From Opitutia bacterium (GTDB taxonomy: Bacteria; Verrucomicrobiota; Verrucomicrobiia; Opitutales; Opitutaceae): a stretch of DNA of 64,000 nucleotides. The number at the start of each line of letters is the position of its first letter. Position 1 is the stretch's first letter. Shown here in pieces: positions 1 to 64,000 of this stretch. The notes under the pieces are model-generated. The model was not told where the DNA came from and ran no database searches. It saw only the letters and a list, made by a program, of their open reading frames with translations. The DNA is taken from positions 1-64,000 of the forward strand of contig JACPIT010000001.1 in assembly GCA_016187945.1 (NCBI GenBank), written 5' to 3'. Position numbers and translations under genes: made by a program.

Positions 1-1375
1 CGACGCCGCGCACGTCGGCCTGGCCGCCAAGCTTTCCCTCGGTGCCGACCTCGCGCGCCACGCGTGTCACTTCCGACGCGAACGAGTTCAGCTGATCCAC
101 CATCGTGTTGATGGTGTTCTTCAGCTCGAGAATTTCGCCCTTCACGTCGACGGTGATCTTCTTCGAGAGGTCGCCGTTCGCGACGGCCTTGGTGACGTCG
201 GCGATGTTGCGCACCTGTCCGGTCAAGTTGCCGGCCATCGAGTTCACGGAGTCGGTGAGATCCTTCCACGTGCCGGAGACGCCGCGCACATCGGCCTGAC
301 CGCCGAGTTTGCCTTCGGTGCCGACCTCGCGCGCCACGCGTGTCACTTCGGAGGCGAACGAGTTGAGCTGGTCGACCATCGTGTTGACCGTGTTCTTCAA
401 CTCGAGAATTTCGCCTTTAACGTCGACGGTGATTTTTTTCGAGAGGTCGCCGTTAGCCACGGCGGTCGTCACCGCGGCGATGTTGCGCACCTGCGACGTC
501 AAGTTACCCGCCATGAAATTTACGTTGTCGGTGAGATCCTTCCATGTGCCGGCGACGCCGGGCACGTCGGCCTGACCTCCGAGTTTGCCTTCGGTGCCGA
601 CTTCGCGCGCCACGCGCGTCACTTCGGAAGCGAACGAGTTGAGCTGGTCGACCATCGTGTTGATGGTGTTCTTCAACTCGAGGATTTCGCCGCGCACATC
701 GACGGTGATCTTTTTCGAGAGATTGCCGTTCGCGACGGCCGTGGTGACGGTCGCGATGTTGCGCACCTGTGCGGTGAGATTGCCGGCCATTGAGTTCACC
801 GAGTCGGTCAAATCCTTCCACGTGCCGGCGACGCCGGGCACCTGCGCCTGGCCGCCGAGCTTGCCCTCGGTGCCGACCTCGCGGGCGACGCGCGTCACTT
901 CGGAGGCGAAGGACGAGAGCTGGTCGACCATGATGTTCACCGTTTTCGCGATGCGCAAAAACTCGCCCTCGAGCGGGCGGCCCTGGATTTCGAGGGCCAT
1001 GCTCTGCGACAGGTCGCCCTTCGCGACGGCGCCGATGACGCGAGCCATCTCGGAGGTCGGATGCACGAGGTCGTTGACGAGCGAGTTGACCGACGAGATG
1101 GCGTCCTGCCACGCGCCGGAAACTTTGCCGATGTTGGCGCGCTGCGAAATCTGGCCCTGTTTGCCGACGTTCTGGCTGATGCGGTCGAGTTCCTGGACGA
1201 GGCGCTGGTTAATTTCGACCAGCGCGTTGAACTCTTCGGCAATGTCGCCGTCGGCGCCTTTCAAGCCTGGGGCCATCCGCACGGAGAAGTCGCCGCGACG
1301 GAGGCTGGAGAGAGCGTTGGCGAGTTGCTTCCTATCAAGCCGTCGTGCGGGCGGCGGGATCGTGACCGAGACCAT
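1..1375 (-). CDS. Multi-HAMP sensor (hybrid) histidine kinase, N-terminal part, truncated by window edge
   Basis: An open frame runs from an ATG at 1375 off the left edge (about 458 residues visible). The translation opens with a short segment containing [10 protein letters not shown], then repeated HAMP-type units with motifs such as [35 protein letters not shown] and [18 protein letters not shown]. These are typical of very long cytoplasmic hybrid kinases with tandem HAMP domains followed by GAF, histidine-kinase and receiver domains; the catalytic part is not in the window. No membrane segment is visible. The units repeat with a period of exactly 92 residues. No strong ribosome binding site precedes the ATG, so a start slightly upstream is possible. 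Family assignment is firm; ligand and partner regulator are unknown. Confidence 0.85.
15..1118 (-). repeat. 276-bp tandem coding repeat (HAMP units)
   Basis: The same landmark (tcggcctg and its variants) recurs at 15, 291, 567 and about 843, a period of exactly 276 bp or 92 codons. The three left-most copies are nearly identical; the fourth is more diverged. The repetition is explained by HAMP-domain duplication in the sensor kinase and is not a CRISPR array. Confidence 0.85.
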
Positions 1376-1563
1376 GGGCAGGAGGAGTTTTGGCGCGTGA
1401 CGCCGGACGAAGAGCCGGACGCGTCGCGTGGCCGTTTCAGGAAAACAGGGCTGGCGTCGGAATGAAACGCGCGGACCCGAGCGCAAGGGAAGCCGAATGG
1501 CCGCGGAACTTCCCGGTGCTGGCCTAGGAACGTCGCCTATACCCCTCCGGGCGATCTCCGATA
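1376..1563. other. Intergenic gap between the sensor kinase and the ABC permease genes
   Basis: 188 bp with no gene. No convincing terminator for the yjfF end and no clear promoter for the sensor kinase were seen. Confidence 0.4.
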
Positions 1564-2535
1564 CTACGTGCCGCGGGCAAACGGGACGCGGACGCGCTGC
1601 AGCAGCACGAATGCGAGTAGCAGCGCGCCCACGACGATCCGCATCCACCACGAGCTGAGACGCCCGTCGAAGAGGATGGCGGCTTGGATCGTGCCGAAAA
1701 TCAGCATGCCGAGCACGGTGCCGAAAATGTGTCCGCGTCCGCCACGCAAGAGCGTGCCGCCGATCACGACGACCGCGATCGCGTCGAGTTCGAGGCCGAT
1801 GCCCATGCTCGGGTTGCCGGAGCCGGTGTAGAGCGTCGCGACGACGCCCGCGAGCGCCGCGCAAGCGCCGTTGAGCGCGTAGACGGCGACGCGCGTCTTG
1901 CCGACTGGCAAGCCCATGAGCGTGGCGGATTGCTCGTTGCCGCCGATCGCGAAAAGCGTGCGCCCGAACTTCGTGTGATGCGCGAGCACGTAGCCCGCGA
2001 GCATCACCGCGGCGGCGATGAGCACCGTCGACGGCAGACCGACCGGCCCGAGCGTCAGCTCAAACGCCGAGAGACCGTCATACCACGGATGCGTGATGCC
2101 GACCGACTCTGTGTTCAACCAGAACGCCGCGCCACGCATGAAGAACATGCCCGCGAGCGTCACGAGAAACGCAGGCAGTTTGAAGAGCTGCATCAGCAGT
2201 CCCATGCCCGCTCCGAAGACGAGACCGATGGCCACCGCCGCCGTCCACGCGAGCCACGGCGCGACGCCGTGCCCGCCGATGAGCGTGGCCGTGAAGATCG
2301 ACGAGAAGCCGATCACCGAGCCGACCGACAGGTCGATGCCGCCCGCGACAATGACGAGCGTCATGCCGATGGCGGTGATCGCGAGAAAGGCGTTGTCGGC
2401 GATCAAATTCACCGCGAGCCGCGTCGAGAAAAAGCCGTCGTAGAGGCACGACGCGGTGACGAAGAGCGCGGCGAAGATAAGCCCCGTGACGAATAGCGGC
2501 GAGGCGAGCAGACGCTTGAAAACATTGGGTTTCAC
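1564..2535 (-). CDS. yjfF: Sugar ABC transporter permease YjfF-like
   Basis: Inner-membrane permease of a carbohydrate-uptake-type-2 ABC importer, 323 residues. It has multiple hydrophobic helices and the family motifs [42 protein letters not shown] and [16 protein letters not shown], closely resembling E. coli YjfF of the galactofuranose importer. An ATG-initiated frame begins upstream at 2604, but the likely start is GTG at 2535: it overlaps the TGA of the preceding permease gene (GTGA) and is preceded by a good AAAGGAGG ribosome site about 8 bp upstream. It is the last gene of the ytfQRT-yjfF order. The substrate may be galactofuranose or another sugar; the sequence does not decide. Confidence 0.9.
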
Positions 2536-3548
2536 GCCACGCCTCCTTTCCGGCCGAAGACGCCGCGCAAGCGCGCGCGGAGTTCTTCCGACTGAATCAG
2601 GCACACCGCGACGATCACGATCGCCTTCGGCACCGGCGCGATCGCAGGCGGCACACCGCGATAATACATCGTGGTCGCGAGCGTCTGGATGAGGACGCTA
2701 CCGAGGAACGTGCCGAGCAACGTGAAGCGTCCGCCGGTGAGCGCGGTGCCGCCGACCACGACCGCGAAGATCGCGTCGAGTTCGGCGTTTTCGCCGGCGC
2801 GGTTGGCGTCGGCCGCGCGGATGTTGGCAGCGGTCAGCGCCCCGACGAAGCCGGCGCACACGCCGCAGAACACGTAAGTCAGCGCCTTGATGCGCTCGGC
2901 GGAAAGGCCGACGAAGCGGCTGGCGGTTTCATTGTCACCGACCGCCTCGATGAAGAGTCCGGCGGCGGTTTTCCGCAGGAAGAAATGCGTCGCGAGAAAC
3001 GCCGCCGCGACGAGCAGCGGCGCTACCGGCAGACCGAGCAGATAACCGTTCGCGAGAAACTCGAAGCCCGCGTGCGAAAAGATGATCACTTGTCCGCCGG
3101 AAATGAGCTGCGCGATACCGCGGCCCGCGACCATCAGGATCAACGTGGCGACGATCGGTTGCAGGCCGATACGCGCGACGAGCACGCCGTTGATACCGCC
3201 CGCCAGCGCGCCGACGCCGAGAGCCGCGAGGAGCGTGAGGACGAGCCCGCCGCCTTGGCCGAGCACGAGGGCGCAGACGGCGCCCGCGATCGCGACGACC
3301 GAACCGACCGAGAGATCGACACCACCGGTCGCGATGACGAGCGTCATGCCGAGGGCTAGGAGCGTCGTGCGCGAGCCTTGAAGCAAGATGTCGATCGGCA
3401 CGCCGTAGAGGTGTCCGTCGCGCCAGCCGAGTTTCAGAAAAGCGGAGTCTGCGAATAAATTCACCGCGAGGAGCGCAACGATGCCGGCCAGCAGCCACGC
3501 GTGGTGACGCAGGTTCGAGCCGGAGGAGGTGGGGCGGGCGTTACTCAT
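2532..3548 (-). CDS. ytfT: Sugar ABC transporter permease YtfT-like
   Basis: First permease of the importer, 338 residues, with many hydrophobic segments. The sequence includes DGHLYGVPIDILLQGSRTT, LALGMTLVIATGGVDLSVG and AIFAVVVGGTALTGGRF, characteristic of YtfT. The open frame extends upstream to 3941, but that part is out-of-frame shadow of the ATPase gene. The start is ATG at 3548, which overlaps the ATPase stop (ATGAGTAA), implying translational coupling. It should pair with the YjfF-like permease to form the heterodimeric channel. Confidence 0.9.
   Translation of the reverse strand: MSNARPTSSGSNLRHHAWLLAGIVALLAVNLFADSAFLKLGWRDGHLYGVPIDILLQGSRTTLLALGMTLVIATGGVDLSVGSVVAIAGAVCALVLGQGGGLVLTLLAALGVGALAGGINGVLVARIGLQPIVATLILMVAGRGIAQLISGGQVIIFSHAGFEFLANGYLLGLPVAPLLVAAAFLATHFFLRKTAAGLFIEAVGDNETASRFVGLSAERIKALTYVFCGVCAGFVGALTAANIRAADANRAGENAELDAIFAVVVGGTALTGGRFTLLGTFLGSVLIQTLATTMYYRGVPPAIAPVPKAIVIVAVCLIQSEELRARLRGVFGRKGGVA
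2537..2552 (-). promoter_or_regulatory. Ribosome binding site deciding the GTG start of yjfF
   Basis: Read on the minus strand, GGAAAGGAGGCGTGGC lies directly upstream of the GTG at 2535, with AAAGGAGG at good spacing. It supports the internal GTG over the upstream ATG at 2604. Confidence 0.65.
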
Positions 3549-5079
3549 GGCCGGACATGACGCGCATGAGTTTCGCGGTGGTGAGCTCGGCGCCGGCGGG
3601 GACTTCGCCCGCGAGGCGGCGCTCGCGCATGACGAGCACGCGGCCGCAGGTGCGGACGATGGACTCGATTTCTGAAGAGATGAGCAACACCGACAGACCT
3701 TGCGCGCGGAGCTGCTCGACGAGCGCTTCGATTTCGGCCTTCGCGCCGACGTCGATGCCGCGCGTCGGTTCGTCGAGGATGATGAACTCGGGTTGCGTCG
3801 CGAGCCAGCGGGCGAGGAGCACCTTCTGCTGGTTGCCGCCGGAGAGATTCTTGATCGGCGTTTCCGCGTCGGCGGTCTTGATGCGCAACGCGGCGACGTA
3901 GTGCGCGCAGAGTTTGTCCTGCTCGGCGCGGCTGAGCGCACGCCAGAGGCCTTGCTTGGCTTGCAACGCGACGATCAGGTTCTCGCGGACGGAAAGGTTG
4001 GGCAGGATGCCCTCGGTCTTGCGGTCCTCGGAGCAGAACGCGAAGCCGAGTTTCACGGCGTCGCGCGGGCTGGCGATGCGCACGGCGGCGCCTTTGTGCT
4101 GGAGGGTGCCGGCGTCGGCGCGGTCGATGCCGAAGAGCAGGCGCGCGGTCTCGGTGCGGCCGGAACCGAGCAGGCCCGCGAGGCCGGTGACTTCGCCGCG
4201 GCGCAGGGAGAAACTGGCGGACTGCACGGCGCCGCGCCGCGCGAGAGCGGAGGCTTCGAGCAGCGGCGCGCCACCGGTCGCGGCGGTCGGTGTGGGGCCG
4301 TCGGTGCGGCCAGCTTCGTCTTTCACCTCGTGGCCGAGCATGTGGCTGACGAGTTGCAGGCGCGGCAATTCAGCGGCGGGAAACTCGCCGACGAGCTGGC
4401 CGTTGCGCAGGACGGTGATGCGATCGCTGAGCGCGTAAACCTGGTCAAGGAAATGCGTGACGAAGACGATGCCGAGGCCTTGCGCGCGGAGCTGGCGCAT
4501 CACGTCGAAGAGTTCCGCGACTTCCTTTTCGTCGAGACTGGCCGTCGGCTCGTCGAGCACGAGCAGGCGCGCCTTCAGGTCGAGCGCGCGGGCGATGGCG
4601 ACCATTTGCTGGAGCGCGACGGAGAGCGAGCCGAGCTCGGCGTCGACGTCGCATTCGATCTCTAGTCGCGCGAGCGCCTCGCGGGCGTGGCGGCGCAGCG
4701 CGCGCCAGTTGATGAAACCGAAGCGGCCGGGCTGGCGCCCGAGGCCGATGTTTTCCGCGACAGAAAGCGACGGGATCAGGTTCACCTCTTGGTAAACCGT
4801 GCTGATGCCGGCCTGTTCGGCGTCCTTCGGCGACGATGGCGTGAGGCGCTGGCCGGCGAGCGTGATCGTGCCGTCGTCGGGCGTGTGGACTCCCGTGAGA
4901 ACCTTGATGAGCGTCGACTTGCCCGCGCCGTTCTCGCCCATGAGCGCGTGGATCTCGCCCGCGCGCACGGCGAAATCGACGCCGCTCAGCGCGGTGACGC
5001 CGCGGAAGCGTTTGGTGACTCCCCGAAGGGCTAGAAGCGGAGCGGACTCAGGCAAGGGAGGAGCGGGGAGAAGTAACAA
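3541..5079 (-). CDS. ytfR: Sugar ABC transporter ATP-binding protein YtfR-like (tandem ATPase domains)
   Basis: Two fused ABC ATPase domains, 512 residues, the usual layout for ribose/galactofuranose-type importers. The first domain has Walker A GENGAGKST (residues 48-56) and Walker B LLVLDEP (172-178). The second has the degenerate Walker A (GLLGSGRTE) typical of the family, LSGGNQQKVLLARWL and FIILDEPTRGIDVG. No ATG occurs before residue 47, so initiation must use a non-ATG codon. TTG at 5079 (used here) or TTG at 5055 are the candidates; an in-frame TGA lies just upstream of 5079. The 5079 TTG is part of the CTTG/CAAG repeat array between this gene and ytfQ. Confidence 0.9.
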   Translation of the reverse strand: MLLLPAPPLPESAPLLALRGVTKRFRGVTALSGVDFAVRAGEIHALMGENGAGKSTLIKVLTGVHTPDDGTITLAGQRLTPSSPKDAEQAGISTVYQEVNLIPSLSVAENIGLGRQPGRFGFINWRALRRHAREALARLEIECDVDAELGSLSVALQQMVAIARALDLKARLLVLDEPTASLDEKEVAELFDVMRQLRAQGLGIVFVTHFLDQVYALSDRITVLRNGQLVGEFPAAELPRLQLVSHMLGHEVKDEAGRTDGPTPTAATGGAPLLEASALARRGAVQSASFSLRRGEVTGLAGLLGSGRTETARLLFGIDRADAGTLQHKGAAVRIASPRDAVKLGFAFCSEDRKTEGILPNLSVRENLIVALQAKQGLWRALSRAEQDKLCAHYVAALRIKTADAETPIKNLSGGNQQKVLLARWLATQPEFIILDEPTRGIDVGAKAEIEALVEQLRAQGLSVLLISSEIESIVRTCGRVLVMRERRLAGEVPAGAELTTAKLMRVMSGHE

Positions 5080-5171
5080 GGATCAAGGGACAAGTATCAA
5101 GAGGACCGCGCGGACCGCCGAGTTCTTGTAACTTGTAACTTGTAACTTGGAACTTGTCACTTGCCACTTGG
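5071..5171. repeat. Oppositely oriented CAAG / CTTG repeat array between ytfQ and ytfR
   Basis: The plus strand shows spaced CAAG words on the left (5077-5100: caagga, caaggg, caagta, caag). On the right, from about 5124 to 5171, there is a 7-8 bp tandem repeat of aacttgt, aacttgt, aacttgg, aacttgt, cacttgc, cacttgg. The two halves are roughly inverse complements around a GC-rich centre (ccgcgcggaccg), so the transcript could fold into an imperfect stem-loop. It lies in the gap after the binding-protein gene and contains the TTG start of ytfR. Confidence 0.7.
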
Positions 5172-5191
5172 CGCGGTGCGTAGCGCAGCGC

Positions 5192-6124
5192 TCAGTATTG
5201 GCGCGTCGGGAGCGCCGTGGCGGCGTTGGTCGCGTCGAAGAGTTCGTCCTTGTTGAAGGCCTTCTTCGGAACGGATTCGCCGGCGAGGATCTTCGCGACG
5301 GTGTCGTAGACCTTCGGGCCGAAGAGCGGGTTGCACTCGACGGTGCAGTTGAGGCGACCGTCAGCGACGGCCTTCACGGCCTCGCAAATCGCGTCGATGC
5401 TGACGATGACGATGTCCTTGCCGGGCTTGAGGCCGGCTTCCTCGATGGCTTGCGCGGCGCCGAGCGCCATGTCGTCGTTGTGCGCGTAGACGATCTGGAT
5501 GGCTTTGCCGTGTTTCTTGAGGAACGCCTCCATGACCTGCTTGCCGCCGCTGCGCTCGAAGTTGCCGCTCTGCGAGTCGATGATCTTGAGGTCGGGATAA
5601 TTCTTCAGCGCGTCGGCGAAGGCCTTGCGGCGCTCGTTGGCCGGCGCGGAGCCGGGCGTGCCCTGGAGTTCGACGATGGAGCCTTTGCCTCCCGTGTGCT
5701 TCGCGAGCCAATCGGCGGCCATGCGGCCTTCCTCGTAGAAATCGGAGCCGATGAAACAGGCGAACAGCGACTCGTCGGCGGTCGCGATGTTGCGGTCGGT
5801 GAGGATCACCGGAATCTTCGCGCGCTTGGCCTCGCGGAGCACGGGGTCCCAGCCGGTCTCGACGATCGGGGCGATGACGATGGCGTCGACGCCTTGGGTG
5901 ATGAACGAGCGGACGGCGCGGATCTGGTTCTCCTGCTTGCCTTGGGCGTCGGAGAACTTGAGTTCGATGCCGCGCTTCGTCGCCTCGGACTTCATCGATT
6001 CGGAGTTGGCCGTGCGCCACGCGCTCTCGGCGCCGGTTTGGGCGAAGCCGATGCGGAGCGGTTTGGCAGCGAGCACGAGCGGCAGCGCCAGCGCGGCCAG
6101 GAAGACAGTGCGGAGGGATTTCAT
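5192..6124 (-). CDS. ytfQ: Periplasmic sugar-binding protein YtfQ-like
   Basis: Substrate-binding protein of the ABC importer, 310 residues. It begins with an Sec-type signal peptide (MKSLRTVFLAALALPLVLAA) and continues with a type-I periplasmic-binding fold: RIGFAQTGAESAWRTAN, the DGI-type QGVDAIVIAPIVETGW, VILTDRNI, CFIGSDFYEEGRMAAD and YAHNDDMALGA. The frame is open further upstream to 6235, but the ATG at 6124 gives a clean signal peptide and overlaps the preceding stop (ATGA). Close resemblance to YtfQ suggests furanose-type sugars; exact ligand unknown. Likely the most abundant product of its operon. Confidence 0.9.
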   Translation of the reverse strand: MKSLRTVFLAALALPLVLAAKPLRIGFAQTGAESAWRTANSESMKSEATKRGIELKFSDAQGKQENQIRAVRSFITQGVDAIVIAPIVETGWDPVLREAKRAKIPVILTDRNIATADESLFACFIGSDFYEEGRMAADWLAKHTGGKGSIVELQGTPGSAPANERRKAFADALKNYPDLKIIDSQSGNFERSGGKQVMEAFLKKHGKAIQIVYAHNDDMALGAAQAIEEAGLKPGKDIVIVSIDAICEAVKAVADGRLNCTVECNPLFGPKVYDTVAKILAGESVPKKAFNKDELFDATNAATALPTRQY

Positions 6125-7035
6125 GGGGGAGAGTGGGGTTGAAAGACCTGCTTCAGGAACGAGACGTTCGCAGTAAAATTGTAGCGGACATCGGTTGCAC
6201 GTGCGGCGTTCCTTGACCGTTCGATAACCAGCCAACCACGCCAGCCGATTTCGTCGAGCGTGCGTTTGATCGCCGGCAAATCCACCTGCGGGTCCTGCTC
6301 GAGCCAGTGGCCGTCGGTGTTCGAGGCGTGGATCTGCACGATGCGGTCGCGGCTGAGCGCGCGTAGTTCGGCGTGGATGTCACGGCCGTTCTGAAGCGCG
6401 TTGGCGAAGTTAAAGTAACTCTTGATTGCCGGGGAACCGATTTCGTCGAGCAGCGCGGCTTCGGCGTGGGCGTCGAGCGACGTCTCGATTCCGATCACGA
6501 CGCTGGCTTTCGCGGCGCGCGCGCCAGCATCTCGCAGGCGAGCGACAACGGTCGGGCGCAGCTCGGGGCGTTTCGCGAGGTCGCCTTGCACGCCGAGCGG
6601 CAGAAAGAGCACGCGCACGCCGAGCGCTCTGGCGGTGTCGATCGCGTCCTGCACCATGCGATCGACGCCGTCGCGTTCCGCGAACGACTGCGCATAGAAG
6701 CCGGACAGCGCGATCGAGCAGATCTGGAGGTCGTAGCGTTTCGCCTCGGCGAGAAACTGCGTGCGCACGGTCGGATCGCCGAGTTTGCTGTCGAACGTCG
6801 GCCGGTTGCCGAGGCCGCCCATATCGACCTCCACGCCATCAGCGCCGAGTTCGCGGGCGAGCTTGAACGCCCCGAGTTTCTGGCGCTTGAGAATCATCCA
6901 GTCGCAGACGCCGACGCGGTAAGTGGGCGCGGGACTGGAGGCGGGCGCGTCGGCGGAGAAACCACTGATGGTCACTAATGAGACACTAATGAACAGCAGG
7001 ATTAGTGAGGTTTTAGTGACGATTAGTGGTTTCAT
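6121..7035 (-). CDS. Secreted sugar phosphate isomerase/epimerase-like TIM-barrel protein
   Basis: 304 residues with an N-terminal signal peptide (about 28 residues) followed by a xylose-isomerase-like TIM barrel: YRVGVCDWMILKR, LGADGVEVDMGG, ICSIALSGFYAQSF, VVIGIETSLDAHAE, IVQIHASNTDGHWLEQ and GWRGWLVIERS. Such exported relatives are common in Verrucomicrobiota and Planctomycetota glycan loci, but their reaction is usually unknown. The TGA overlaps the ytfQ ATG (ATGA) and the gene starts 9 bp after the GH2 stop, so it belongs to the same operon. Its signal-peptide codons are made of a low-GC ATTAGTG/CACTAAT repeat, unlike the GC-rich rest of the gene. Confidence 0.8.
   Translation of the reverse strand: MKPLIVTKTSLILLFISVSLVTISGFSADAPASSPAPTYRVGVCDWMILKRQKLGAFKLARELGADGVEVDMGGLGNRPTFDSKLGDPTVRTQFLAEAKRYDLQICSIALSGFYAQSFAERDGVDRMVQDAIDTARALGVRVLFLPLGVQGDLAKRPELRPTVVARLRDAGARAAKASVVIGIETSLDAHAEAALLDEIGSPAIKSYFNFANALQNGRDIHAELRALSRDRIVQIHASNTDGHWLEQDPQVDLPAIKRTLDEIGWRGWLVIERSRNAARATDVRYNFTANVSFLKQVFQPHSPP
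6973..7028. repeat. CACTAAT / ATTAGTG heptamer repeat forming a signal-peptide region
   Basis: Five copies of the heptamer occur: cactaat at 6973 and 6984, attagtg at 7001, tttagtg at 7012 and attagtg at 7022, with a degenerate cactgat at about 6963. The two orientations face each other. All lie inside the coding region for the signal peptide of the TIM-barrel protein and give a local AT-rich island. Confidence 0.7.
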
Positions 7036-7044
7036 TCTGGTTCG

Positions 7045-10000
7045 TCAGTTCGCGCGGAGGGACTCGATGCGGATGTCCGCGGCGGTGAGCGTCAGCGCGA
7101 CGGTGTAGTCGCCGGCGTTCATGCCGATGCCTTCGATGCGCACCTCGCGCGTTTCGCCGGGGCGCGTGGTGGGCAGGCGCACGAGGCGGTGCGCGACGAG
7201 CGAGCCGTCGGACGCGAGCACGCGGAACTCGATGTCGCGCGTCTCGCCGGGATTGGCGTAGCGCAGCGCGAAGTCGTGGTTGCCGCCGAGACCGAGCTGG
7301 ATGGTCCACGAGAGTTCGGCGCCTTTGCGAGTCGCGGCTTCGGCCGCGTAGGTCTGCCAACGAGCGGAGTCGTCGGTAACGCTGCCGAGCGACGGCGTCC
7401 GCGCCGGCGCGACCGGAGTGAGTTGTTGTGGGCGCGGAGGTTTGGCGGAGGGATCGCGCGTGGCGATCGCGATGGCGGAGATCACGGCTTGGTAGGAAGC
7501 GACCCGAGGGAAAGAAACCACGAGGCGACCGCTCTGCGCGCGGGCGGTGAGCACTTTCTTCACGGCGTGCGCGTAACCGGCCTCGGCCCAGAGATCGACA
7601 TCGCGCAGCAGCGTCTCGCCGTTCACGGCCACGTCGAACAAGCGCCAGCCCTTCGCGTCGCCGCCCCCGCGGCCATACCACGGTTCGGCGAAGTAGAGTT
7701 CGACGCGGTGCTCGCCGTCGGGCACGGCGAACTCGTAGCGGAGTTTCTCGCGGCCGTAGCGGTAGGTTTGAAAGAGCGTCTCGTCGCGCGTGCCGCGGAT
7801 CGGTTCGTAGCAATCGCGCTGACTGCCGAAGCGCGGCGGCAACTCGGGATAATCCGCGGCCCACGAGTGCGAGCCCCAGGTGTCGGCTGAGGATGGGGGC
7901 GCTGGATCGGGGTGGAACGCGTTGACCTCAACGCGTTCTGAGCGCGTTAGGGTCAACGCGCTCCACCTTAGATCGCGATCGGCGAACCAAGTTTGCCCGT
8001 GCGAGTCGACAAAGTCGGGGCCTCCGCAGTTCACGTGGTAGAGGTAGTTCCAGCCGAGCTCGCCGCACGTCGATACGGTTTCGGGACCGACGAGCGCGGC
8101 GTGCTCGGCGGCGGGAGCGGGCGGCAGGTTGCGAAGGTAGATCGCATCGCGCGCGACGGTTTTGCCGGCGACGCGGCCTTCGGCGTAGAGGAGGTTTGTT
8201 GCGATCTCGACGTCGTCCCAACGGAACGGGGCGCCGGGGCCGCCCTGCTTGCGGACGCCGAGCGAGCGCGTGCCGAAGCCGTTGAAGAGTTCGACCTCGT
8301 CGCAGTTCGAGTAGACTTCGAGGCCCCGTTTCACGCCGGGCGCGTCCCAGCGGTCGGGCCAGGTGTGCGAGACGATATAAACCACCGGGTCCGTCTTCGG
8401 CGCGTAGCTCGCGCGGTAGAGGAAGAACGCGTCGGTGGGCTCGCCCCAGAGTGTGAGCAGGCCTTTGTTGTTGGCGGGGCCGAGGCGGTCGAGTTCGGCC
8501 CAGCCGTCGGCGCCTTGCTGGCCTTTCGAGCCGATGGCGCGTCCGGGATTTTCATGCGTGGCGAAGAGCCAGTGAAAATGCCCGGGCACTTCGGTGCGCA
8601 CGGATTCGGCGAGGCGGATCTTCGTCGCGAGCAAGGCATCGGCGCGCGACTCGCTGCGCACGCCGTCGGCGACGAAGCCACCCTCTGAGTGCAGACCGAG
8701 GCTGCGCCACGCGCCGTATTCGCCGATGAGGCGCTGGCGGCGCAGGTCGGCCGCGTAGTCAGCGGGATCGCCGCCGTAGGTGCCGGACCAGTTTTGCGGG
8801 ACGTTCCAGTCCGTGCCCTTGCCGCTGTTGCAGGTCGTGACGAGGCGCTGCGACGACGTCGTCGGGTCGAGTTCGCGAATCAGCGCCACGCACTCGGCGG
8901 CGAAATCCGCGGGCAACTTGCTCTCGTTGGCGAGGCCCCAGAGGACGAGCGACGGGCTGTTGCGGCGCTCGCGCACCCACTCGCGGAGGAGCTGCTTGAA
9001 ATTCGCGCGGAACGCCGGCGTATCGAACCAGATTTGCGCGGCGAACTGCGGCCACCACAGCACGCCTTCGCGGTCCCAGTAGTCCTGATAGCGGAGGTTG
9101 TGCGGCTGATGCGCGTCGCGGAAGGCGTTGAAACCGGCGGCGCGAATCTGCCGGACGCGCGCGCGAATTTGTTCGGCGCCGAACGCGTGCGACGCGCCGA
9201 GGTTGTGCTCGTATTCGCAGGTGCCGTTGATGAAGGCCGGCTTTCCGTTGAGCAGGAAAGGCGCGGGCAGTGGCGCGTCGGGCGCGGGCCAGTGGATGGT
9301 GCGGATGCCGAAGGGAGTCTCGACGCGGTCGAGCACGCGATCGCCGTCGCGGATTTCGGTGATAAGGCGGTAGAGTCGCGGGTGTTCGAGCGACCACAGC
9401 TGCGCGGTGGCGAGATTGAGGTCGGACGAAAACGTGGCGGCGTCGCGAATCGTCTGCGTGCCGCGATCGTTCAGCACCGGTCGGCCGTCGGGATCGACGA
9501 TGGTGTGCGTCACCGTGAGCGCGCGTTCGGCGCCGTAATTGCGCACCTCGGTGTGGACGTGCAGCGGCGCGCCGTGCTCGCCGGCGTTCGCGTCGTTCCA
9601 GACGTGAATGCCGAACGGCTCCACGCGCACGTCGTTCGTCGTGACGAGCGTGACCGGACGAAAAATACCCATCGGCTGGCTGCCCTCGGAAAATCCGGGC
9701 GCGGTCGAGCAGCCGCCGCAAACCCAGGGTAGATCGGTGATGCCGGCGGGATGATCGGCACGGACGGCGAGGACGTTGCCCGCGCCGACGTGCACGAGAT
9801 CGGTGACGTCGAGCGTGAACGTGGTGCGTCCGCCGGCGTGTTGGCCGGCGAGCCTTCCGTTCACCCAGACGGCGGCGTAGGAGCCGACGCCCTCGAAAAA
9901 CAGAAACACGCGTCGACCGCTCTCGCTCGCGGGCACGTCGAAACTGCGGCGATACCACGCGACGCCGTGACGGTTGCCGTGCCCGAGTCGGCGCAGGCCG

Positions 10001-10218
10001 GCGTAGTCGTCCCAGTTGTGCGGCACTGCGACGGGCTGCCACGCGGAATCGTCGAACGCGGGTTGCTCGAAGCCGGCGAATCGCGGGTCGTTGGTATCGG
10101 CGGCGGTCGAGCGCCAGCCCTCGTTGAGGGGCCATTCGCGGCGCGGGGAGTCGGTGAGTTGCGCGGTGGCGGCGGCGAGCGAAACGAGAAAAGACAGGGC
10201 AACGAAGGTGGAGCGCAT
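7045..10218 (-). CDS. Secreted glycoside hydrolase family 2 protein with malectin domain
   Basis: 1057 residues. A signal peptide (MRSTFVALSFLVSLAAATAQ) is followed by a GH2 sugar-binding jelly roll (about 30-200), an Ig-like domain (200-305) and the TIM barrel (305-620). The acid/base glutamate is predicted in VLWGLANES (E432) and the nucleophile in LIGEYGAW (E500). A malectin-like carbohydrate-binding domain lies at about 730-890 (NCGGPDFVDSHGQTW, LYFAEPWYGRGG). Close to GH2 beta-glucuronidase/beta-galactosidase types; specificity not resolved. A palindromic element is inserted in frame at residues about 750-769, inside a malectin loop. The ATG at 10218 is contributed by another copy of that element; longer in-frame starts up to 10398 cross repeat DNA and give no signal peptide. 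Confidence 0.9.
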   Translation of the reverse strand: MRSTFVALSFLVSLAAATAQLTDSPRREWPLNEGWRSTAADTNDPRFAGFEQPAFDDSAWQPVAVPHNWDDYAGLRRLGHGNRHGVAWYRRSFDVPASESGRRVFLFFEGVGSYAAVWVNGRLAGQHAGGRTTFTLDVTDLVHVGAGNVLAVRADHPAGITDLPWVCGGCSTAPGFSEGSQPMGIFRPVTLVTTNDVRVEPFGIHVWNDANAGEHGAPLHVHTEVRNYGAERALTVTHTIVDPDGRPVLNDRGTQTIRDAATFSSDLNLATAQLWSLEHPRLYRLITEIRDGDRVLDRVETPFGIRTIHWPAPDAPLPAPFLLNGKPAFINGTCEYEHNLGASHAFGAEQIRARVRQIRAAGFNAFRDAHQPHNLRYQDYWDREGVLWWPQFAAQIWFDTPAFRANFKQLLREWVRERRNSPSLVLWGLANESKLPADFAAECVALIRELDPTTSSQRLVTTCNSGKGTDWNVPQNWSGTYGGDPADYAADLRRQRLIGEYGAWRSLGLHSEGGFVADGVRSESRADALLATKIRLAESVRTEVPGHFHWLFATHENPGRAIGSKGQQGADGWAELDRLGPANNKGLLTLWGEPTDAFFLYRASYAPKTDPVVYIVSHTWPDRWDAPGVKRGLEVYSNCDEVELFNGFGTRSLGVRKQGGPGAPFRWDDVEIATNLLYAEGRVAGKTVARDAIYLRNLPPAPAAEHAALVGPETVSTCGELGWNYLYHVNCGGPDFVDSHGQTWFADRDLRWSALTLTRSERVEVNAFHPDPAPPSSADTWGSHSWAADYPELPPRFGSQRDCYEPIRGTRDETLFQTYRYGREKLRYEFAVPDGEHRVELYFAEPWYGRGGGDAKGWRLFDVAVNGETLLRDVDLWAEAGYAHAVKKVLTARAQSGRLVVSFPRVASYQAVISAIAIATRDPSAKPPRPQQLTPVAPARTPSLGSVTDDSARWQTYAAEAATRKGAELSWTIQLGLGGNHDFALRYANPGETRDIEFRVLASDGSLVAHRLVRLPTTRPGETREVRIEGIGMNAGDYTVALTLTAADIRIESLRAN
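7911..7969. repeat. Palindromic element family A, copy 1 (in frame inside GH2 gene)
   Basis: A 59-bp palindrome with ends GGTGGAACGCG and CGCGCTCCACCTT and two internal sub-palindromes (cgcgttgacctcaacgcg; gcgcgttagggtcaacgcgc). On the minus strand it encodes RWSALTLTRS-ERVEVNAFH, stop-free, matching the peptides from copies 3 and 4 in other genes. Confidence 0.85.
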
Positions 10219-10374
10219 TGACCTCAATGCGCTCAAAAAATCGCCGCAGCGTGGGTAGCGCCGGTCTCTGACCGGCGGAAGGGAGGCGTGGCGTTTCGAC
10301 GCCGGTTGGAAACCGGCGCTACGCCAAAGGGCGACGCAGCCGACGAGCGCGTTGGGGACAACGCGCTCCACCTC
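10205..10374. repeat. Palindromic element family A, copy 2, split by a nested family B element
   Basis: The left half (10205-10235, AAGGTGGAGCGCATTGACC and onward) and right half (10345-10374, gcgttggggacaacgcgctc then cacctc) match the two halves of copies 3 and 4. About 110 bp that include a complete family B palindrome separate them. The left half supplies the ATG of the GH2-malectin gene at 10218. Confidence 0.75.
10255..10322. repeat. Palindromic element family B, copy 1 (nested in family A)
   Basis: A 68-bp inverted repeat beginning GTAGCGCCGGTCTCTGACCG and ending GGTTGGAAACCGGCGCTAC, with central gcgtggcgttt. The same core is present at 13359-13427. Confidence 0.8.
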
Positions 10375-10394
10375 GGAAATACTCACTCCGTCGC

Positions 10395-13223
10395 TCACGG
10401 TTGGTCGAGCAGGCGGATCACGAGTGAGCCTTTCAGTGGCCCCGTGATGTTCTGCGGCTGGCCTTGCGGGCCGAGGTTCGAGGGCTCGGAGTTTTTCGTG
10501 CCGATGGCGGGAATCACTTGGTAGACGCCGAGGCCGAGTCGCGGGAGGATGAGCACGGGGTTGTTCTTGCCGTCGCGCGGCGCGTAGACGCCGACGAAGG
10601 GCGAGCCGCCGTCGTTAAGGAACGCGAAGCGGCCCTCGGTCGTCGTGAACGCCATCCATTCCCAGCGCGAGAACCAGCCCTTGAACTCCGGGTAAGTCCA
10701 CGAGATGCCGGGGACGGCGTCGTTGTAGTCGACGTCCCAACGACCGAGCGACACGCCCTTGAGGCGGTTCTGCCAGACGCGATACGGGCCGGCGCCGAAC
10801 CACTCCTTGGATTTCATTTTCTCCTCGGGGTAATCGAACTCGAGGCCGAGCAGGTCGACGAGGCCGGGGCCGGCGAATTCGTAGTCGAGGCGCACGTCGC
10901 CGTCGGGCGAGATCGTCCAGCGCATCGAGCGCACGCCGCCGTCGAAGGCGGCGGTGACGATGGCGCGGTCGCCATCCATGCGCGAAGTAAACTCGACGAG
11001 CTTGCCGACCGGCGCCGCGAGCGGCTCGAGCAGGCGGTTGTTGCGTTTGTAGGCGACGAGACGGGGACCGCGTGCGAGCGAGATGCTGCGGCCGTCGCGC
11101 TCGAGACCGGCGAGCAGGCCGGTGGTTTTGTCGAAGCGCACGGCGTTGCGGCCGGAGGTGGCGACAATTTCGTTGCCGCGCTCGGCGAGGGTGACGGCGG
11201 CTTTCGCTTCCTGCGCGTGGCCGATGGCGGCGGCGCCGCTCTTCCAGCGCCACGACCACGTCCACAGTTCGCGGGCGCGGGAGTCGATCGCGGTGACGTA
11301 GAGCACGTCGGCATCGCGCCAGTCGGCGGGCAAGGGGAGTTTCAGTTCGCCGTCGGTGCGAGCGGCGAGGTCCGGGCCGGCGAAGCGGCCGTGCCCGAGC
11401 AGCGTGCGATGAAACATCGGCGCGCCGGGCGGAGCGAGTTTCAGCAGGCGCCACTCGAACGTGACGGACGAGAGACTGAGAAAATCGTAGCGGTTGCGCA
11501 CGGGCAGCGTGCCGGCGAAATCGGCGGGCAAGTCGCGCAGCGGAATCTGCACGGGCGACCAGATTTCGCGCACGGTGTAGAAGCTGCCTTCCTTTTCGTG
11601 GCGCGGCCCGAGCAGACCGTCGGGCGCGAGGTCGCGCCGCGAGTCGAGTCGTCCGCCCTCGTCGGTGCGTGCGACCGACTCGTCCATCCACGACCAGAGG
11701 AAACCGCCGGCGGCGTGCGGCTTCTCGCTCATGAGCGGCCAGAAGTCGTCGAGTCCCGCACCGTGACCGCCGTCGAAGAGACCGTGGAGAAACTCCGTCG
11801 GCATGAAAATGTCGGGGCCGTTGGCGTAGCGCTGCGTGTCGGCGTATTCGCGGTAGTGTTTCGTGTTCATGCCGCGGAACGACTCGGCCCACGGGTGGAG
11901 CACGGGGCGTTGCTGCGGGTCGTGCCGGGCGAACTCGTCGTCGTTCTCCGGATTTTCGCCGCCCTCGTTGCCGTTATCCCAAAAGAGAATGCTCGGGTGG
12001 TTCACGTCGCGCGCGAGCATTTGCGCGATGAGGCAGCGGCCGGTCGGCGTGTCGTAGCAACCCTGCCAGCCGGCGAGCTCGTCGAGCACGTAGACGCCGG
12101 CTTCGTCGCAGAGGTCGAGGAACTCGGCGTCGGGTGGGTAGTGCGACATGCGGACGGCGTTCATGTTGGCCTCCTTCATGAGGCGAATGTCCTCGCGGTG
12201 GCGCTCGGGAGAGAGCGTGCGGCCGGTGTCGGGCCAGAAGCTGTGGCGGTTGGCGCCCTTGAGCACGATCTTGCGGCCGTTGAGATAGAGGCCGTCGCCG
12301 GGGCGCAGCTCGAACGTGCGGAAGCCGAAGCGCTGCGTGATCGTGTGGCCTGACGGCGCGAAGGTGCCGGCGCGCAGCGTGACGTCGACGAGGTAGAGAT
12401 TGGGCGTCTCGGCGGTCCAGGTCGCGGGCGAGGGGATTTGGCCGCGGAGTGTGACCTGCTTCGAGCCACTCGGGACCGCGGCGGAGATCGGTGCGCCAAT
12501 GGGATCGCCGGCGAGCGTCTTCACTTGCGCGACGACTTCGTTGCCGGCGGGGAGATTGCCGCCGAGGAAGACGTCGACGCGAAACGCGCCGTCAGCACGC
12601 GCGTCGATCGCGACGCGGTCGATGAACTGCATCGGCAGCGCCTCGAGTCGCACGGGGCGGAAGATGCCGCCGAAGTTCCAGTAGTCGCCGATGCGCTCGG
12701 CGCGGTTCACGCTTTCGTTGGCGGAGCGTTTGCTGACGGTGACTTCGAGCTGGTTGGGGACGTCGAAGCGGAGCTTGTCGGTGATGTCGTAGCGAAACTG
12801 GTAGAAACCGCCCTGGTGCACGGGGCCGGCGAGTTGGCCGTTGAGTTTCACTTCGGTGTCGGTGAGCGCGCCGTCGAACACGAGACGGACGACGCGGCCG
12901 CGCCACTCCCTCGGCACGGTGAACTCGCGGCGGTAGATGCCTTGTTCGTCGGGCGCCTTGGGCATTTGCGGCATGCGTTTCGAGGGGCGCGACTCGACGC
13001 CGTATTCGTAGGTGCCGAAGCCTTGCTGTTCCCAGCAGGACGGCACGGCGATCTTGGACCACACGCCGCTGTTGCGTCCGCCGGTGCAGAAGAAATCCCA
13101 CGTGACGGCGTCGTGGCTGCCGGTGCCGGAGAGGTAGAGGGACTCCGTTTGGAGCGTCGATGGCGACGCTCCGAACGAGGAGAGAGTGAGGGGGAGCGAG
13201 AGGAGGGCGGCGAGAAGGCACAT
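10395..13223 (-). CDS. Secreted beta-galactosidase, glycoside hydrolase family 2
   Basis: 942 residues with an N-terminal signal peptide (about 19 residues) and a LacZ-like domain order: sugar-binding domain, Ig-like domain, TIM barrel (about 305-600), second Ig-like domain, and a C-terminal beta-gal small-chain-like domain. LacZ-type motifs include GANRHSFWPDTGRTL, MNAVRMSHYPPDAEFLDLCDE, the acid/base E420 in DNGNEGG and the nucleophile E477 in MPTEFLHG. The family hydrolyses terminal beta-galactosides, plausible for pectin galactan side chains. The ATG at 13223 gives the signal peptide. Upstream and downstream gaps are filled with palindromic elements, so the gene may have its own promoter. 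Confidence 0.92.
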   Translation of the reverse strand: MCLLAALLSLPLTLSSFGASPSTLQTESLYLSGTGSHDAVTWDFFCTGGRNSGVWSKIAVPSCWEQQGFGTYEYGVESRPSKRMPQMPKAPDEQGIYRREFTVPREWRGRVVRLVFDGALTDTEVKLNGQLAGPVHQGGFYQFRYDITDKLRFDVPNQLEVTVSKRSANESVNRAERIGDYWNFGGIFRPVRLEALPMQFIDRVAIDARADGAFRVDVFLGGNLPAGNEVVAQVKTLAGDPIGAPISAAVPSGSKQVTLRGQIPSPATWTAETPNLYLVDVTLRAGTFAPSGHTITQRFGFRTFELRPGDGLYLNGRKIVLKGANRHSFWPDTGRTLSPERHREDIRLMKEANMNAVRMSHYPPDAEFLDLCDEAGVYVLDELAGWQGCYDTPTGRCLIAQMLARDVNHPSILFWDNGNEGGENPENDDEFARHDPQQRPVLHPWAESFRGMNTKHYREYADTQRYANGPDIFMPTEFLHGLFDGGHGAGLDDFWPLMSEKPHAAGGFLWSWMDESVARTDEGGRLDSRRDLAPDGLLGPRHEKEGSFYTVREIWSPVQIPLRDLPADFAGTLPVRNRYDFLSLSSVTFEWRLLKLAPPGAPMFHRTLLGHGRFAGPDLAARTDGELKLPLPADWRDADVLYVTAIDSRARELWTWSWRWKSGAAAIGHAQEAKAAVTLAERGNEIVATSGRNAVRFDKTTGLLAGLERDGRSISLARGPRLVAYKRNNRLLEPLAAPVGKLVEFTSRMDGDRAIVTAAFDGGVRSMRWTISPDGDVRLDYEFAGPGLVDLLGLEFDYPEEKMKSKEWFGAGPYRVWQNRLKGVSLGRWDVDYNDAVPGISWTYPEFKGWFSRWEWMAFTTTEGRFAFLNDGGSPFVGVYAPRDGKNNPVLILPRLGLGVYQVIPAIGTKNSEPSNLGPQGQPQNITGPLKGSLVIRLLDQP

Positions 13224-13256
13224 GGGAGAACGCGAAAGGATCGATCTTTATTGTGA

Positions 13257-13332
13257 CTGTAGGGCCGGCGCTGGTCGCCGGGCCGGTATGGTGCGAGCGT
13301 CGACGGCCCGGCCACAAGGGCCGGCCCTACAG
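13257..13332. repeat. Palindromic element, family B-like, between two glycosidase genes
   Basis: A 76-bp inverted repeat with ends CTGTAGGGCCGGC and GCCGGCCCTACAG. It lies in the gap between the unassigned glycosidase and the GH2 beta-galactosidase. Confidence 0.8.
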
Positions 13333-13358
13333 TTCTGGGTGAGGTCGACGGGGCGGGA

Positions 13359-13427
13359 GTAGGGCCAGTCTGTGACTGGCCCAAGCGCAGCGTGGCGTTT
13401 TATGGGCCGGTTGAAAGCCGGCCCTAC
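13359..13427. repeat. Palindromic element family B, copy 3
   Basis: A 69-bp inverted repeat from GTAGGGCCAGTCTGTGACTG to GGTTGAAAGCCGGCCCTAC with the same gcgtggcgttt centre as the copy at 10255. It lies 27 bp from the neighbouring palindrome. Confidence 0.8.
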
Positions 13428-13441
13428 TTTCGGAGCGGAGA

Positions 13442-16069
13442 TCATGGCTGGATGATGCCGAGAATGGCGAAGGCGCCGGTGCCGCGCACGTCGAGAGTGT
13501 GCGTGCCGGCGGGATAATCGAACGCGTGGACGTTCAGCGGTGGGAGCGAGTCGAACTCGACGGCGCGCACGATCAACGCTTCGACGCCGCCGCGTTCGCC
13601 GGCGGTGGCGTCGGTTTCGAGTTCGGGCGGCTTGCGCCATTCGGGGCCGTTCGCCTGAAAATAGCCGACGAGCACGCGCACGGGCTTCGCGCACGAGAAG
13701 CGGAGCGCGAGCGGCGCGGTGGCGTCGCGTGTCGCGGCGAGCGAGAGTTTGATGCCTTGCAGACCTTCGAGTTCGGGCGCGGTGGTCGTGATGACGGCGT
13801 GCGAATCGCTGAAGGCGGTGTTGCCGATCTGCACGGTGAACGTCTCGAGGCCGGGCGTGAGCAACTTGAAGTCAGCCGGGGCGAACGGTGCATGCGTGCG
13901 CGTCGCACCGGGATTCTGGAGCGCGGCGACCTGAGCGCGGAAATCGGCGAGCTCCTTTTCGTAGACGGGCAGCAGTTGCGTCCAGTGATAGTTCGCGGCT
14001 TTGCCGCTCGCGCCGCCGGGCAGCGGCACGCGGCGCTGGGCGGTCTGCATGGAGTTGGCGGCTTTGTAGGTGGCGGCGGTGAGTCGGGCGAGTTCGCGGA
14101 AATGCTGGGTGCTGAGTGCGAGCGCCTGCTCGGCGCGCTGCATGTGCGCGAGCTTCTTGGTCCGCTGATAGCGTAGAACTTCGAGCGCCGCGGTGGCCTT
14201 CTCGCCGTAGAAGAGCGAAAGCGCGCGGATGCAGACGATGTCGTTGTAGAGGCGCTGAAACTCAGCGAGGTTCTCAGTCACGAGCGGCGCGGCTTCCGTG
14301 ATGGCGGCAACGGCGCGCGCGGAGAATTGGTCGATCTCGGCGACGATCTGCGGCGGCGTCTCGCCCTCGTGCGGCAGGCCTTTTGCCTCGCGGGCGGCGA
14401 ATTCCTTGAGGCGTTCGCCGGGGGGCGATTGCGATTCCCAGAGCTCGGGAAACTCGCGGTATTTTTCCGGGCGGACGAGTTGGTCGAGCGTCATGCCGAG
14501 CGACATCGTTTGGCGGTTGCCCTCGGTGATGCCGAAGCGGCGCAGGATGCGCGGCGCGCATTCGCCGGCGGCGTTGTAGGCGTCGAGGATGGGCGCGGCG
14601 GCTTCGCGCGAGCCGTAGTGCTCCGCGAGGCGGCCGATCCAGTGGTCGCGCTCCGCGAGGGCGGGGCGGTCGGGATTCCAGGCGTAGCGGGCCCAGGCTT
14701 CGAACCAGATCCAGTCGCGTTGCCATTGGTTGAGTGCGCTGGCCGATCGGTAGGGCGAGTCGTCCCCGACGAGCCGCGGCGCCGATCGGAGCGGCTCATC
14801 CGGAGGATTCGCCCTACCTTGAGTCACGACGTCCGGCGAATATGGCCAATCCCAGTAGAAGAGCGGGTAGAGGTGCAGGCCGCGGGCGCCGAGGCGGTCG
14901 CGCATCGCGACGACGGATTTCTGAATGAACTCGGTGGCGCCGTAGCGGAACGGTTCGAGGTTCGCGAGGATGTGGACGTTGGCGATGTGCGTGGAGCCGA
15001 GGCGGCTCATCGCGAGGTGGAGTTGTTGGCGCACGCCGCGCGGCTCCCACGTGGTGAGCGACTCGCCATTGAATTTCGCCTCGGTGTAGAGATTGCGGTA
15101 AACCTTCAGCGCTTCGGGCATCACCTTCGTCGCGTCGGTCGCGTGGGTGCGCAGCACGATGGGCGGCTCTTCGGTGAGACCGGCGGCGGCCATGCCGTCT
15201 TTCACGCCGGGGAGGATGACCTCGGTCATCCAGCGCGTTTGCGTTGCTTGATCCTGCAACGCCTCGCCGAGGCAGGACATGAGGCCGACGTTCGGAAACT
15301 CGCGCACGAAGGCGGCGATGGATTTGCGCGTGTAGTCGGCGGCGAGGTCGTTCCAGGCGCCGAGTTGCGTGGAGAGTCCGTGTTTTTCGGCGAGCGGTTT
15401 CGAAAGGAGGATGCTGTAGAACTGTTGAACGAGCCAGATGCCGCGGCGGTCGCACTCGGCGGCGAGCCAGCGGAACATCTCGACGTTGCGCGCGAAGGTT
15501 TCCGGCGGGACTTCGAGCGCCTCGGGATAGTCGGGCAGGCGCACGAGCGAGGCGAACGGGTGGCCGTTCCAGAGGTAGAGCGTATTCATTCGCAAGCTCG
15601 CGAGGTAGTCGAGGTATTCGGTCCAGTAGGCCTTGTCGTAGAAGAACGGGAATTCCTCGGGTGTGTAGGGATACTCGTAGACCTTGCGGCCGGGGAGCAG
15701 GTAAGTCTTCTGCATCCCGATGCACGGGCCGCGCAGGACGAATTGCGGGGCGTCGGCGATGCGCTGCGGGCTTTTGAGCCAGCCCGCGCGCACGCGGTCG
15801 GCGAGTTCGAGGCAGCCGTAGAGGGCGCCGGAGTCGTCGGCACCGGTCACCGTGATCGTGCCGTCAGCGCCGGCGTCGATCGTGAAGCCTTCGGGGCGAG
15901 CGGTGACCGCAACGACTTTGATGACGATGTGCGGCGCGGTCGTCGGCAGTGCGCGTTCGAGTTGTTCGATGCCGTAGCGGATGCGCGGCGAGGCGCCTGC
16001 GGGCATTTCGATCGCGGCGCGCGCGGCGATGGCGCAACAGAGGACGGCGAAGACGAGCCCGAGGCGCAT
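13442..16069 (-). CDS. Secreted glycosidase-like protein with GH20/GH67-type N-terminal domain, family unassigned
   Basis: 875 residues. A signal peptide (MRLGLVFAVLCCAIAARA) is followed by a domain like the non-catalytic N-terminal module of GH20/GH67/GH84/GH115 enzymes (RYGIEQLERALP, TGADDSGALYGCLELADRV). A TIM-barrel-like region follows (MNTLYLWNGHPFASL, GIWLVQQFYSILLSKPL, LMSCLGEALQDQ, HLYPLFYWDWPYSPD), then an alpha-helical region and a beta-rich C terminus. The catalytic residues cannot be assigned confidently. The frame stays open far upstream into the symporter gene, but ATG 16069, 2 bp after the symporter stop, gives the signal peptide. A palindromic element lies in frame at residues about 418-440. 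Glycoside-active by context; substrate unknown. Confidence 0.75.
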   Translation of the reverse strand: MRLGLVFAVLCCAIAARAAIEMPAGASPRIRYGIEQLERALPTTAPHIVIKVVAVTARPEGFTIDAGADGTITVTGADDSGALYGCLELADRVRAGWLKSPQRIADAPQFVLRGPCIGMQKTYLLPGRKVYEYPYTPEEFPFFYDKAYWTEYLDYLASLRMNTLYLWNGHPFASLVRLPDYPEALEVPPETFARNVEMFRWLAAECDRRGIWLVQQFYSILLSKPLAEKHGLSTQLGAWNDLAADYTRKSIAAFVREFPNVGLMSCLGEALQDQATQTRWMTEVILPGVKDGMAAAGLTEEPPIVLRTHATDATKVMPEALKVYRNLYTEAKFNGESLTTWEPRGVRQQLHLAMSRLGSTHIANVHILANLEPFRYGATEFIQKSVVAMRDRLGARGLHLYPLFYWDWPYSPDVVTQGRANPPDEPLRSAPRLVGDDSPYRSASALNQWQRDWIWFEAWARYAWNPDRPALAERDHWIGRLAEHYGSREAAAPILDAYNAAGECAPRILRRFGITEGNRQTMSLGMTLDQLVRPEKYREFPELWESQSPPGERLKEFAAREAKGLPHEGETPPQIVAEIDQFSARAVAAITEAAPLVTENLAEFQRLYNDIVCIRALSLFYGEKATAALEVLRYQRTKKLAHMQRAEQALALSTQHFRELARLTAATYKAANSMQTAQRRVPLPGGASGKAANYHWTQLLPVYEKELADFRAQVAALQNPGATRTHAPFAPADFKLLTPGLETFTVQIGNTAFSDSHAVITTTAPELEGLQGIKLSLAATRDATAPLALRFSCAKPVRVLVGYFQANGPEWRKPPELETDATAGERGGVEALIVRAVEFDSLPPLNVHAFDYPAGTHTLDVRGTGAFAILGIIQP
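14749..14818. repeat. Palindromic element family C, copy 1 (in frame inside glycosidase gene)
   Basis: A 70-bp inverted repeat with ends GGTAGGGCGAGTCGTCC and GGAGGATTCGCCCTACC. Its minus-strand translation, GRANPPDEPLRSAPRLVGD, interrupts an otherwise enzyme-like sequence. It is near-identical to the copy at 19485. Confidence 0.85.
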
Positions 16070-16071
16070 GA

Positions 16072-17616
16072 TCACAGGGCGGACGCGATGCGGCGGCGTT
16101 GTTCGCGCCAACCCCAGACGGTCAGGCCCGCGGGAGCGCGCGGTCCGGGAATGACGAGGCTGGCGCCGTAGCCGATCACGATGACGAGGAGATGTCCGAT
16201 GACGCCGATGAGCACGCCGTTGAGTTTGAAATTCCACGCGCCGAGGTCGAGGACGGGGGTCTTGCCCGAGGTGAACGTCGCGTAACCGGTGAACACGATG
16301 CACGCAACGATGCCGACCCACAGGCCGCGCAAGTGCGCGCGCGTGCTGAGAAACGCCAGGGCGAACACGCCGAACAAGCCGCCGGCGAGGATCGACGTGG
16401 CGGTGAAGTAGAGCGAGAGCGCGGTGCCTTGCGTGCGCGCGAGCCACAGCGCGACGAGCGTGCACAGCGCGCCGGCGATCGCGACGATGACCTTGCCCAT
16501 GAAGAGGCGCTCGCGGTCGGTGGTGTTCTTGCGCAGCTTGGCGTAGAAGTCCTCGACGCCGACCACGGCGAAGCAGTTCAGGTCGGACGAGATCGTCGAC
16601 ATCGCCGCCGCGAACAGCGACGCCATGATGACGCCCGCGAGCCCCGCCGGGACGTGCGTCGTGAGGAAGTGCGGGTAGAATTGATCCGGCTTCACGATGT
16701 GCGGCGGGAGAACTTCGCCGGAGAGCTTGTAGTAACTCCACGTCAGCGTGCCGATGAGGAGAAAAAGCGCCCACACCGGGATGCAGAGCAACGCGCCGAG
16801 GCCGACGCCGCGGATGGCCGCGCGATCGTCCTTCGCGACGAGGTAGCGTTGGATGATCGTTTGGTCGGCCGTGTATTTTTGCAGATACCAGAAGAAGCCG
16901 TAGGCCGCCATGACCCAGAAGCTTTTCGCGGTGAAATCGAACTTCAGGGTGCCGAGGTCGAATTTGTGATTTTCCCACGCGAGTTGAAAACCCGCCGCCG
17001 GACCGCCCGGCATCAAGTAGAACAGCGTGCCGAGGCTGATCGCGATGCCGAGCCACATGATGAAGCCCTGCGCGACGTCGGTCCAGATGACCGCCTCGAG
17101 TCCGCCGGCGTAAGTGTAGATGACCGTGACGACGCCCGAGGCGATGATGACGGCCGACATGTCCCAGCCGGTGAGGCTCTGCACGGTGAGCGCGACGAGA
17201 TAGAACACGAAGCCCATCTTCGAAAAATGCCCCAGCGTGAACCCGAGCGAGGTGTAGAGCCGCACGCTGTAACCGAAGCGCTTTTCGAAATACTCGAATG
17301 CGCTCATGCGCACGACCTCGCGGAAGAACGGGATGATCACCGAGCCGACCAGCACGAGGACGATGACCACCATGAAGCCGGGCACGAGTTCCGCCCAGTT
17401 GCCACCGAACGCGCCGCCGGGATACGCGACGAAGGTGATGCTGCTGATCAGCGTCGCGAAAATCGAGACGCCCATCGCCCACGCCGGAATCGAGCGCCCG
17501 GCGACGAAATAATCCTCGGTGGTCTTTTGCCGGCGCGTATAGCGCAGGCCGAGCCAGAGCATGGCCGCCATGTAGGCGATGATGACCGCGAGGTCCAACC
17601 AGCGGAGGGAATTCAT
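16072..17616 (-). CDS. Sodium:solute symporter family transporter (SSS)
   Basis: 514 residues with about 13 hydrophobic segments and SSS family features: YFVAGRSIPAWAMGVSIFA, TLISSITFVAYPGGAF, YTYAGGLEAVIWTDVAQGF, MAAYGFFWYLQKYTADQT and SLFAAAMSTISSDLN. SSS proteins import sugars, sialic acids or other solutes with Na+ across the inner membrane. It is placed 24 bp after the sialidase-like gene and 2 bp before the unassigned glycosidase, so it probably imports the product of these enzymes. Start ATG 17616. Confidence 0.9.
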   Translation of the reverse strand: MNSLRWLDLAVIIAYMAAMLWLGLRYTRRQKTTEDYFVAGRSIPAWAMGVSIFATLISSITFVAYPGGAFGGNWAELVPGFMVVIVLVLVGSVIIPFFREVVRMSAFEYFEKRFGYSVRLYTSLGFTLGHFSKMGFVFYLVALTVQSLTGWDMSAVIIASGVVTVIYTYAGGLEAVIWTDVAQGFIMWLGIAISLGTLFYLMPGGPAAGFQLAWENHKFDLGTLKFDFTAKSFWVMAAYGFFWYLQKYTADQTIIQRYLVAKDDRAAIRGVGLGALLCIPVWALFLLIGTLTWSYYKLSGEVLPPHIVKPDQFYPHFLTTHVPAGLAGVIMASLFAAAMSTISSDLNCFAVVGVEDFYAKLRKNTTDRERLFMGKVIVAIAGALCTLVALWLARTQGTALSLYFTATSILAGGLFGVFALAFLSTRAHLRGLWVGIVACIVFTGYATFTSGKTPVLDLGAWNFKLNGVLIGVIGHLLVIVIGYGASLVIPGPRAPAGLTVWGWREQRRRIASAL

Positions 17617-17640
17617 TGGGGAGGTGACGAACAGCGAAAG

Positions 17641-19593
17641 CTAAGGGGACGGCACCGGCGTGAGCGTGACGTCGTCGATCAAGAAGGAAACTGCGGGCGC
17701 TTTCTCGTCGGCGCCGGGCAAATCGCGTCCGCCGAACGGACGCGTGCGCGCCGGACCGGTGCGGAAGGAGAGTCGCTCGACCGTGCGTGTCGCTTCGGTG
17801 GGACCGATCGCGCGCGGCGTGGCAGGTTGGCCGTTGATCGAAAGATCGCCGCGATCGGAGGTCGGCTTCGGTGACGCGTCGTAGGCAAACGTGAGCCACT
17901 CGTCGGCGCGGTAGGCGCCGTTGTCCGTCCACACGCCCTCGTGCGACACCCACACGCGGCCGTCTTCGCCGAGCGCGAGCAGGAGCTGGCGATTGCCGTG
18001 TGCGTCGGTCAGCTCGATTTCGAGACGCGCGTTGGTCTGGCGCGCGAGAACTCTGAATTCCGCTTTCAGGCCGTGCGTCTCCGGGAACACGCGGACGGCG
18101 CGGGCGTAGTCGCAGGGATCTTCGTCGCGGAGTTCGAGGGCGTGGCCAGACGACGGATGTTGGCTCGTAGCGGAACGCGTGAGCGTTTCGCCGGGCGAGG
18201 CGAAAGCCCCACTGCTTCCGCCACCGGCCGAGACGACGCGCACGGGCGCCCAGAGCGGGCTGTAGATGTTCCAGGCGGGCGGCGGCGCACCGACGGCATC
18301 GGCTTCGAAGTCGTCGCGCACGGGCGCGGTCGTCGCGCCGACGATCGGCGTGGGCACGCGCGCGATCCAGATGTCTTCCTTGTTGACGGAGTAGGTGACC
18401 CACGTGGCGCGCGCGTGGTCGGGCGGCGTGCCGTTGCCTTCGGCGATGGTGCGGACGTATTGCGGGCCGAGGTTCTTGAAATTGCCCGCGAAGCGCTGAT
18501 CAGGCGTCTCGCTGTGCACCGCGAGGAGCTGCGCGAAATGCTCGCAGTCGTCGCTCGTGATCACGGCGAGCGGGAAGCGCAGACGATTGGTCGGATTAAG
18601 GAACAGCGCGAAGCGTCCGTCGCCGGTGCGGGTGAGCGCGTATTTCGAAGCGTTGTTCGGGAGATTCGTGCCGAACTGTTTCTCGGTCCACGTGCGACCT
18701 TCGTCGCGGGTGAGAGCGACGAGCGCGTTTTTCCAGACGCCGAGCACGGCGCCGTCGGGACGGTGGACGAACGACAGCGCCTTGCCGCGCACGGTGTAGA
18801 AGCCGCTCTCGTCGAGCTGGTCTTCCTCCCACCACTGCGCGGTCATGAGTTTGTTCCCGAGCAGCGCGTCGCACGCGGCGACGAAGCCCCGGTCGGGCGA
18901 CGCGGTGTAGAGCGGGTAGGGCGGCGTGAAGGCGGCGAACGCCTGCTTCGCGTTCAACCGGATGAAATAGATCGGGCCGAGCGTGCCGTCCTCGTGCACT
19001 TCGCGCACGGCGCGGCCGATGCCGGTGCCGTCGTTGGGCTCGGGCGGCTTCCCGTAGAACGCCAGCGCGAGCAGCCGGCCGTCCGGCGCGACGTAGAAGC
19101 CCATGCGTTGGTGCGCGAGCGTCTGCGTGCCGTCGGGCAGCGCGAACGGCGGGAAGATCACGCGCGGCGTATCCCACGTCACGCCGTCGGCGGAACTCGT
19201 GAGCCAGGTCGAGCCGGCGCCTTGGTGTTCGCCGACGGGATTGCTCAAAAACTCGACGTAGAACTTGCCGCGCCACCACGCGAGCATCGGCTGATGAAAA
19301 TACGTGTGGCCGAGCTGATCGACGTTGGCGGGATGCGTGCGGTTGGCGCGGTAGATTTGGATGCTCTGCACGCCGACGACCGGCCGCAGCCCGCCGTCGG
19401 CGGTGGATTCGGCGCGTTCGGGGCCGGTGAACACGAACGGCGGCGTGGAGGGCGCGGCGAACGCGGTCGTGATCAGCAGTGCCGCCAAAGGTAGGGCGAG
19501 TCGTCCCCGACGAGCCGAGCGCGCGCGAGCGGGCAGCGGCTCGTCCGGAGGACTCGCCCTACCTTTGGAAACGCGTGCGACGACGGAGAGCAT
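17641..19593 (-). CDS. Secreted sialidase-like beta-propeller protein with C-terminal lectin-like domain
   Basis: 650 residues. The N-terminal about 430 residues carry BNR-like blade motifs (SSADGVTWDTPRVIF, LTRDEGRTWTEKQFG, VWKNALVAL, AVITSDDCEHFAQLL) as in six-bladed exo-sialidase-like propellers. The C-terminal about 190 residues resemble a concanavalin/LamG-type jelly roll (DDFEADAVG, LKAEFRVLARQTN, FLIDDVTLTPVP). The function could be a glycosidase or lyase of the sialidase superfamily; true sialidase activity is not implied. The signal peptide's h-region (LPLAALLITTAFA) is preceded by an unusually long Arg/Pro-rich n-region encoded by a palindromic element (residues about 9-36). Start ATG 19593, 9 bp after the pdxA2 stop. 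Confidence 0.75.
   Translation of the reverse strand: MLSVVARVSKGRASPPDEPLPARARSARRGRLALPLAALLITTAFAAPSTPPFVFTGPERAESTADGGLRPVVGVQSIQIYRANRTHPANVDQLGHTYFHQPMLAWWRGKFYVEFLSNPVGEHQGAGSTWLTSSADGVTWDTPRVIFPPFALPDGTQTLAHQRMGFYVAPDGRLLALAFYGKPPEPNDGTGIGRAVREVHEDGTLGPIYFIRLNAKQAFAAFTPPYPLYTASPDRGFVAACDALLGNKLMTAQWWEEDQLDESGFYTVRGKALSFVHRPDGAVLGVWKNALVALTRDEGRTWTEKQFGTNLPNNASKYALTRTGDGRFALFLNPTNRLRFPLAVITSDDCEHFAQLLAVHSETPDQRFAGNFKNLGPQYVRTIAEGNGTPPDHARATWVTYSVNKEDIWIARVPTPIVGATTAPVRDDFEADAVGAPPPAWNIYSPLWAPVRVVSAGGGSSGAFASPGETLTRSATSQHPSSGHALELRDEDPCDYARAVRVFPETHGLKAEFRVLARQTNARLEIELTDAHGNRQLLLALGEDGRVWVSHEGVWTDNGAYRADEWLTFAYDASPKPTSDRGDLSINGQPATPRAIGPTEATRTVERLSFRTGPARTRPFGGRDLPGADEKAPAVSFLIDDVTLTPVPSP
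19485..19568. repeat. Palindromic element family C, copy 2 (in signal-peptide n-region)
   Basis: An 84-bp inverted repeat with ends CCAAAGGTAGGGCGAGTCG and ACTCGCCCTACCTTTGG. On the minus strand it encodes KGRASPPDEPLP followed by ARARSARRGR, placed between the first residues and the hydrophobic core of the sialidase-like protein's signal peptide. Confidence 0.88.
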
Positions 19594-19602
19594 GATCGGA
19601 AA

Positions 19603-20622
19603 TTACCGGGCGATCGCAGGCGCGGCTCGGTTCTTCGCCATGCGGGCGGCGAGTTTGATGGCTTCGATCAGCGAGCGCGGGTCGCCGCGGCCGGTGCCGG
19701 CGTTGGCGAAATCGGTGCCGTGCTCGACCGACGTGCGGACGATCGGCAGGCCGAGCGTAACGTTCACGCCGCGCCAGATGCCGAGCATTTTCGCGGCGAC
19801 GTGGCCCTGGTCGTGATACATCGCGATGGCGGCATCGAATTCGCCTTGCAGCGTGCGGAAGAAAATCGTGTCGCCGGCGAACGGTCCGTGCGCGTCGAGG
19901 CCGAGCGCGCGAGCCTGCGCGATCGCGGGCGCGATGAATTTCTCTTCTTCGTCGCCGAACAAGCCGCCTTCGCCGGCGTGCGGGTTGAGGCCGGCGACGG
20001 CGAGGCGCGGGTGCTCGATGCCGAGGCGACGCACGGCGTCGTGCGTAAGCTGGAGCACTTTCACGATGCGCTCGGGGCGCACGCGGTCGATCGCCTGGCG
20101 GAGCGAGACGTGAGTCGAGACGTGGCTGACGCGAAGTTTGTCGGCGACGAGCATCATCGTGGCGCCGGGGGCGCCGCAGAGATGCGCGAGCAGGCCGGTG
20201 TGGCCATCGAAGTGATGACCGGCGGCGTTGAGCGCGGCTTTGTTGATCGCGGAGGTGACGATCGCACCGACTTCGCCGGCGAGCGCGAGTTCTGCGGCGC
20301 GCTTGATCGATTCGTAAGCGGCTTGGCCGCACATCGGGTCGACGCGGCCGAGCGCGTGGCGCGCAGCATCGATGTTGGCAAGATCGAGGATGGCGACGGC
20401 GTCGCGCGCGACCGCCGGTGCGTCAGCGGCGGCGGTCACGCGGCGGATCGGCAGCGCGGTGCCGGTGAAACGTCGCGCGCGTTCGAGCACGCCGGCGTCG
20501 CCGACGACGAGCAGCGAGCCGAGCGCGCGGACTTCCGGTTGCGCGAGGGCCTTCAAGATCAGCTCCGGGCCGGTGCCGGCCGGGTCGCCGAGGGTCAACG
20601 CAATGATCGGCGCCGGACTCAT
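19603..20622 (-). CDS. pdxA2: 4-phospho-D-threonate / D-erythronate dehydrogenase, PdxA2
   Basis: 339 residues of the PdxA family: NAD-dependent oxidation of a 4-phospho-sugar acid followed by decarboxylation to dihydroxyacetone phosphate. Motifs: LTLGDPAGTGPELIL at the N terminus, the metal/substrate histidines in HHFDGHTGLL, and AMYHDQGHVAAKML. The PdxA2 subtype (acid-sugar catabolism rather than vitamin B6 synthesis) is inferred from the adjacent DUF1537 kinase, the known partner in D-threonate/D-erythronate pathways. ATG at 20622 overlaps the kinase stop (ATGA). Cytoplasmic. Confidence 0.9.
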   Translation of the reverse strand: MSPAPIIALTLGDPAGTGPELILKALAQPEVRALGSLLVVGDAGVLERARRFTGTALPIRRVTAAADAPAVARDAVAILDLANIDAARHALGRVDPMCGQAAYESIKRAAELALAGEVGAIVTSAINKAALNAAGHHFDGHTGLLAHLCGAPGATMMLVADKLRVSHVSTHVSLRQAIDRVRPERIVKVLQLTHDAVRRLGIEHPRLAVAGLNPHAGEGGLFGDEEEKFIAPAIAQARALGLDAHGPFAGDTIFFRTLQGEFDAAIAMYHDQGHVAAKMLGIWRGVNVTLGLPIVRTSVEHGTDFANAGTGRGDPRSLIEAIKLAARMAKNRAAPAIAR

Positions 20623-21773
20623 CCCGCGGCGACTTCGATCGCGGCGAAATGGCGCCGCAGGCTCACCGGCCACGGATAGCTGCCGGGTTTGGTGGTGATG
20701 AGAAACTGCGGCGCCTCGGCCGGGCGCAGCGTGACGACGCCGGGGCCCCAGACGTGGACGACTTCGAGCCGGTGCCAGCCGAGCGACTCGAGCACGAGCG
20801 CGGTGGTGGTGCCGCCGGCGATGAGCACGTGATTGAACGCGCGCGAAGTCCGCAGTCGTCGCACGAGCGAGAGGAACAGGCGGTTGATCGCTTTCGACGA
20901 ACCCTGGCCGTTTTTCGCGGCGACCTCGATGAACACCGAGACGAGTTTCGCCGCTTTCAAGTGCGCGAGCGTTTCGGCGGTGAGCGGCGCGGGCTTCGGG
21001 AGCGAATTGGGTTTGAGAGCGATGCGCGGGCCGGGCAACGGCGTGATCGGGTCCGTCGGCGTGGCGGTGCCGCTGAGCATGAGCGTCGCGCCCATTTCGG
21101 GCGGAGCCGAGTGGGCCACGCGGCGGCCGGCGCGCTGGTGATGCAGCCACATCCGAAAAAAATCGGCGCCGCCGGCAGGAAAAATTTCCGCGTCGAGGCG
21201 CGACGCCCAGAGCGAGACATCGGCGGGACTGCTGGCTTCGCCGACACTGACGCCGCTCGCGGATGGCTCTTCGGCCGGATGGTAGCACTTCACCGGAAAG
21301 CTGCCGTCGGCCAGGAGGCGATCGACGAGACAGGTTTTGCGCGGATGATGCGGCTCGCGCGCGAACGCCGTGCGATGCAGCGGCACGCCGCCGATAAAAT
21401 AGCGGCCGTTGTTGATGATGCGTCCGAGCGACGGATTGCAGGGCACGAGCAGCGTGCGCTTGAGGCCGAGCGCGTCCATGCACGCCTCGATTTCGGCCAT
21501 GACGTTGCCGCGGAGGACGGAGTCGACCTTTTTGAAAATGCCGGCGTTCGGGATCGCGCGGAGGCGGCGGGCGAGTTGCGCGACTTTGCGCGCGGCGGCG
21601 GCGGGAGTCGCGAGGCGCGTGCCGCTGTCGCACACAATCACGTCGGCGACGATGCGGCGGCGCGGCGGTTCCGTCAGCACGACGGCGCGTAATCCGGCTT
21701 GGTGGGCGAGCGCCGCGAGTTCGGCGGCACCCGTGAGGTCGTCGGCGATGACGATGAACGGCAGGCGAGACAT
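20619..21773 (-). CDS. Four-carbon acid sugar kinase (DUF1537 family)
   Basis: 384 residues. The N-terminal substrate domain starts IVIADDLTGAAELA, the DDLTG hallmark of the family, with KKVDSVLRGN next. The C-terminal nucleotide-binding half has VLIAGGTTTALVLE and ITTKPGSYPWP. The family phosphorylates D-threonate, D-erythronate or related C4 acids at O4, giving the substrate for PdxA2 encoded directly downstream. The frame is open to 21806, but MSRLPFIV at 21773 fits the family start. Stop overlaps the pdxA2 ATG; the upstream aldolase gene ends 5 bp before. Confidence 0.88.
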   Translation of the reverse strand: MSRLPFIVIADDLTGAAELAALAHQAGLRAVVLTEPPRRRIVADVIVCDSGTRLATPAAAARKVAQLARRLRAIPNAGIFKKVDSVLRGNVMAEIEACMDALGLKRTLLVPCNPSLGRIINNGRYFIGGVPLHRTAFAREPHHPRKTCLVDRLLADGSFPVKCYHPAEEPSASGVSVGEASSPADVSLWASRLDAEIFPAGGADFFRMWLHHQRAGRRVAHSAPPEMGATLMLSGTATPTDPITPLPGPRIALKPNSLPKPAPLTAETLAHLKAAKLVSVFIEVAAKNGQGSSKAINRLFLSLVRRLRTSRAFNHVLIAGGTTTALVLESLGWHRLEVVHVWGPGVVTLRPAEAPQFLITTKPGSYPWPVSLRRHFAAIEVAAG

Positions 21774-21778
21774 GGGAA

Positions 21779-22678
21779 TCAGGTGAACTGGGCGAGGCGG
21801 GCGCAAACCGCGGCGCGGTCAGGCGACTCGAGCGGGGTGAGCGGAGAAAACATCGTCGGGCCGCACAAGCCCGCACCGTCGCAACCCGCTTTGAGCGCGG
21901 CAAGCGATTGTCCGAGCGAGCGGCCGGGTTGGTAGAGCGCGGCGAAAGCGTCGGTCTTTTGCTGGAGCGCGTCGACGCGCGGCCAATCCTTCGTTTGCGC
22001 GGCGCGGTAGAGATCGCGCCAGAGATCGGGGTGCAGGTTGCCGGAGCTCGGCACGACGCCACGGAAGCCGAGCCGCAACGCCGCGGCGCTGTGCGCCGCG
22101 ACGCCCATGAAGAGTGCGAAATCCGCGCGTCCTGCGAAGCGCTCCGCGACGGCCTCGCGGCGGCCGGGCGTGCCCTCGGAGTCCTTCATGCCGAGGATAT
22201 GCGAGTGACGGCTGAGCACCTCGATCACGTCGAGCGGCACCGACATGCCGGTCGTGAGCGGCATGTTGTAGAGATAGAGCGGGCCGGCGATGGCGTCGGC
22301 GAGTTGCGCGAAGTAGCGCAGCATCTCGACCGGCTCGAGCTTGAAGTAGTTCGGCAGCATCGCGACGACCGCGTCGGCGCCCGCGCGCAAGTGCTCGCGG
22401 CCGAGCGCGACAGCGTTTTCAAAACAGTTGTGCGCGACGCAGGCGAAGACCGGGACGCGGCGCGCGGCCACGCGCACGGCGATCTCGACGAAGCGGCGGC
22501 GCGTGTCGTCGGTGAGCGAGGCGACTTCGCCGGTCGTGCCGGCGACGAGCATGCCGCAACCATGGTCGGCGACGTGCGCGACGAGGCGCTCGGCCGCGGC
22601 GGCGTCGAGACGTCCGTCCGCGGTTGCGGGCGTGACGAGCGGGACGATGACGCCGTCGTGGGGCGGGGCGGATTTCAT
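21779..22678 (-). CDS. Dihydrodipicolinate synthase/N-acetylneuraminate lyase family aldolase
   Basis: 299 residues, a class I aldolase TIM barrel. Motifs: GTTGEVASLT near residue 48, the conserved tyrosine Y137 in YLYNMP and the Schiff-base lysine K165 in GMKDSEGT. In a sugar-catabolic setting these enzymes usually cleave or dehydrate 2-keto-3-deoxy sugar acids rather than make dihydrodipicolinate. ATG 22678 overlaps the stop of the upstream dehydrogenase (ATGA), so the two are probably translated together. Exact substrate unknown; a keto-deoxy-rhamnonate or -fuconate would suit the deoxysugar enzymes nearby. Confidence 0.88.
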   Translation of the reverse strand: MKSAPPHDGVIVPLVTPATADGRLDAAAAERLVAHVADHGCGMLVAGTTGEVASLTDDTRRRFVEIAVRVAARRVPVFACVAHNCFENAVALGREHLRAGADAVVAMLPNYFKLEPVEMLRYFAQLADAIAGPLYLYNMPLTTGMSVPLDVIEVLSRHSHILGMKDSEGTPGRREAVAERFAGRADFALFMGVAAHSAAALRLGFRGVVPSSGNLHPDLWRDLYRAAQTKDWPRVDALQQKTDAFAALYQPGRSLGQSLAALKAGCDGAGLCGPTMFSPLTPLESPDRAAVCARLAQFT

Positions 22679-23835
22679 GCGGAGTAGGCGGCCTGGTAGA
22701 TCGCGACGGCGTCGTCGCGCGAAACGGGGCGCGGGTTGTTTTTCAGGAGGCGCGTGACGAGCAGGCCGGCCTCGGCGAGTTGCGGGAGCTTCGCGCTCGG
22801 GATGTTGTGACGCGCAAGGCCCATCGGCACCCGACACGCGGCGAGCAGCGCGCGCAGACGCTCGGGCAATTGCGCGGCGGTGCGGTGGTCGTCGCCGAGA
22901 TCGGGCGCGCCGAGCGCGCGCGCGAGGGCGGCGTGGCGCTCGGGCAACGCGGAGCAGTTGAACGCGACGACGTGCGGCAACATCAGTGCGATCGAGAGGC
23001 CGTGCGGCAGGTGGTGTTCGCCGCCGAGCGGGTAGGCGAGCGCGTGCACGCCGTTGGTGTTCACCGGGCCGAGACAGAGACCGCCGTAGAGGCTGCCGAG
23101 CGCGACGGCGGAACGGGCAGCGATGTCGTTGCCGTCCGCCACGGCGCGCGGGAGATTCGCCGCGATGAGGCGGACGCCTTCGAGCGCGTGAAGATCGACC
23201 GTGGGATGCGCGGAGAGATTCGCGTAAGCTTCGAGACAGTGTGCGAGCGCGTCGATGCCGGTGGTCGCGGTGAGCGCGGGCGGCAGCGAGCGCATCAGTT
23301 CGGGATCGATGATCGCGGCGTCGGGCACCAACACGGGGCTGATGACGGCCTTCTTCGCCTGGGCGGTTTCGTCGAGCAGAAGTGCGTTCGGCGAGACTTC
23401 GCTGCCGGTGCCGGCGGTGGTCGGCAGGCAAACGAGCGCGGTGCGGCGCGGCGGCACAAGACCGGAACCGAAGAAGTGGCTGATCGGTTCGCCGCGGTCG
23501 TGCAGCGCGGCGGCGAGCTTCGCGACATCGAGCACGCTGCCGCCGCCGAGGGCGAAGACCACGTCGGGAGCGACGGCGTGAGTGCGACGGCGCAGATCCT
23601 CGCACGACGAAACGGTCGGCTCGAATGGCGGCTCGAGGAAAATTTCCGTCGCGACTCCGGCGCCGCTCAGGGCGTCCGCGAGTGCGCGCGCCGCACCGGA
23701 GAGAGCCGCAGTGCTGATGATCAGTGCGCGGCGATGATGCCCTCTTGAGAAATCGAGCACGGCGCCCGACGCGCAACCGGCACCGAAGGCGATGCGCGCC
23801 GGTTGGAGCAAGGTGATCGGTCGCGGCGCGTTCAT
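22675..23835 (-). CDS. Iron-containing alcohol dehydrogenase
   Basis: 386 residues of the group III Fe-ADH family. The NAD-binding motif is ALGGGSVLDVAK (about 95-106), then PTTAGTGSEVSPNA, and the metal-binding histidines lie in ALAHCLEAY and GGEHHLPHGLS. Members include lactaldehyde/propanediol oxidoreductase (FucO), 4-hydroxybutyrate and maleylacetate reductases. With a rhamnosidase, a fucosidase and an aldolase close by, a lactaldehyde or other aldehyde reductase is a reasonable guess. First gene of the minus-strand cluster; MNAPRPITLL at ATG 23835 is preferred over the longer frame to 23979 because the family starts about there. Confidence 0.88.
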   Translation of the reverse strand: MNAPRPITLLQPARIAFGAGCASGAVLDFSRGHHRRALIISTAALSGAARALADALSGAGVATEIFLEPPFEPTVSSCEDLRRRTHAVAPDVVFALGGGSVLDVAKLAAALHDRGEPISHFFGSGLVPPRRTALVCLPTTAGTGSEVSPNALLLDETAQAKKAVISPVLVPDAAIIDPELMRSLPPALTATTGIDALAHCLEAYANLSAHPTVDLHALEGVRLIAANLPRAVADGNDIAARSAVALGSLYGGLCLGPVNTNGVHALAYPLGGEHHLPHGLSIALMLPHVVAFNCSALPERHAALARALGAPDLGDDHRTAAQLPERLRALLAACRVPMGLARHNIPSAKLPQLAEAGLLVTRLLKNNPRPVSRDDAVAIYQAAYSA

Positions 23836-24275
23836 GGCGAGCGACGCGCGCGCCGGGCGACGCGCAGCGCGCGGGAGCAGGCGGGACGAGTGGGGTGTTG
23901 GCGAAACATGGCGAACGCGCCCGCCTCTTTTCGCGAGGCGTGCACCGATATCCACTGACCACGAATTGGGCGATGGCAATGGCGGAACGTGACGGTTTCC
24001 CGAGTGGAAAAATAGTCCGCCTGCCGGCGCTGGCTGCGCGGCGATTCTCGGGGAATTTCCGGGGCGCTTGTGTTAGTCGCTGAGTTCCTGCGATTCGGGG
24101 GACGATGCGGCGTGGCGCCGGCGAATCGGCTGCGGGAGAGGCGGTGCGGGTGCATTACGATTCCGAAAGAAATATTCCTGCCGCCGGGAGTAATTCCGGC
24201 GACGCTTCAGTAGGATGCTGCGTTCAGCGTCCGGCCTCCGGTTGCTGCGGCACGCGTCTGGACATCGCGGATGAA
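23836..24275. other. Divergent intergenic region (440 bp) between the two large catabolic clusters
   Basis: No convincing gene is seen. It separates the minus-strand Fe-ADH cluster from the plus-strand glycosidase cluster and must hold promoters for both, but no clear -35/-10 pair or operator could be defined by eye. An AT-richer patch (attacgattccgaaagaaat) at about 24154-24172 is the most promoter-like part for the plus-strand side. Confidence 0.5.
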
Positions 24276-25856
24276 ATGCAGACGCTCCTCCGCACGTCTT
24301 GGCTGGTGCCGATTTTCGCTGTGCTCTCCTTGAAGTTACCCCGTTTCATTCTCGTCCTGATGCTGGCTGCCGCGAGCGTGCGGGGCGTGCGCGCCGAGGA
24401 GACGGGCGATCCGATCGAACGGCACGTCGCGCGCTTCAACGCGATGGAGGACGAAGGGGTGGTCAACGCCGTGCCGAACGCCGACTCGGCGGCGTGGCTG
24501 CGGGCGAACGTGCCGGCGTTCACGTGCGCGGAGGCCGACGTCGAGGAAATCTACTGGTTTCGCTGGTGGTCGCTGCGCAAGCACCTCGCACGCGACGCGA
24601 CGAGCGGGCGCTGGGTGTTCACGGAGTTCATCACGAAGCCGCGCCCGATCAGCAGCGCGCTGGGACATCATTTGATGGAGTTGCGGTGGTTGCGGGATCA
24701 AGGCGTGGTCGCGGATTACGTGCAGTATTGGCTTCACGGGAGTAACAGCCGCTCGCAGCCGCCTCTGCACAAATATTCGCAATGGCTGGCCTACGCCCTG
24801 TGGCAGCGTGCGCTCGCGACGGGCGACGTGAAGGGTGCGGCGGCGCTGCTCGGCGACCTCGTCGCCGATTATCGCGTTTGGGAAAAGGAAAACGGCCGGC
24901 CCGACGGGCTTTTTTGGCAATACGACGTGCGCGACGCGATGGAGGAATCGATCAGCGGCGGACGCAAAGTGAAGAACGTGCGCCCCACGATCAGCAGCTA
25001 CATGTTCGGCAACGCCACCGCGATCGCCGCGCTCGCGCGTGCGGCCGGGCGCGAAGAGATCGCGCGCGAGTTCGAGGGAAAAGCCACGACGCTGCGGCGA
25101 CTGGTGCAGGAAAAGCTGTGGGACGCGGAGCGCGTTTTCTTCACGTCGCGCACCGAGTCGCTCGAACGCATTCCGGTGCGCGAGCAGATCGGTTTCATCC
25201 CCTGGTATTTCGGCCTGACCGAGAGCGGCCGCGGCTACGAGGCGGCCTGGAAGCAGCTCACCGACGAACACGGTTTCAAAGCGCCGGCGGGCATTACGAC
25301 CGCCGAACGACGCGATCCGACTTTCCGCACGCGCGGCATCCGCACCTGCGAGTGGGACGGAGCGGTGTGGCCGTTCGCGACCTCGCAAACGCTCACGGCG
25401 CTCGCGCGCGTGCTGCGCGAATATCCGCCCCAGGACGCGATCAACGCGCGTGATTACTTCGACGCGTTCCGGACTTATGTGCGCTGTCAGCGCTACGACG
25501 GTCGGCCCTACATCGGCGAGTATCTCGACGAAAAGACGGGCGAGTGGATCATGGGCGCGAATCCGCGCAGCCGTTTCTACAACCACTCGACGTTCGCCGA
25601 TCTGCTGATTGCGGACGTGATCGGACTGCGGCCGCGCGCGGACAACACGATCGAGGTCGCGCCGCTGTTGCCTGCCGACGCTTGGGCATGGTTCCGGTTG
25701 GAGCGCGTGCGCTACCACGGTCACGACATCGCGATCGAATGGGACCGCGATGGCACGCGGTTCGGCGAGCAAGGCTTCCGGCTTTTCGTGGATGGCAAAC
25801 TCGCTGCGAGCGCGCACAATCTCGCGAAATTGACGGCCCAATTGCCCGCGCCATGA
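24276..25856 (+). CDS. Secreted (alpha/alpha)6-barrel glycosidase-like protein (MGH1/GH63-like)
   Basis: 526 residues. A long N-terminal hydrophobic region (MQTLLRTSWLVPIFAVLSL, then LPRFILVLMLAAASVRGVRA) serves as signal peptide. The rest resembles the trehalase/glucosidase-I type (alpha/alpha)6 barrel: FRWWSLRKHL, FWQYDVRDAMEESISGGR, ISSYMFGNATAIAALARA, FIPWYFGL, CEWDGAVWPFATSQTL and a final YNHSTFADLLIADVIGL. Substrate is unknown; family neighbours include mannosylglycerate hydrolase-like and glycogen-debranching-like proteins. The frame is open from 24105, but ATG 24276 gives the secretory signal. It is the first gene of the plus-strand cluster; its TGA overlaps the next ATG (ATGA). Confidence 0.75.
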   Translation: MQTLLRTSWLVPIFAVLSLKLPRFILVLMLAAASVRGVRAEETGDPIERHVARFNAMEDEGVVNAVPNADSAAWLRANVPAFTCAEADVEEIYWFRWWSLRKHLARDATSGRWVFTEFITKPRPISSALGHHLMELRWLRDQGVVADYVQYWLHGSNSRSQPPLHKYSQWLAYALWQRALATGDVKGAAALLGDLVADYRVWEKENGRPDGLFWQYDVRDAMEESISGGRKVKNVRPTISSYMFGNATAIAALARAAGREEIAREFEGKATTLRRLVQEKLWDAERVFFTSRTESLERIPVREQIGFIPWYFGLTESGRGYEAAWKQLTDEHGFKAPAGITTAERRDPTFRTRGIRTCEWDGAVWPFATSQTLTALARVLREYPPQDAINARDYFDAFRTYVRCQRYDGRPYIGEYLDEKTGEWIMGANPRSRFYNHSTFADLLIADVIGLRPRADNTIEVAPLLPADAWAWFRLERVRYHGHDIAIEWDRDGTRFGEQGFRLFVDGKLAASAHNLAKLTAQLPAP

Positions 25857-28528
25857 CCTCGCCGATCGCTTGCCGAATTTCGTTTGCTGCGCTGCGCTTC
25901 GCGGCGCTGGCGCTGATTCTGCCGCTCGCCGCGCGCGCCGTGCAGCGTCCGCCGGCCGTGCACGAGGCGAATGGGAAACTCGAATACGTCGTCGAGGCGA
26001 ACGGCGATCGCGTGCCGGATTTTTCGAGCGCGGGCTACGCGGGCGGCGGCGTGGCGCTGCCGCTCGTCCCGGCGCGCTTGTCGGTGGCTCCGGCGGAAGG
26101 CGACGATGGCGCACGGATTCAGGCGGCGCTGGACTACGTCGCGAGTTTGCCGGCCGACGCGGACGGTTTTCGCGGCGCGGTGCAGTTGTTGAAAGGGCGT
26201 TACGAATTGTCGGGTCGGCTCACGATTCGCGCGAGCGGCGTCGTCTTGCGCGGCGGCGGTGACGCGACAGTGCTCGTCGCCGTCGGGACGGATCGGCGGG
26301 CATTGGTTTCCGCACGGGGCTCAGCGCATCGCGAGGTCGGCGCGGCAGTGAACCTGAAGGACCGGCGCGTGCCGGTCGGCGCGCGGCAACTGACGGTCGG
26401 GAACGCGAGCGGATTTCGCGTCGGCGACGCGGTGGCGGTCAGCCGGCCGGCGACGCCCGAGTGGCTGCACGCGCTCGGCATGGATGTGGCGCCGGCGCGC
26501 CAGCAATTCGCCTGGAGGCCGGCCGCGATGACGCTGCGGTGGGAGCGGACAATCGTCGCGCGCGACGGCGGCACGCTCACGCTCGACGCCCCGATCACGA
26601 CGGCGCTCGACGCGACGTTCGACAGCGCGACGGTCGCGGTCGTGAAATCCACCGGACGCCTGCGCAAGGTCGGCGTGGAGAACCTGCGGTGCGAATCCGC
26701 GTTTGAAGCGAGCAATCCGCACGACGAGCAGCACGCGTGGGAAGCGGTGCGCTTCGAGCACGTCGAAGATGGTTGGATCGCGAACGTGACGGCGGCGCAT
26801 TTTGCGGGATCGACGTTCGGCATCGGCGCGGGTTGCCGGCGTGTCACGGTGCAGGATTGCGCTTCGATCGCGCCGGTCTCCGAACTCGGCGGCTATCGTC
26901 GGGACACGTTTCACACGAGCGGCGAGCAGACGCTTTTTCTGCGCTGCCGGGCCGAAGACGGTCGCAACGATTTCACTGTCGGCTATCTTGCGGGCGGGCC
27001 GAACGTTTTTCTCGAGTGTCGCGCAGAACGCAGCACCGGCTTCAGCGGCTCGATCGGCAGTTGGGCGTCGGGCATTCTCTTCGACAACGTCACGCTCGAC
27101 GGCGGCACGCTGGAACTGAACAACCGCGAAACGTGGAACCAGGGTGTCGGCTGGGCGGCGGCGAACTCGATGCTCTGGCAATGCTCGGCCCCGGTCGTGA
27201 TCTGCCGCGCGCCGCCGACGGCGCAGAATTGGGCCGACGGCGTGTGGGGGCAATTCGTGGGCGACGGCTACTGGAGCGAGGTGAACGAATTCGTTCACCC
27301 GCAAAGTCTCTACCGAGCGCAGCTCGCGGCGCGGCGCGGCGCGGCGGCGCTCGCCGCGTTGGCGCCGCGCGATTACGCATCGGTGCTGACGACGCGTCCG
27401 CTGGCGGAGGAAATTTCGACCTTGGGCCCTTTGCTGCCGCGTCCGGCCGCCGGCAAACCGCTCGCGCTCAAGGAGAGCGTGCTCACGGTCGGCGGCGAGC
27501 GCTTGGACGGACGCGAATGCGACATCGCGTGGTGGCGTGGCTTTTTGTTGCCCGGTGTGGAAGACACGCGGCCGGCGCTCACGCGTTTTGCTCCCGGCAA
27601 GATCGGGCCGATCCACACCGACGACCTCGACGAGCTGACCGACCGCCTGGCGGCAGAGAAACAGGTGGTGCTGCGTCATCACTACGGGCTGTGGTATGAC
27701 CGGCGTCGGATGGATCACCAGCGGATGCGTCGCGCGGACGGCGACGTCTGGCCGCCGTTTTACGAGCAACCGTTTGCGCGCAGCGGGAAGGGCGCGGCCT
27801 GGGACGGGCTGAGCCGCTACGATCTGACGCGCTACAATCCGTGGTATTTCTCACGCTTGCGCGAGTTCGCCGCGCTCGCGCGCCAGAAGGGGCTCGTGCT
27901 GGTGAACGAAATGTATTTCCAGCACAACATTCTCGAGGCGGGCGCGCATTGGGTCGACTCGCCCTGGCGTCCGACGAACAACATCAACGGCACGCATTTC
28001 ACGGAGCCGCCGCCATTCGACGGCGACACGGTGAAGATGGCGGCGGAGTTCTACGACCTGACCGATCCTGTGTATCGCGCGTTGCACCGCGCCTACATTC
28101 GACAGTGTCTCGCGAACCTGGCCGACCAGCCGAACGTCATCCACACGCTCGGCGCCGAGAACAGCGGTCCGCTGCACTTCATGCAGTTCTGGCTCGACGT
28201 GGTCGCGGAGTGGGAGCGGGAGACGGGCAAGCATCCGCTGATCGCGCTCAGCGCGTGCAAGGACGTGCAGGACGCGATCCTCGCCGATCCGAAGCGCGCC
28301 GCGGTCGTGGACGTGATCGATTTCACTTACTGGTTCCGCACGGCCAAGGGCGACGAGTTTGCGCCGACCGGTGGCACCGATCTCGCACCCCGCCAGCATC
28401 AGCGGCTCTGGAAAAAAGGCCGGCCGAGCGCCGCGTCGATCGCCGCGATGGCCGCGGAGTATCGCGCGAAGTTCCCGGGCAAAGCGATCCTCACCAGCCT
28501 GCCGGAAGCGGGCACCGTTCAACCGTGA
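25853..28528 (+). CDS. Secreted two-domain protein: right-handed beta-helix plus DUF6298-like catalytic-looking domain
   Basis: 891 residues with a signal peptide of about 29 residues. Residues about 45-530 form a pectate-lyase-like parallel beta-helix (GARIQAALDYVASLP, LLKGRYELSGRLTIRASG, VENLRCESAFEASN, VQDCASIAPVSELGG). Residues about 535-891 form a separate TIM-barrel-like region (LRHHYGLWYDRRRMDHQRM, GLVLVNEMYFQHNIL, NVIHTLGAENSGPLHFMQF, IDFTYWFRT) resembling DUF6298. No activity is known to me for this combination. ATG 25853 overlaps the previous stop; the next gene follows by 14 bp. Context suggests action on a pectic polysaccharide. Confidence 0.7.
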   Translation: MTSPIACRISFAALRFAALALILPLAARAVQRPPAVHEANGKLEYVVEANGDRVPDFSSAGYAGGGVALPLVPARLSVAPAEGDDGARIQAALDYVASLPADADGFRGAVQLLKGRYELSGRLTIRASGVVLRGGGDATVLVAVGTDRRALVSARGSAHREVGAAVNLKDRRVPVGARQLTVGNASGFRVGDAVAVSRPATPEWLHALGMDVAPARQQFAWRPAAMTLRWERTIVARDGGTLTLDAPITTALDATFDSATVAVVKSTGRLRKVGVENLRCESAFEASNPHDEQHAWEAVRFEHVEDGWIANVTAAHFAGSTFGIGAGCRRVTVQDCASIAPVSELGGYRRDTFHTSGEQTLFLRCRAEDGRNDFTVGYLAGGPNVFLECRAERSTGFSGSIGSWASGILFDNVTLDGGTLELNNRETWNQGVGWAAANSMLWQCSAPVVICRAPPTAQNWADGVWGQFVGDGYWSEVNEFVHPQSLYRAQLAARRGAAALAALAPRDYASVLTTRPLAEEISTLGPLLPRPAAGKPLALKESVLTVGGERLDGRECDIAWWRGFLLPGVEDTRPALTRFAPGKIGPIHTDDLDELTDRLAAEKQVVLRHHYGLWYDRRRMDHQRMRRADGDVWPPFYEQPFARSGKGAAWDGLSRYDLTRYNPWYFSRLREFAALARQKGLVLVNEMYFQHNILEAGAHWVDSPWRPTNNINGTHFTEPPPFDGDTVKMAAEFYDLTDPVYRALHRAYIRQCLANLADQPNVIHTLGAENSGPLHFMQFWLDVVAEWERETGKHPLIALSACKDVQDAILADPKRAAVVDVIDFTYWFRTAKGDEFAPTGGTDLAPRQHQRLWKKGRPSAASIAAMAAEYRAKFPGKAILTSLPEAGTVQP

Positions 28529-28542
28529 TCCGTTTTCTGAAC

Positions 28543-30150
28543 ATGAAATCCATCCGTTCGCGTTTCCTCTGTCTCGCTGTCCTCCTCTGCGGCGCCCTGT
28601 CGGTTTTCGCGGCGACCTCCGCGACGGTCGAGAAATGGGGTGTTTTCGAACTCGAGTTGAAAGGCCCGGAAGACGGCAATCCGTTCGTCGACGTGCGGCT
28701 GAGCGCAGTGTTCACGAACGGCGCGACGACGCTCGAAGTGCCGGGCTTCTACGACGGCGACGGCGTTTACAGGGTGCGCTTCATGCCGAGCGCCGTCGGC
28801 GAGTGGCGTTACGAGACGAAGAGCAACCGCTGGCCGCTGACGGGCAAGCTCGGGTCGTTCACCGCGACGGCGCCGTCGAAGGGCAATCGCGGGCCGGTGC
28901 GCGTGTTCAACACGTTTCATTTCGCCTACGCGGATGGCACGCCGTTCAAGCAGATCGGCACGACGATCTACAACTGGCTCGACACGCCGGAAGAGGTGCA
29001 GGAGCGGACGCTGCAGACGCTCGCCGCTGCGCCGTTCAACAAGGCGCGCATGCTGATTACGCAGCAGCCGAATCCGTATCAGGGCAAGTTCGCGCCGCCG
29101 CGCTGGCCGTTCGCGGGCAGGCCACCGCACGCGTGGGACTTCACGCGTTTCAATCCGGATTTCTTCCGCCACTACGAGCTGCGCCTCGCGCAACTGCGCG
29201 ACCTCGGCATCGAGGCGGACCTGATTTTGTTCAATCCCTATGGCAAATGGGGCTTCGAAACGATGGACGCGGCGAACGAGGAACGCTACGTCCGCTACGT
29301 CGTCGCGCGCTTCGCGGCGTTCCGCAACGTCTGGTGGTCGCTCGCGAACGAGTTCGATTTTCTGCGCACGAAAACGATGGCCGACTGGGACCGGCTCGGC
29401 GCGCTCGTGCAGGCGTGCGATCCCTACAACCACCTCCGCTCGATCCACAACGGTTCGCTGCTCTACGACCACAACAAGCCGTGGGTCACGCACGTCTCGA
29501 TGCAGAACGGTGCCGCCGTCGAAGAGTCGGGCCGCGCCGAACTGTATCGCGACGTCTGGCGCAAGCCGGTCGTCTACGACGAGGTGAAATACGAGGGAAA
29601 GAGCGAGTATCGCTGGGGAAATTTGTCGGGCGAAGAAATGGTGGACCGCTTCTGGTGCGGCACCGTCGCGGGCACCTACGTCGGCCACGGCGATTATTTC
29701 TTCACGGTCAGCGAAGACACGTTCACGTCGTTCGGCGGCAAGCTGACGGGCGTCAGCGCGCCGCGCCTGGCGTTTCTCCGAAAAATTCTCGAGGATGGTC
29801 CGCCGCAGGGCCTCGATCCGATCGACAAATGGCAGGACCCGAACACCGCGGGCGTGCCGGGAATCTACTACCTCACGTATTTCGGCCGCGAGAAGCCGAC
29901 GGCGTGGACGTTCCAGCTCTACAAGAACGGCGTCGTCGACGGCCAGCGATACAAGGTCGAGGTGATCGACACGTGGGCGATGACGATCACGCCGGTCGAC
30001 GGCGAGTTCGTGACCAGGAAGCTCGACAACTACCATTTCGACGCGAACGGCCGCAGCGTCGCGCTGCCCGGCAAAGCCGGCATGGCGATCCGCGTCACCC
30101 GCCTCGGCGCGGACGGCAAGCCGGTGAAAGTCGAACTGCCGACAGATTGA
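28543..30150 (+). CDS. Secreted DUF5060/DUF4038-type glycoside hydrolase-like protein
   Basis: 535 residues. After a signal peptide (MKSIRSRFLCLAVLLCGALS) comes a DUF5060-like beta domain (VEKWGVFELELKGP, VPGFYDGDGVYRVRFMPS). A TIM barrel of the DUF4038/DUF5605 type follows (FKQIGTTIYNWLDTPEEV, YGKWGFETMD) and then a small C-terminal beta domain. Candidate catalytic glutamates are E270 in WWSLANEFDF (acid/base) and E347 in VVYDEVKYEG (nucleophile), as in clan GH-A retaining enzymes. Specificity is not resolved. The gene sits 14 bp after the beta-helix gene and 2 bp before GH43. Confidence 0.8.
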   Translation: MKSIRSRFLCLAVLLCGALSVFAATSATVEKWGVFELELKGPEDGNPFVDVRLSAVFTNGATTLEVPGFYDGDGVYRVRFMPSAVGEWRYETKSNRWPLTGKLGSFTATAPSKGNRGPVRVFNTFHFAYADGTPFKQIGTTIYNWLDTPEEVQERTLQTLAAAPFNKARMLITQQPNPYQGKFAPPRWPFAGRPPHAWDFTRFNPDFFRHYELRLAQLRDLGIEADLILFNPYGKWGFETMDAANEERYVRYVVARFAAFRNVWWSLANEFDFLRTKTMADWDRLGALVQACDPYNHLRSIHNGSLLYDHNKPWVTHVSMQNGAAVEESGRAELYRDVWRKPVVYDEVKYEGKSEYRWGNLSGEEMVDRFWCGTVAGTYVGHGDYFFTVSEDTFTSFGGKLTGVSAPRLAFLRKILEDGPPQGLDPIDKWQDPNTAGVPGIYYLTYFGREKPTAWTFQLYKNGVVDGQRYKVEVIDTWAMTITPVDGEFVTRKLDNYHFDANGRSVALPGKAGMAIRVTRLGADGKPVKVELPTD

Positions 30151-30152
30151 GC

Positions 30153-31220
30153 ATGCTCACGCATTTCTTTCGGAGCCTGGGTTCGGGGTGGAGCGCGTTG
30201 ACCTCAACGCGCTCAGGCCCGGAGCGTCTTGGGGTCAAGCCGCTCCACCTCGTGCTGTGCGCGCTCGCACTGATGTGTGCGCCGTTTGCGCGGGCGGCTG
30301 ACGGGGAGCCGCTGCCGGAGACCTGTTTCCTCTTCGCCTATTTCTATCACGACAAGGAGGCCGATGGCTTCCGCCTCGCGTGGAGCCGCGACGGCCATGC
30401 GTTCGAGATGTTGAACGCCGGCAAGCCGCTCCTCACACCGACCGCCGGCGAGAAGAAAATCATGCGCGATCCGTGCCTCTACCGCGGACCGGAGGGAACA
30501 TGGCATCTCGTTTGGACCACCGGCTGGACGGGTCGCGACATCGGCTACGCGTCGTCGCGCGACCTCGTGCATTGGTCGGAGCAAAAAACGCTGCCGGTGA
30601 TGGCGCACGAGCCGCAGGCGCAGAATTGCTGGGCGCCGGAGATCGTGTGGGACGACGCGCGGAAGCGTTACCTGATTTTCTGGTCGACGACGATCCTCGG
30701 CCGTTTTCGCGAGACCGAACTCTCCAACAAGCGCCCGGAGCGCAACCACCGCATCTACGCGACGACGACGACGGACTTCGTCACCTTAGAGCCGACGCGT
30801 CTTCTCTACGACGGCGGCTTCAACACGATCGACGCGAACCTGCTGCGCGACGACGATGGCCGCTGGCTGCTGTTTGTGAAGAACGAGACGGTGCAGCCGA
30901 AAACGGAGAAGAACATCCGGATGATCCGCGGCAAGAGCGCCGAGGGGCCGTGGAGCGAGGCATCGCCGCCGCTGACCGGCAACTACTGGGCGGAGGGCCC
31001 GGCAGCGATCAAGGTCGATGGCGAATATCGCGTCTACTTCGACAAACACATGCTCGACGCCATCGGCATGGTGCGCTCGCGCGATCTCGTGCACTGGGAG
31101 GATGTGAGCGAGCGCGTGAAGATGCCCGCGCACGCGCGCCACGGTTGCATCGTGGCAGTCTCGCGCGCCGAGATGGAGAAACTGCTCGCGGTGTGGCCGG
31201 TCGCTTCCGCTCAGCCCTGA
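30153..31220 (+). CDS. Secreted glycoside hydrolase family 43-like protein
   Basis: 355 residues forming a five-bladed propeller. The expected GH43 residues are visible: catalytic-base aspartate D106 in IMRDPCLYR and acid glutamate E163 in CWAPEIVWD, plus the YASSRDLVHWSEQ blade motif. GH43 enzymes remove arabinose, xylose or galactose residues, fitting pectin or hemicellulose breakdown. The signal peptide core (LVLCALALMCAPFARA) is separated from the first residues by a stretch encoded by a family A palindromic element (residues about 12-33). It starts 2 bp after the previous stop, and the MFS gene follows by 4 bp. Confidence 0.85.
   Translation: MLTHFFRSLGSGWSALTSTRSGPERLGVKPLHLVLCALALMCAPFARAADGEPLPETCFLFAYFYHDKEADGFRLAWSRDGHAFEMLNAGKPLLTPTAGEKKIMRDPCLYRGPEGTWHLVWTTGWTGRDIGYASSRDLVHWSEQKTLPVMAHEPQAQNCWAPEIVWDDARKRYLIFWSTTILGRFRETELSNKRPERNHRIYATTTTDFVTLEPTRLLYDGGFNTIDANLLRDDDGRWLLFVKNETVQPKTEKNIRMIRGKSAEGPWSEASPPLTGNYWAEGPAAIKVDGEYRVYFDKHMLDAIGMVRSRDLVHWEDVSERVKMPAHARHGCIVAVSRAEMEKLLAVWPVASAQP
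30187..30250. repeat. Palindromic element family A, copy 3 (in GH43 signal-peptide region)
   Basis: A 64-bp palindrome with ends GGTGGAGCGCGTTGACC and GGGGTCAAGCCGCTCCACCT. On the plus strand it encodes WSALTSTRS...LGVKPLHL in frame. Confidence 0.88.
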
Positions 31221-31224
31221 CGTC

Positions 31225-32496
31225 ATGCCCGCGCACCGAAACTACAAGTGGGCGGTCGTGGGCATGCTGTGGTTCGTCTGCTTTTTCAATTACGCGGACC
31301 GGCAGGCCATCTTCTCGGTCTTCCCGCGGTTGAAAACCGAGTTCGGTTTCGACGCGGTGCAACTCGGCATCATCGGTTCGGCCTTCGCGTGGGTTTATGC
31401 CGCCGGAGCGCCGCTCGCCGGCCTGATCGCTGATCGCATGTCGCGCAAGGTGCTCATCCTCGGAGGGTGCGTTTTCTGGAGTGGCGTGACGATGTTCACC
31501 GGCGCCTGCACGCAGTTTTGGCAATTCGTCACGGTGCGCGCGCTCGAGGGCTTCGGGGAAACATTCTACTTTCCCGCGACGATGTCGCTCGTGAGCGATT
31601 ACCACGATCGCACGACGCGGTCGCGCGCGATGTCGTTTCACCAGTCGAGCGTTTACGCGGGCACGATCGGCGGCAGTTGGCTTGGGGCGTGGTTCGCCGA
31701 GGAGATGGGCTGGCGCGTCGGATTCTTTTTCTTCGGCGGCGCCGGCCTGGTGCTCGCGCTCGTGCTCTGGCGTTTCCTGCGCGAGCCGGTGCGCGGCGAG
31801 GAGGAAGCAAAACCGACCGAGCCGGCACCGAAACCTGCCGGCGTGCGCGAGACGCTGCGCGGCATTTTCCGGACGCCGACGGCGGTGCTCCTCATGCTCG
31901 CCTTCTTGGGCGCGAATCTCGTCGCGACCGTGTTTCTCACCTGGACGCCGACATTCCTGACCGAAAAATTCCATTTTCGGCTCACGACCGCCGGCTTGTC
32001 CGGCTCGGTGTTCATCCATCTCGCCAGCGCGCTGAGCGTGCCGCTCGGCGGCTGGCTGGCCGACAAACTCGCGCGGCGCCTCGCGGGCGGGCGCGTGTTG
32101 GTGCAGGCGATCGGGCTCGTCGTCGGCGCCGGCTTCGTGACGCTGGTCGGGCTCACGACCGATGTCCGCACGCTCCTGATCGCGATGACGATCTTCGGTC
32201 TCTGCAAGGGACTCTACGACGCCAACATCTTCGCCTCGCTCTACGACGTCGTCGAGCCGCGCGCTCGCGCCACCGCGGCGGGAATCATGAACACAGTCGG
32301 GTGGGGCGGCGGCGCGCTCGGCCCGATCGCGGTCGGCGTCGCGACGAAATACGGCCGCCACGCTCGCGACATCGATAACATGAGCGAGGCAATCGCATTC
32401 GGCGGCGCGATCTACGCCGTGAGCGCCGCGTTGCTGTTGCTCGCGGTCTTCGTCTTCGCGCGCCGGGACGTGGCGTCTGCGCCGCAACCTGAGTGA
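31225..32496 (+). CDS. MFS transporter, anion:cation symporter (hexuronate-type) family
   Basis: 423 residues with 12 predicted membrane segments. The N-terminal VCFFNYADRQAIFSVFP and the loop LIADRMSRKVLI are typical of the ACS family, which includes glucuronate/galacturonate (ExuT-like) and sugar-acid carriers. Other segments: RALEGFGETFYFPATMSL, SFHQSSVYAGTIGGSWLGA, GLCKGLYDANIFASLYDVV. Inner membrane; likely imports an acidic sugar released by the adjacent hydrolases. Start ATG 31225, 4 bp after GH43. The next gene is 130 bp downstream across a palindromic element. Confidence 0.88.
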   Translation: MPAHRNYKWAVVGMLWFVCFFNYADRQAIFSVFPRLKTEFGFDAVQLGIIGSAFAWVYAAGAPLAGLIADRMSRKVLILGGCVFWSGVTMFTGACTQFWQFVTVRALEGFGETFYFPATMSLVSDYHDRTTRSRAMSFHQSSVYAGTIGGSWLGAWFAEEMGWRVGFFFFGGAGLVLALVLWRFLREPVRGEEEAKPTEPAPKPAGVRETLRGIFRTPTAVLLMLAFLGANLVATVFLTWTPTFLTEKFHFRLTTAGLSGSVFIHLASALSVPLGGWLADKLARRLAGGRVLVQAIGLVVGAGFVTLVGLTTDVRTLLIAMTIFGLCKGLYDANIFASLYDVVEPRARATAAGIMNTVGWGGGALGPIAVGVATKYGRHARDIDNMSEAIAFGGAIYAVSAALLLLAVFVFARRDVASAPQPE

Positions 32497-32530
32497 TGAA
32501 AAACGAAATGCCCATCGAACGGAAGTTTGG

Positions 32531-32604
32531 GGTAGGGCGGGACCGCTGGGCCCGCCGTGTGGGCGGCATCACGTTCGCGGCGGGCCCAGCGGTCCCGCCC
32601 TACC
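32531..32604. repeat. Palindromic element family D between MFS and sialidase-like genes
   Basis: A 74-bp inverted repeat: GGTAGGGCGGGACCGCTGGG ... CCCAGCGGTCCCGCCCTACC, arms about 27 bp. It occupies most of the 130-bp gap and could form a strong hairpin, possibly attenuating transcription into the downstream genes. Confidence 0.88.
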
Positions 32605-32626
32605 ACAATGTCGGATTCTTCTTCGC

Positions 32627-33667
32627 ATGAAATCGCTCTTCGCACTCGCCCTTCTGCTTCCCATTGCCGCCTCCGCCGCGCCGACCGACGTCATCGTGCG
32701 CTCGGAATTCATCTTCGAAAAAGCGCCATATCCGTCCTGTCATGCGTCGACGATCGCGGAGGTCGGGCCCGGAAAACTCGTCGCGGCGTGGTTCGGTGGC
32801 ACGAAAGAGCGCGCGCCGGACGTCGGCATCTGGGTTGCGCGCTGCGTCGACGGTCGGTGGACCGAAGCCATCGAAGTCGCGAACGGCCTGCAGCCCGATG
32901 GCAAACGCGAGCCCACTTGGAATCCCGTGCTCTTCGCTCCGCCGGACGCGCCGCTCTTCCTTTTCTACAAAGTCGGTCCTTCGCCTTCGAAGTGGTGGGG
33001 CGTGGTCACGACCTCGGCGGACGGCGGCAAAACGTGGAGCAAGCCGACGCGTTTGCCCGAGGGCATTCTCGGGCCGATCAAGAACAAGCCGGTCGTGCTC
33101 GCGGACGGCACGTGGCTTTCGCCGTCGAGCACGGAGGGCAACAAGGAGGGCTGGCTCGTGCATTTCGAGATCTCGCGCGATCGCGGCGCGACGTGGGAAC
33201 GCACGAAGCCAGTGCCGCAGGGGCCGCATTTCGACGCGATTCAGCCGAGCGTGCTCTTCCACGCGGACGGTCGCTTGCAGGCGATCGCGCGCACGCGCCA
33301 GGGCGTGAACGCGCAGACGTGGTCGAAGGACGGCGGGAAAACCTGGTCGCCGCTGACCGCCATCGATCTGCCGAATCCGAATTCCGGCACCGATGCCGTG
33401 ACGCTTGCCGATGGCCGGCAGTTGCTGGTCTACAACCACAGCGGACACCGCGCGAACGAGGCGAAAGGCGATCGCTGGCCGCTCGACGTGGCTCTCTCGC
33501 GCGATGGCGTGCATTGGCAACGTGTGCTCACGCTCGAGACCGAGCCGAACAAGGCCGGCTATGCTTACCCGGCCGTGATCCAGACGCGCGACGGCCTTGT
33601 GCACATCACCTACACATGGGACCGCACGCGCATCAAACACGTCGTGCTCGATCCGACGAAGCTATGA
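32627..33667 (+). CDS. Secreted sialidase-superfamily (BNR repeat) protein
   Basis: 346 residues with a signal peptide (MKSLFALALLLPIAASA) and a complete six-bladed propeller of the BNR_2 type. Features: FIFEKAPYPSCHASTIAE, LVAAWFGGTKERAPDVGIW, two SxDGGKTWS Asp-boxes (TTSADGGKTWSKP, WSKDGGKTWSPL) and a RDRGATWERTKP box. Relatives in plant-glycan loci act on rhamnose- or uronic-acid-containing linkages or are annotated neuraminidases; substrate not determined here. TGA overlaps the ATG of the GH78 gene (ATGA), arguing for joint action with the rhamnosidase. Confidence 0.85.
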   Translation: MKSLFALALLLPIAASAAPTDVIVRSEFIFEKAPYPSCHASTIAEVGPGKLVAAWFGGTKERAPDVGIWVARCVDGRWTEAIEVANGLQPDGKREPTWNPVLFAPPDAPLFLFYKVGPSPSKWWGVVTTSADGGKTWSKPTRLPEGILGPIKNKPVVLADGTWLSPSSTEGNKEGWLVHFEISRDRGATWERTKPVPQGPHFDAIQPSVLFHADGRLQAIARTRQGVNAQTWSKDGGKTWSPLTAIDLPNPNSGTDAVTLADGRQLLVYNHSGHRANEAKGDRWPLDVALSRDGVHWQRVLTLETEPNKAGYAYPAVIQTRDGLVHITYTWDRTRIKHVVLDPTKL

Positions 33668-36465
33668 AGGCGCCGTCTCGTCTGAGGCTCCGGAGGTGGA
33701 GCAACTTGACCTCAAGGCGCTCTTACTCGAAGCGCGTTGGGGTCAACGCGCTCCACCTTCTGCTGCTCGCGTTCGTCAGCCTGTTTTTTGTCGCGCCGGC
33801 CTCCGCCGCGCTGCGGGTAGTGAATCTGAAATGCGAGCACGCCGTCGATCCGCTCGGCGTCGACGCCGCCACGCCGCGCTTGAGCTGGCAACTGTCCGAC
33901 GACGACTCGGCTGCGCGCGGCTCGCGACAGACCGAGTGGCAGGTGCTCGTCGCATCGACCCCCGAATTGCTCGCTGCCGACCGCGGCGACCTCTGGGACA
34001 GCGCCCGTGTGGCGTCATCGCAGACGGCGTGGATCGGTTACGCGGGCAAGCCGCTCGTGAGTTCTCAGCAAGTTTTCTGGAAAGCGCGCGCCTGGGACGC
34101 AGCCGGTGCCCCGACGCCGTGGAGCGCAACCGCGACTTGGACGATGGGCGTGCTGCGCGCCGAAGACTGGCACGCACGGTGGATCGAGGCCGCACCGAAC
34201 GCCGAGGGCGCGCTGATGCGGCACGAGTTCATGGTGAAACCCAGCCTCAAGCGCGCCGTGCTGCACGTGTCCGGCCTCGGGCAATACGAGGCGTTTCTCA
34301 ACGGCGCGAAAGTTGGCGTCGATCTGCTCACGCCGGGCTGGACCGATTACCGCGACACCGTGCTCTACGACACGCACGACGTCACCGCGCAGCTCGCGCC
34401 GGGCGCGAACGCCATCGGCCTCGCACTCGGACGCGGCATGTATCACGTCGAGCGCAAGGATGGGCGCTTCGCGAAGTTCACGAGCGACTTCGGCGAGCTT
34501 CGCGCCATCGCGCAGCTCCGGCTCGAATACGCGGACGGTTCGGTCGAGTTTGTCGGCACCGACGAAACCTGGCGCACGCATCCCGGTCCGATCACGTGGT
34601 CGAGCCTCTACGGGGGCGAGGACCACGACGCACGACGGCTGCCGGCGAACTGGAGTCGCGTGGGCGCCGCGGGTGACGGCTGGATGCCGGTGAAACTCCC
34701 GACGGCGCCCATCGGCGCGCTGCGCTGCGCATCGTTCGCTAACGAGCCGCTGCGTGCGATCGAAACGCGCGAGCCGGCCAGCGTGCGCACGCTCGCGGAC
34801 GGTGCGGTGCTTTTTGATTTCGGACAGAATGCGTCGTTCATGCCGCGTCTCACGGTGAGCGGCCCGGCTGGCTCGACCGTGCGGCTCGTGCCCGGTGAGG
34901 TGGTGAAGGAAGACGGCAGCATCGAGCGCGGCACGATGGGCGGGGCGCATCGCGGCAGCGCGTGGTGGCAATACACCAAGGCCACCGACGGTGAGGAGAC
35001 CTGGTTCCCGCAGTTCTACTACGTCGGCTCGCGCTACGTGCGCGCGGAGCTGAAGCCCGCGGCGCCCGGCGGCGCGACGCCGAAGATCGAGCGTTTGCAG
35101 ATGGTGATCGTGCACGCGGCGGCCGAGCCGGTCGGCGAATTCGCCACGTCGAATCCGCTGCTCAACCGCATCCGCGATCTCGTGCGGTGGGCGCAGCGCT
35201 CGAACCTGGTCTCGATCCTCACGGATTGCCCGCATCGCGAGAAGCTCGGCTGGATCGAGCAATTCCACCTCAACGGTCCGGCGATTCGCCACGAGTTCGA
35301 CGTCACGCGCACCTACGCCAAAGGCATGCGTGACATGGCGGAGGCGCAACTGCCGGACGGTCTCGTGCCAAACATCGCGCCCGAGTTTGTGGAGTTCAAA
35401 GGCGCGTTCCGCGGGGCGGCAGAGTGGGGCGCGGCGTTCCTGCTCGTGCCGTGGCAGCAGCGCGACTTCACCGGCGACGAATCGCTACTGCGCGAATTTT
35501 ATCCGGCGATGCAGCGCTACTTCGCCTACCTCGAGACGCGCGCGGACCACGACATCCTGAGCGATGGTCTCGGCGACTGGTATGATTACGCGATCAACAG
35601 TGGCAAACGCGCGAACCTGACGCCGCCTCCGATCACGGCCACGGCGTTCTTCTACGACGACGCGCGCACGCTCGCGCGCACCGCGGCGTTGCTCGGCAAG
35701 CCGGACGACGCCGCGCGCTACGCGGCGCGGGCCGAGGAAATCCGTCGCGCTTACGTTGCGAAGTTCCGCCGCGCCGACGGTCTCTACGGCACCGCGTCGC
35801 AGGCGTCGCTTTGCATTCCGCTCGTGATGGGACTCGTGGAGGAGCGCGACCGCGCGGGCGTGCTCGCGGCGTTGATTCGCGATGTGGAGGAAAAAGGCTA
35901 CGCGAGCGCTGGCGACATCGGTTTTCGCTACCTGTTGCTCGCGCTTGCGGAGGCCGGACGCGACGACGTCATCTATCGCCTCGTCAACCAGGACGAGAAG
36001 CCCGGTTACGGTTATCAGCTCAAACTCGGCGCGACAGCGCTCACGGAGTCGTGGCACGCGTCGCTCGGCGCGTCGCACAATCATTTCATGCTCGGGCAAA
36101 TCACGGAGTGGTTCTACGAGCGCCTTGCCGGCATCGCGCCTGATCCGCAGCGACCCGGTTTTCAGCACGCGATCATCCGTCCGCAGCCGGTGGGCGATTT
36201 GGCGTGGGTCGAGGCGACGCAACGCACCTTGCCGGGCGAATATCGGATGCGGTGGGAGCGAGGTGCGGAAAAGTTAGCGCTGCGCGTCACTGTTCCTGCA
36301 AACGCGAGCGCCACGGTCTACCTCCCGACGCGCGACGCTGCGGCGATCCGCGAGAGCGGCCAGACTCTAGGACAGACTGTGGGGGCAAAATTCGTTCGCA
36401 TCGAAGGGGACCGTGCGGTTATCGAAGTGGAGTCAGGCGTCTACTCCTTCGAAACCCCATGGTGA
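33664..36465 (+). CDS. Secreted alpha-L-rhamnosidase, glycoside hydrolase family 78
   Basis: 933 residues with the usual GH78 order: Ig-like N domain (LRVVNLKCEHAVDPLGVD), carbohydrate-binding jelly roll (LHVSGLGQYEAFLNGAKVG), further beta domains, an (alpha/alpha)6 catalytic barrel and a C-terminal beta sandwich. Catalytic signatures: DCPHREKLGW (521-530; candidate acid E526 or E532) and ESWHASLGASHNHFMLG (base E795). It releases L-rhamnose from rhamnogalacturonan or other rhamnosides. The signal peptide core (LLLLAFVSLFFVAPASA) follows an n-region encoded by a family A palindromic element (residues about 11-32). ATG 33664 overlaps the previous stop; the next gene overlaps its end by 7 bp. 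Confidence 0.93.
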   Translation: MKAPSRLRLRRWSNLTSRRSYSKRVGVNALHLLLLAFVSLFFVAPASAALRVVNLKCEHAVDPLGVDAATPRLSWQLSDDDSAARGSRQTEWQVLVASTPELLAADRGDLWDSARVASSQTAWIGYAGKPLVSSQQVFWKARAWDAAGAPTPWSATATWTMGVLRAEDWHARWIEAAPNAEGALMRHEFMVKPSLKRAVLHVSGLGQYEAFLNGAKVGVDLLTPGWTDYRDTVLYDTHDVTAQLAPGANAIGLALGRGMYHVERKDGRFAKFTSDFGELRAIAQLRLEYADGSVEFVGTDETWRTHPGPITWSSLYGGEDHDARRLPANWSRVGAAGDGWMPVKLPTAPIGALRCASFANEPLRAIETREPASVRTLADGAVLFDFGQNASFMPRLTVSGPAGSTVRLVPGEVVKEDGSIERGTMGGAHRGSAWWQYTKATDGEETWFPQFYYVGSRYVRAELKPAAPGGATPKIERLQMVIVHAAAEPVGEFATSNPLLNRIRDLVRWAQRSNLVSILTDCPHREKLGWIEQFHLNGPAIRHEFDVTRTYAKGMRDMAEAQLPDGLVPNIAPEFVEFKGAFRGAAEWGAAFLLVPWQQRDFTGDESLLREFYPAMQRYFAYLETRADHDILSDGLGDWYDYAINSGKRANLTPPPITATAFFYDDARTLARTAALLGKPDDAARYAARAEEIRRAYVAKFRRADGLYGTASQASLCIPLVMGLVEERDRAGVLAALIRDVEEKGYASAGDIGFRYLLLALAEAGRDDVIYRLVNQDEKPGYGYQLKLGATALTESWHASLGASHNHFMLGQITEWFYERLAGIAPDPQRPGFQHAIIRPQPVGDLAWVEATQRTLPGEYRMRWERGAEKLALRVTVPANASATVYLPTRDAAAIRESGQTLGQTVGAKFVRIEGDRAVIEVESGVYSFETPW
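33694..33759. repeat. Palindromic element family A, copy 4 (in GH78 signal-peptide region)
   Basis: A 66-bp palindrome with ends AGGTGGAGCAACTTGACC and GGGGTCAACGCGCTCCACCT. It encodes RWSNLTSRRS...VGVNALHL in the same frame as the copy in the GH43 gene. Confidence 0.88.
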
Positions 36466-37676
36466 AGTTTTCGGTCGTGTTGTTGCTCTCTGCCGTTGCG
36501 GCGTCGGCCCAAGTCGATTGGCTGCCCGCGGGATTGCCGCCGCCCGCGAAAGACGGACCGACGCTGTGCGTGCGCGACTACCTCACGCCGGAGCAGGGCG
36601 ACGCCGTGCTCCAAGCGGCGACCAAGCAATTCGACACGCGCGCGACGTGGGCGTCCTATGCCGACGTCGCGCGCCGCAAGATCCAGGAAGGCGCCGGGCT
36701 TGCGCCGTGGCCGCGACGCACGTCGCTCAACGCGATGTTGAGCGAGCCGCGCGTGCACGACGGCTACACGGTGCAGAACGTGATGTTCGAGCCCGTGCCC
36801 GGCGTTTACGCGTGCGGAAATCTCTACCGCCCGATCCGGGCGCCGAAGCGTGCGCCGGCGGTGCTGGCTACTCACGGTCACACGAGCGGGGTCGATGCGC
36901 CGACGGATTGGGCGCGACACGGACGATTTCACGAGAGCGTGCAACGTCGCGCGGCGACCTTGGCGCGGATGGGCGCGGTGGTGCTGACGATCGACCTGTT
37001 CGGCTACGGCGACTCGCTGATGCAATTCGGAGCGGCGGCGCACCGGAGGCCGTTTTCGCTGACGATGCAGCTTTGGACCAACCTGCGCGCGATCGATTTT
37101 CTCGCCTCGCTGCGCGGCGTGGACAAGGACCGCATCGCGGTCACGGGCGAATCGGGCGGGGCGACCGAGGCGCTGTTGCTTACCGCGCTCGAACCGCGCG
37201 TCGCGGTGACTGTGCCGGTGGCGATGGTGTCGTCGTATTTCTTCGGCGGGTGCCCGTGCGAAAGCGGTCGGCCGATTCATCGCAGCGAGGAACACTTTGC
37301 GAGCAACGCGCTGATCGCCGCGCTCGCCGCGCCGCGACCGATGCTCGTCGTGTCGGACGGCGGCGACTGGACGCAGTTCACGCCGAAGAGCGAGTTTCCG
37401 TTTCTCCAACAGATTTACCGGCTCTACGGCGCCGAGGATAAAGTGGCGAATGTCCACCTCGCGGCCGAAGGGCACGACTACGGACCGTCGAAGCGCGTGG
37501 CGATGTATCGCTTCATGGGCGCGCAGCTCGGCTTGAAGGAAGACTTCGACGAGTCGCACGTCGCGCTCGAGTCGCCGGACGCGATGCGGGTGTTCAAGAC
37601 GCCGGAGGAAATCCCCGCGACGGCGCTGCGCACCGCTGAAGCGGCCGAGGCGGCGCTGCGCGACCTTCAGCGCTGA
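36459..37676 (+). CDS. Secreted alpha/beta-hydrolase, probable carbohydrate (acetyl) esterase
   Basis: 405 residues with a signal peptide (MVKFSVVLLLSAVAASA). Alpha/beta-hydrolase features are visible: ATHGHTSG oxyanion region, VLTIDLFGYGDSL, the nucleophile elbow AVTGESGGATEALLL (GESGG), and candidate acid/histidine in VVSDGGDWTQF and AAEGHDYGPSK. This resembles the large acetyl-xylan-esterase/dienelactone-hydrolase type proteins often found with rhamnosidases. It may remove acetyl or methyl esters from pectic chains. The ATG overlaps the GH78 stop by 7 bp (ATGGTGA). Its 3' end overlaps the convergent S9-like gene by 10 bp. Confidence 0.8.
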   Translation: MVKFSVVLLLSAVAASAQVDWLPAGLPPPAKDGPTLCVRDYLTPEQGDAVLQAATKQFDTRATWASYADVARRKIQEGAGLAPWPRRTSLNAMLSEPRVHDGYTVQNVMFEPVPGVYACGNLYRPIRAPKRAPAVLATHGHTSGVDAPTDWARHGRFHESVQRRAATLARMGAVVLTIDLFGYGDSLMQFGAAAHRRPFSLTMQLWTNLRAIDFLASLRGVDKDRIAVTGESGGATEALLLTALEPRVAVTVPVAMVSSYFFGGCPCESGRPIHRSEEHFASNALIAALAAPRPMLVVSDGGDWTQFTPKSEFPFLQQIYRLYGAEDKVANVHLAAEGHDYGPSKRVAMYRFMGAQLGLKEDFDESHVALESPDAMRVFKTPEEIPATALRTAEAAEAALRDLQR

Positions 37677-39253
37677 GGCAACGGCACGTCGGATTCCACG
37701 ACATCAATTTCCTTCAGTTCGACACTGTAGCGGTAAAGGTGGGCGTTGAGGAACGATTCGATGGCGCGAAAGGTCGCGGCGAGAGCGGCGGGGCGCGCGG
37801 CGCGCACGTCGTCCGATTCTTTTCGCAACTCCACCATGGCGCCGCATCGACGCAACAGCTCCGCCGCCCCGAGTGCCGCACTGTGCGACGGGAGGGGCAG
37901 CGGGCGCTGGGGCGGACCGGGCCAGGAGCAGACGAAGAACGCGCAGTCGGACACCCGGCTACTGGCCACGAGGTCTTGCGGGGAGAGCAACTGAGGTGAC
38001 TCGGAGTGATCGTGGCCCGTGACGGGCTCCGGCAGGACGGCGACCACGGCGCGGTAGGAGCGAGCGGGACGCGTAGCGATGGACAGCGCGCGGGCGGCGC
38101 CGGATCGCTTACCAGCGAGAGCGACCGAGCGGCGACTGACCGGATAGTGTTCGGCGAGCAGATCGATCGTGCGTGCGAGATGGGCCGCAAGAGCATCGCG
38201 ATCGGCGCCGAACGTCTTGGTCTCATCGATCACGGCGACAGCGAAGCCGAACTCCGCGAGCGCCTGCACTTCCGGCCGGTAGCGACGATCGGCGGTGCGG
38301 CCGGGCAGGTCGGCCATCCAAATAACGAGCGGAGCGCGGCGGATGCGTGGGTCGACGGGAAAAACCAGCAGTCCGCTGGCCGGTGCGCCGCCGTCGTCGC
38401 TGGGAAAGACGAAATTCTCGGTGCGCAACGCGCGTTGGCCACTGTCCGTGGTGCTGCGCCGCAAGAAGTCCCACACCCGGTTGCTGGCCGGCTCGTGCAC
38501 GATGAATCCGCCGGGATCCGCGACGCTTTGGGCGAGATACAATGCGCGATCGCCCGAGTCGGGGCGATCGCGCCGCAGATCGAGTTCGTGCGCGGGCAGC
38601 AGGGTGCGCAGACGTTCGCGCGAATCACGTTGCGCGGCACGCGCGGTCGCCCGCTGCTGTTGGTAGATTGCCGTCACCCGCCGAAGTTCCGTCCGGTCGA
38701 TGGTGCGCGGCTTCGCGCCCGACGAGACGATCTGGATCACATCGTCGCCTTGCTGCACCACGATTTCGTGCGGATTTTCGGGGTGGACGAATAGCACCCG
38801 CAGATTTCCGGCTGCTTCTTTTGCGTCGTGGATTTTGCGACACTGCCCGGTGACGCGGTCGATCACGTGGAGGACGCCGCTGCGACCTTGCTGACCGTTC
38901 CCTCGCACGACGAGAAACTGGATGTTGGTGAGCACAGCGACTTGATCATCATCCAACCAATCCAGCCAGCGAACTTCGGCCGGCTCGTGGAAGAACCCGG
39001 GTTGGTGGAACGTCTCCGCGAGGGAATCCGTGGCGGCGAGTGCCTTCGTGAGCGCGTGGTCGGGCGTATCGACAGCGGCCGTCGGCACGGAAACCGTATC
39101 CCCGTCGCGCAGCGTGTAAGCGACGTAGCGGCCGTTGGGCGAGAGTGCGGCGCGATCGATGCGAAAGGGAGAAAAAATCTCGGCGAGCCGCTGGTCGGTA
39201 ATGGCGCCGTGCAGACTGGCGAGCAGAGCGAACATGAGCACAGCGGTGCGCAT
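37667..39253 (-). CDS. S9 prolyl-oligopeptidase-like protein lacking the catalytic triad
   Basis: 528 residues with a signal peptide (MRTAVLMFALLASLHGA). An N-terminal beta-propeller-like part (FSPFRIDRAALSPNGRYVAY, DWLDDDQVAVLTN) leads into an alpha/beta-hydrolase-like C-terminal part (LVIWMADLPGRTADRRYRPE, AEFGFAVAVID). At the nucleophile elbow the sequence is AGKRSGAA: the expected serine position (383) is arginine, although a serine follows at 384. The Asp and His of the triad are not recognisable. It is a shorter paralogue of the protein at 48083-50461, sharing SPxGR and the ESFLNAHLYRY/EEFLNLHIYSY ending. Probably a non-enzymatic or repurposed peptidase relative. Confidence 0.65.
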   Translation of the reverse strand: MRTAVLMFALLASLHGAITDQRLAEIFSPFRIDRAALSPNGRYVAYTLRDGDTVSVPTAAVDTPDHALTKALAATDSLAETFHQPGFFHEPAEVRWLDWLDDDQVAVLTNIQFLVVRGNGQQGRSGVLHVIDRVTGQCRKIHDAKEAAGNLRVLFVHPENPHEIVVQQGDDVIQIVSSGAKPRTIDRTELRRVTAIYQQQRATARAAQRDSRERLRTLLPAHELDLRRDRPDSGDRALYLAQSVADPGGFIVHEPASNRVWDFLRRSTTDSGQRALRTENFVFPSDDGGAPASGLLVFPVDPRIRRAPLVIWMADLPGRTADRRYRPEVQALAEFGFAVAVIDETKTFGADRDALAAHLARTIDLLAEHYPVSRRSVALAGKRSGAARALSIATRPARSYRAVVAVLPEPVTGHDHSESPQLLSPQDLVASSRVSDCAFFVCSWPGPPQRPLPLPSHSAALGAAELLRRCGAMVELRKESDDVRAARPAALAATFRAIESFLNAHLYRYSVELKEIDVVESDVPLPQR

Positions 39254-39329
39254 TGCGGGGACAGTAGAACTCTGAGGTGACGGAGCGAGGATCTAGTTCC
39301 CGCCGCCAGAAAGCGGGTGCGAACGGCGA

Positions 39330-41699
39330 CTACGGCTGGCGCTGCGGTTTCAACTGCGAGTCGAGCAAGATGCTCTCTCCGCTTGCGAGAGAGAGGGGTG
39401 ACGTTGCGTTCGCAAAGCGGATTTCGGCCCGGCGGCCGAGGATCGAGTGGACTCTTGCGGTGGTGAGCACGCCGTTCGACCACGCGAGGTCGATGATGAA
39501 GCCGTCGCGCGCGCGCAGGCCGCGCACGGAGCCGGTGGGCCAGATTCTCGGGAGTGCGGGGAGCAGGTCGATGAGCACCGTGCCGTCGGGCGTGCGTTGG
39601 TGACTTTGGAGGAGCATTTCGGCGATGCCGGCGGTCGCGCCGAAGTTGCCGTCGATCTGGAATGGGCCGCAGAGGTCGAAGAGGTTTGGTAGCGTGCGCT
39701 TGGCGAGGAGCAGCGAGAGTTGGCGGTAGGCCATTTCGCCGTCGCCGATGCGCGCCCAGAGCGGAATGCGCCACGCGTAACTCCAGCCGGTGCTGCCGTC
39801 GCCGCGCCATTCGAGGAGCTTTTTCGCGGCGGCGTAGATCCGCTCGTCACGCGTCGGAGCGATGTCGTCGCCGGGGTAGAGCGCCCAGAGCGGCGACATG
39901 TGGCGGTGGTTGTTGTTCGGCACGTCGACGTCGTCGAGCCACTCTTGGAGTTGGCCGTGTTGGCCGATGAGGTCGGGCGGGAGTTGTTTCAGTTTCGCGT
40001 CGAGCTCGGTGGCGAAGTCGGCGTCGCGGCCGAGGAGCCGGGCGGCGTCGCGTGTGGTGCGCCACAGGGCGCGGATGAGCTGCGTGTCCATCGTCGGGCC
40101 GATGGTCATCGTGCCTTGCTCGGGCGAGAACGAGGGCGAGGTGACGAGCCAGTTGTGTTTCGGCTCGCGCACGAGGCTGTCGACGAAGAAGAGCGAGGCT
40201 TCCTTCATCGCGGGGTAGGCGCGTTGCGCGAGGAAGTCGCGGTCGCCGGTGAAGAGGTAGCGCTCCCAGAGGTGCCAGCAGAGCCAGGCGCCGCCGGTGG
40301 GCCAGATGCCGTCGATGTTGTTGATCGGCGCGGTGCCGCGCCAGAGGTCGAAGTTGTGGTGGAGAACCCAGCCGCGCGCGCCGTAGAGTTTTTGCGCGGT
40401 GCGCGCGCCGCTGACGCGCATGTCGTCGATCGCGGCGAAGAACGGTTCGTGGCATTCACTGAGGCCGGTGGTCTCGGCGAGCCAGTAGTTCATCTCGAAA
40501 TTGATGTTCGTGGTGTGTTTCGACTCCCACGGCGGATTGAGCAGCTCGTTCCAGACGCCTTGGAGATTCGCGGACTGCGAGCCGGGGCGGCTGCTGGCGA
40601 TCAGCAGGTAGCGGCCGTAGGCGAATTCGAGCGCGGCGAGCGCAGGATCGGCGTCGATGTTGCCGGCGGCTTTGGCGCGGTGGACGCGTTCGTCGGTCGG
40701 GAGTGCGGCGGCGGGCGTGGTGCCGAGATCGAGCGTGCAGCGGCGGAAGAGTTGCCGGTGATCGACGAGGTGGCGGGCGCGGAGATCGGAATAGGAGCGA
40801 GTCGAGAGCGCGAGGAGGTAGTCGGCGCAGCGCTCGCTCGGGTCGGCGGAGATGTCTTGGAAATTTTTGAAGCTTGTCGCGGCGACGAGGCGGAGCGTCG
40901 CGGTGGTGGCGCCGGTGAGCGTGAGCGAGTCGGCGGTGGCGGTGACGGTGCCGCCGTCGTGTTCGACGGTGAGGCGCGCTTCGAAGCGGAGGCCGTCGGG
41001 TTGGACGCGGCCGGTGAGCGTGAGGGACGGCTGAGAATCGCGGCGTAAAGCCGCTCCTACAGCGGACTCTTTATGCGGGGAGTCGAGTTTCACGGAAAAC
41101 GTGAGCGCGCCGGGTTGGCTGGCGGTGAGATGGACGACGATGACGTTGTCGGGATAACTGGCGAACGCGGTGCGGGTGAAGGTGACGCCATCGACTTCGT
41201 AGCGGGTGGTGGCGAGCGCGGTGTCGAGGTCGAGTTCGCGGCGGTAGTTCGTGGCGCGATCGTGTCCGGGAAAATGCAAACGCACGTCGCCGAACGGCTG
41301 GTAGGCTTTTTGCCGCACGGGATCGCTGAGAACTTTCGCGCGCGCGAGCGTTTCGGCGGCTTTCACGTCGCCGGCCGCGAGGAGGCGGCGGACTTCCGTG
41401 AGCGCTTCACCGGAGCCGGCGCGGACGTAGTCGTGAGGTTGGCCGGTCCAGAGCGTGTCTTCGTTGAACTGAATGCGCTCGTCGGCGGTGCCGCCGAAGA
41501 CCATCGCGCCGAGTCGGCCGCTGCCAATGGGGAGGGCTTCGTCCCATTTCGCGGCGGGGTGGGAGAACCAGAGCGCGCTGTGTGCGCGCGTTGAAGTTGA
41601 AGGTTTAAGTTGAAGGGAGGATTCGGCGGCGTGGAGCGGCGACGTGAGCGCGAGGAGGACGGACGCGACGAGGAGAAGGCGCGGCAAGACTGTGCCCAT
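39330..41699 (-). CDS. Secreted alpha-L-fucosidase, glycoside hydrolase family 95
   Basis: 789 residues. A signal peptide (MGTVLPRLLLVASVLLALTS) is followed by the GH95 N-terminal super-sandwich (LWFSHPAAKWDEALPIGSGR, IQFNEDTLWTGQPHDY), an (alpha/alpha)6 barrel and a C-terminal beta domain. Family signatures: SSRPGSQSANLQGVWNE, NINFEMNYWLAETTGL (the paired catalytic asparagines), SPSFSPEQG (the catalytic acid glutamate region) and GWSYAWRIPLWARI. It removes alpha-linked L-fucose (or L-galactose) from plant glycans. The frame extends to 41810, but ATG 41699 starts the signal peptide. A short palindromic fragment lies in frame at about 41037-41066. Confidence 0.92.
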   Translation of the reverse strand: MGTVLPRLLLVASVLLALTSPLHAAESSLQLKPSTSTRAHSALWFSHPAAKWDEALPIGSGRLGAMVFGGTADERIQFNEDTLWTGQPHDYVRAGSGEALTEVRRLLAAGDVKAAETLARAKVLSDPVRQKAYQPFGDVRLHFPGHDRATNYRRELDLDTALATTRYEVDGVTFTRTAFASYPDNVIVVHLTASQPGALTFSVKLDSPHKESAVGAALRRDSQPSLTLTGRVQPDGLRFEARLTVEHDGGTVTATADSLTLTGATTATLRLVAATSFKNFQDISADPSERCADYLLALSTRSYSDLRARHLVDHRQLFRRCTLDLGTTPAAALPTDERVHRAKAAGNIDADPALAALEFAYGRYLLIASSRPGSQSANLQGVWNELLNPPWESKHTTNINFEMNYWLAETTGLSECHEPFFAAIDDMRVSGARTAQKLYGARGWVLHHNFDLWRGTAPINNIDGIWPTGGAWLCWHLWERYLFTGDRDFLAQRAYPAMKEASLFFVDSLVREPKHNWLVTSPSFSPEQGTMTIGPTMDTQLIRALWRTTRDAARLLGRDADFATELDAKLKQLPPDLIGQHGQLQEWLDDVDVPNNNHRHMSPLWALYPGDDIAPTRDERIYAAAKKLLEWRGDGSTGWSYAWRIPLWARIGDGEMAYRQLSLLLAKRTLPNLFDLCGPFQIDGNFGATAGIAEMLLQSHQRTPDGTVLIDLLPALPRIWPTGSVRGLRARDGFIIDLAWSNGVLTTARVHSILGRRAEIRFANATSPLSLASGESILLDSQLKPQRQP
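41037..41066. repeat. Short hairpin repeat fragment (family G) inside the GH95 gene
   Basis: Minus-strand GCTGTAGGAGCGGCTTTACG with the following CCGC forms the hairpin GCGGCTTTACGCCGC. It resembles the tips of REP-type elements and is read in frame as AVGAALRRDS within the N-terminal domain. Confidence 0.45.
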
Positions 41700-41910
41700 G
41701 CAGGGAGTTCGTTCGGGTAATGCGAACGCGGCGAGGTCGAACATCGCTTTGAAGATGCGGTTGGAACGCGGAGGGCGTCGAGGGTGCAGAGGAGGTTGCG
41801 ATGTTTTCACACGAAGGCAGCAAAGGAAGCGAAGCGCGGAAGAGTCGGGCGACCTTCGCGGGCTTCGCTTCCTTCGTGCGGTGTTTCGATTCGCCCGTTG
41901 GAGACCGGCG
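41700..41910. other. Intergenic gap between the pectate-lyase-like and GH95 genes, filled with repeats
   Basis: No coding evidence. It contains the family H inverted repeat (41810-41878) and a half family B element (41884-41914). No clear promoter is seen. Confidence 0.5.
41810..41878. repeat. Inverted repeat family H (CACGAAGG...CCTTCGTG)
   Basis: The left arm cacgaaggcagcaaaggaag continues to gcgaagc, and the right arm gcttcgcttccttcgtg pairs with it, about 69 bp overall. Confidence 0.65.
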
Positions 41911-41914
41911 CTAC
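41884..41914. repeat. Half palindromic element family B, supplying a stop codon
   Basis: The sequence gttggagaccggcgctac is the right end of a family B element. Read on the minus strand, its GTAGCGCC end contains the TAG (41913-41911) that stops the pectate-lyase-like gene. Confidence 0.6.
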
Positions 41915-43620
41915 TTCGCGAGCGGGTCGACGTTGTTCTTCAGGTCGGTCCAGTCGGTCCTGGGCGCGCGCGGGTCGAGGCCGTAGATGAATTTCTCGAT
42001 GTTGGTGTAGCCGTCGCCGTTGGCGTCCTTGATCGCGTCGGAGGCGTCGTGCGGGTTGAGGCCGTGTGCGATTTCCCAATCGTCGGGCATGCCGTCGGCG
42101 TCGCTGTCGACGTAGGGCGTGCCTTTGTATTCGGGATAGCCACCGACTTCGCGGGGGTCGGTGATGAAGCCAAGCGGAACGAGTTCGCCGAGCTCCTTGG
42201 TCCACTTGTCGGCGTAGCCGTAGAGTTTCGCCTTCGCGGCGGTGTCGGCGGCGATTTTCGCCGGCGCGACGATGCCGGTGCGGACCGCGTTGAGGATGCG
42301 CTCGTCGACGGCGTCGCGGCGCGGGAGCGTGGCGCCGACGTTGGCGAGCACGAAGGCGTAGGCCTCTGACGCGCTGGTGATCGGGAGCGGAGCATGCGGG
42401 AACGGCGCGTCGACGCGGATTTTGGCCAGCGTCTCGTTGAGCGCGTGCTGGCGGACGTCGGGTTGCACGCCGCCGTCCCAGTTATCGCGGGTGACGCGCG
42501 CCTCGCCTTCGACGACGTTGCCGTTCACGTAGGCTCGGCCGAAGTGGTCGACCACCGTCTTGCTGCGCTCGGACTCGGGCTTGAGCAGGCGGTAGCGGAC
42601 GTCGTCGTGCGGCGTGCCGGGGCCGGGTTTGAAGTAGTTGTTGAAGATGTTGAACTGGCTGCGGTGGTCGCCGCCGTCGACGGTGCGGTGGCGCCAGTTG
42701 AAGAGCACGTTGTTCACGAACGTGAAGTCGCCGAACATGCCGACGCTCGGATTGCGGCCGGTGTTGCAGGCCCAGAGGTTGTGATGAAACGTGCTGTTGA
42801 GCCCGCCGATGGTGGAGCCGAAGGCGTGGTGAAAGATGTTGAGCGATTCGGAGGAGATCGAGTTCTGGATGGTGACGTTGACGGTCGGTAGCTTGAGGGC
42901 GGGCGTGTTCGGGTCGCCGTCGTGATCGAACATGTGGCGATACATCGAGATGTTTTCGTCGAGACTCCACGACGCGGAGACGTGATCGATGATGAGATTG
43001 CCGATCGGATTGCCGCCGAGGGAATCGTCGCGGTCGGCCGGATCGGTCTTGCCGCGGCGGAAACGCAGGTGGCGGACGACGACGTCGTGCGTGTCGATCT
43101 GCACGGTGTCGCCGGCGATGCACACGCCGTCGCCGGGCGCGGTGTTGCCAACGATGGTGACGTAGGGCGCGCGGATGCTAAGGCGGTCTTTGAGGCGGAT
43201 GATGCCGGCGACGTTGAAGACGATGATGCGCGGACCGGCTTGCTCGCAGGCGTCGCGGAAGCTGCCGGGGCCGGAGTCGTTGAGATTCGTGACGACGATG
43301 ACTTTGCCGCCGCGGCCGCCGAAGGAATACATGCCGCCGCCCCAGGCGCCGGGGAACGCGGGGATTTTAGCCTGTGGGAGATCGGAGGGTTTCGCGGCGC
43401 CGGGCAGGTAGGGTTTGCCCTTCGCGGCCCAGGCTTGGATCTCGGGCTGCGCGCGCGCCCAGGCTTCGTCGGAGAGGCGATCGGTGACGGCGGTCTCGGC
43501 CTTGGCCGCGGCCATGATGTCGGACGGGACTTTCGGGTAACCTTGCGCGAGGGCGACTGCGGCGGCGCTCGCGAAGGCGAGGACGGCGAGTGGGGAACGG
43601 GTGGAGCGGTGCAGCTTCAT
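41911..43620 (-). CDS. Secreted pectate-lyase-like (PL1-type) beta-helix protein with C-terminal TSP3/calcium repeat
   Basis: 569 residues. A signal peptide (MKLHRSTRSPLAVLAFASAA) precedes a parallel beta-helix of the pectate lyase type: FPGAWGGGMYSFGGRGGKVI, VTNLNDSGPGSFRDACEQ, NLIIDHVSASWSLDENISMY, NSTFHHNLWACNTGRNP, FVNNVLFNWRHR. The C terminus ends with calcium-binding repeats (DSDADGMPDDWEIAHGLNP, DANGDGYTNIEKFIYG), common in secreted Verrucomicrobiota and Planctomycetota proteins. It probably cleaves polygalacturonate or rhamnogalacturonan by beta-elimination. The start is ATG 43620; the frame extends a little to 43650. The TAG stop lies in a palindromic repeat, so the C-terminal tail may have been reset by the insertion. 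Confidence 0.88.
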   Translation of the reverse strand: MKLHRSTRSPLAVLAFASAAAVALAQGYPKVPSDIMAAAKAETAVTDRLSDEAWARAQPEIQAWAAKGKPYLPGAAKPSDLPQAKIPAFPGAWGGGMYSFGGRGGKVIVVTNLNDSGPGSFRDACEQAGPRIIVFNVAGIIRLKDRLSIRAPYVTIVGNTAPGDGVCIAGDTVQIDTHDVVVRHLRFRRGKTDPADRDDSLGGNPIGNLIIDHVSASWSLDENISMYRHMFDHDGDPNTPALKLPTVNVTIQNSISSESLNIFHHAFGSTIGGLNSTFHHNLWACNTGRNPSVGMFGDFTFVNNVLFNWRHRTVDGGDHRSQFNIFNNYFKPGPGTPHDDVRYRLLKPESERSKTVVDHFGRAYVNGNVVEGEARVTRDNWDGGVQPDVRQHALNETLAKIRVDAPFPHAPLPITSASEAYAFVLANVGATLPRRDAVDERILNAVRTGIVAPAKIAADTAAKAKLYGYADKWTKELGELVPLGFITDPREVGGYPEYKGTPYVDSDADGMPDDWEIAHGLNPHDASDAIKDANGDGYTNIEKFIYGLDPRAPRTDWTDLKNNVDPLAK

Positions 43621-43639
43621 GGTGACCGGAGTGTGGTGG

Positions 43640-44287
43640 TTATTTGCCACCGCCCGGGGGAGCGCGGTGAAGGAGATTTTTCTCGGCGGCCTTCATGTCG
43701 TAGCCGGCCTTCGTGAGGTAATTGTTGATGCGTCCCTTGTATTTGCCGAACCACGCGTGCTTCTCTTCGGAGGTGTTCGCGTCCATCGCGTGTTCGCGCG
43801 CTTCGGTGAGCCAGGCGAGGATCTGCGTTTTCTGCTCGGCGGTGAGGTTGGGCAACATTTCCTGATAAACGCGGAAGGTGAGCGGGAGCACGCCGTAGGT
43901 CATGCCGTCTTTGACGCCGTCGATCTGCTCGGGCGTGAGCTCGGCGGCGAGGGCGGCGAGAAATTGGGCGTGGAGTTCGGCGAGGTGGGCGTCGGTTTTC
44001 GCGAGGACTTCGGCGCGGCGCGCTTCGGCTTGGGTTTTATCAGCGGTTTCTTTCGCGAGTTTCAGACCGTTGTCGCGCAGTTGGTGAATCGGGCGTAGCG
44101 CGTCGTATTGGCGGGCAATGAGGTCGCGAACGCGGGTGGCCTTCGCGGCGTCGTTGAGATGGAGCGGGCCGACGATTTTTTCGGCGCGCTGCACGAGTGC
44201 GGGAGCGGGCGGCGGCGGAGCATCGGCGCGGACGAGCAGTGGAAGGGCGGCGGCGAGGACGAAGCAGCGAAGGCGGAGCGAGAGCAT
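43640..44287 (-). CDS. Secreted DUF3826-like protein
   Basis: 215 residues with a signal peptide (MLSLRLRCFVLAAALPLLVRA) and a mainly alpha-helical mature part (VQRAEKIVGPLHLNDAAKAT, AELTPEQIDGVKDGMTYGVL, MLPNLTAEQKTQILAWLTEA, WFGKYKGRINNYLTKAGYD). It resembles DUF3826 proteins, which occur beside pectin-active enzymes in Bacteroidota and Verrucomicrobiota; function unknown. ATG 44287 is used; a TTG at 44296 is in frame. The pectate-lyase-like gene begins 19 bp after its stop, so the two are probably co-transcribed. A terminator lies just upstream, so a promoter should lie in the roughly 60 bp between. Confidence 0.75.
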   Translation of the reverse strand: MLSLRLRCFVLAAALPLLVRADAPPPPAPALVQRAEKIVGPLHLNDAAKATRVRDLIARQYDALRPIHQLRDNGLKLAKETADKTQAEARRAEVLAKTDAHLAELHAQFLAALAAELTPEQIDGVKDGMTYGVLPLTFRVYQEMLPNLTAEQKTQILAWLTEAREHAMDANTSEEKHAWFGKYKGRINNYLTKAGYDMKAAEKNLLHRAPPGGGK

Positions 44288-44345
44288 GGAGAACAAGAGA
44301 CGAAAATCGCGCGTGAGACGCTACGGTAGGGCGGTGGTATTCTGG

Positions 44346-44378
44346 AAAAAAGGCCCGGTCCGTGAAAGACCGGGCCTT
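44346..44378 (-). terminator. Rho-independent terminator after the TonB receptor gene
   Basis: On the minus strand, a stem AGGCCCGGTC (as GACCGGGCCT) with a 7-nt loop is followed by a run of six T (plus-strand aaaaaa at 44346-44351). It lies 27 bp past the receptor stop codon, in the right orientation, and separates the receptor from the DUF3826/lyase genes. Confidence 0.88.
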
Positions 44379-44404
44379 CCCCTAGCAAACGTTATGAACC
44401 CAAA

Positions 44405-47400
44405 TTACCAGTTGCCGCTGACGCCGAAGGTCCAAGTGACGCCGAAGCGACGGCGGTCGGCGAGTGATGCGTAGTCGGGCAGTTGGCCGCCGTCGTGGCG
44501 CCAGACTTGATCGCGTTCGCCGTTGAAGATGTCGCGACCGCTCAGGAACAGGCTGTAGTGCTTGCTAAGCATGTAAGACGCGTTGAGGTCGATGCGCGAT
44601 TCGGCCGGTTGAATCTTGCGGAATATCTGGCCGTTGACGGTGAGACGCTCGCCACCGATTTCGTTGTCGTTCTTGTAGGTTCCCCGCAGTTGGACGGTCA
44701 GGCGGTTGCCGGCGTATTGCAGACCGGCGCCGCCGGAGCGATTCGAGCGGAGCGTAACCGTGTTCACGGAGGGCGTGATGACGACCGTCGTGCCGTTGGG
44801 ATTTGTGAGGGTGTAAGGCGCGGGAGCGTCGGGCGTGGGGAAGTCGGTCATCGAGTAGCTGACGAAGCCGGAGACGCGGCGTCCCCATTTGCCGACGAAG
44901 CCGAGGTCTTGGCGGACTTCAAATTCCCAGCCCGATGTCTTCTGCTTCGTCGTGCTGTTTGTCGACGTGACGACGCGCCACTCGCTGTAATCGCTCCCAT
45001 CGAGGCCGAGGGCGTTCATGACGGCGTCGAATGCGGGCGAACCGGCGTAGGTGGTGAAGTTCATCGTCTGGTTCGTGATGCTCTTCGTGTAGTAGCTGAC
45101 GGTGAACTTGCCGCCGTTATCGGTGAAGTAGGACGCCTCCATATCCCAGTTCTGTGCGGTTTCAGGCTTGAGCGCGGGGTTCGCGACCTTGATCTCGCCG
45201 ATCGCGCCGTTGTTGGACTGCTGCTCGGTGGAGGTGAATTCGTTGAACGAGAAATCGTTGGTGCCGGAGACGACACCGCCCGCCGCTCCGGACTCGAGGC
45301 TTTGGAGTTTGAACGACCGCGAGTAGGCGAGCTTCAGATCGATTTTCTTGGTGAGCTTGTAGGCGGTGTTGACGCTGTAGGACGGGTCGCCGGTGACGTG
45401 CTGGTTAACTTCACGTGCCGCTTGGAATTGGAGCATGCGGGCGCGAAGATCGCGGACGCCACTGCCGGTGGGGGGGCCATACGGAACGGTCGGGAAAGCG
45501 ATGCCTTTCGAAGTGAGCAGTGCCCGGAGCGCGGTGCCGGTGGCATCGTTGGCGAAGAGCGGACGATTCGTGGGTTGGGTGATCACGACGCCGTTTTCGA
45601 CGCGACCGTTGCCGATGCTCGTCTGGATGCCGTTGGGCGCGAGTGTCGGGTCGGTGAAGATCGAGCCATCGGAGCTGCGAACGAAATCCCACTTGCCGTC
45701 CGTGAACGGGGTGCGACCGACGCGCCCCTTACGCTCCTGACGCATACCACCGACAATGGAGAGGCGACCGTCGAAAAACGAGCCATTGGCCATGGCATAC
45801 CAGGCATCGATCGTCTCGTTGAGGTTCTTCTGCTGACCGACGAAGCTGTTGTAGTTTTCGACCCGAGTGTTGGTCGACTCGTCGAAATCGGGCACGTAGA
45901 AAATGTTGTTCGCCGAGTTCACTTCGTAGAGCTTGTAAGTGGAGGCCCACTGCTGGGGCGCGAGGCCGAAGCCCGGGGTGACGCCTTGATAACTGGAATC
46001 GAGGATGTCGGCGACGGTGTAAGAAGAGCCGGGCCGGAGGATCTGGCGGTAACCGGTGCCGCGTCCGGACTTCATGTTGCGATCTTCGTCATGTCGGTAG
46101 CCCGTCTGGACAACGATGCTGTTGGAGCCGAGCCACGGAATGAAGTCGAGCGGGCGGGAAACATCGATTTTATAGAGCCCGATCGTGCGTTCGTTGTGCG
46201 ATTCGCCAGACTTGGCTGTCGTGCCGTCGAAAACCCAGTTGTTGAGCGCGGTGTAGTCGAGCGGGAGATTGGTCGATCGAGTGAACGTTTCCGCGCGGTT
46301 CGGGATACCTTTATCGAATCCGTAGAGCGCGACTCGCCCAGGATTGAGGTTAAGGTTCACCTCTGAGAAGTGACCGTTTTCTTCGTCTTTGAAATCGCTC
46401 TTTGAAACCGAGTAGCTGCCTGCCGCGTTGATTTGGAAGCCCCAGAAGTTCGCGTCGTATTGGAGCTGTCCGCTCAGCGTGTCGCCGATGCGGTCGCGTG
46501 TCGTCACCGTCATCGCAGTGGTGCTATTGGACGTCGTGCCGACGACCTGAGTGCCGTCCCAAGTCGCGCCGTTGGCGATGGCCGGGCGGAAATCGAGTCG
46601 GCGGTTGGCTTCCGCTGTCTCGTAGGTGCTGTATTGGACGTTGGCGCGGATCGTCTGATTCGGAGTGGGGCGCCAGTCGACGCGGAAGTTGCCCGAGCGG
46701 CGCTCGGTCAGCATCGGCGAGTCGGTGATCTGATAGCGCGTCAGCACCGGATTGGCGATCGAGCTCGCTTGTCCGGCGGAATTCGTGAATGCGCCGTTCT
46801 GAAAATTGGTGGCTTGATTGTTGTTCCACACCGGCTGCGCGCGCCAGGTTTCGGAAAACTCCTGGGACCAGGCGGCGGAAGCGGAGATGCCGAAATTTTT
46901 GGTGACCGGGTAGGAAACGGATCCGTCGAAGCCGGGCGTCGTCTTGTAGGTCTTCTTGTTGACCGGGCCGGGAGTCTTCTTGAAGAGGTCGGACTGCATG
47001 TCGTTCCAGTTGAAAAAGAGGCGGCCGCTGTAGGTGAGCTTCGGGAATTCGAAGGCGTTGCGCGTGACGAGATTCACCTGTCCGCCGATGGAGTTGGCGG
47101 GCATGTCGGGCGTCGCGACCTTGATAAGTTCGATGCGAACCGCGTTGTTGATCGAGAGTTGGTCGAGGCCGACTTGCCGAGTGAGGTTGCCGGGCAGCGT
47201 GCTCGAAACGGGCAGGCCATCGATCAGGATGGCGGTGTCTTCAGGACCGAAGCCGCGGACCGAGATACCGTTGGCCGCGTTATCGGCGAAGCCCTGGTTG
47301 TTGCCGCCGGAGGCGCCGTAGTCGAGTTGGACGCCGGGGAGAAATTTGACGAACTCGCCCACGTTGCCGCTGGGCACGTAGCCGAATTGGTCCGTCGCGA

Positions 47401-47899
47401 CGACGGTCTTGATGTTAACCGCGTTGCGCTCCTCGGCTGTCGCGGTCGCGCGCGCGTTGCGGTAGCGCTCGGCGTTTACCACATAGGGGTCGAGTTCGAG
47501 CGTCTTGGCACCGTCGTCTTTCGCGGCCTGCTCGCGGAAACGGAGGTCGTGAATCGTGACTTCACCGGCAGTGACCGTCACGCGGGTGACGATGTCCGAC
47601 TCGCCGATGTAGCTCGCACGCATCTCGATCTCGCCCGCGGGAACATTGGCGAACTCGTAGTCGCCATAGGAATTCGAGACGACCTGCTTGCCCGAGCCGG
47701 CGAGACGGAGCACGACGTTCTCGAGCGTGCGGCCGTTCGTGGCGTTGGTGATCGTGCCGCGAATCGTGCCCGTCGTCGGGGATTGAGCGGTGGCGGAGGC
47801 AGCGAGGAGCGTGGCCGCGAAGGCCATCGCGAGGACACGAGTCAGGCGGGAGCAAAAATGAAACAACGCTCCGGCCCGTGAGGGTGGTATGCAGCGCAT
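44405..47899 (-). CDS. TonB-dependent receptor with carboxypeptidase-like N-terminal domain
   Basis: 1164 residues. A signal sequence (hydrophobic MAFAATLLAASATAQ, preceded by MRCIPPSRAG) is followed by a CarboxypepD_reg-like domain (TIRGTITNATNGRTLENVVL, about 50-130). A plug domain comes next (FVKFLPGVQLDYG, GISVRGFGPEDTAILIDGLP, NSIGGQVNLVTRNAF), then a 22-strand barrel ending in an aromatic residue (TFGVSGNW). It is an outer-membrane active-transport channel for oligosaccharides. No SusD-like gene is visible nearby. ATG 47899 is used; the frame extends to 47947 and an internal ATG exists at residue 25. A strong terminator follows the gene. Confidence 0.92.
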   Translation of the reverse strand: MRCIPPSRAGALFHFCSRLTRVLAMAFAATLLAASATAQSPTTGTIRGTITNATNGRTLENVVLRLAGSGKQVVSNSYGDYEFANVPAGEIEMRASYIGESDIVTRVTVTAGEVTIHDLRFREQAAKDDGAKTLELDPYVVNAERYRNARATATAEERNAVNIKTVVATDQFGYVPSGNVGEFVKFLPGVQLDYGASGGNNQGFADNAANGISVRGFGPEDTAILIDGLPVSSTLPGNLTRQVGLDQLSINNAVRIELIKVATPDMPANSIGGQVNLVTRNAFEFPKLTYSGRLFFNWNDMQSDLFKKTPGPVNKKTYKTTPGFDGSVSYPVTKNFGISASAAWSQEFSETWRAQPVWNNNQATNFQNGAFTNSAGQASSIANPVLTRYQITDSPMLTERRSGNFRVDWRPTPNQTIRANVQYSTYETAEANRRLDFRPAIANGATWDGTQVVGTTSNSTTAMTVTTRDRIGDTLSGQLQYDANFWGFQINAAGSYSVSKSDFKDEENGHFSEVNLNLNPGRVALYGFDKGIPNRAETFTRSTNLPLDYTALNNWVFDGTTAKSGESHNERTIGLYKIDVSRPLDFIPWLGSNSIVVQTGYRHDEDRNMKSGRGTGYRQILRPGSSYTVADILDSSYQGVTPGFGLAPQQWASTYKLYEVNSANNIFYVPDFDESTNTRVENYNSFVGQQKNLNETIDAWYAMANGSFFDGRLSIVGGMRQERKGRVGRTPFTDGKWDFVRSSDGSIFTDPTLAPNGIQTSIGNGRVENGVVITQPTNRPLFANDATGTALRALLTSKGIAFPTVPYGPPTGSGVRDLRARMLQFQAAREVNQHVTGDPSYSVNTAYKLTKKIDLKLAYSRSFKLQSLESGAAGGVVSGTNDFSFNEFTSTEQQSNNGAIGEIKVANPALKPETAQNWDMEASYFTDNGGKFTVSYYTKSITNQTMNFTTYAGSPAFDAVMNALGLDGSDYSEWRVVTSTNSTTKQKTSGWEFEVRQDLGFVGKWGRRVSGFVSYSMTDFPTPDAPAPYTLTNPNGTTVVITPSVNTVTLRSNRSGGAGLQYAGNRLTVQLRGTYKNDNEIGGERLTVNGQIFRKIQPAESRIDLNASYMLSKHYSLFLSGRDIFNGERDQVWRHDGGQLPDYASLADRRRFGVTWTFGVSGNW

Positions 47900-47964
47900 C
47901 GGTGTGCAGGGTTTGAGGGGTGATGGACACGCGAGCGGGATTCTCACGGTCCTTGGGTGTCGCC

Positions 47965-48043
47965 GTTATACCATGAGCGGGCACCTGATTCTCCCGACTA
48001 TAGACCGAAATTTGCCTAGTTCCTAAGTTCAAAAATGAGGAAC
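47965..48043 (-). promoter_or_regulatory. Possible promoter/operator of the TonB receptor gene
   Basis: The minus strand shows an extended -10-like TGGTATAAC (47973-47965) about 65 bp before the ATG. Further upstream is an inverted repeat GTTCCT-N13-AGGAAC (48019-48024 / 48038-48043) that includes TTAGGA on the minus strand. No good -35 box is visible. The assignment is tentative. Confidence 0.3.
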
Positions 48044-48082
48044 AGGCAACAACCCCGGATCTCGCCGCCGAGCGGCCCGAGG

Positions 48083-50461
48083 CTATTTGGCGGAAGCCTT
48101 CACCTCGCGCACTTCGCCGGGCTTCACCTTGTAACTGTAGATGTGGAGGTTGAGGAATTCTTCGACCTTGGCGAAGGTGCCGGCGCGGGCGCGCGGGAGG
48201 CCGCGCGTGTAGTCCGTGGGCAAATCGGCGAAATCAACTTCAGCATTTTTCTCCGCCGCTGCCGCAAACGCTCGGGCGGCGAGGTATTGGCCGCGGCGCA
48301 GTTCGCCTTCGCGTCCGGGGAACGAAAGCAGGAGCACCGGTTTCTTGATTTGCTCCGGATGACGACGTAGCGGAGCGGCATCGAGCCGCGCCGCGTCGCC
48401 GAAAGCGCCGCGCACGAGCTGCGGAAACGCGGCGCCCTCGTTCCAGTATTGCTCGCGCAACCAGCTCTGGAGATCGATTGGAGCGTCCATCGCCACTGCA
48501 CAGCGGAAACGCTCCGGGTGATCCTGCAGCGCGCGCAACGCGATGAATCCGCCGTGGCCGCGCCCAAACAGCGCGACGCGATCGCGATTCACCTGAAAAC
48601 GTTTTTCGAGCTCGTCGATCGTCCTGAGAATGTCGTCGATCTGCACGAGGTCGTAGCCGGCTTTCAGTGCGTCGCGGTGCTTGATGCCGAGGCCCCACGC
48701 ACCGCGGCCATTGATCTGCACGACCGCGAAACCCATGTCCGCGAGCGCGTGAATTTCAGTGCGGAAATTCGAGCTGACGCGCTGCCACGGCACATCCGGG
48801 CATACGATGACCATCGGATACGGCTTAAGGCGAGGCGTCGTCGGCACGGTGACGAGACCGGTGATGAGCGCTCCGTCGGGACGCGCGAAATAGAACGGCA
48901 CCGTCGCGAACGTGCGCTTCGCATCGAGCCACGGCGCGCGGCGTGCGAACTGCGACAGTTTGCTCTTCTCGCGATCGTAGACGAAGAACGCGCCGCCGTC
49001 GGCGGGCCCCTGCGTGGCGACGATGAAGCGACGGCCGGAGGTGTCCCAATCGACGATGTCCACCGCGAGGCCGGGGAGGAGTTTCTCGAGCGTCGCCTGC
49101 GCGTCACGCCACTCGGGACGCAACCACGCGGTCGTGCGCATCGCGGCCTCGTAGCGAATGCCGGCGAGTTCCTGGGTGTGCGGGTCGAAGACGAGCGTGT
49201 CCGGCGGAAACGCGTCCGTCGGAGCGCCGATCAGATCGAAATGAAGGTTCTCGAAGGCGACCTTGCCGGTCTGTCCGGTGGACAAATTACGACTGTAAAC
49301 GGCAAATGTGTCGCGCCCGCGATTCGAGGCGTAGAAGAGCACGTCGCCGGTCGGATCGAAGCCGAGCGGGAGTTCGCGTTCACCGAAGAAATTTTCCGGC
49401 GAGATCGAAAATTCGCCGGCCCCCATCGTCTGCGCCAGCGGCTTGCCCGCGCCGCCGGCCTTGCGCCCGAGGTAGTCGTAACGCAGCGGAAATTTTCCGA
49501 GCACCGAGTTCGGAATCGTGATGCGGAGCAGGCCTTGTTGGTCCAAAAGAAAATCGCGATCCTCGCGCACCTGGTCGCTGGCGATCAGGCGCAGCTTCCC
49601 CGTGCTCGCGTCGGCGGAGAAGAGTTGGAGAGAGCGTGACGAACCGGTGCCGGTGGCCAGCAAATGCACCGCGCCGGCGCGTTCTGGATCGAGCCGGAGC
49701 ACGCGCAACGTCCGCGGCACGGCGCCGGGACGCTCCGAGACGATGTTCGCCGCGGCTTCTTCGGGCGTCGCGAGGTTCGCTGTGTCGGCGGTGACGTCGT
49801 TGCCGAATTTGCCGCCGGAGGTATCGGTCTCCATCGGACGATCTGGAGTGTTCACGCGTTGCTCGAAAGAGCGATCGGCGCGATCGATCGCGAACCGCTC
49901 GACCAGCGGCGATTTCGGCAAATCGAGTTGGCTGTCGCCGAGATCCTTCGGGCTGACGAGCACGCCTGCGTTTTTGCCGTCGACATCGAAACCGAGCACG
50001 ACGCCGGAGACGCTCAACCAGCGCGGCGGCATGCCCACGGCGGTATCGGTGGAGCGATTCGTCTGAATCACGAGCCGCTCCGGCGTCGCCCACGCCATCC
50101 AGAGGATGCGCGCGGGCGTCTTCTCGAATTGGTGGGCGATTTGGGCGGGCGTCGATGTCGCGTCGTCCGCGACCACAACCTTCGCGCGCGCGGCGTCGGG
50201 ATGATCGAGATCGGCGGTAACGACGTAGAGCTTATCGTCTTCGCGGATCGAAAACGCGAGGAACCGGCCGTCGGGCGAGATCGCGGCCCGGTCGGTGCGC
50301 AGCGGCTCGAAAAAGTCGTTGAAACGCGACGCGTCCGGCACGACCGGCGGCGGCAGCGCAGTTTCGGGCACGCGCGTCGCGCGGGTGATCGGCGTTTCGG
50401 CAAATTCCTGAGCGTGGACGACGCTCGCGCACGCGAGCAGCGAAAACAGCAATAATTTCAT
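48083..50461 (-). CDS. S9 prolyl-oligopeptidase-like protein lacking catalytic serine
   Basis: 792 residues with a signal peptide (MKLLLFSLLACASVVHA). A seven-bladed-propeller-type region (FEPLRTDRAAISPDGRFLAF, LQLFSADASTGKLRL, LGFDPTGDVLFYASNRGRD) leads to an S9 alpha/beta-hydrolase domain (YPMVIVCPDVPWQRVSSNF, ADMGFAVVQINGRGAWGLG, DILRTIDELEKRFQVNRDRV). At the nucleophile elbow it reads FGRGHGGFIAL, so the serine position (635) is glycine. The usual acid loop (here LSFPGREGELRRG) and HGF histidine are also absent. Probably a pseudo-peptidase with a binding or structural role. ATG 50461 overlaps the stop of the intact hydrolase upstream (ATGA). Paralogue of the protein at 37667-39253. Confidence 0.8.
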   Translation of the reverse strand: MKLLLFSLLACASVVHAQEFAETPITRATRVPETALPPPVVPDASRFNDFFEPLRTDRAAISPDGRFLAFSIREDDKLYVVTADLDHPDAARAKVVVADDATSTPAQIAHQFEKTPARILWMAWATPERLVIQTNRSTDTAVGMPPRWLSVSGVVLGFDVDGKNAGVLVSPKDLGDSQLDLPKSPLVERFAIDRADRSFEQRVNTPDRPMETDTSGGKFGNDVTADTANLATPEEAAANIVSERPGAVPRTLRVLRLDPERAGAVHLLATGTGSSRSLQLFSADASTGKLRLIASDQVREDRDFLLDQQGLLRITIPNSVLGKFPLRYDYLGRKAGGAGKPLAQTMGAGEFSISPENFFGERELPLGFDPTGDVLFYASNRGRDTFAVYSRNLSTGQTGKVAFENLHFDLIGAPTDAFPPDTLVFDPHTQELAGIRYEAAMRTTAWLRPEWRDAQATLEKLLPGLAVDIVDWDTSGRRFIVATQGPADGGAFFVYDREKSKLSQFARRAPWLDAKRTFATVPFYFARPDGALITGLVTVPTTPRLKPYPMVIVCPDVPWQRVSSNFRTEIHALADMGFAVVQINGRGAWGLGIKHRDALKAGYDLVQIDDILRTIDELEKRFQVNRDRVALFGRGHGGFIALRALQDHPERFRCAVAMDAPIDLQSWLREQYWNEGAAFPQLVRGAFGDAARLDAAPLRRHPEQIKKPVLLLSFPGREGELRRGQYLAARAFAAAAEKNAEVDFADLPTDYTRGLPRARAGTFAKVEEFLNLHIYSYKVKPGEVREVKASAK

Positions 50462-51759
50462 TGCGGCGGGGCAGGGGATTTTTCCGGAGACGGCGCGGGC
50501 CCAGTCGCGGCTGCTCCGAGCCGCGCGCGCAGATAAGAAAGCAGTGGATCGAGAACTGCCGGCGCCAGCGGCACGCGGTGGCCGCGCGGTTCGTCTTCGG
50601 GGAAATAGACGTAGGGCGACTGCAGCGCGTCGAGCCGGCGACGCAGCACCGCCATCTGATGCAACGCGTCGGGCGACTCGGTCGCGTTGATGCTGAGAAA
50701 GAGCGGCACCGTGGGTGCGCCGAGGTAGTCGAGCGCGCCCTGTGCGCGCCACGCGTCGCGATGCGTCGCGCGCTCACCCCACGTTTTCACGTATTTCGGG
50801 ATCATCGGATCCTCCGGCCGCAAATCCAGGTAAGTGAAGCGACCCGACAAGACAACTGCGCCCTGCACCTCGCTCGAAACGTCACGATGCTCGCCGAGCG
50901 TGTCGAACTCCGGATGATCGCGCGTCGTGACGAGCATCAGCGCCATGCCGCTGCCGCGCGAGAAGCCCACGGGCACGATGCGTCCGTCGAGCCCAAGCGC
51001 GGCGCCTTCCGCGCGCAACGTGCGCACCGCCGCTTTGACGAGTTGCGCGGAAAGCGGCATCGCATCGAAGCCGCGGTAGGGCGCCCGGACGGGATGATCT
51101 GCCATCGCAACGGCGTAGCCCTCGGAGGCTGCGCCTTCCAGCAGCGTGTCGGTGCAGAATTGCAGCGAGTTGTTTCCCATGCGCTCGGCGTTGTCGCAGG
51201 AGAATTCGAGCAACGCGCCGACCGGGCGCGCCGGCCGGCTCGGATAAAGGACGTCGAGCGCGACTGTGCGCGTGCCGTCGTGAGCGAACATGACATTGCG
51301 TTTCAGCCGGTGGCCGGCGGGCACGAAGTAGATGTGCGCTTGGTCGAGCGCGCGCTCCCCGAGCCACGTGCCGTGAAGCAACTGCGTGCGTAGCGCGGCG
51401 AGGTCGCGGTTGAGGTGCGGCCAGCGCGCGCGTGGCGCGTGCGCGTAGTCGAGCACGGCGACGAGAAAGCCGTCGCGGCGAAAATCGGCGACGATCGACT
51501 CGTCGCTTTCGGTGCCGGCGCGAGGCGCCGCGAGATTTTTCAGGTAGATGACGAGCGGAGAACCTTTCGGTCCGGCCGACGCGTCCGCGGCGGCGGCGAT
51601 TGGCGCCGGCTCGAGCAGTTCGACGCTCACCTCGCGGTCGAGGGCACCGCTATACCAACGCAGCGGCGAAGCCGCGCACGCGACGCAGGCCCAGCCGGCC
51701 CCGAGCAGCGCAACGCGCACCACGCGGGCGGAGTGGCGAATCAGAGAGGAAATGGACAC
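50458..51759 (-). CDS. Secreted alpha/beta-hydrolase with intact GxSxG
   Basis: 433 residues, hydrophobic N terminus (VRVALLGAGWACVACAA). Core: LVIYLKNLAAPRAGTESDES, LVAVLDYAHAPRARWPHL, then the nucleophile elbow IVPVGFSRGSGMALML (S267) and a late DEPRGHRVPL with a plausible catalytic histidine. Probably an esterase or peptidase-like hydrolase; no specific family is recognised. The start codon is GTG at 51759 (no in-frame ATG nearby and no obvious ribosome site). Its TGA overlaps the ATG of the serine-less S9-like gene, so an active and an inactive hydrolase are produced together. Divergent from the AraC gene, 109 bp away. Confidence 0.7.
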   Translation of the reverse strand: MSISSLIRHSARVVRVALLGAGWACVACAASPLRWYSGALDREVSVELLEPAPIAAAADASAGPKGSPLVIYLKNLAAPRAGTESDESIVADFRRDGFLVAVLDYAHAPRARWPHLNRDLAALRTQLLHGTWLGERALDQAHIYFVPAGHRLKRNVMFAHDGTRTVALDVLYPSRPARPVGALLEFSCDNAERMGNNSLQFCTDTLLEGAASEGYAVAMADHPVRAPYRGFDAMPLSAQLVKAAVRTLRAEGAALGLDGRIVPVGFSRGSGMALMLVTTRDHPEFDTLGEHRDVSSEVQGAVVLSGRFTYLDLRPEDPMIPKYVKTWGERATHRDAWRAQGALDYLGAPTVPLFLSINATESPDALHQMAVLRRRLDALQSPYVYFPEDEPRGHRVPLAPAVLDPLLSYLRARLGAAATGPAPSPEKSPAPPQ

Positions 51760-51868
51760 AGAAATGTTCGACCGGACTGAGTGCGGGGGTTGACCTGCGT
51801 ATCTTCTTACCCAAATTTTCCCGGCCAGACTACCCGTTTCCCTGTTGTTACTGCCGCGTTTCTAAGAC

Positions 51869-52753
51869 TTGCCCTACGTCTCCTTCGATCCCGACCGCCC
51901 CGACTTCACGCCGTATGGATTTTCGTGCGTGCACTGGACGCCTTCGCCCATGCGTCGGCCGGACCATCACAACGAGATCGAGCTGAACCTCCTCACGAAA
52001 GGCTCCGTCACCTACCTGCTCGGCGGCCGCAAGGTGCGGCTCGACGCCGGCTCGCTCAATGTGTTCTGGGCGGCGATCCCGCACCAGATCGTCGATTTCG
52101 CGGACTGCACTTCGTATTTTGTCGCGACGATTCCGCTCGCCTGGTTTCTCCAGTGCAAGCTGACGGACCGTTTCGTGCAGCCGCTGCTGCGCGGCGAAGT
52201 GCTGACGGAAAACCTCGGCCCGCGCGAGCGGCACGACATCGACCTCTTCGCGCAATGGGAAACCGATCTTCAGCAACCCGACGACGAGGTCCGCCACGTC
52301 GTGATGCTCGAGATGGAGGCGCGCTTGCGCCGCATGATCGGCACGTTGCCGCTCACCGCGAGCGCGGCGGCGCCGAAGGCTAAGGCCCGCGCGACGAATC
52401 TCCACGGCGGCGAACTGAACAAGGTCGAGCAAATCGCCTGTCTCATCGCGCAACGCTACACCGAGCAGCTTACGGTGACGGAAATCGGTCGCGCCGTCGG
52501 GCTGCATCCGAACTACGCGATGGGCCTCTTCAAAAAAGCGTTCGGCACCACGCTGCTCGATTATCTGATGCACCACCGCATCTCTCACGCGCAGCGTCTG
52601 CTCGCCACCACGGACGATAAGATCGTCGAGGTGGCATTCGCGTCGGGCTTCAACTCGATCAGCCGTTTCAACGAAACTTTCCGTCGCGCCTGCGGCTGCA
52701 CGCCGCGCGAATACCGCGTGCAACACGCGATGACGGAAAACCCGAAGAAATGA
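51869..52753 (+). CDS. AraC family transcriptional regulator, copy 1
   Basis: 294 residues. The N-terminal cupin-like sensing domain contains RPDHHNEIELNLLTKGSVTY, LLGGRKVRLDAGSLNVFWAA and IPHQIVDF. The C-terminal AraC double helix-turn-helix contains LTVTEIGRAVGLHPNYAMGL, FKKAFGTTLLDYLMHHRISH, IVEVAFASGFNSISRFNETF and CGCTPREYR. The only usable start is TTG at 51869 (an in-frame TAA precedes it). That agrees with the paralogue at 57995-58870, which begins MVQFDPNRPDF where this one reads MPYVSFDPDRPDF. It probably senses a sugar and controls the GH141-like gene (overlapping ATGA) and the TonB receptor beyond. Divergent from the hydrolase/S9 operon. Confidence 0.88.
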   Translation: MPYVSFDPDRPDFTPYGFSCVHWTPSPMRRPDHHNEIELNLLTKGSVTYLLGGRKVRLDAGSLNVFWAAIPHQIVDFADCTSYFVATIPLAWFLQCKLTDRFVQPLLRGEVLTENLGPRERHDIDLFAQWETDLQQPDDEVRHVVMLEMEARLRRMIGTLPLTASAAAPKAKARATNLHGGELNKVEQIACLIAQRYTEQLTVTEIGRAVGLHPNYAMGLFKKAFGTTLLDYLMHHRISHAQRLLATTDDKIVEVAFASGFNSISRFNETFRRACGCTPREYRVQHAMTENPKK

Positions 52754-54630
52754 AAACGCTGCGCGCGCTCGCGCTCGGTTGGATTCTTGGCGTCGCGTTC
52801 GCGCATGGCGGCGAAATCTGGGTTTCGCCAGCGGGCAACGACGCCGCGGCCGGCACACGCGAAGCGCCGCTTGCGACCGTGCACGCCGCGTTGCGGAAGG
52901 GACGCGAGTGGCGCCGCCTGAAAGCGCCCGACGCAACCGACGGCGTGAAAATCGTCCTGCGCGGCGGCACCTATTCGCTCTACGAACCGATTTTCATCCG
53001 CCCGGAAGACGGCGGCACCGCGGCGAGCCCGACGACGATCGTCGCAGCCGGGGGCGAGCGACCGGCCATTACGGGCGGCGTGCGCATCGAAGGCTGGCGC
53101 CAGCTCGAGGCCGCGCCGGCGAGTCTCCCGGCGGTGGCGCGGGGAAAGGTTTGGATCGCGCCGCTGCCGAGTTTCAACGGCCGTGTGCTGGAGTTTCGCC
53201 AGCTTTGGGTGAGTGGGACGAAGGCGATCCGCGCGCGCACGCCGAACGGCGACGCGATGGAACGGCTCGCGAGTTGGGATCGCGCGGCACGCGTTGCCGG
53301 TTTGCCCGCCGCGATCGCTTTGCCGGACGATCTCGCGGGCGTGGAGATGACGCTGTTACAGGCGTGGGAGATCGCTGTGCTGCGTCTGAAATCGCGCCGC
53401 CTCGACGGCGAGGGGGCGCGCGTGCAGTTCCACGACCCGGAGAGCCGAGTGCAATTCGAGCATCCGTGGCCGCAGCCGCCGATGCCAGGGACGGATGGCA
53501 AAAATGCTCCGTTCTTCCTCAGCAACGCGCTCGCATTTCTCGACGCGCCCGGCGAGTGGTTCGCGGATCAGCGCGCCGGCCTGCTCTATTACTGGCCGCG
53601 CAACGGCGAGGATCCGGCGCGCGTCGACGCGATCGCACCCGCGCTCGAGACGCTCGTGCGCATCGGCGGCACGCTCGACCGGCCGGTGCAACACGTGACG
53701 ATCGAAGGTATCGAGTTTGCGCACACGACGTGGCTGCGACCGTCTTGGCTGGGACACGTTCCGCTGCAGGCGGGCCTGTTCATGATCGATGCGTATTCGC
53801 TCAAGCCGAAGGGCACGCCCGACTGGCGCAGCCTCGATAATCAGGCGTGGCTCGGGCGCCCACCGGCCGCGATCGAGGTCGAAGGCGCGCGCGACGTGCG
53901 CATCGTGGATTGCGCGGTGCGTCACACCGCCGCGAACGCGCTCGATCTCCGCGCCGGTGTGCACGACAGCGCGGTCGAAGGCTGCGCCCTGCGCGACATC
54001 GGCTTCAACGGCGTGATGCTCGGCGCGTTCGCCGCTGGCGGCGCCGAGGCGCATTTGCCCGACGATCCGGCCGACGACCGCGCGACGACCGCGCGCGTGC
54101 GCGTGGCGAACAACCTGGTCGACGACGCTGCGAACGAGGACTGGGGTGGAGTGGGGATCATCGCGGGGTTCGTGCGCGACACCGCGATCGAGCACAACGA
54201 GGTGCGCAACTGTTCCTACACCGGCATCAGCCTCGGCTGGGGCTGGACGCGCACCGCGAACGCGATGCGAAACAACCGCGTGCACGCGAATTTCATTCAC
54301 CGCGTCGCCACGCGCACGGCCGACAACGCCGCCATCTACACGCTCTCGGCGCAGCCCGGCACGATCGTGAGCGAGAACGTGGTCGATGCGATCGCGATGA
54401 GCCCCTACGTGCACGACGCGGACCACTGGTTCTATCTCTACACCGACGAGGGCTCGTCGTTCATCACGGTGCGCGACAACTGGTGTCCGGCGGAAAAATT
54501 TCTTCAGAACGCGACGGGCCCCGGCAACGTCTGGCAGAACAACGGCCCGCAGGTGAGCGACGCGATCAAGGCGCGCGCCGGCCTCGAGTCCGCATGGCGA
54601 GAGCGACTCGCCGGCGAATCGGCCCGCTGA
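52750..54630 (+). CDS. Secreted right-handed beta-helix glycosidase, GH141-like
   Basis: 626 residues with a signal peptide (MKTLRALALGWILGVAFA). The mature N terminus (EIWVSPAGNDAAAGTREAPL, IVLRGGTYSLYEPIFIRPED, ITGGVRIEGWRQ) and the long parallel beta-helix (IEGIEFAHTTWLRPSW, VRIVDCAVRHTAANALDL, LRDIGFNGVMLGAFAAG, IIAGFVRDTAIEHNEVRNCS) match the general plan of GH141 enzymes. Those are known as alpha-L-fucosidases/xylanases, including one in rhamnogalacturonan-II breakdown. Activity here is inferred. ATG 52750 overlaps the AraC stop, so regulator and enzyme are co-expressed. Confidence 0.78.
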   Translation: MKTLRALALGWILGVAFAHGGEIWVSPAGNDAAAGTREAPLATVHAALRKGREWRRLKAPDATDGVKIVLRGGTYSLYEPIFIRPEDGGTAASPTTIVAAGGERPAITGGVRIEGWRQLEAAPASLPAVARGKVWIAPLPSFNGRVLEFRQLWVSGTKAIRARTPNGDAMERLASWDRAARVAGLPAAIALPDDLAGVEMTLLQAWEIAVLRLKSRRLDGEGARVQFHDPESRVQFEHPWPQPPMPGTDGKNAPFFLSNALAFLDAPGEWFADQRAGLLYYWPRNGEDPARVDAIAPALETLVRIGGTLDRPVQHVTIEGIEFAHTTWLRPSWLGHVPLQAGLFMIDAYSLKPKGTPDWRSLDNQAWLGRPPAAIEVEGARDVRIVDCAVRHTAANALDLRAGVHDSAVEGCALRDIGFNGVMLGAFAAGGAEAHLPDDPADDRATTARVRVANNLVDDAANEDWGGVGIIAGFVRDTAIEHNEVRNCSYTGISLGWGWTRTANAMRNNRVHANFIHRVATRTADNAAIYTLSAQPGTIVSENVVDAIAMSPYVHDADHWFYLYTDEGSSFITVRDNWCPAEKFLQNATGPGNVWQNNGPQVSDAIKARAGLESAWRERLAGESAR

Positions 54631-54692
54631 GGAAACAAGCAGTCCGCTCCCGACGCAGCGTGTGCCTTCGAGCGCCTTTCACTCGGGGTAAC

Positions 54693-54699
54693 TTAGGAT
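54693..54699 (+). promoter_or_regulatory. TTAGGAT motif upstream of the TonB receptor
   Basis: aacttaggata at 54690-54700 matches the motif repeated at 58881 and 58931, and (reverse) at 48021. A candidate operator half-site; regulator unknown. Confidence 0.3.
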
Positions 54700-54730
54700 A
54701 CTGGAACTTTTCGCGGGAAGACCGGAGGCC

Positions 54731-54874
54731 CTTAGTGGAATTGTTCGGTAAGGTGCGCCTCGTCACCTCAACCCCACGGTCGCGCGCCCGCGGTGCGACT
54801 CGAACTTCACGATCATCACGAGCGTCAATCCTCGTCCCGAAGCCATGCGCTTGGCTTGGACAAATTCCACTTAG
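54731..54874. promoter_or_regulatory. Imperfect inverted repeat pair upstream of the TonB receptor
   Basis: cttagtggaattgttc at 54731-54746 and ggacaaattccacttag at 54858-54874 are inverse complements with a few mismatches, about 110 bp apart. A candidate pair of regulator binding sites, for example for the flanking AraC proteins. Confidence 0.35.
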
Positions 54875-55070
54875 CGTCACGCCCGCGCGCGAGCGGACGG
54901 CCGTTTCGCCAACGGTGCCGCTCGCCTGGCTGCTCTCGAAAATTCCACGCGTTTTCTGTTCTCGCTCCCGATTTCGACGGAATCCCCCGGTCCGTTCCCA
55001 ACCCACGAATCAACCCCAAGCATCGCCGTCCTCCCGTGCCCCACGGTGCGGTTCGCGGCGGTTTTCTACC

Positions 55071-57788
55071 ATGCAAATCGATCCGTCATCCGTTCGGAGG
55101 ATTGCGTTCGCGTCCCTCCTGTTGACCTCGCTGCTGCCGGCATCGGCGCAGCTCGCTCCCGTCGAGCCGAAGGAAAATCCTGCGCCGGCGACGAAAGACG
55201 AAAAAGTCTTCCAACTCGAAACCTACAAGGTCACCGGCCTGCGCGCGAGCCTCGCGTCCGCCGCGGAGATCAAGCAGTCGAACCTGCAACTCGTCGACTC
55301 GATCGTCGCGAGCGACATCGACAAGCTGCCCGACATTAACGTCTCCTACGCGCTCTCGCGCATCCCCGGCGTGCAGCTCGCGCACACGTTTTCCGGACTC
55401 GGCGGCAACGGTGCGGTGACGATCCACGGCCTCAACCAAATCGTGAACACGCTCGACGGCCGCGAGGTCATCACGCCCGGTGGCATCGCCAACGGCACGG
55501 CCGGCGTCGGCGTCGGCCAGCGCACGTTCGACTACTCGCAAATCCCCTCCGCGCTGATCGCCGGCATCGACGTCTACAAAACCTCCGCTGCGAACCAGAT
55601 CGACGGCGGCCTCGGCGGTCTCGTCGACGTGCGCACGCGCAAACCGTTCGATTTGCCCGAAGGTTTCGGCGTCGGCGTCACGGCGGGCACGACGTATTCG
55701 ACGCTCAAGGACGGACTCGCGCAGAACTACAACGTCTTCGCGAACGCCTCGAAGAAAACCGACTTCGGCAGGATCGGCGTGCTCGTCGCAGTGAGCGACA
55801 TCACGACGCCTTGGCGCGAAGACGCGATCGGCGTCGGCAATCCGACGCCCAACAGCACCGTCACGACGGGCGTCGCGACCGCACTGAGTTCCGCGGGCTA
55901 CACGAACAGTTCCGCCTACGGCGAGTTCAAGACCCAGGGCTACAACATCGTCCTTCAATGGCAGCCGACGAAAAAACTGTCGCTCTATGCCGGCTACAAT
56001 CCGAACAAATGGCGCAACATCCAGGACACGGTGCAGTTTTCCACCTCGCATCCCGTCGCGGCGACGCAGGCCGGTTCGGGCGTGATGTTCGACGGCAGCA
56101 CCACCGCCGTCCGCCGCGCGACATTTCTCAACACCACCGCGACTGCCTACGGTCTGATCCGCGACCTCCAGAACAAACTCGACATGTATAACGTCGGCGG
56201 CCGCTACACGACCGGCGACCTCGTGGTGAACTTCGACGCGAACCGCTACACGAGCTCGAATCGCTTCTACAACAACCTCGTCTTCGCATCCGTCTCGATC
56301 CCGTCGCTCACCTACGATCTCGGTGGCGACATCCCGTCGATCTCGGTTTCCGGTGTGAGCCTGATGGACCCGAGCGTCTACCGCCTCTCGCAGGTCAACT
56401 ACCGCCTATTCCCCTCCAACACCGAAGGCAAAGCCGTGCGCGTCGACGGCGAGTATAGTTTCGCGAAAGGCTTCCTCTCGAAACTCGACGCCGGCGTCCG
56501 CTACGCCACGACGACGAGCGACAACCTTCCGACGGGGCTCTTCCTCGGCTCGTTCTCGATCCCCTCGTCGGCGAATTCGCTCAGCCAATACCCGAACCTC
56601 TGGCGCCCGTCGCCGATCCAGAACATGTTCTCCGGCTACAGCCAGCCGCAGATCCAGCAATTCTGGGCGTCCGACACGCGCATCATGCGCGACGCGAACG
56701 CGCTCTACAAAGCCTACAACGCCACGAACACTCCGGACACTTCGGCGACGGTGAATCCGCTCAGCCTTTTCGACATCAAGGAAACCACGACCGCGTTCTA
56801 CCTGATGCCGCAATTCTCCGCGCAGCTCGCCGGCTACCACATCGACGGCAACGTCGGTCTGCGCGCCGTGCAGACGAAGGAAGACCTGAAGGGCTACAAG
56901 GGTGCCAGCGCCGCCACCGCCGTGCCGCTCGCGCTCGCGAGTTCGTATTGGGATTACCTGCCGAGCTTCAACGCGCGCGTTAAGCTCACCGAAAAACTCT
57001 ATCTCCGCGCCGCGGCGTCGAAGACGATCACGCGCCCGACCTTCGGCTCGCTCTCGCCGTCGCTGACGCTCAACGCGAATCCCGTCGACCCGAACCTGAA
57101 CTCCGGCGCGCAAGGCAACCCCGACCTCAAGCCCGTTCGCGCCACGAGCTACGACCTCTCGCTCGAGTATTACCCGAACCAATCCGACGTGTTCTATCTC
57201 GCCGGTTTCCGCAAAGACGTGACCGGTTTCATCGGCAGTTTCTCGGAGCCGCGCACCTACGACGGCGTCACCTACCTCATCCGCACGTCCAAGAACCTGA
57301 ATCCGGCGAAGATCAAAGGCGTCGAATTCGGCTTCCAGCATTTCTTCAACTATCTCCCCGCACCGTTCGACGGCCTCGGCCTCCAAGCCAACTACACCTA
57401 CGTCGACAGCTCCACGCCGACGACAGTCTCCGGTGTCGGCACGCCCGTGAACGCCCCACTCACGAACCTCTCGAAGCGCAGCTACAACTTGATCGCGATG
57501 TATGAGAAAGGGCCGTTCTCCGGCCGCATCGCCTACAACTACCGCTCCGACTTCGTGACCGGCTTCGCCTACTTCGTGAACACCGGCCTGCTGAACCAGG
57601 TGATGCTCGGCTACGCCGATCTCGACGCCTCGGTGAACTACAGCCTCACGAAGAATGTCCAGATCGCGATTCAGGGCGTGAACCTCACGAACGCGCTCCG
57701 CTATCAAGCCTATGGCTCGAAGCAGTTCCCCTCGAACATCTACCTCGATGGCCGCCAACTGATGGCGAGCATCACGCTGCGCTACTGA
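55071..57788 (+). CDS. TonB-dependent receptor
   Basis: 905 residues. A signal peptide (MQIDPSSVRRIAFASLLLTS) precedes a plug domain (VFQLETYKVTGLRASLASAA, IVASDIDKLPDINVSYALSR, IPGVQLAHTFSGLGGNGAVT, NQIDGGLGGLVDVRTRKPF) and an outer-membrane barrel (LKPVRATSYDLSLEYYPNQS) ending in SITLRY. There is no CarboxypepD_reg domain, unlike the receptor at 44405. It resembles the TonB-dependent receptor class with the KLPDxNVxxALxRIPGV motif. The frame is open back to 53847, but ATG 55071 gives the signal peptide. It lies between two paralogous AraC genes, next to the GH141-like enzyme, and presumably imports its substrate or product. No SusD partner is visible. Confidence 0.92.
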   Translation: MQIDPSSVRRIAFASLLLTSLLPASAQLAPVEPKENPAPATKDEKVFQLETYKVTGLRASLASAAEIKQSNLQLVDSIVASDIDKLPDINVSYALSRIPGVQLAHTFSGLGGNGAVTIHGLNQIVNTLDGREVITPGGIANGTAGVGVGQRTFDYSQIPSALIAGIDVYKTSAANQIDGGLGGLVDVRTRKPFDLPEGFGVGVTAGTTYSTLKDGLAQNYNVFANASKKTDFGRIGVLVAVSDITTPWREDAIGVGNPTPNSTVTTGVATALSSAGYTNSSAYGEFKTQGYNIVLQWQPTKKLSLYAGYNPNKWRNIQDTVQFSTSHPVAATQAGSGVMFDGSTTAVRRATFLNTTATAYGLIRDLQNKLDMYNVGGRYTTGDLVVNFDANRYTSSNRFYNNLVFASVSIPSLTYDLGGDIPSISVSGVSLMDPSVYRLSQVNYRLFPSNTEGKAVRVDGEYSFAKGFLSKLDAGVRYATTTSDNLPTGLFLGSFSIPSSANSLSQYPNLWRPSPIQNMFSGYSQPQIQQFWASDTRIMRDANALYKAYNATNTPDTSATVNPLSLFDIKETTTAFYLMPQFSAQLAGYHIDGNVGLRAVQTKEDLKGYKGASAATAVPLALASSYWDYLPSFNARVKLTEKLYLRAAASKTITRPTFGSLSPSLTLNANPVDPNLNSGAQGNPDLKPVRATSYDLSLEYYPNQSDVFYLAGFRKDVTGFIGSFSEPRTYDGVTYLIRTSKNLNPAKIKGVEFGFQHFFNYLPAPFDGLGLQANYTYVDSSTPTTVSGVGTPVNAPLTNLSKRSYNLIAMYEKGPFSGRIAYNYRSDFVTGFAYFVNTGLLNQVMLGYADLDASVNYSLTKNVQIAIQGVNLTNALRYQAYGSKQFPSNIYLDGRQLMASITLRY

Positions 57789-57803
57789 GCGCCGCTTTCC
57801 GAA

Positions 57804-57864
57804 AAGGTGGAGCGCGTTGACCTCAACGCGCTCGGAGCGGATTGGAGACAATCCGCTCCACCTT
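57804..57864. repeat. Palindromic element family A, copy 5 (downstream of TonB receptor)
   Basis: A 61-bp palindrome with ends AAGGTGGAGCGCGTTGACC and ATCCGCTCCACCTT, starting 16 bp after the receptor stop. No T-run follows, so it is not a classic terminator but could stabilise the mRNA 3' end. Confidence 0.85.
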
Positions 57865-57946
57865 CCGCCGCCCGCGCCGCTCGGCGGAGTGACGTTTTCG
57901 TCCGCTGCTCGGCGGTAGGTGGCACACTCACCGCGCTCACCGGAAC

Positions 57947-57963
57947 GGCGATATTATATCGCC
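57947..57963. terminator. Small AT-centred palindrome between convergent genes
   Basis: ggcgatattatatcgcc is a perfect 7-bp-arm palindrome in the gap between the receptor (+) and AraC copy 2 (-). It might act as a weak bidirectional terminator; no T tract is present. Confidence 0.25.
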
Positions 57964-57994
57964 GCTCCATGTGACTCGCCGCTCGGCCGCCACG

Positions 57995-58870
57995 TTACTC
58001 CTTCGGCGAGCGCTCCGTCTCCGACGTTTCGTGTTCCACGCGGTAATCCCGCGGCGTGCAGCCGCACGCGTCGCGGAACGCCTCGTTGAAGCGGCTGATC
58101 GAGTTGAAGCCCGAACTGAACGCGATATCGACGATCTTCTCGTCCGTCGTCGCGAGCAGACGCTGCGCGTGCGACACGCGGTGCCGCGTGATGTAGTCGA
58201 TCAACGTCGTGCCGAAGGTCTTTTTGAACAAATTCATCGCGTAGTTCGGATGCAGGCCGACGGCCTCGCTGATCTGGGCGACGGTCAACTGCTCCGTGTA
58301 GCGCTGCGCGACGAGGCAGGCCATCTGCTCGACTTTGTTGAGACCGCCCGCATGCAGCGACAGCCGCTGCTTCTTTCGCGCTTCGGCGCTCGCGGGCAGG
58401 CGCGATTCGAGTCGCCGCAGGCGCGCCTCGATCTCGAGCATGACGATGTCCTTCACCTTGGCGTTCGCGTTCTCGAGGTCGTGCTCCCACTGCGCGAACA
58501 GCGCTTCGTCGAACGCCGCGCGACCGTCGGTCTTTTCCATCAGCACTTCGCCCTGCATGAGCCGCTGGATGAAACGCTCGGACAAGCGACACTGGAGAAA
58601 CCACGAGAGCGGTATCGTCGCCACGAAGTATTCCGTCTGCAGTCCGAAATCGACGATCTGGTGCGGAATCGCCGCCCAAAACGCGCTCAACGTCCCGGCG
58701 GGCAGCCGCACTTTGCGCCCGCCGAGCAGGTAGATCACCCAGCCGGACTGCAGCAGGTTGATTTCGATTTCGTTGTGGTGATCCGGGCGTCGCATCGGCG
58801 ACGGATTCCAGCGCACGCAGGTGAAGCCATAAGGCGTGAAATCAGGACGGTTGGGGTCGAATTGGACCAT
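57995..58870 (-). CDS. AraC family transcriptional regulator, copy 2
   Basis: 291 residues with the same plan as the protein at 51869-52753. The cupin-like N-terminal domain contains RPDHHNEIEINLLQSGWVIY, LLGGRKVRLPAGTLSAFWAA and IPHQIVDF. The C-terminal double helix-turn-helix contains LTVAQISEAVGLHPNYAMNL, FKKTFGTTLIDYITRHRVSH, IVDIAFSSGFNSISRFNEAF and CGCTPRDYR. The two differ mainly in the linker and sensing loops, so they are probably duplicates tuned to different ligands. Start ATG 58870. Divergent from the isomerase/transketolase operon across a 167-bp region dense in TTAGG motifs, its likely control region. Confidence 0.9.
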   Translation of the reverse strand: MVQFDPNRPDFTPYGFTCVRWNPSPMRRPDHHNEIEINLLQSGWVIYLLGGRKVRLPAGTLSAFWAAIPHQIVDFGLQTEYFVATIPLSWFLQCRLSERFIQRLMQGEVLMEKTDGRAAFDEALFAQWEHDLENANAKVKDIVMLEIEARLRRLESRLPASAEARKKQRLSLHAGGLNKVEQMACLVAQRYTEQLTVAQISEAVGLHPNYAMNLFKKTFGTTLIDYITRHRVSHAQRLLATTDEKIVDIAFSSGFNSISRFNEAFRDACGCTPRDYRVEHETSETERSPKE

Positions 58871-58880
58871 CGGGAGCGGC

Positions 58881-58937
58881 TTAGGATTCCGGCAAATTTA
58901 GGCGCAAACGCGGAAGAACCTAACCGGAAGTTAGGAT
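58881..58937. promoter_or_regulatory. Cluster of TTAGG(AT) motifs in the divergent AraC/isomerase promoter
   Basis: TTAGGAT occurs at 58881-58887 and 58931-58937 in the same orientation, exactly 50 bp apart. A further TTAGG lies at 58898-58902 and an inverse copy CCTAA at 58919-58923. The latter forms the inverted repeat CCTAAC-CGGAA-GTTAGG (58919-58935). A likely operator array, probably for an AraC protein encoded here. Confidence 0.45.
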
Positions 58938-59037
58938 AGCATTTTCTCGCCGGTCAACGGTGGCCGCACGCACCCCGACATTTTCCTTCTCCTCATTGCC
59001 CCCGATGACGCGGGCCCGACCTCGCGTCGCTGTTAAC

Positions 59038-60462
59038 ATGAAAAAATCCTCCGTGACGCTCGGCGTCATCTTCGGCAATCGCGACTTTTTCCCCGATCGC
59101 CTCGTGCCCGACGCGCGGGCCGACATCACGAAACTCTTCGGCGAACTCGGTCTCGAAGCCGTCATGCTCGACGCCAGCGCCACCAAGCTCGGCAGCGTCG
59201 AGACGCACAACGACGCGCGCAAATGCGCCGAACTTTTCCGCCAGCAGCGCGACCGCCTCGCCGGCGTGCTGGTGTGCCTACCGAACTTCGGCGACGAGAA
59301 GGGCGTGGCCGACACGCTGAAGCTCGCCGGCCTCAACGTCCCCGTGCTCGTGCAAGGTTACCCCGACGATCTCGACAAGCTCGACGTCGTGCGCCGCCGC
59401 GACTCGTGGTGCGGCAAAATTTCCGTCTGCAACAATCTCCGCCAGGCCGGCATCGCCTACACGCTCACGACGAAGCACGTCGTCCACCCGAGCGATGCTT
59501 CGTTCCGCGCCGACCTCGAGAACTTCGTCGCCGTCTGCCGCGTCGTGCAGGGTCTGCGCAAGGTCCGCATCGGCGCCGTCGGCGCGCGCCCGGGCGCGTT
59601 CAACACTGTTCGTTACTCCGAAAAAATCCTCGAGCGCAACGGCATCAGCGTCACCACGGTCGATCTCTCGGAAATCCTCGGCGCCGCCGGCAAGCTCGGC
59701 GACAAGGACGCCAAACTGGTCACGAAGATCGATGAAATCCGCGCCTACGCCAACGCCACCGCCGTCCCGCCCGCCAAGCTCGCGCAGATGGCGCGCCTCG
59801 GCGTCGTGCTCGACGATTTCGTCGCTGCCAACCACCTCGACGCGACCGCCATCCAGTGCTGGACCTCCCTCCAGGCGAATCACGGCTGCAACGTCTGCAC
59901 CTCGATGAGCATGATGAGCGAGCAGTTCCTCCCGAGCGCCTGCGAAGTCGACGTCACCGGCGTGCTCACGATGTATGCGATGCAGCTCGCGTCCGGCTCG
60001 CCGAGCGCGCTGGTCGACTGGAACAACAACTACGGCGCCGCGGACGACAAGTGCGTCCTCTTTCACTGCGGCAACTGGGCGAAATCGTTCCTGCCCGACA
60101 TCAAGATTCTCAACGCACCCATCCTCGGTTCGACCCTCGGCGTCGAAAACACCTGGGGCGCGCTCGACGGACGCACGCCCGCCGCGCCGCTCACCTACGG
60201 CCGCATCACGACCGACGACGTCTCCGGCAAGATCCGCACCTACGTCGGCGAAGGCGAACTGACCAACGACGAGCTGAAAACCTTCGGCAACCGCGCCGTC
60301 GCGCACGTGCCGCAACTGCAGAAGCTCATGCGCTACGTCTGCCGCGAAGGTTTCGAGCATCACGTCGTGATGAACGCCTCGCGCAGCGCCGGCGTGCTCG
60401 CCGAAGCGTTCGAGCGCTACCTCGGCTGGGAAGTCTACCGCCACGGCGCGCCGCAGGAGTGA
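59038..60462 (+). CDS. L-fucose/L-arabinose isomerase family protein
   Basis: 474 residues of the FucI/AraA-like fold: TLGVIFGNRDFFPDRLVPDA, GLEAVMLDASATKLGSVETH, LAGVLVCLPNFGDEKGVAD, VRIGAVGARPGAFNTVRYS, TAIQCWTSLQANHGCNVCTS, ALVDWNNNYGAADDKCVLFH. Members interconvert aldoses and ketoses, usually with Mn2+. This branch (often called L-fucose isomerase-related) has no settled substrate. It is the first gene of a plus-strand operon with a two-subunit transketolase and an FGGY kinase, suggesting aldose to ketose, ketose phosphate, then transketolase cleavage. The frame is open from 58960; ATG 59038 matches the family N terminus. Confidence 0.85.
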   Translation: MKKSSVTLGVIFGNRDFFPDRLVPDARADITKLFGELGLEAVMLDASATKLGSVETHNDARKCAELFRQQRDRLAGVLVCLPNFGDEKGVADTLKLAGLNVPVLVQGYPDDLDKLDVVRRRDSWCGKISVCNNLRQAGIAYTLTTKHVVHPSDASFRADLENFVAVCRVVQGLRKVRIGAVGARPGAFNTVRYSEKILERNGISVTTVDLSEILGAAGKLGDKDAKLVTKIDEIRAYANATAVPPAKLAQMARLGVVLDDFVAANHLDATAIQCWTSLQANHGCNVCTSMSMMSEQFLPSACEVDVTGVLTMYAMQLASGSPSALVDWNNNYGAADDKCVLFHCGNWAKSFLPDIKILNAPILGSTLGVENTWGALDGRTPAAPLTYGRITTDDVSGKIRTYVGEGELTNDELKTFGNRAVAHVPQLQKLMRYVCREGFEHHVVMNASRSAGVLAEAFERYLGWEVYRHGAPQE

Positions 60463-60576
60463 CATGATCGCTTTCCGCAAAACGGTTTGTCCTCGCGAGG
60501 CGCGCAACGCGGGCCGTGGCGATCCAGCGTTCCTCGTGGCAGCGTCGCGTGTCGCTCCGACCCTGAGCCCTCTCGC

Positions 60577-61410
60577 ATGACCGACCGCGACCTCGCGCTG
60601 AAATCGTTCGCGCTCCGCCGCCGCATGCTGCGCCTCATCCACGAGGCCGGCGCCGGGCACACCGGCGGCGGGCTGTCGTGCCTCGACATCCTGAACGTGC
60701 TCTACCACCGCGTGCTCAACGTCACGCCCGAGACCGTCGATTCGCCGACGCGCGACCGCTACGTCCAGAGCAAGGGCCACTGCGTTGAGGCGCTCTACGC
60801 CGTGATGTCCGATCGCGGCTATTTTCCCGACGCCGATCTCAGCACGGTCTGCCACTACAAGTCTTACTACGTCGGTCATCCCACGCGGAAAATCCGCGGC
60901 ATGGAAATGAACACCGGCGCGCTCGGCCACGGTCTGCCGATCTGCCTCGGCATGGCGCTCGCCGCGAAGATGGATGGCGAGGCGTTCCGCGTTTTCACGC
61001 TGCTCGGCGACGGCGAACTCGCCGAAGGCTCCAACTGGGAAGCCGCGATGGCGGCTGCGCACTACGACTTGGACAACCTTGTCGCCGTCCTCGACCACAA
61101 CACGCTGCAGATCACCGGCCACACGCGCGACGTGATGTCGAACGAACCGCTCGACGAGAAGTGGCGCGCCTTCGGTTGGGAAGTGCGCGTCGTCAACGGC
61201 CACGACTACGCTGAACTCACCGCCGCGCTCACGACGCCGCATCCCGGCAAACCGCTTTTCGTGATCGCGAACACGGTGAAAGGCAAAGGCGTCAGCTTCA
61301 TGGAGAACGTCGGCAAGTGGCACCACGGCGTCCCGAGCGATGCCGAACTCGCGCAAGCCCTCGCCGAACTCGACGCCGCGGAAAAGAAATTCACGGAGAA
61401 CACCGCATGA
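60577..61410 (+). CDS. Transketolase, N-terminal (thiamine diphosphate-binding) subunit
   Basis: 277 residues, the length of split transketolase A subunits. Motifs: AGAGHTGGGLSCLDILNVLY, SKGHCVEALYAVM, LGHGLPICLGMALAAKM and the thiamine-diphosphate motif GDGELAEGSNWEAAMAA (from residue 144). With the C-terminal subunit encoded after it, it moves two-carbon units between sugar phosphates in the cytoplasm. The frame is open from 60487; ATG 60577 fits the family. The 114-bp gap from the isomerase gene holds no clear feature. Its stop overlaps an ATG (ATGA) that opens a 38-codon frame inside the palindromic element, described separately. Confidence 0.9.
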   Translation: MTDRDLALKSFALRRRMLRLIHEAGAGHTGGGLSCLDILNVLYHRVLNVTPETVDSPTRDRYVQSKGHCVEALYAVMSDRGYFPDADLSTVCHYKSYYVGHPTRKIRGMEMNTGALGHGLPICLGMALAAKMDGEAFRVFTLLGDGELAEGSNWEAAMAAAHYDLDNLVAVLDHNTLQITGHTRDVMSNEPLDEKWRAFGWEVRVVNGHDYAELTAALTTPHPGKPLFVIANTVKGKGVSFMENVGKWHHGVPSDAELAQALAELDAAEKKFTENTA

Positions 61411-61523
61411 ACGACGCGACGCTTCACGCCGGAGGGCCCGCGTCCCCGCGGGCCGCGACCGTTACTCCGCCCACGCCCTTCGGCCCGCGAGGACGCGGGC
61501 CCTCCCCGGAGGCCGCCCGATGA
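61407..61523 (+). other. Possible 38-codon bridging ORF between the transketolase subunits
   Basis: ATG 61407 overlaps the TGA of the N-subunit gene, and the frame (MNDATLHAGGPASPRAAT...) runs through a palindromic element to a TGA that overlaps the ATG of the C-subunit gene (61520). Its two ends thus keep stop/start coupling across the insertion. Whether it is translated, and whether the peptide matters, is unknown. It may be the displaced original start region of the C subunit. Confidence 0.4.
61431..61505. repeat. Palindromic element family E between transketolase subunit genes
   Basis: A 75-bp inverted repeat, GGAGGGCCCGCGTCCCCGCG ... CGCGAGGACGCGGGCCCTCC, filling the 109-bp gap between the two subunit genes. 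Confidence 0.88.
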
Positions 61524-62578
61524 GCGCGCCCGCCCCGTCGATGTTCACGCCCGCCGCGAAGGCGCAGGCCGAGAAACTCGGCCTGCGAAAAGGGCGCGCG
61601 AACCTAGAGGAGTTCGCCGACACCCTCCAAGCGCTCGCCACCGCCGACCGGAACATCATCGCCGTCACGTCGGACTCGCGTGGCTCCGGCAAACTCGCGC
61701 CGTTCGGCAAGGCGCTACCGAAGCAGATCGTCGAAGTCGGCATCGCCGAACAAAACCTCGTTGGCATCACCGCCGGTCTCGCCGCGTGCGGCAAGAAGGC
61801 GTTCGGCGTTTCGCCGTCGTGCTTCCTCACGGCGCGCTCGCTCGAGCAGATCAAGAACGACGTTTGCTACTCGAACGTCCCCGCCGTGCTCGTCGGCATC
61901 AGCGCCGGCGTCAGCTATGGCGCGCTCGGCTCGACGCACCACTCGCTGCACGATTTCGCCGTCCTCCGCGCGATCCACAACGTCACGATCATCGCGCCGG
62001 CTGACAATTTCGAGACACGTGAAGCCGTGCGCTACGCCGCCGCCGCGAAGCGCCCGGTGTTTCTCCGTTTCGGCAAAGCGGCGATGCTGGATTTGGCGAT
62101 TGAGCCGGCATCGTTCGAGCCCGGACGCGCTCGCGTGGTGTTCCCTGTGGGAGGGAGCTTGCTCCCGACTTCATCGGGAGCCGTCGCGAGCAAGCTCGCT
62201 CCCGCACACGACGTCGCGTTTCTCGCGAGCGGCGAGACCGTCGTGCACGCGCTGCTCGCCGCCGCCGCGCTGGCCGAGCAAGGGGTTTCCGCGCGCGTTC
62301 TGAGTTTCCACACGATCAAGCCGCTCGACACCGCCGCCGTGATCGCCGCCGGACGCGAGTGCCGTGCGATCATGACAGTCGAGGAACACATGGTCGCCGG
62401 CGGGTTAGGAGAGGCGGTCGCTTCCACTCTGCTCGAAGCCGGTCTCGCGCCGCATTTCAAACGCATCGGCTTCCCCGACGAGGACACTGTCACTGGCGCG
62501 CAAGCCGATCTCTTCCGCCACTACGGCATCTCGATGGAGGGCCTCACCGATGCCGCGCTCGCGCTGCTTCAACGGTAG
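61520..62578 (+). CDS. Transketolase, C-terminal subunit
   Basis: 352 residues with the pyrimidine-binding domain (IIAVTSDSRGSGKLAPFGKA, IVEVGIAEQNLVGITAGLAA containing the catalytic glutamate, SVSYGALGSTHHSLHDFAVL) and the transketolase C-terminal domain (FLASGETVVHALLAAAALAE, IMTVEEHMVAGGLGEAVAST). The frame is open from 61340, but translation from ATG 61520 (MSAPAPSMFTPAAK) fits the family. Between these domains it carries about 20 extra residues encoded by a palindromic element at 62145-62209. The TAG stop is part of a third repeat. Partner of the gene at 60577. Confidence 0.88.
   Translation: MSAPAPSMFTPAAKAQAEKLGLRKGRANLEEFADTLQALATADRNIIAVTSDSRGSGKLAPFGKALPKQIVEVGIAEQNLVGITAGLAACGKKAFGVSPSCFLTARSLEQIKNDVCYSNVPAVLVGISAGVSYGALGSTHHSLHDFAVLRAIHNVTIIAPADNFETREAVRYAAAAKRPVFLRFGKAAMLDLAIEPASFEPGRARVVFPVGGSLLPTSSGAVASKLAPAHDVAFLASGETVVHALLAAAALAEQGVSARVLSFHTIKPLDTAAVIAAGRECRAIMTVEEHMVAGGLGEAVASTLLEAGLAPHFKRIGFPDEDTVTGAQADLFRHYGISMEGLTDAALALLQR
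62145..62209. repeat. Palindromic element family F (in frame inside transketolase C subunit)
   Basis: Inverted-repeat sequence GTGGGAGGGAGCTTGCTCCC ... GCAAGCTCGCTCCCGCAC, about 65 bp. It encodes VGGSLLPTSSGAVASKLAPA between the pyrimidine-binding and C-terminal domains. The GGGAGC..GCTCCC tips resemble REP-type repeats. Confidence 0.8.
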
Positions 62579-62598
62579 GGCGAGTCGTCCCGACGAGC
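62574..62598. repeat. Partial palindromic element family C, supplying a stop codon
   Basis: ggtagggcgagtcgtcc followed by cgacgagc is the left end of family C elements (see 14749 and 19485). The TAG at 62576-62578 that ends the transketolase C subunit lies inside it. Confidence 0.65.
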
Positions 62599-62608
62599 TG
62601 TTTTCTCC

Positions 62609-64000
62609 ATGCCGCTGATTCTCGCCGTCGACCAAAGCACCTCCGCCACGAAGGCGCTGCTCTTCGCGGCCGATGGCCGCCTGCTCGACAAGGAGTCGCA
62701 CGACCACGCGCAGCACTACCCGCAGCCCGGCTGGGTCGAGCACGACGCCGAGGAAATCTGGCAAAACGTCCTCGCCACCGTCCGCGCGTTGCTCGCGCGC
62801 CACGCGTCCGAGGTGAACGACATCCTCGGCCTCAGTCTCACGAACCAGCGCGAGACGATTGTCATCTTCGACCGAGCCACCGGCCGCCCGCTGCACCGCG
62901 CGATTGTGTGGCAGTGCCGCCGCAGCGAAAAACTTTGCGCAGAAGCCATGGCATTCGGTCACGACGAACTCGTGCAATCGCGCACCGGCCTGCGCATCGA
63001 TCCGTATTTCTCCGCGTCGAAACTCCAGTGGCTCGTCCGCGAAAAGCCAGAGCTGCGCGCAAAGCTCGAAAGCGGCGAAGCGCTCATCGGCACCATCGAC
63101 GCCTACCTGATCTACCGCCTCACGGGCGGCGCAGTCTTCGCGACCGATCACACCAACGCCAGTCGCACGCTGCTCTTCGACGTGCGCCGCTTGCGTTGGG
63201 ACGAAGAGCTGTGCGCGCTCTGGCAGGTGCCGCTGCGCGCGCTGCCCGAAGTGCGCGAGAGTTTCGCGACGTTCGGCACCACGACGCTCGACGGCCTTCT
63301 GCCGCGCGCCGTGCCAATTTGCGGCGTGATGGGCGACTCGCAGGCGGCGTTGTTCGCACACGGCTGTTTCGCGCGCGGCACGGCGAAAGTCACAATGGGC
63401 ACCGGTTCGTCGGTGCTGCTCAACATCGGCAGCGAGTTTCGACGCTCGTCGCAAGGCGTCGTCACGGCGCTCGCGTGGGTGCGAAACGGCGCGCCGGTTT
63501 ACGCGTTCGAAGGCATCATCATCGCGGCGGCGTCGACGCTCACCTGGCTGCGCGACCAGTTGAAGCTCGTCGACACGCTCGACGGCATCGAGGCGATGGC
63601 GACGGAATTGCCGGACAACGGCGGCGTCTATCTCGTGCCGGCGTTTTCGGGTCTGGGGTTGCCGTATTGGAAGGCCGATGCGCGCGCGACGATCGTCGGC
63701 CTGACGACGCACAGCGATCGTCGCCACGTGCTGCGCGCGGCGCAGGAATCGATCGCGTTCCAGTTGCGCGACGCCTTGAAGGCGCTGCGCGCCGACGCCG
63801 CGCTCGAAGTCCGCGCGATCCACGCCGACGGCGGGCCGACCGCGAACAAGTTTCTCATGCAGTTCACCGCCGATGTGACGGGGGCCGAGTTGCGCCTCGC
63901 GCCCTTCGCGGAGTGTTCGGCGTTCGGCGCAGTGAGTGCGGGTCTGCTCGGGCTCGGGGTATTTTCCTCGCTGGACGAGCTTGCGACCTTGCCGCGAGCG
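62609..64000 (+). CDS. FGGY family carbohydrate kinase, truncated by window edge
   Basis: 464 residues visible, the frame open to the right edge; the family is usually about 500, so only the end is missing. Motifs: ILAVDQSTSATKALLF (phosphate 1), HDAEEIWQNVLATVRALL, LSLTNQRETIVIFDRATGRP, IVWQCRR, CGVMGDSQAALFAHGCF, TMGTGSSVLLNIG and VPAFSGLGLPYWKADARAT. The sequence is glycerol-kinase/xylulokinase-like. In this operon it more likely phosphorylates the ketose made by the isomerase, giving a transketolase substrate. Start ATG 62609, 30 bp after the transketolase stop. Confidence 0.9.
   Translation, partial: MPLILAVDQSTSATKALLFAADGRLLDKESHDHAQHYPQPGWVEHDAEEIWQNVLATVRALLARHASEVNDILGLSLTNQRETIVIFDRATGRPLHRAIVWQCRRSEKLCAEAMAFGHDELVQSRTGLRIDPYFSASKLQWLVREKPELRAKLESGEALIGTIDAYLIYRLTGGAVFATDHTNASRTLLFDVRRLRWDEELCALWQVPLRALPEVRESFATFGTTTLDGLLPRAVPICGVMGDSQAALFAHGCFARGTAKVTMGTGSSVLLNIGSEFRRSSQGVVTALAWVRNGAPVYAFEGIIIAAASTLTWLRDQLKLVDTLDGIEAMATELPDNGGVYLVPAFSGLGLPYWKADARATIVGLTTHSDRRHVLRAAQESIAFQLRDALKALRADAALEVRAIHADGGPTANKFLMQFTADVTGAELRLAPFAECSAFGAVSAGLLGLGVFSSLDELATLPRA

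Follow-up and report, generated by a model that had tools for sequence, protein, structure and literature searches.

REPINs and RAYTs are already known from the work of Bertels and Rainey (2011; PMC3116915), the sections of which considered here describe inverted pairs of REP sequences, present in hundreds of copies, and RAYTs lying beside their own REPs. Intragenic REPs have been described by Di Nocera et al. (2013; PMC3733652): in the parts of that paper covered here, Opitutus terrae is rich in GTAG repeats and has the most intragenic GTAG repeats, and its GTAG-20 elements are mostly headed by GTGG. REPs at the N-terminal ends of genes were compared there with shorter homologues and were considered to be possibly untranslated, the starts of the genes being misannotated. 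The classic translated palindromes are the Rickettsia palindromic elements (PMC10969869), which are short mobile palindromes translated in-frame within proteins (PMC10969869; PMC3733652). Among these, the RPE-4/RPE-6 repeats belong to the CGTC group, for which no transposase association is given in the same parts of PMC3733652.

The locus described here lies within the first 64,000 nucleotides of contig JACPIT010000001.1 of an Opitutaceae genome (assembly GCA_016187945.1), and this whole stretch is referred to as the window. Its elements resemble the REPINs of Bertels and Rainey in being inverted REP pairs of which there are hundreds of copies and in having RAYTs beside their own REPs, here for families B and C. 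They differ from what the sections considered of that paper describe in their host, in their location at the 5′ end of the coding sequence of genes for secreted proteins, in that one is nested within another and in that no RAYT was found for family A. With the O. terrae GTAG REPs they share an intragenic, N-terminal location and a GTGG-headed family. In the parts of Di Nocera et al. (2013) covered, however, the N-terminal cases are mostly treated as possible misannotation, signal peptides and stop–start overlaps are not mentioned, and the word ‘nested’ does not occur. The likeness to the Rickettsia elements, as far as the sources considered describe these, is that short mobile palindromes appear to be translated in-frame within proteins; unlike RPE-4/RPE-6, those described here are GTAG/GTGG REPINs, with RAYTs for two families and a bias towards the n-region of signal peptides. 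No report of REPs or REPINs located at signal peptides was found in the open-licence PMC literature. Intragenic REPs in Opitutus are already published, and the signal-peptide location is, as far as found, the new part. The main finding is that REPINs turn up repeatedly in the part of genes that encodes the signal peptide; at two such loci of the window, orthologues have an empty site.

The palindromes are REPINs of families A and B

An earlier note on this DNA had described a family A element split into two halves some 110 nt apart. The two arms are real (10206–10234 and 10345–10373, 86% complementary, with 110 nt between them), but each half is a whole REP, consisting of a GTGG head and a perfect 10–11 bp hairpin (10208–10234 and 10345–10371), so that A is an inverted pair and not a divided palindrome. 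The first REP (10207–10234, plus strand) belongs to an ATG subfamily and has a GGTGG head followed by a GAGCGCATTG/CAATGCGCTC hairpin. The second (10345–10372, minus strand) is inverted, with a GGTGG head and a GAGCGCGTTG/CAACGCGCTC hairpin. Together they form a family A REPIN of 166 bp (10207–10372, without strand), enlarged by a nested element from the usual 55–85 bp. The nested element is the complete family B element that had been reported between the A halves. It occupies 68 bp of the A spacer (10255–10322, without strand), with arms at 10255–10277 and 10300–10322, and is likewise an inverted REP pair, with a GTAG head (GTAG ... CTAC). The A and B palindromes are REPINs, that is, inverted pairs of REP hairpins with their GTAG-type heads outward.

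The relative of the B element reported at 13359–13427 was also found; it is a B REPIN (without strand) upstream of the first GH2 gene and is not in frame with an earlier start. Adjoining it, 5′ of the same gene, is an inverted repeat of 30 nt (13256–13333, 90% complementary, GTAGGGCCGGC type), which is perhaps another REPIN subfamily.

Both families are abundant. In the window the A REP pattern, with up to three mismatches, has 11 matches where 0.17 are expected, and the B pattern has 4 where 0.05 are expected. In the genome as a whole (5.47 Mb, up to two mismatches) there are 220 A REP sites (reversed control 0), 160 B REP sites (control 1) and 101 sites of a third family, C (GGTAGGGCGA..; control 0). 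The measured A REPINs are 55–85 bp long in 47 of 49 cases, the others being one of 104 bp and the window copy of 166 bp. Their lengths bunch at 57, 62–63, 75 and 84 bp. Most are divisible by three (34 of the 49, and 20 of 29 in contiguous samples), the window copy not being among them and A REPINs within one length class being related rather than independent.

REPINs are mobilized by RAYTs, and RAYT transposases presumably move those described here. The window genome has two RAYTs, each beside its own family (L003 with B elements and L006 with C elements), and both score above the NCBIfam REP_Tyr_transpos cut-off. Family A has its 220 REP sites in the genome, yet none of the RAYT loci examined is flanked by A REPs. 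None was found at the eight Y1_Tnp loci of the window genome, the assembly of which is 95.7% complete with some loci cut by contig ends, nor were A REPs found near the 27 Y1_Tnp loci that were fetched out of 61 in 12 genomes of the same genus.

Nesting and order of insertion

Among 112 REPINs in 2.02 Mb, no nested case was found other than the B REPIN in the A spacer, in a search that took in pairs of up to 170 bp for A, 150 bp for B and 130 bp for C. The exact A-to-B inner junction pattern has eight matches genome-wide, and only at the window locus do these flank one B element. An intact unit of about 170 bp was looked for elsewhere and was not found; given the pair lengths and the junction pattern, the idea that the 166 bp recur as one element is rejected. 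At C9:1050722 an A-to-A distance of 320 bp is accounted for by two A pairs of the ordinary kind and does not mark a nest.

Subtraction of the 68 bp of B from the 166 bp of the whole leaves 98 bp, and if a 10-nt flank, GCCAAAGGGC (10323–10332, plus strand), is also taken away the remainder is 88 bp, close to the 83–85 bp class of A REPINs. This flank is common to a minority of other B REPINs and may have arrived with B, although on a weak basis, as its pattern has 22 matches against 13 in the reversed control. It is likely that A was inserted first and B later, as had been proposed earlier, because removal of B leaves a near-ordinary A length, because orthologues with an empty site have neither element (see below) and because no second nested case was found.

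One A REP is of the ATG type and the other of the GTTGGGGAC type, a difference in subtype that might be expected if two A REPs and a B REPIN had each landed independently, side by side, with no strict nesting. Mixed-subtype pairs, however, also occur in A REPINs of ordinary length (L009 and L031). The inverted orientation, the 88-bp remainder and the outer flanks, which end in A here as in 74 of 98 A REPIN outer flanks, all fit one A REPIN, and three independent landings are considered highly improbable. Insertion of B into an existing A REPIN is the order adopted in what follows.

The GH2–GH2 junction and the start of the GH2-malectin gene

The nested REPINs lie at the 5′ end of a GH2-malectin gene (7045–10398, minus strand; Glyco_hydro_2 domains and Malectin), which follows an upstream GH2 gene of the same direction (10395–13223, minus strand). 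The TGA stop of the upstream gene (10395–10397, minus strand) overlaps a GTG (10396–10398, minus strand) to give GTGA, and orthologues identify this GTG as the ancestral start of the GH2-malectin gene and likely still its start. In a survey of 24 loci, seven besides that of the window match the upstream GH2 gene to its last residue at the junction. Six of the seven orthologous junctions are without either element (two of them, L100 and L134, are identical in letters). Five of the empty junctions read CCGTGA, with the GTG starting the signal peptide, and one (L129) reads TGA-GG-ATG. According to the orthologues, the ancestral junction is therefore one in which the stop of the upstream GH2 gene overlaps the GTG start and the signal peptide follows directly, with no spacer. 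The sister species G001 (L102, same genus) has a family C REPIN instead, which begins at a distance of 21 nt from the same GTG, counted from its first base. There, too, the frame is open, and that GTG is the only in-frame ATG, GTG or TTG before the hydrophobic core, with one CTG at codon 40.

In the window the frame from GTG 10398 runs without a stop across A and B, over 60 codons, into the GH2 protein. The 166-bp element is not a multiple of three, and the frame is kept only with the 26 nt that lie between the GTG and the element. Beyond GTGAGC these 26 nt differ from the empty site of G007, and other small changes must therefore have occurred there. In a simulation of an A REPIN with a nested B, built from elements of this genome, the element was open in a random frame with a frequency of 0.215; with the further demand that its length be a multiple of three, the frequency was 0.066. 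There are six in-frame ATG, GTG or TTG codons from 10398 to 10218, of which only GTG 10398 is conserved in orthologues.

The last of these is an ATG within the A REP stem (10218–10216, minus strand; MRSTFVALS...), which reads CAATGCGCTCCACC. The earlier note had derived it from the end of the element by a single C-to-T change and had seen in it a repeat becoming the start codon of the gene. The ATG does lie in the A REP end. It is no local change, however, since both sides of the stem are altered together (ATTGNNNNCAATGCGCTCCACC) and 24 exact copies exist, which makes it a stem-compensated A subfamily. It is also in frame and could serve as the main or a restart site: the REP would then give a working start, the upstream part would be a leader and the GH2 gene would be uncoupled from its neighbour. 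From this ATG alone, MRSTFVALSFLVSLAAATA would make a textbook signal peptide, with GAGG 3 nt upstream, whereas a start at the GTG gives a very long n-region. The same ATG is, however, enclosed in a 10-bp RNA stem with a predicted energy of −16.6 kcal/mol, and the GAGG, which is very close to it, spans the end of the stem and the loop. A donated start would imply that the older one had been lost or put out of frame; the ancestral GTG has been conserved in frame, and the 60 codons upstream of the ATG are open and in frame although they would not be needed (compare the simulated 0.215). Nor does such a donation account for G001, which has no ATG, or for family B cases without internal starts (see below).

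Other loci bear on the donated start in both directions. A gene at L295 (L075/L295), which we take from its sequence to be GH43-like, is in frame with the ATG of an A REP, but it has a nearer ATG 3′ of the element. When the 30 ATG-pattern loci (2 of them with ATC instead) are read in the orientation of the GH2 gene, only the GH2 gene, the GH43-like gene and L072 look real, as judged by eye from base composition and sequence; L072, like L075/L295, has a nearer ATG than that of the REP. Read the other way, the ATG subfamily supplies an in-frame ATG at L077, L079, L082, L089, L090 and C1 1743, with a signal-type segment after it in L079, L089 and L090. Against this, an ATG also precedes the element in L077, L079, L089 and L090, though not in L082. 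The five L loci come from a hand-picked set of 21 and are not used as counts. These further in-frame REP ATGs make a donated start slightly more credible and the explanation preferred below slightly less so.

The old GTG is ranked first because it survives in frame, because the REP ATG is sealed in a stem and because G001 has that GTG only. To judge from the sequences, translation probably still begins at the old, stop-overlapping GTG; initiation at the ATG of the REP would come second and is a rather doubtful candidate, as is the donation of a working start codon as a whole. Part of the earlier observation is thus confirmed and part of its interpretation supported: the ATG is a possible start, but a repeat turned translation start is not the likeliest reading.

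A third possibility is that the hairpins are an untranslated element of the mRNA, which stabilizes the upstream message or lowers downstream expression from a spacer between the two GH2 genes, the open frame being accidental. The structure predicted for 10204–10340 is very stable (−72.3 kcal/mol, z −6.45), and REPs usually sit between unidirectional or convergent genes, according to the parts of PMC3733652 considered. The ancestral GH2–GH2 junction, however, has no spacer; the frame is open and in phase in the window genome (G000), in G001 and at a GH78 locus; and an excess of signal-peptide genes (both described below) is not predicted by an untranslated element. This possibility is regarded as quite unlikely, and translation from the old GTG through the REPINs is the preferred reading.

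In-frame REPINs inside genes

A second A REPIN lies within the GH2-malectin gene (7911–7967, without strand; 57 bp, equal to 19 codons). It encodes RWSALTLTRSERVEVNAFH in-frame in the malectin part, the malectin match being residues 726–915 of the protein counted from ATG 10218, and six of six aligned orthologues are without the element. The gene must be read through this REPIN. Inside the GH43-like gene of L295 a C REPIN is in-frame (3400–3465), and the match to the relative G035 is interrupted between residues 571 and 593 of the query. The sequences thus indicate that ribosomes read REPIN hairpins in this genome, unless the GH2-malectin and GH43-like genes are dead. Three sites have a frame open through the element and orthologues without the element: the N-terminus of the GH2-malectin gene, its malectin insertion and the N-terminus of a GH78 gene.

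L295 also has an A REPIN (1570–1681) after another GTGA stop–start overlap, upstream of the GH43-like gene and with an in-frame REP ATG; the relative G035 has a compact signal peptide. In the window, a family C REPIN (14749–14818) is apparently in frame inside a gene with a coding part extending from about 16075 to 13442 (peptide ..ANPPDEPLRSAPRLVGDDSPYRSA..).

REPINs recur in front of signal-peptide cores

A second locus of the window repeats the arrangement. The ATG of the GH78 alpha-L-rhamnosidase gene, at 33664, overlaps the upstream stop (ATGA), and an A REPIN (33695–33757, without strand) lies 31 nt from that ATG and just 5′ of the signal-peptide core LLLAFVSLFFVAPASA, which follows directly. 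The sole in-frame start inside this REPIN is a TTG. The same gene in G001 and G007, both of the same genus (86% and 83% identical), retains ATGA, with a short signal peptide directly after it and no element. At two further sites of the window a REPIN is followed by a signal-peptide core and starts are present on either side of the element: an A REPIN at 30187–30249 (without strand; core LVLCALALMCAPFARA), with an ATG 34 nt before and a GTG 2 nt after, and a family C REPIN at 19490–19563 (without strand; core LAALLITTAFAA), with an ATG 30 nt before and a TTG 1 nt after.

The placement was counted in one genome, in 2.02 Mb of contiguous sequence made up of 1.224 Mb that includes the window and a further 0.8 Mb. 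Genes were called by codon usage with a home-made finder (906 and 634 genes), and from the total of 112 REPINs 73 genes were obtained with a REPIN ending near the 5′ coding end. The B-inside-A row of the window locus was excluded from these 73, and an A element that lies between two divergent genes (C1 1743) was counted for each of them. A REPIN was classed as in-ORF if the reading frame stays open across it and has an in-frame start at most 90 nt before the element, so that only the part upstream of the element is used. The genes were then scored, by a simple hydrophobicity rule, for a hydrophobic segment at most 40 codons after the element.

A hydrophobic segment of signal type comes next in 15 of the 21 genes with an in-ORF REPIN, and in 12 of these 15 it starts at most 11 codons away. 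The corresponding figures are 12 of 52 for the other 5′-end REPINs (Fisher p = 3.1e-4) and 492 of 1384 for control genes (p = 1.1e-3). Variants with a fixed window give p values from 0.00097 to 0.0072 against the other REPINs and from 0.0012 to 0.021 against controls. The remaining six in-ORF cases fall under the hydrophobicity threshold, one of them (C2 92386) narrowly (score 1.7). In an earlier classification, in which the position of the hydrophobic segment set the limit for finding later starts, a choice that favoured the hypothesis, the strictly forced class alone gave 4 of 6 (p = 0.12), and the 0.8-Mb sample alone, which is small, gave 2 of 2 N-terminal against 2 of 16 5′UTR-like cases.

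Two family B cases, C2 92386 and C6 383275, have no other in-frame ATG, GTG or TTG before the hydrophobic part, and would need n-regions of about 45–55 residues. What follows the REPIN is presumably a prepilin-like leader (FTLIE) at C1 79615, and at C6 189704 a sequence that we take to be lipobox-like (LALAGC). With odds judged only a little better than even, we propose that three REPIN families in Opitutaceae preferentially persist at one site within coding sequence, after the start codon and ahead of the hydrophobic core, in genes with signal peptides, lipoprotein signals or prepilin leaders. The REP-encoded peptide would be discarded on export, which would make the n-region a refuge for mobile DNA, and the long n-regions and start-proximal mRNA hairpins could tune secretion.

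Proposed history of the locus

The identity of the elements, their nesting, the empty sites, the open frame and the recurrence are established; which start, GTG or ATG, is actually used we infer from the comparisons above, and the GH2 product is presumably exported and cleaved. The explanation that accounts best for the whole, held with modest confidence on the favourable side of even, is that A and then B were inserted after the GTG, in the n-region, which is a safe place, and that both are translated from the old GTG as an extension removed with the signal peptide.

Of the two adjoining GH2 genes, the second would have received a family A REPIN in its n-region coding sequence, a few codons past its GTG. 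A family B REPIN would later have entered the A spacer, the reading frame having remained open or been restored. Translation would most likely start at the old GTG 10398 (or at 10386 or 10371), where a ribosome coming off the upstream GH2 gene would initiate on the overlapping codon and open the hairpins. The translated REPINs would then form an n-region extension of about 60 residues, which signal peptidase would cut off with the signal peptide, leaving the N-terminal end of the mature enzyme unaltered.

More generally, REPINs may hop into gene junctions, and an element that lands a few codons into a gene would usually destroy the gene or make its protein longer. The n-region of a secreted protein would tolerate lengthening and be removed on export, so that in-frame insertions could survive; the n-region of secreted proteins may therefore be a safe place for in-frame REPINs. 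A REPINs may be suited to such in-frame survival through their lengths divisible by three.

What appeared as the curiosity of a start codon made by a repeat thus becomes a testable rule, that selection lets mobile DNA live in a peptide that is discarded. If this is true, caution is called for, as starts at such sites may be misplaced by programs for gene calling and signal-peptide prediction, and the loci would offer a natural series of much lengthened signal-peptide n-regions in which the limits of export could be studied. It would also help to explain how genomes of this kind tolerate so many intragenic REPs.
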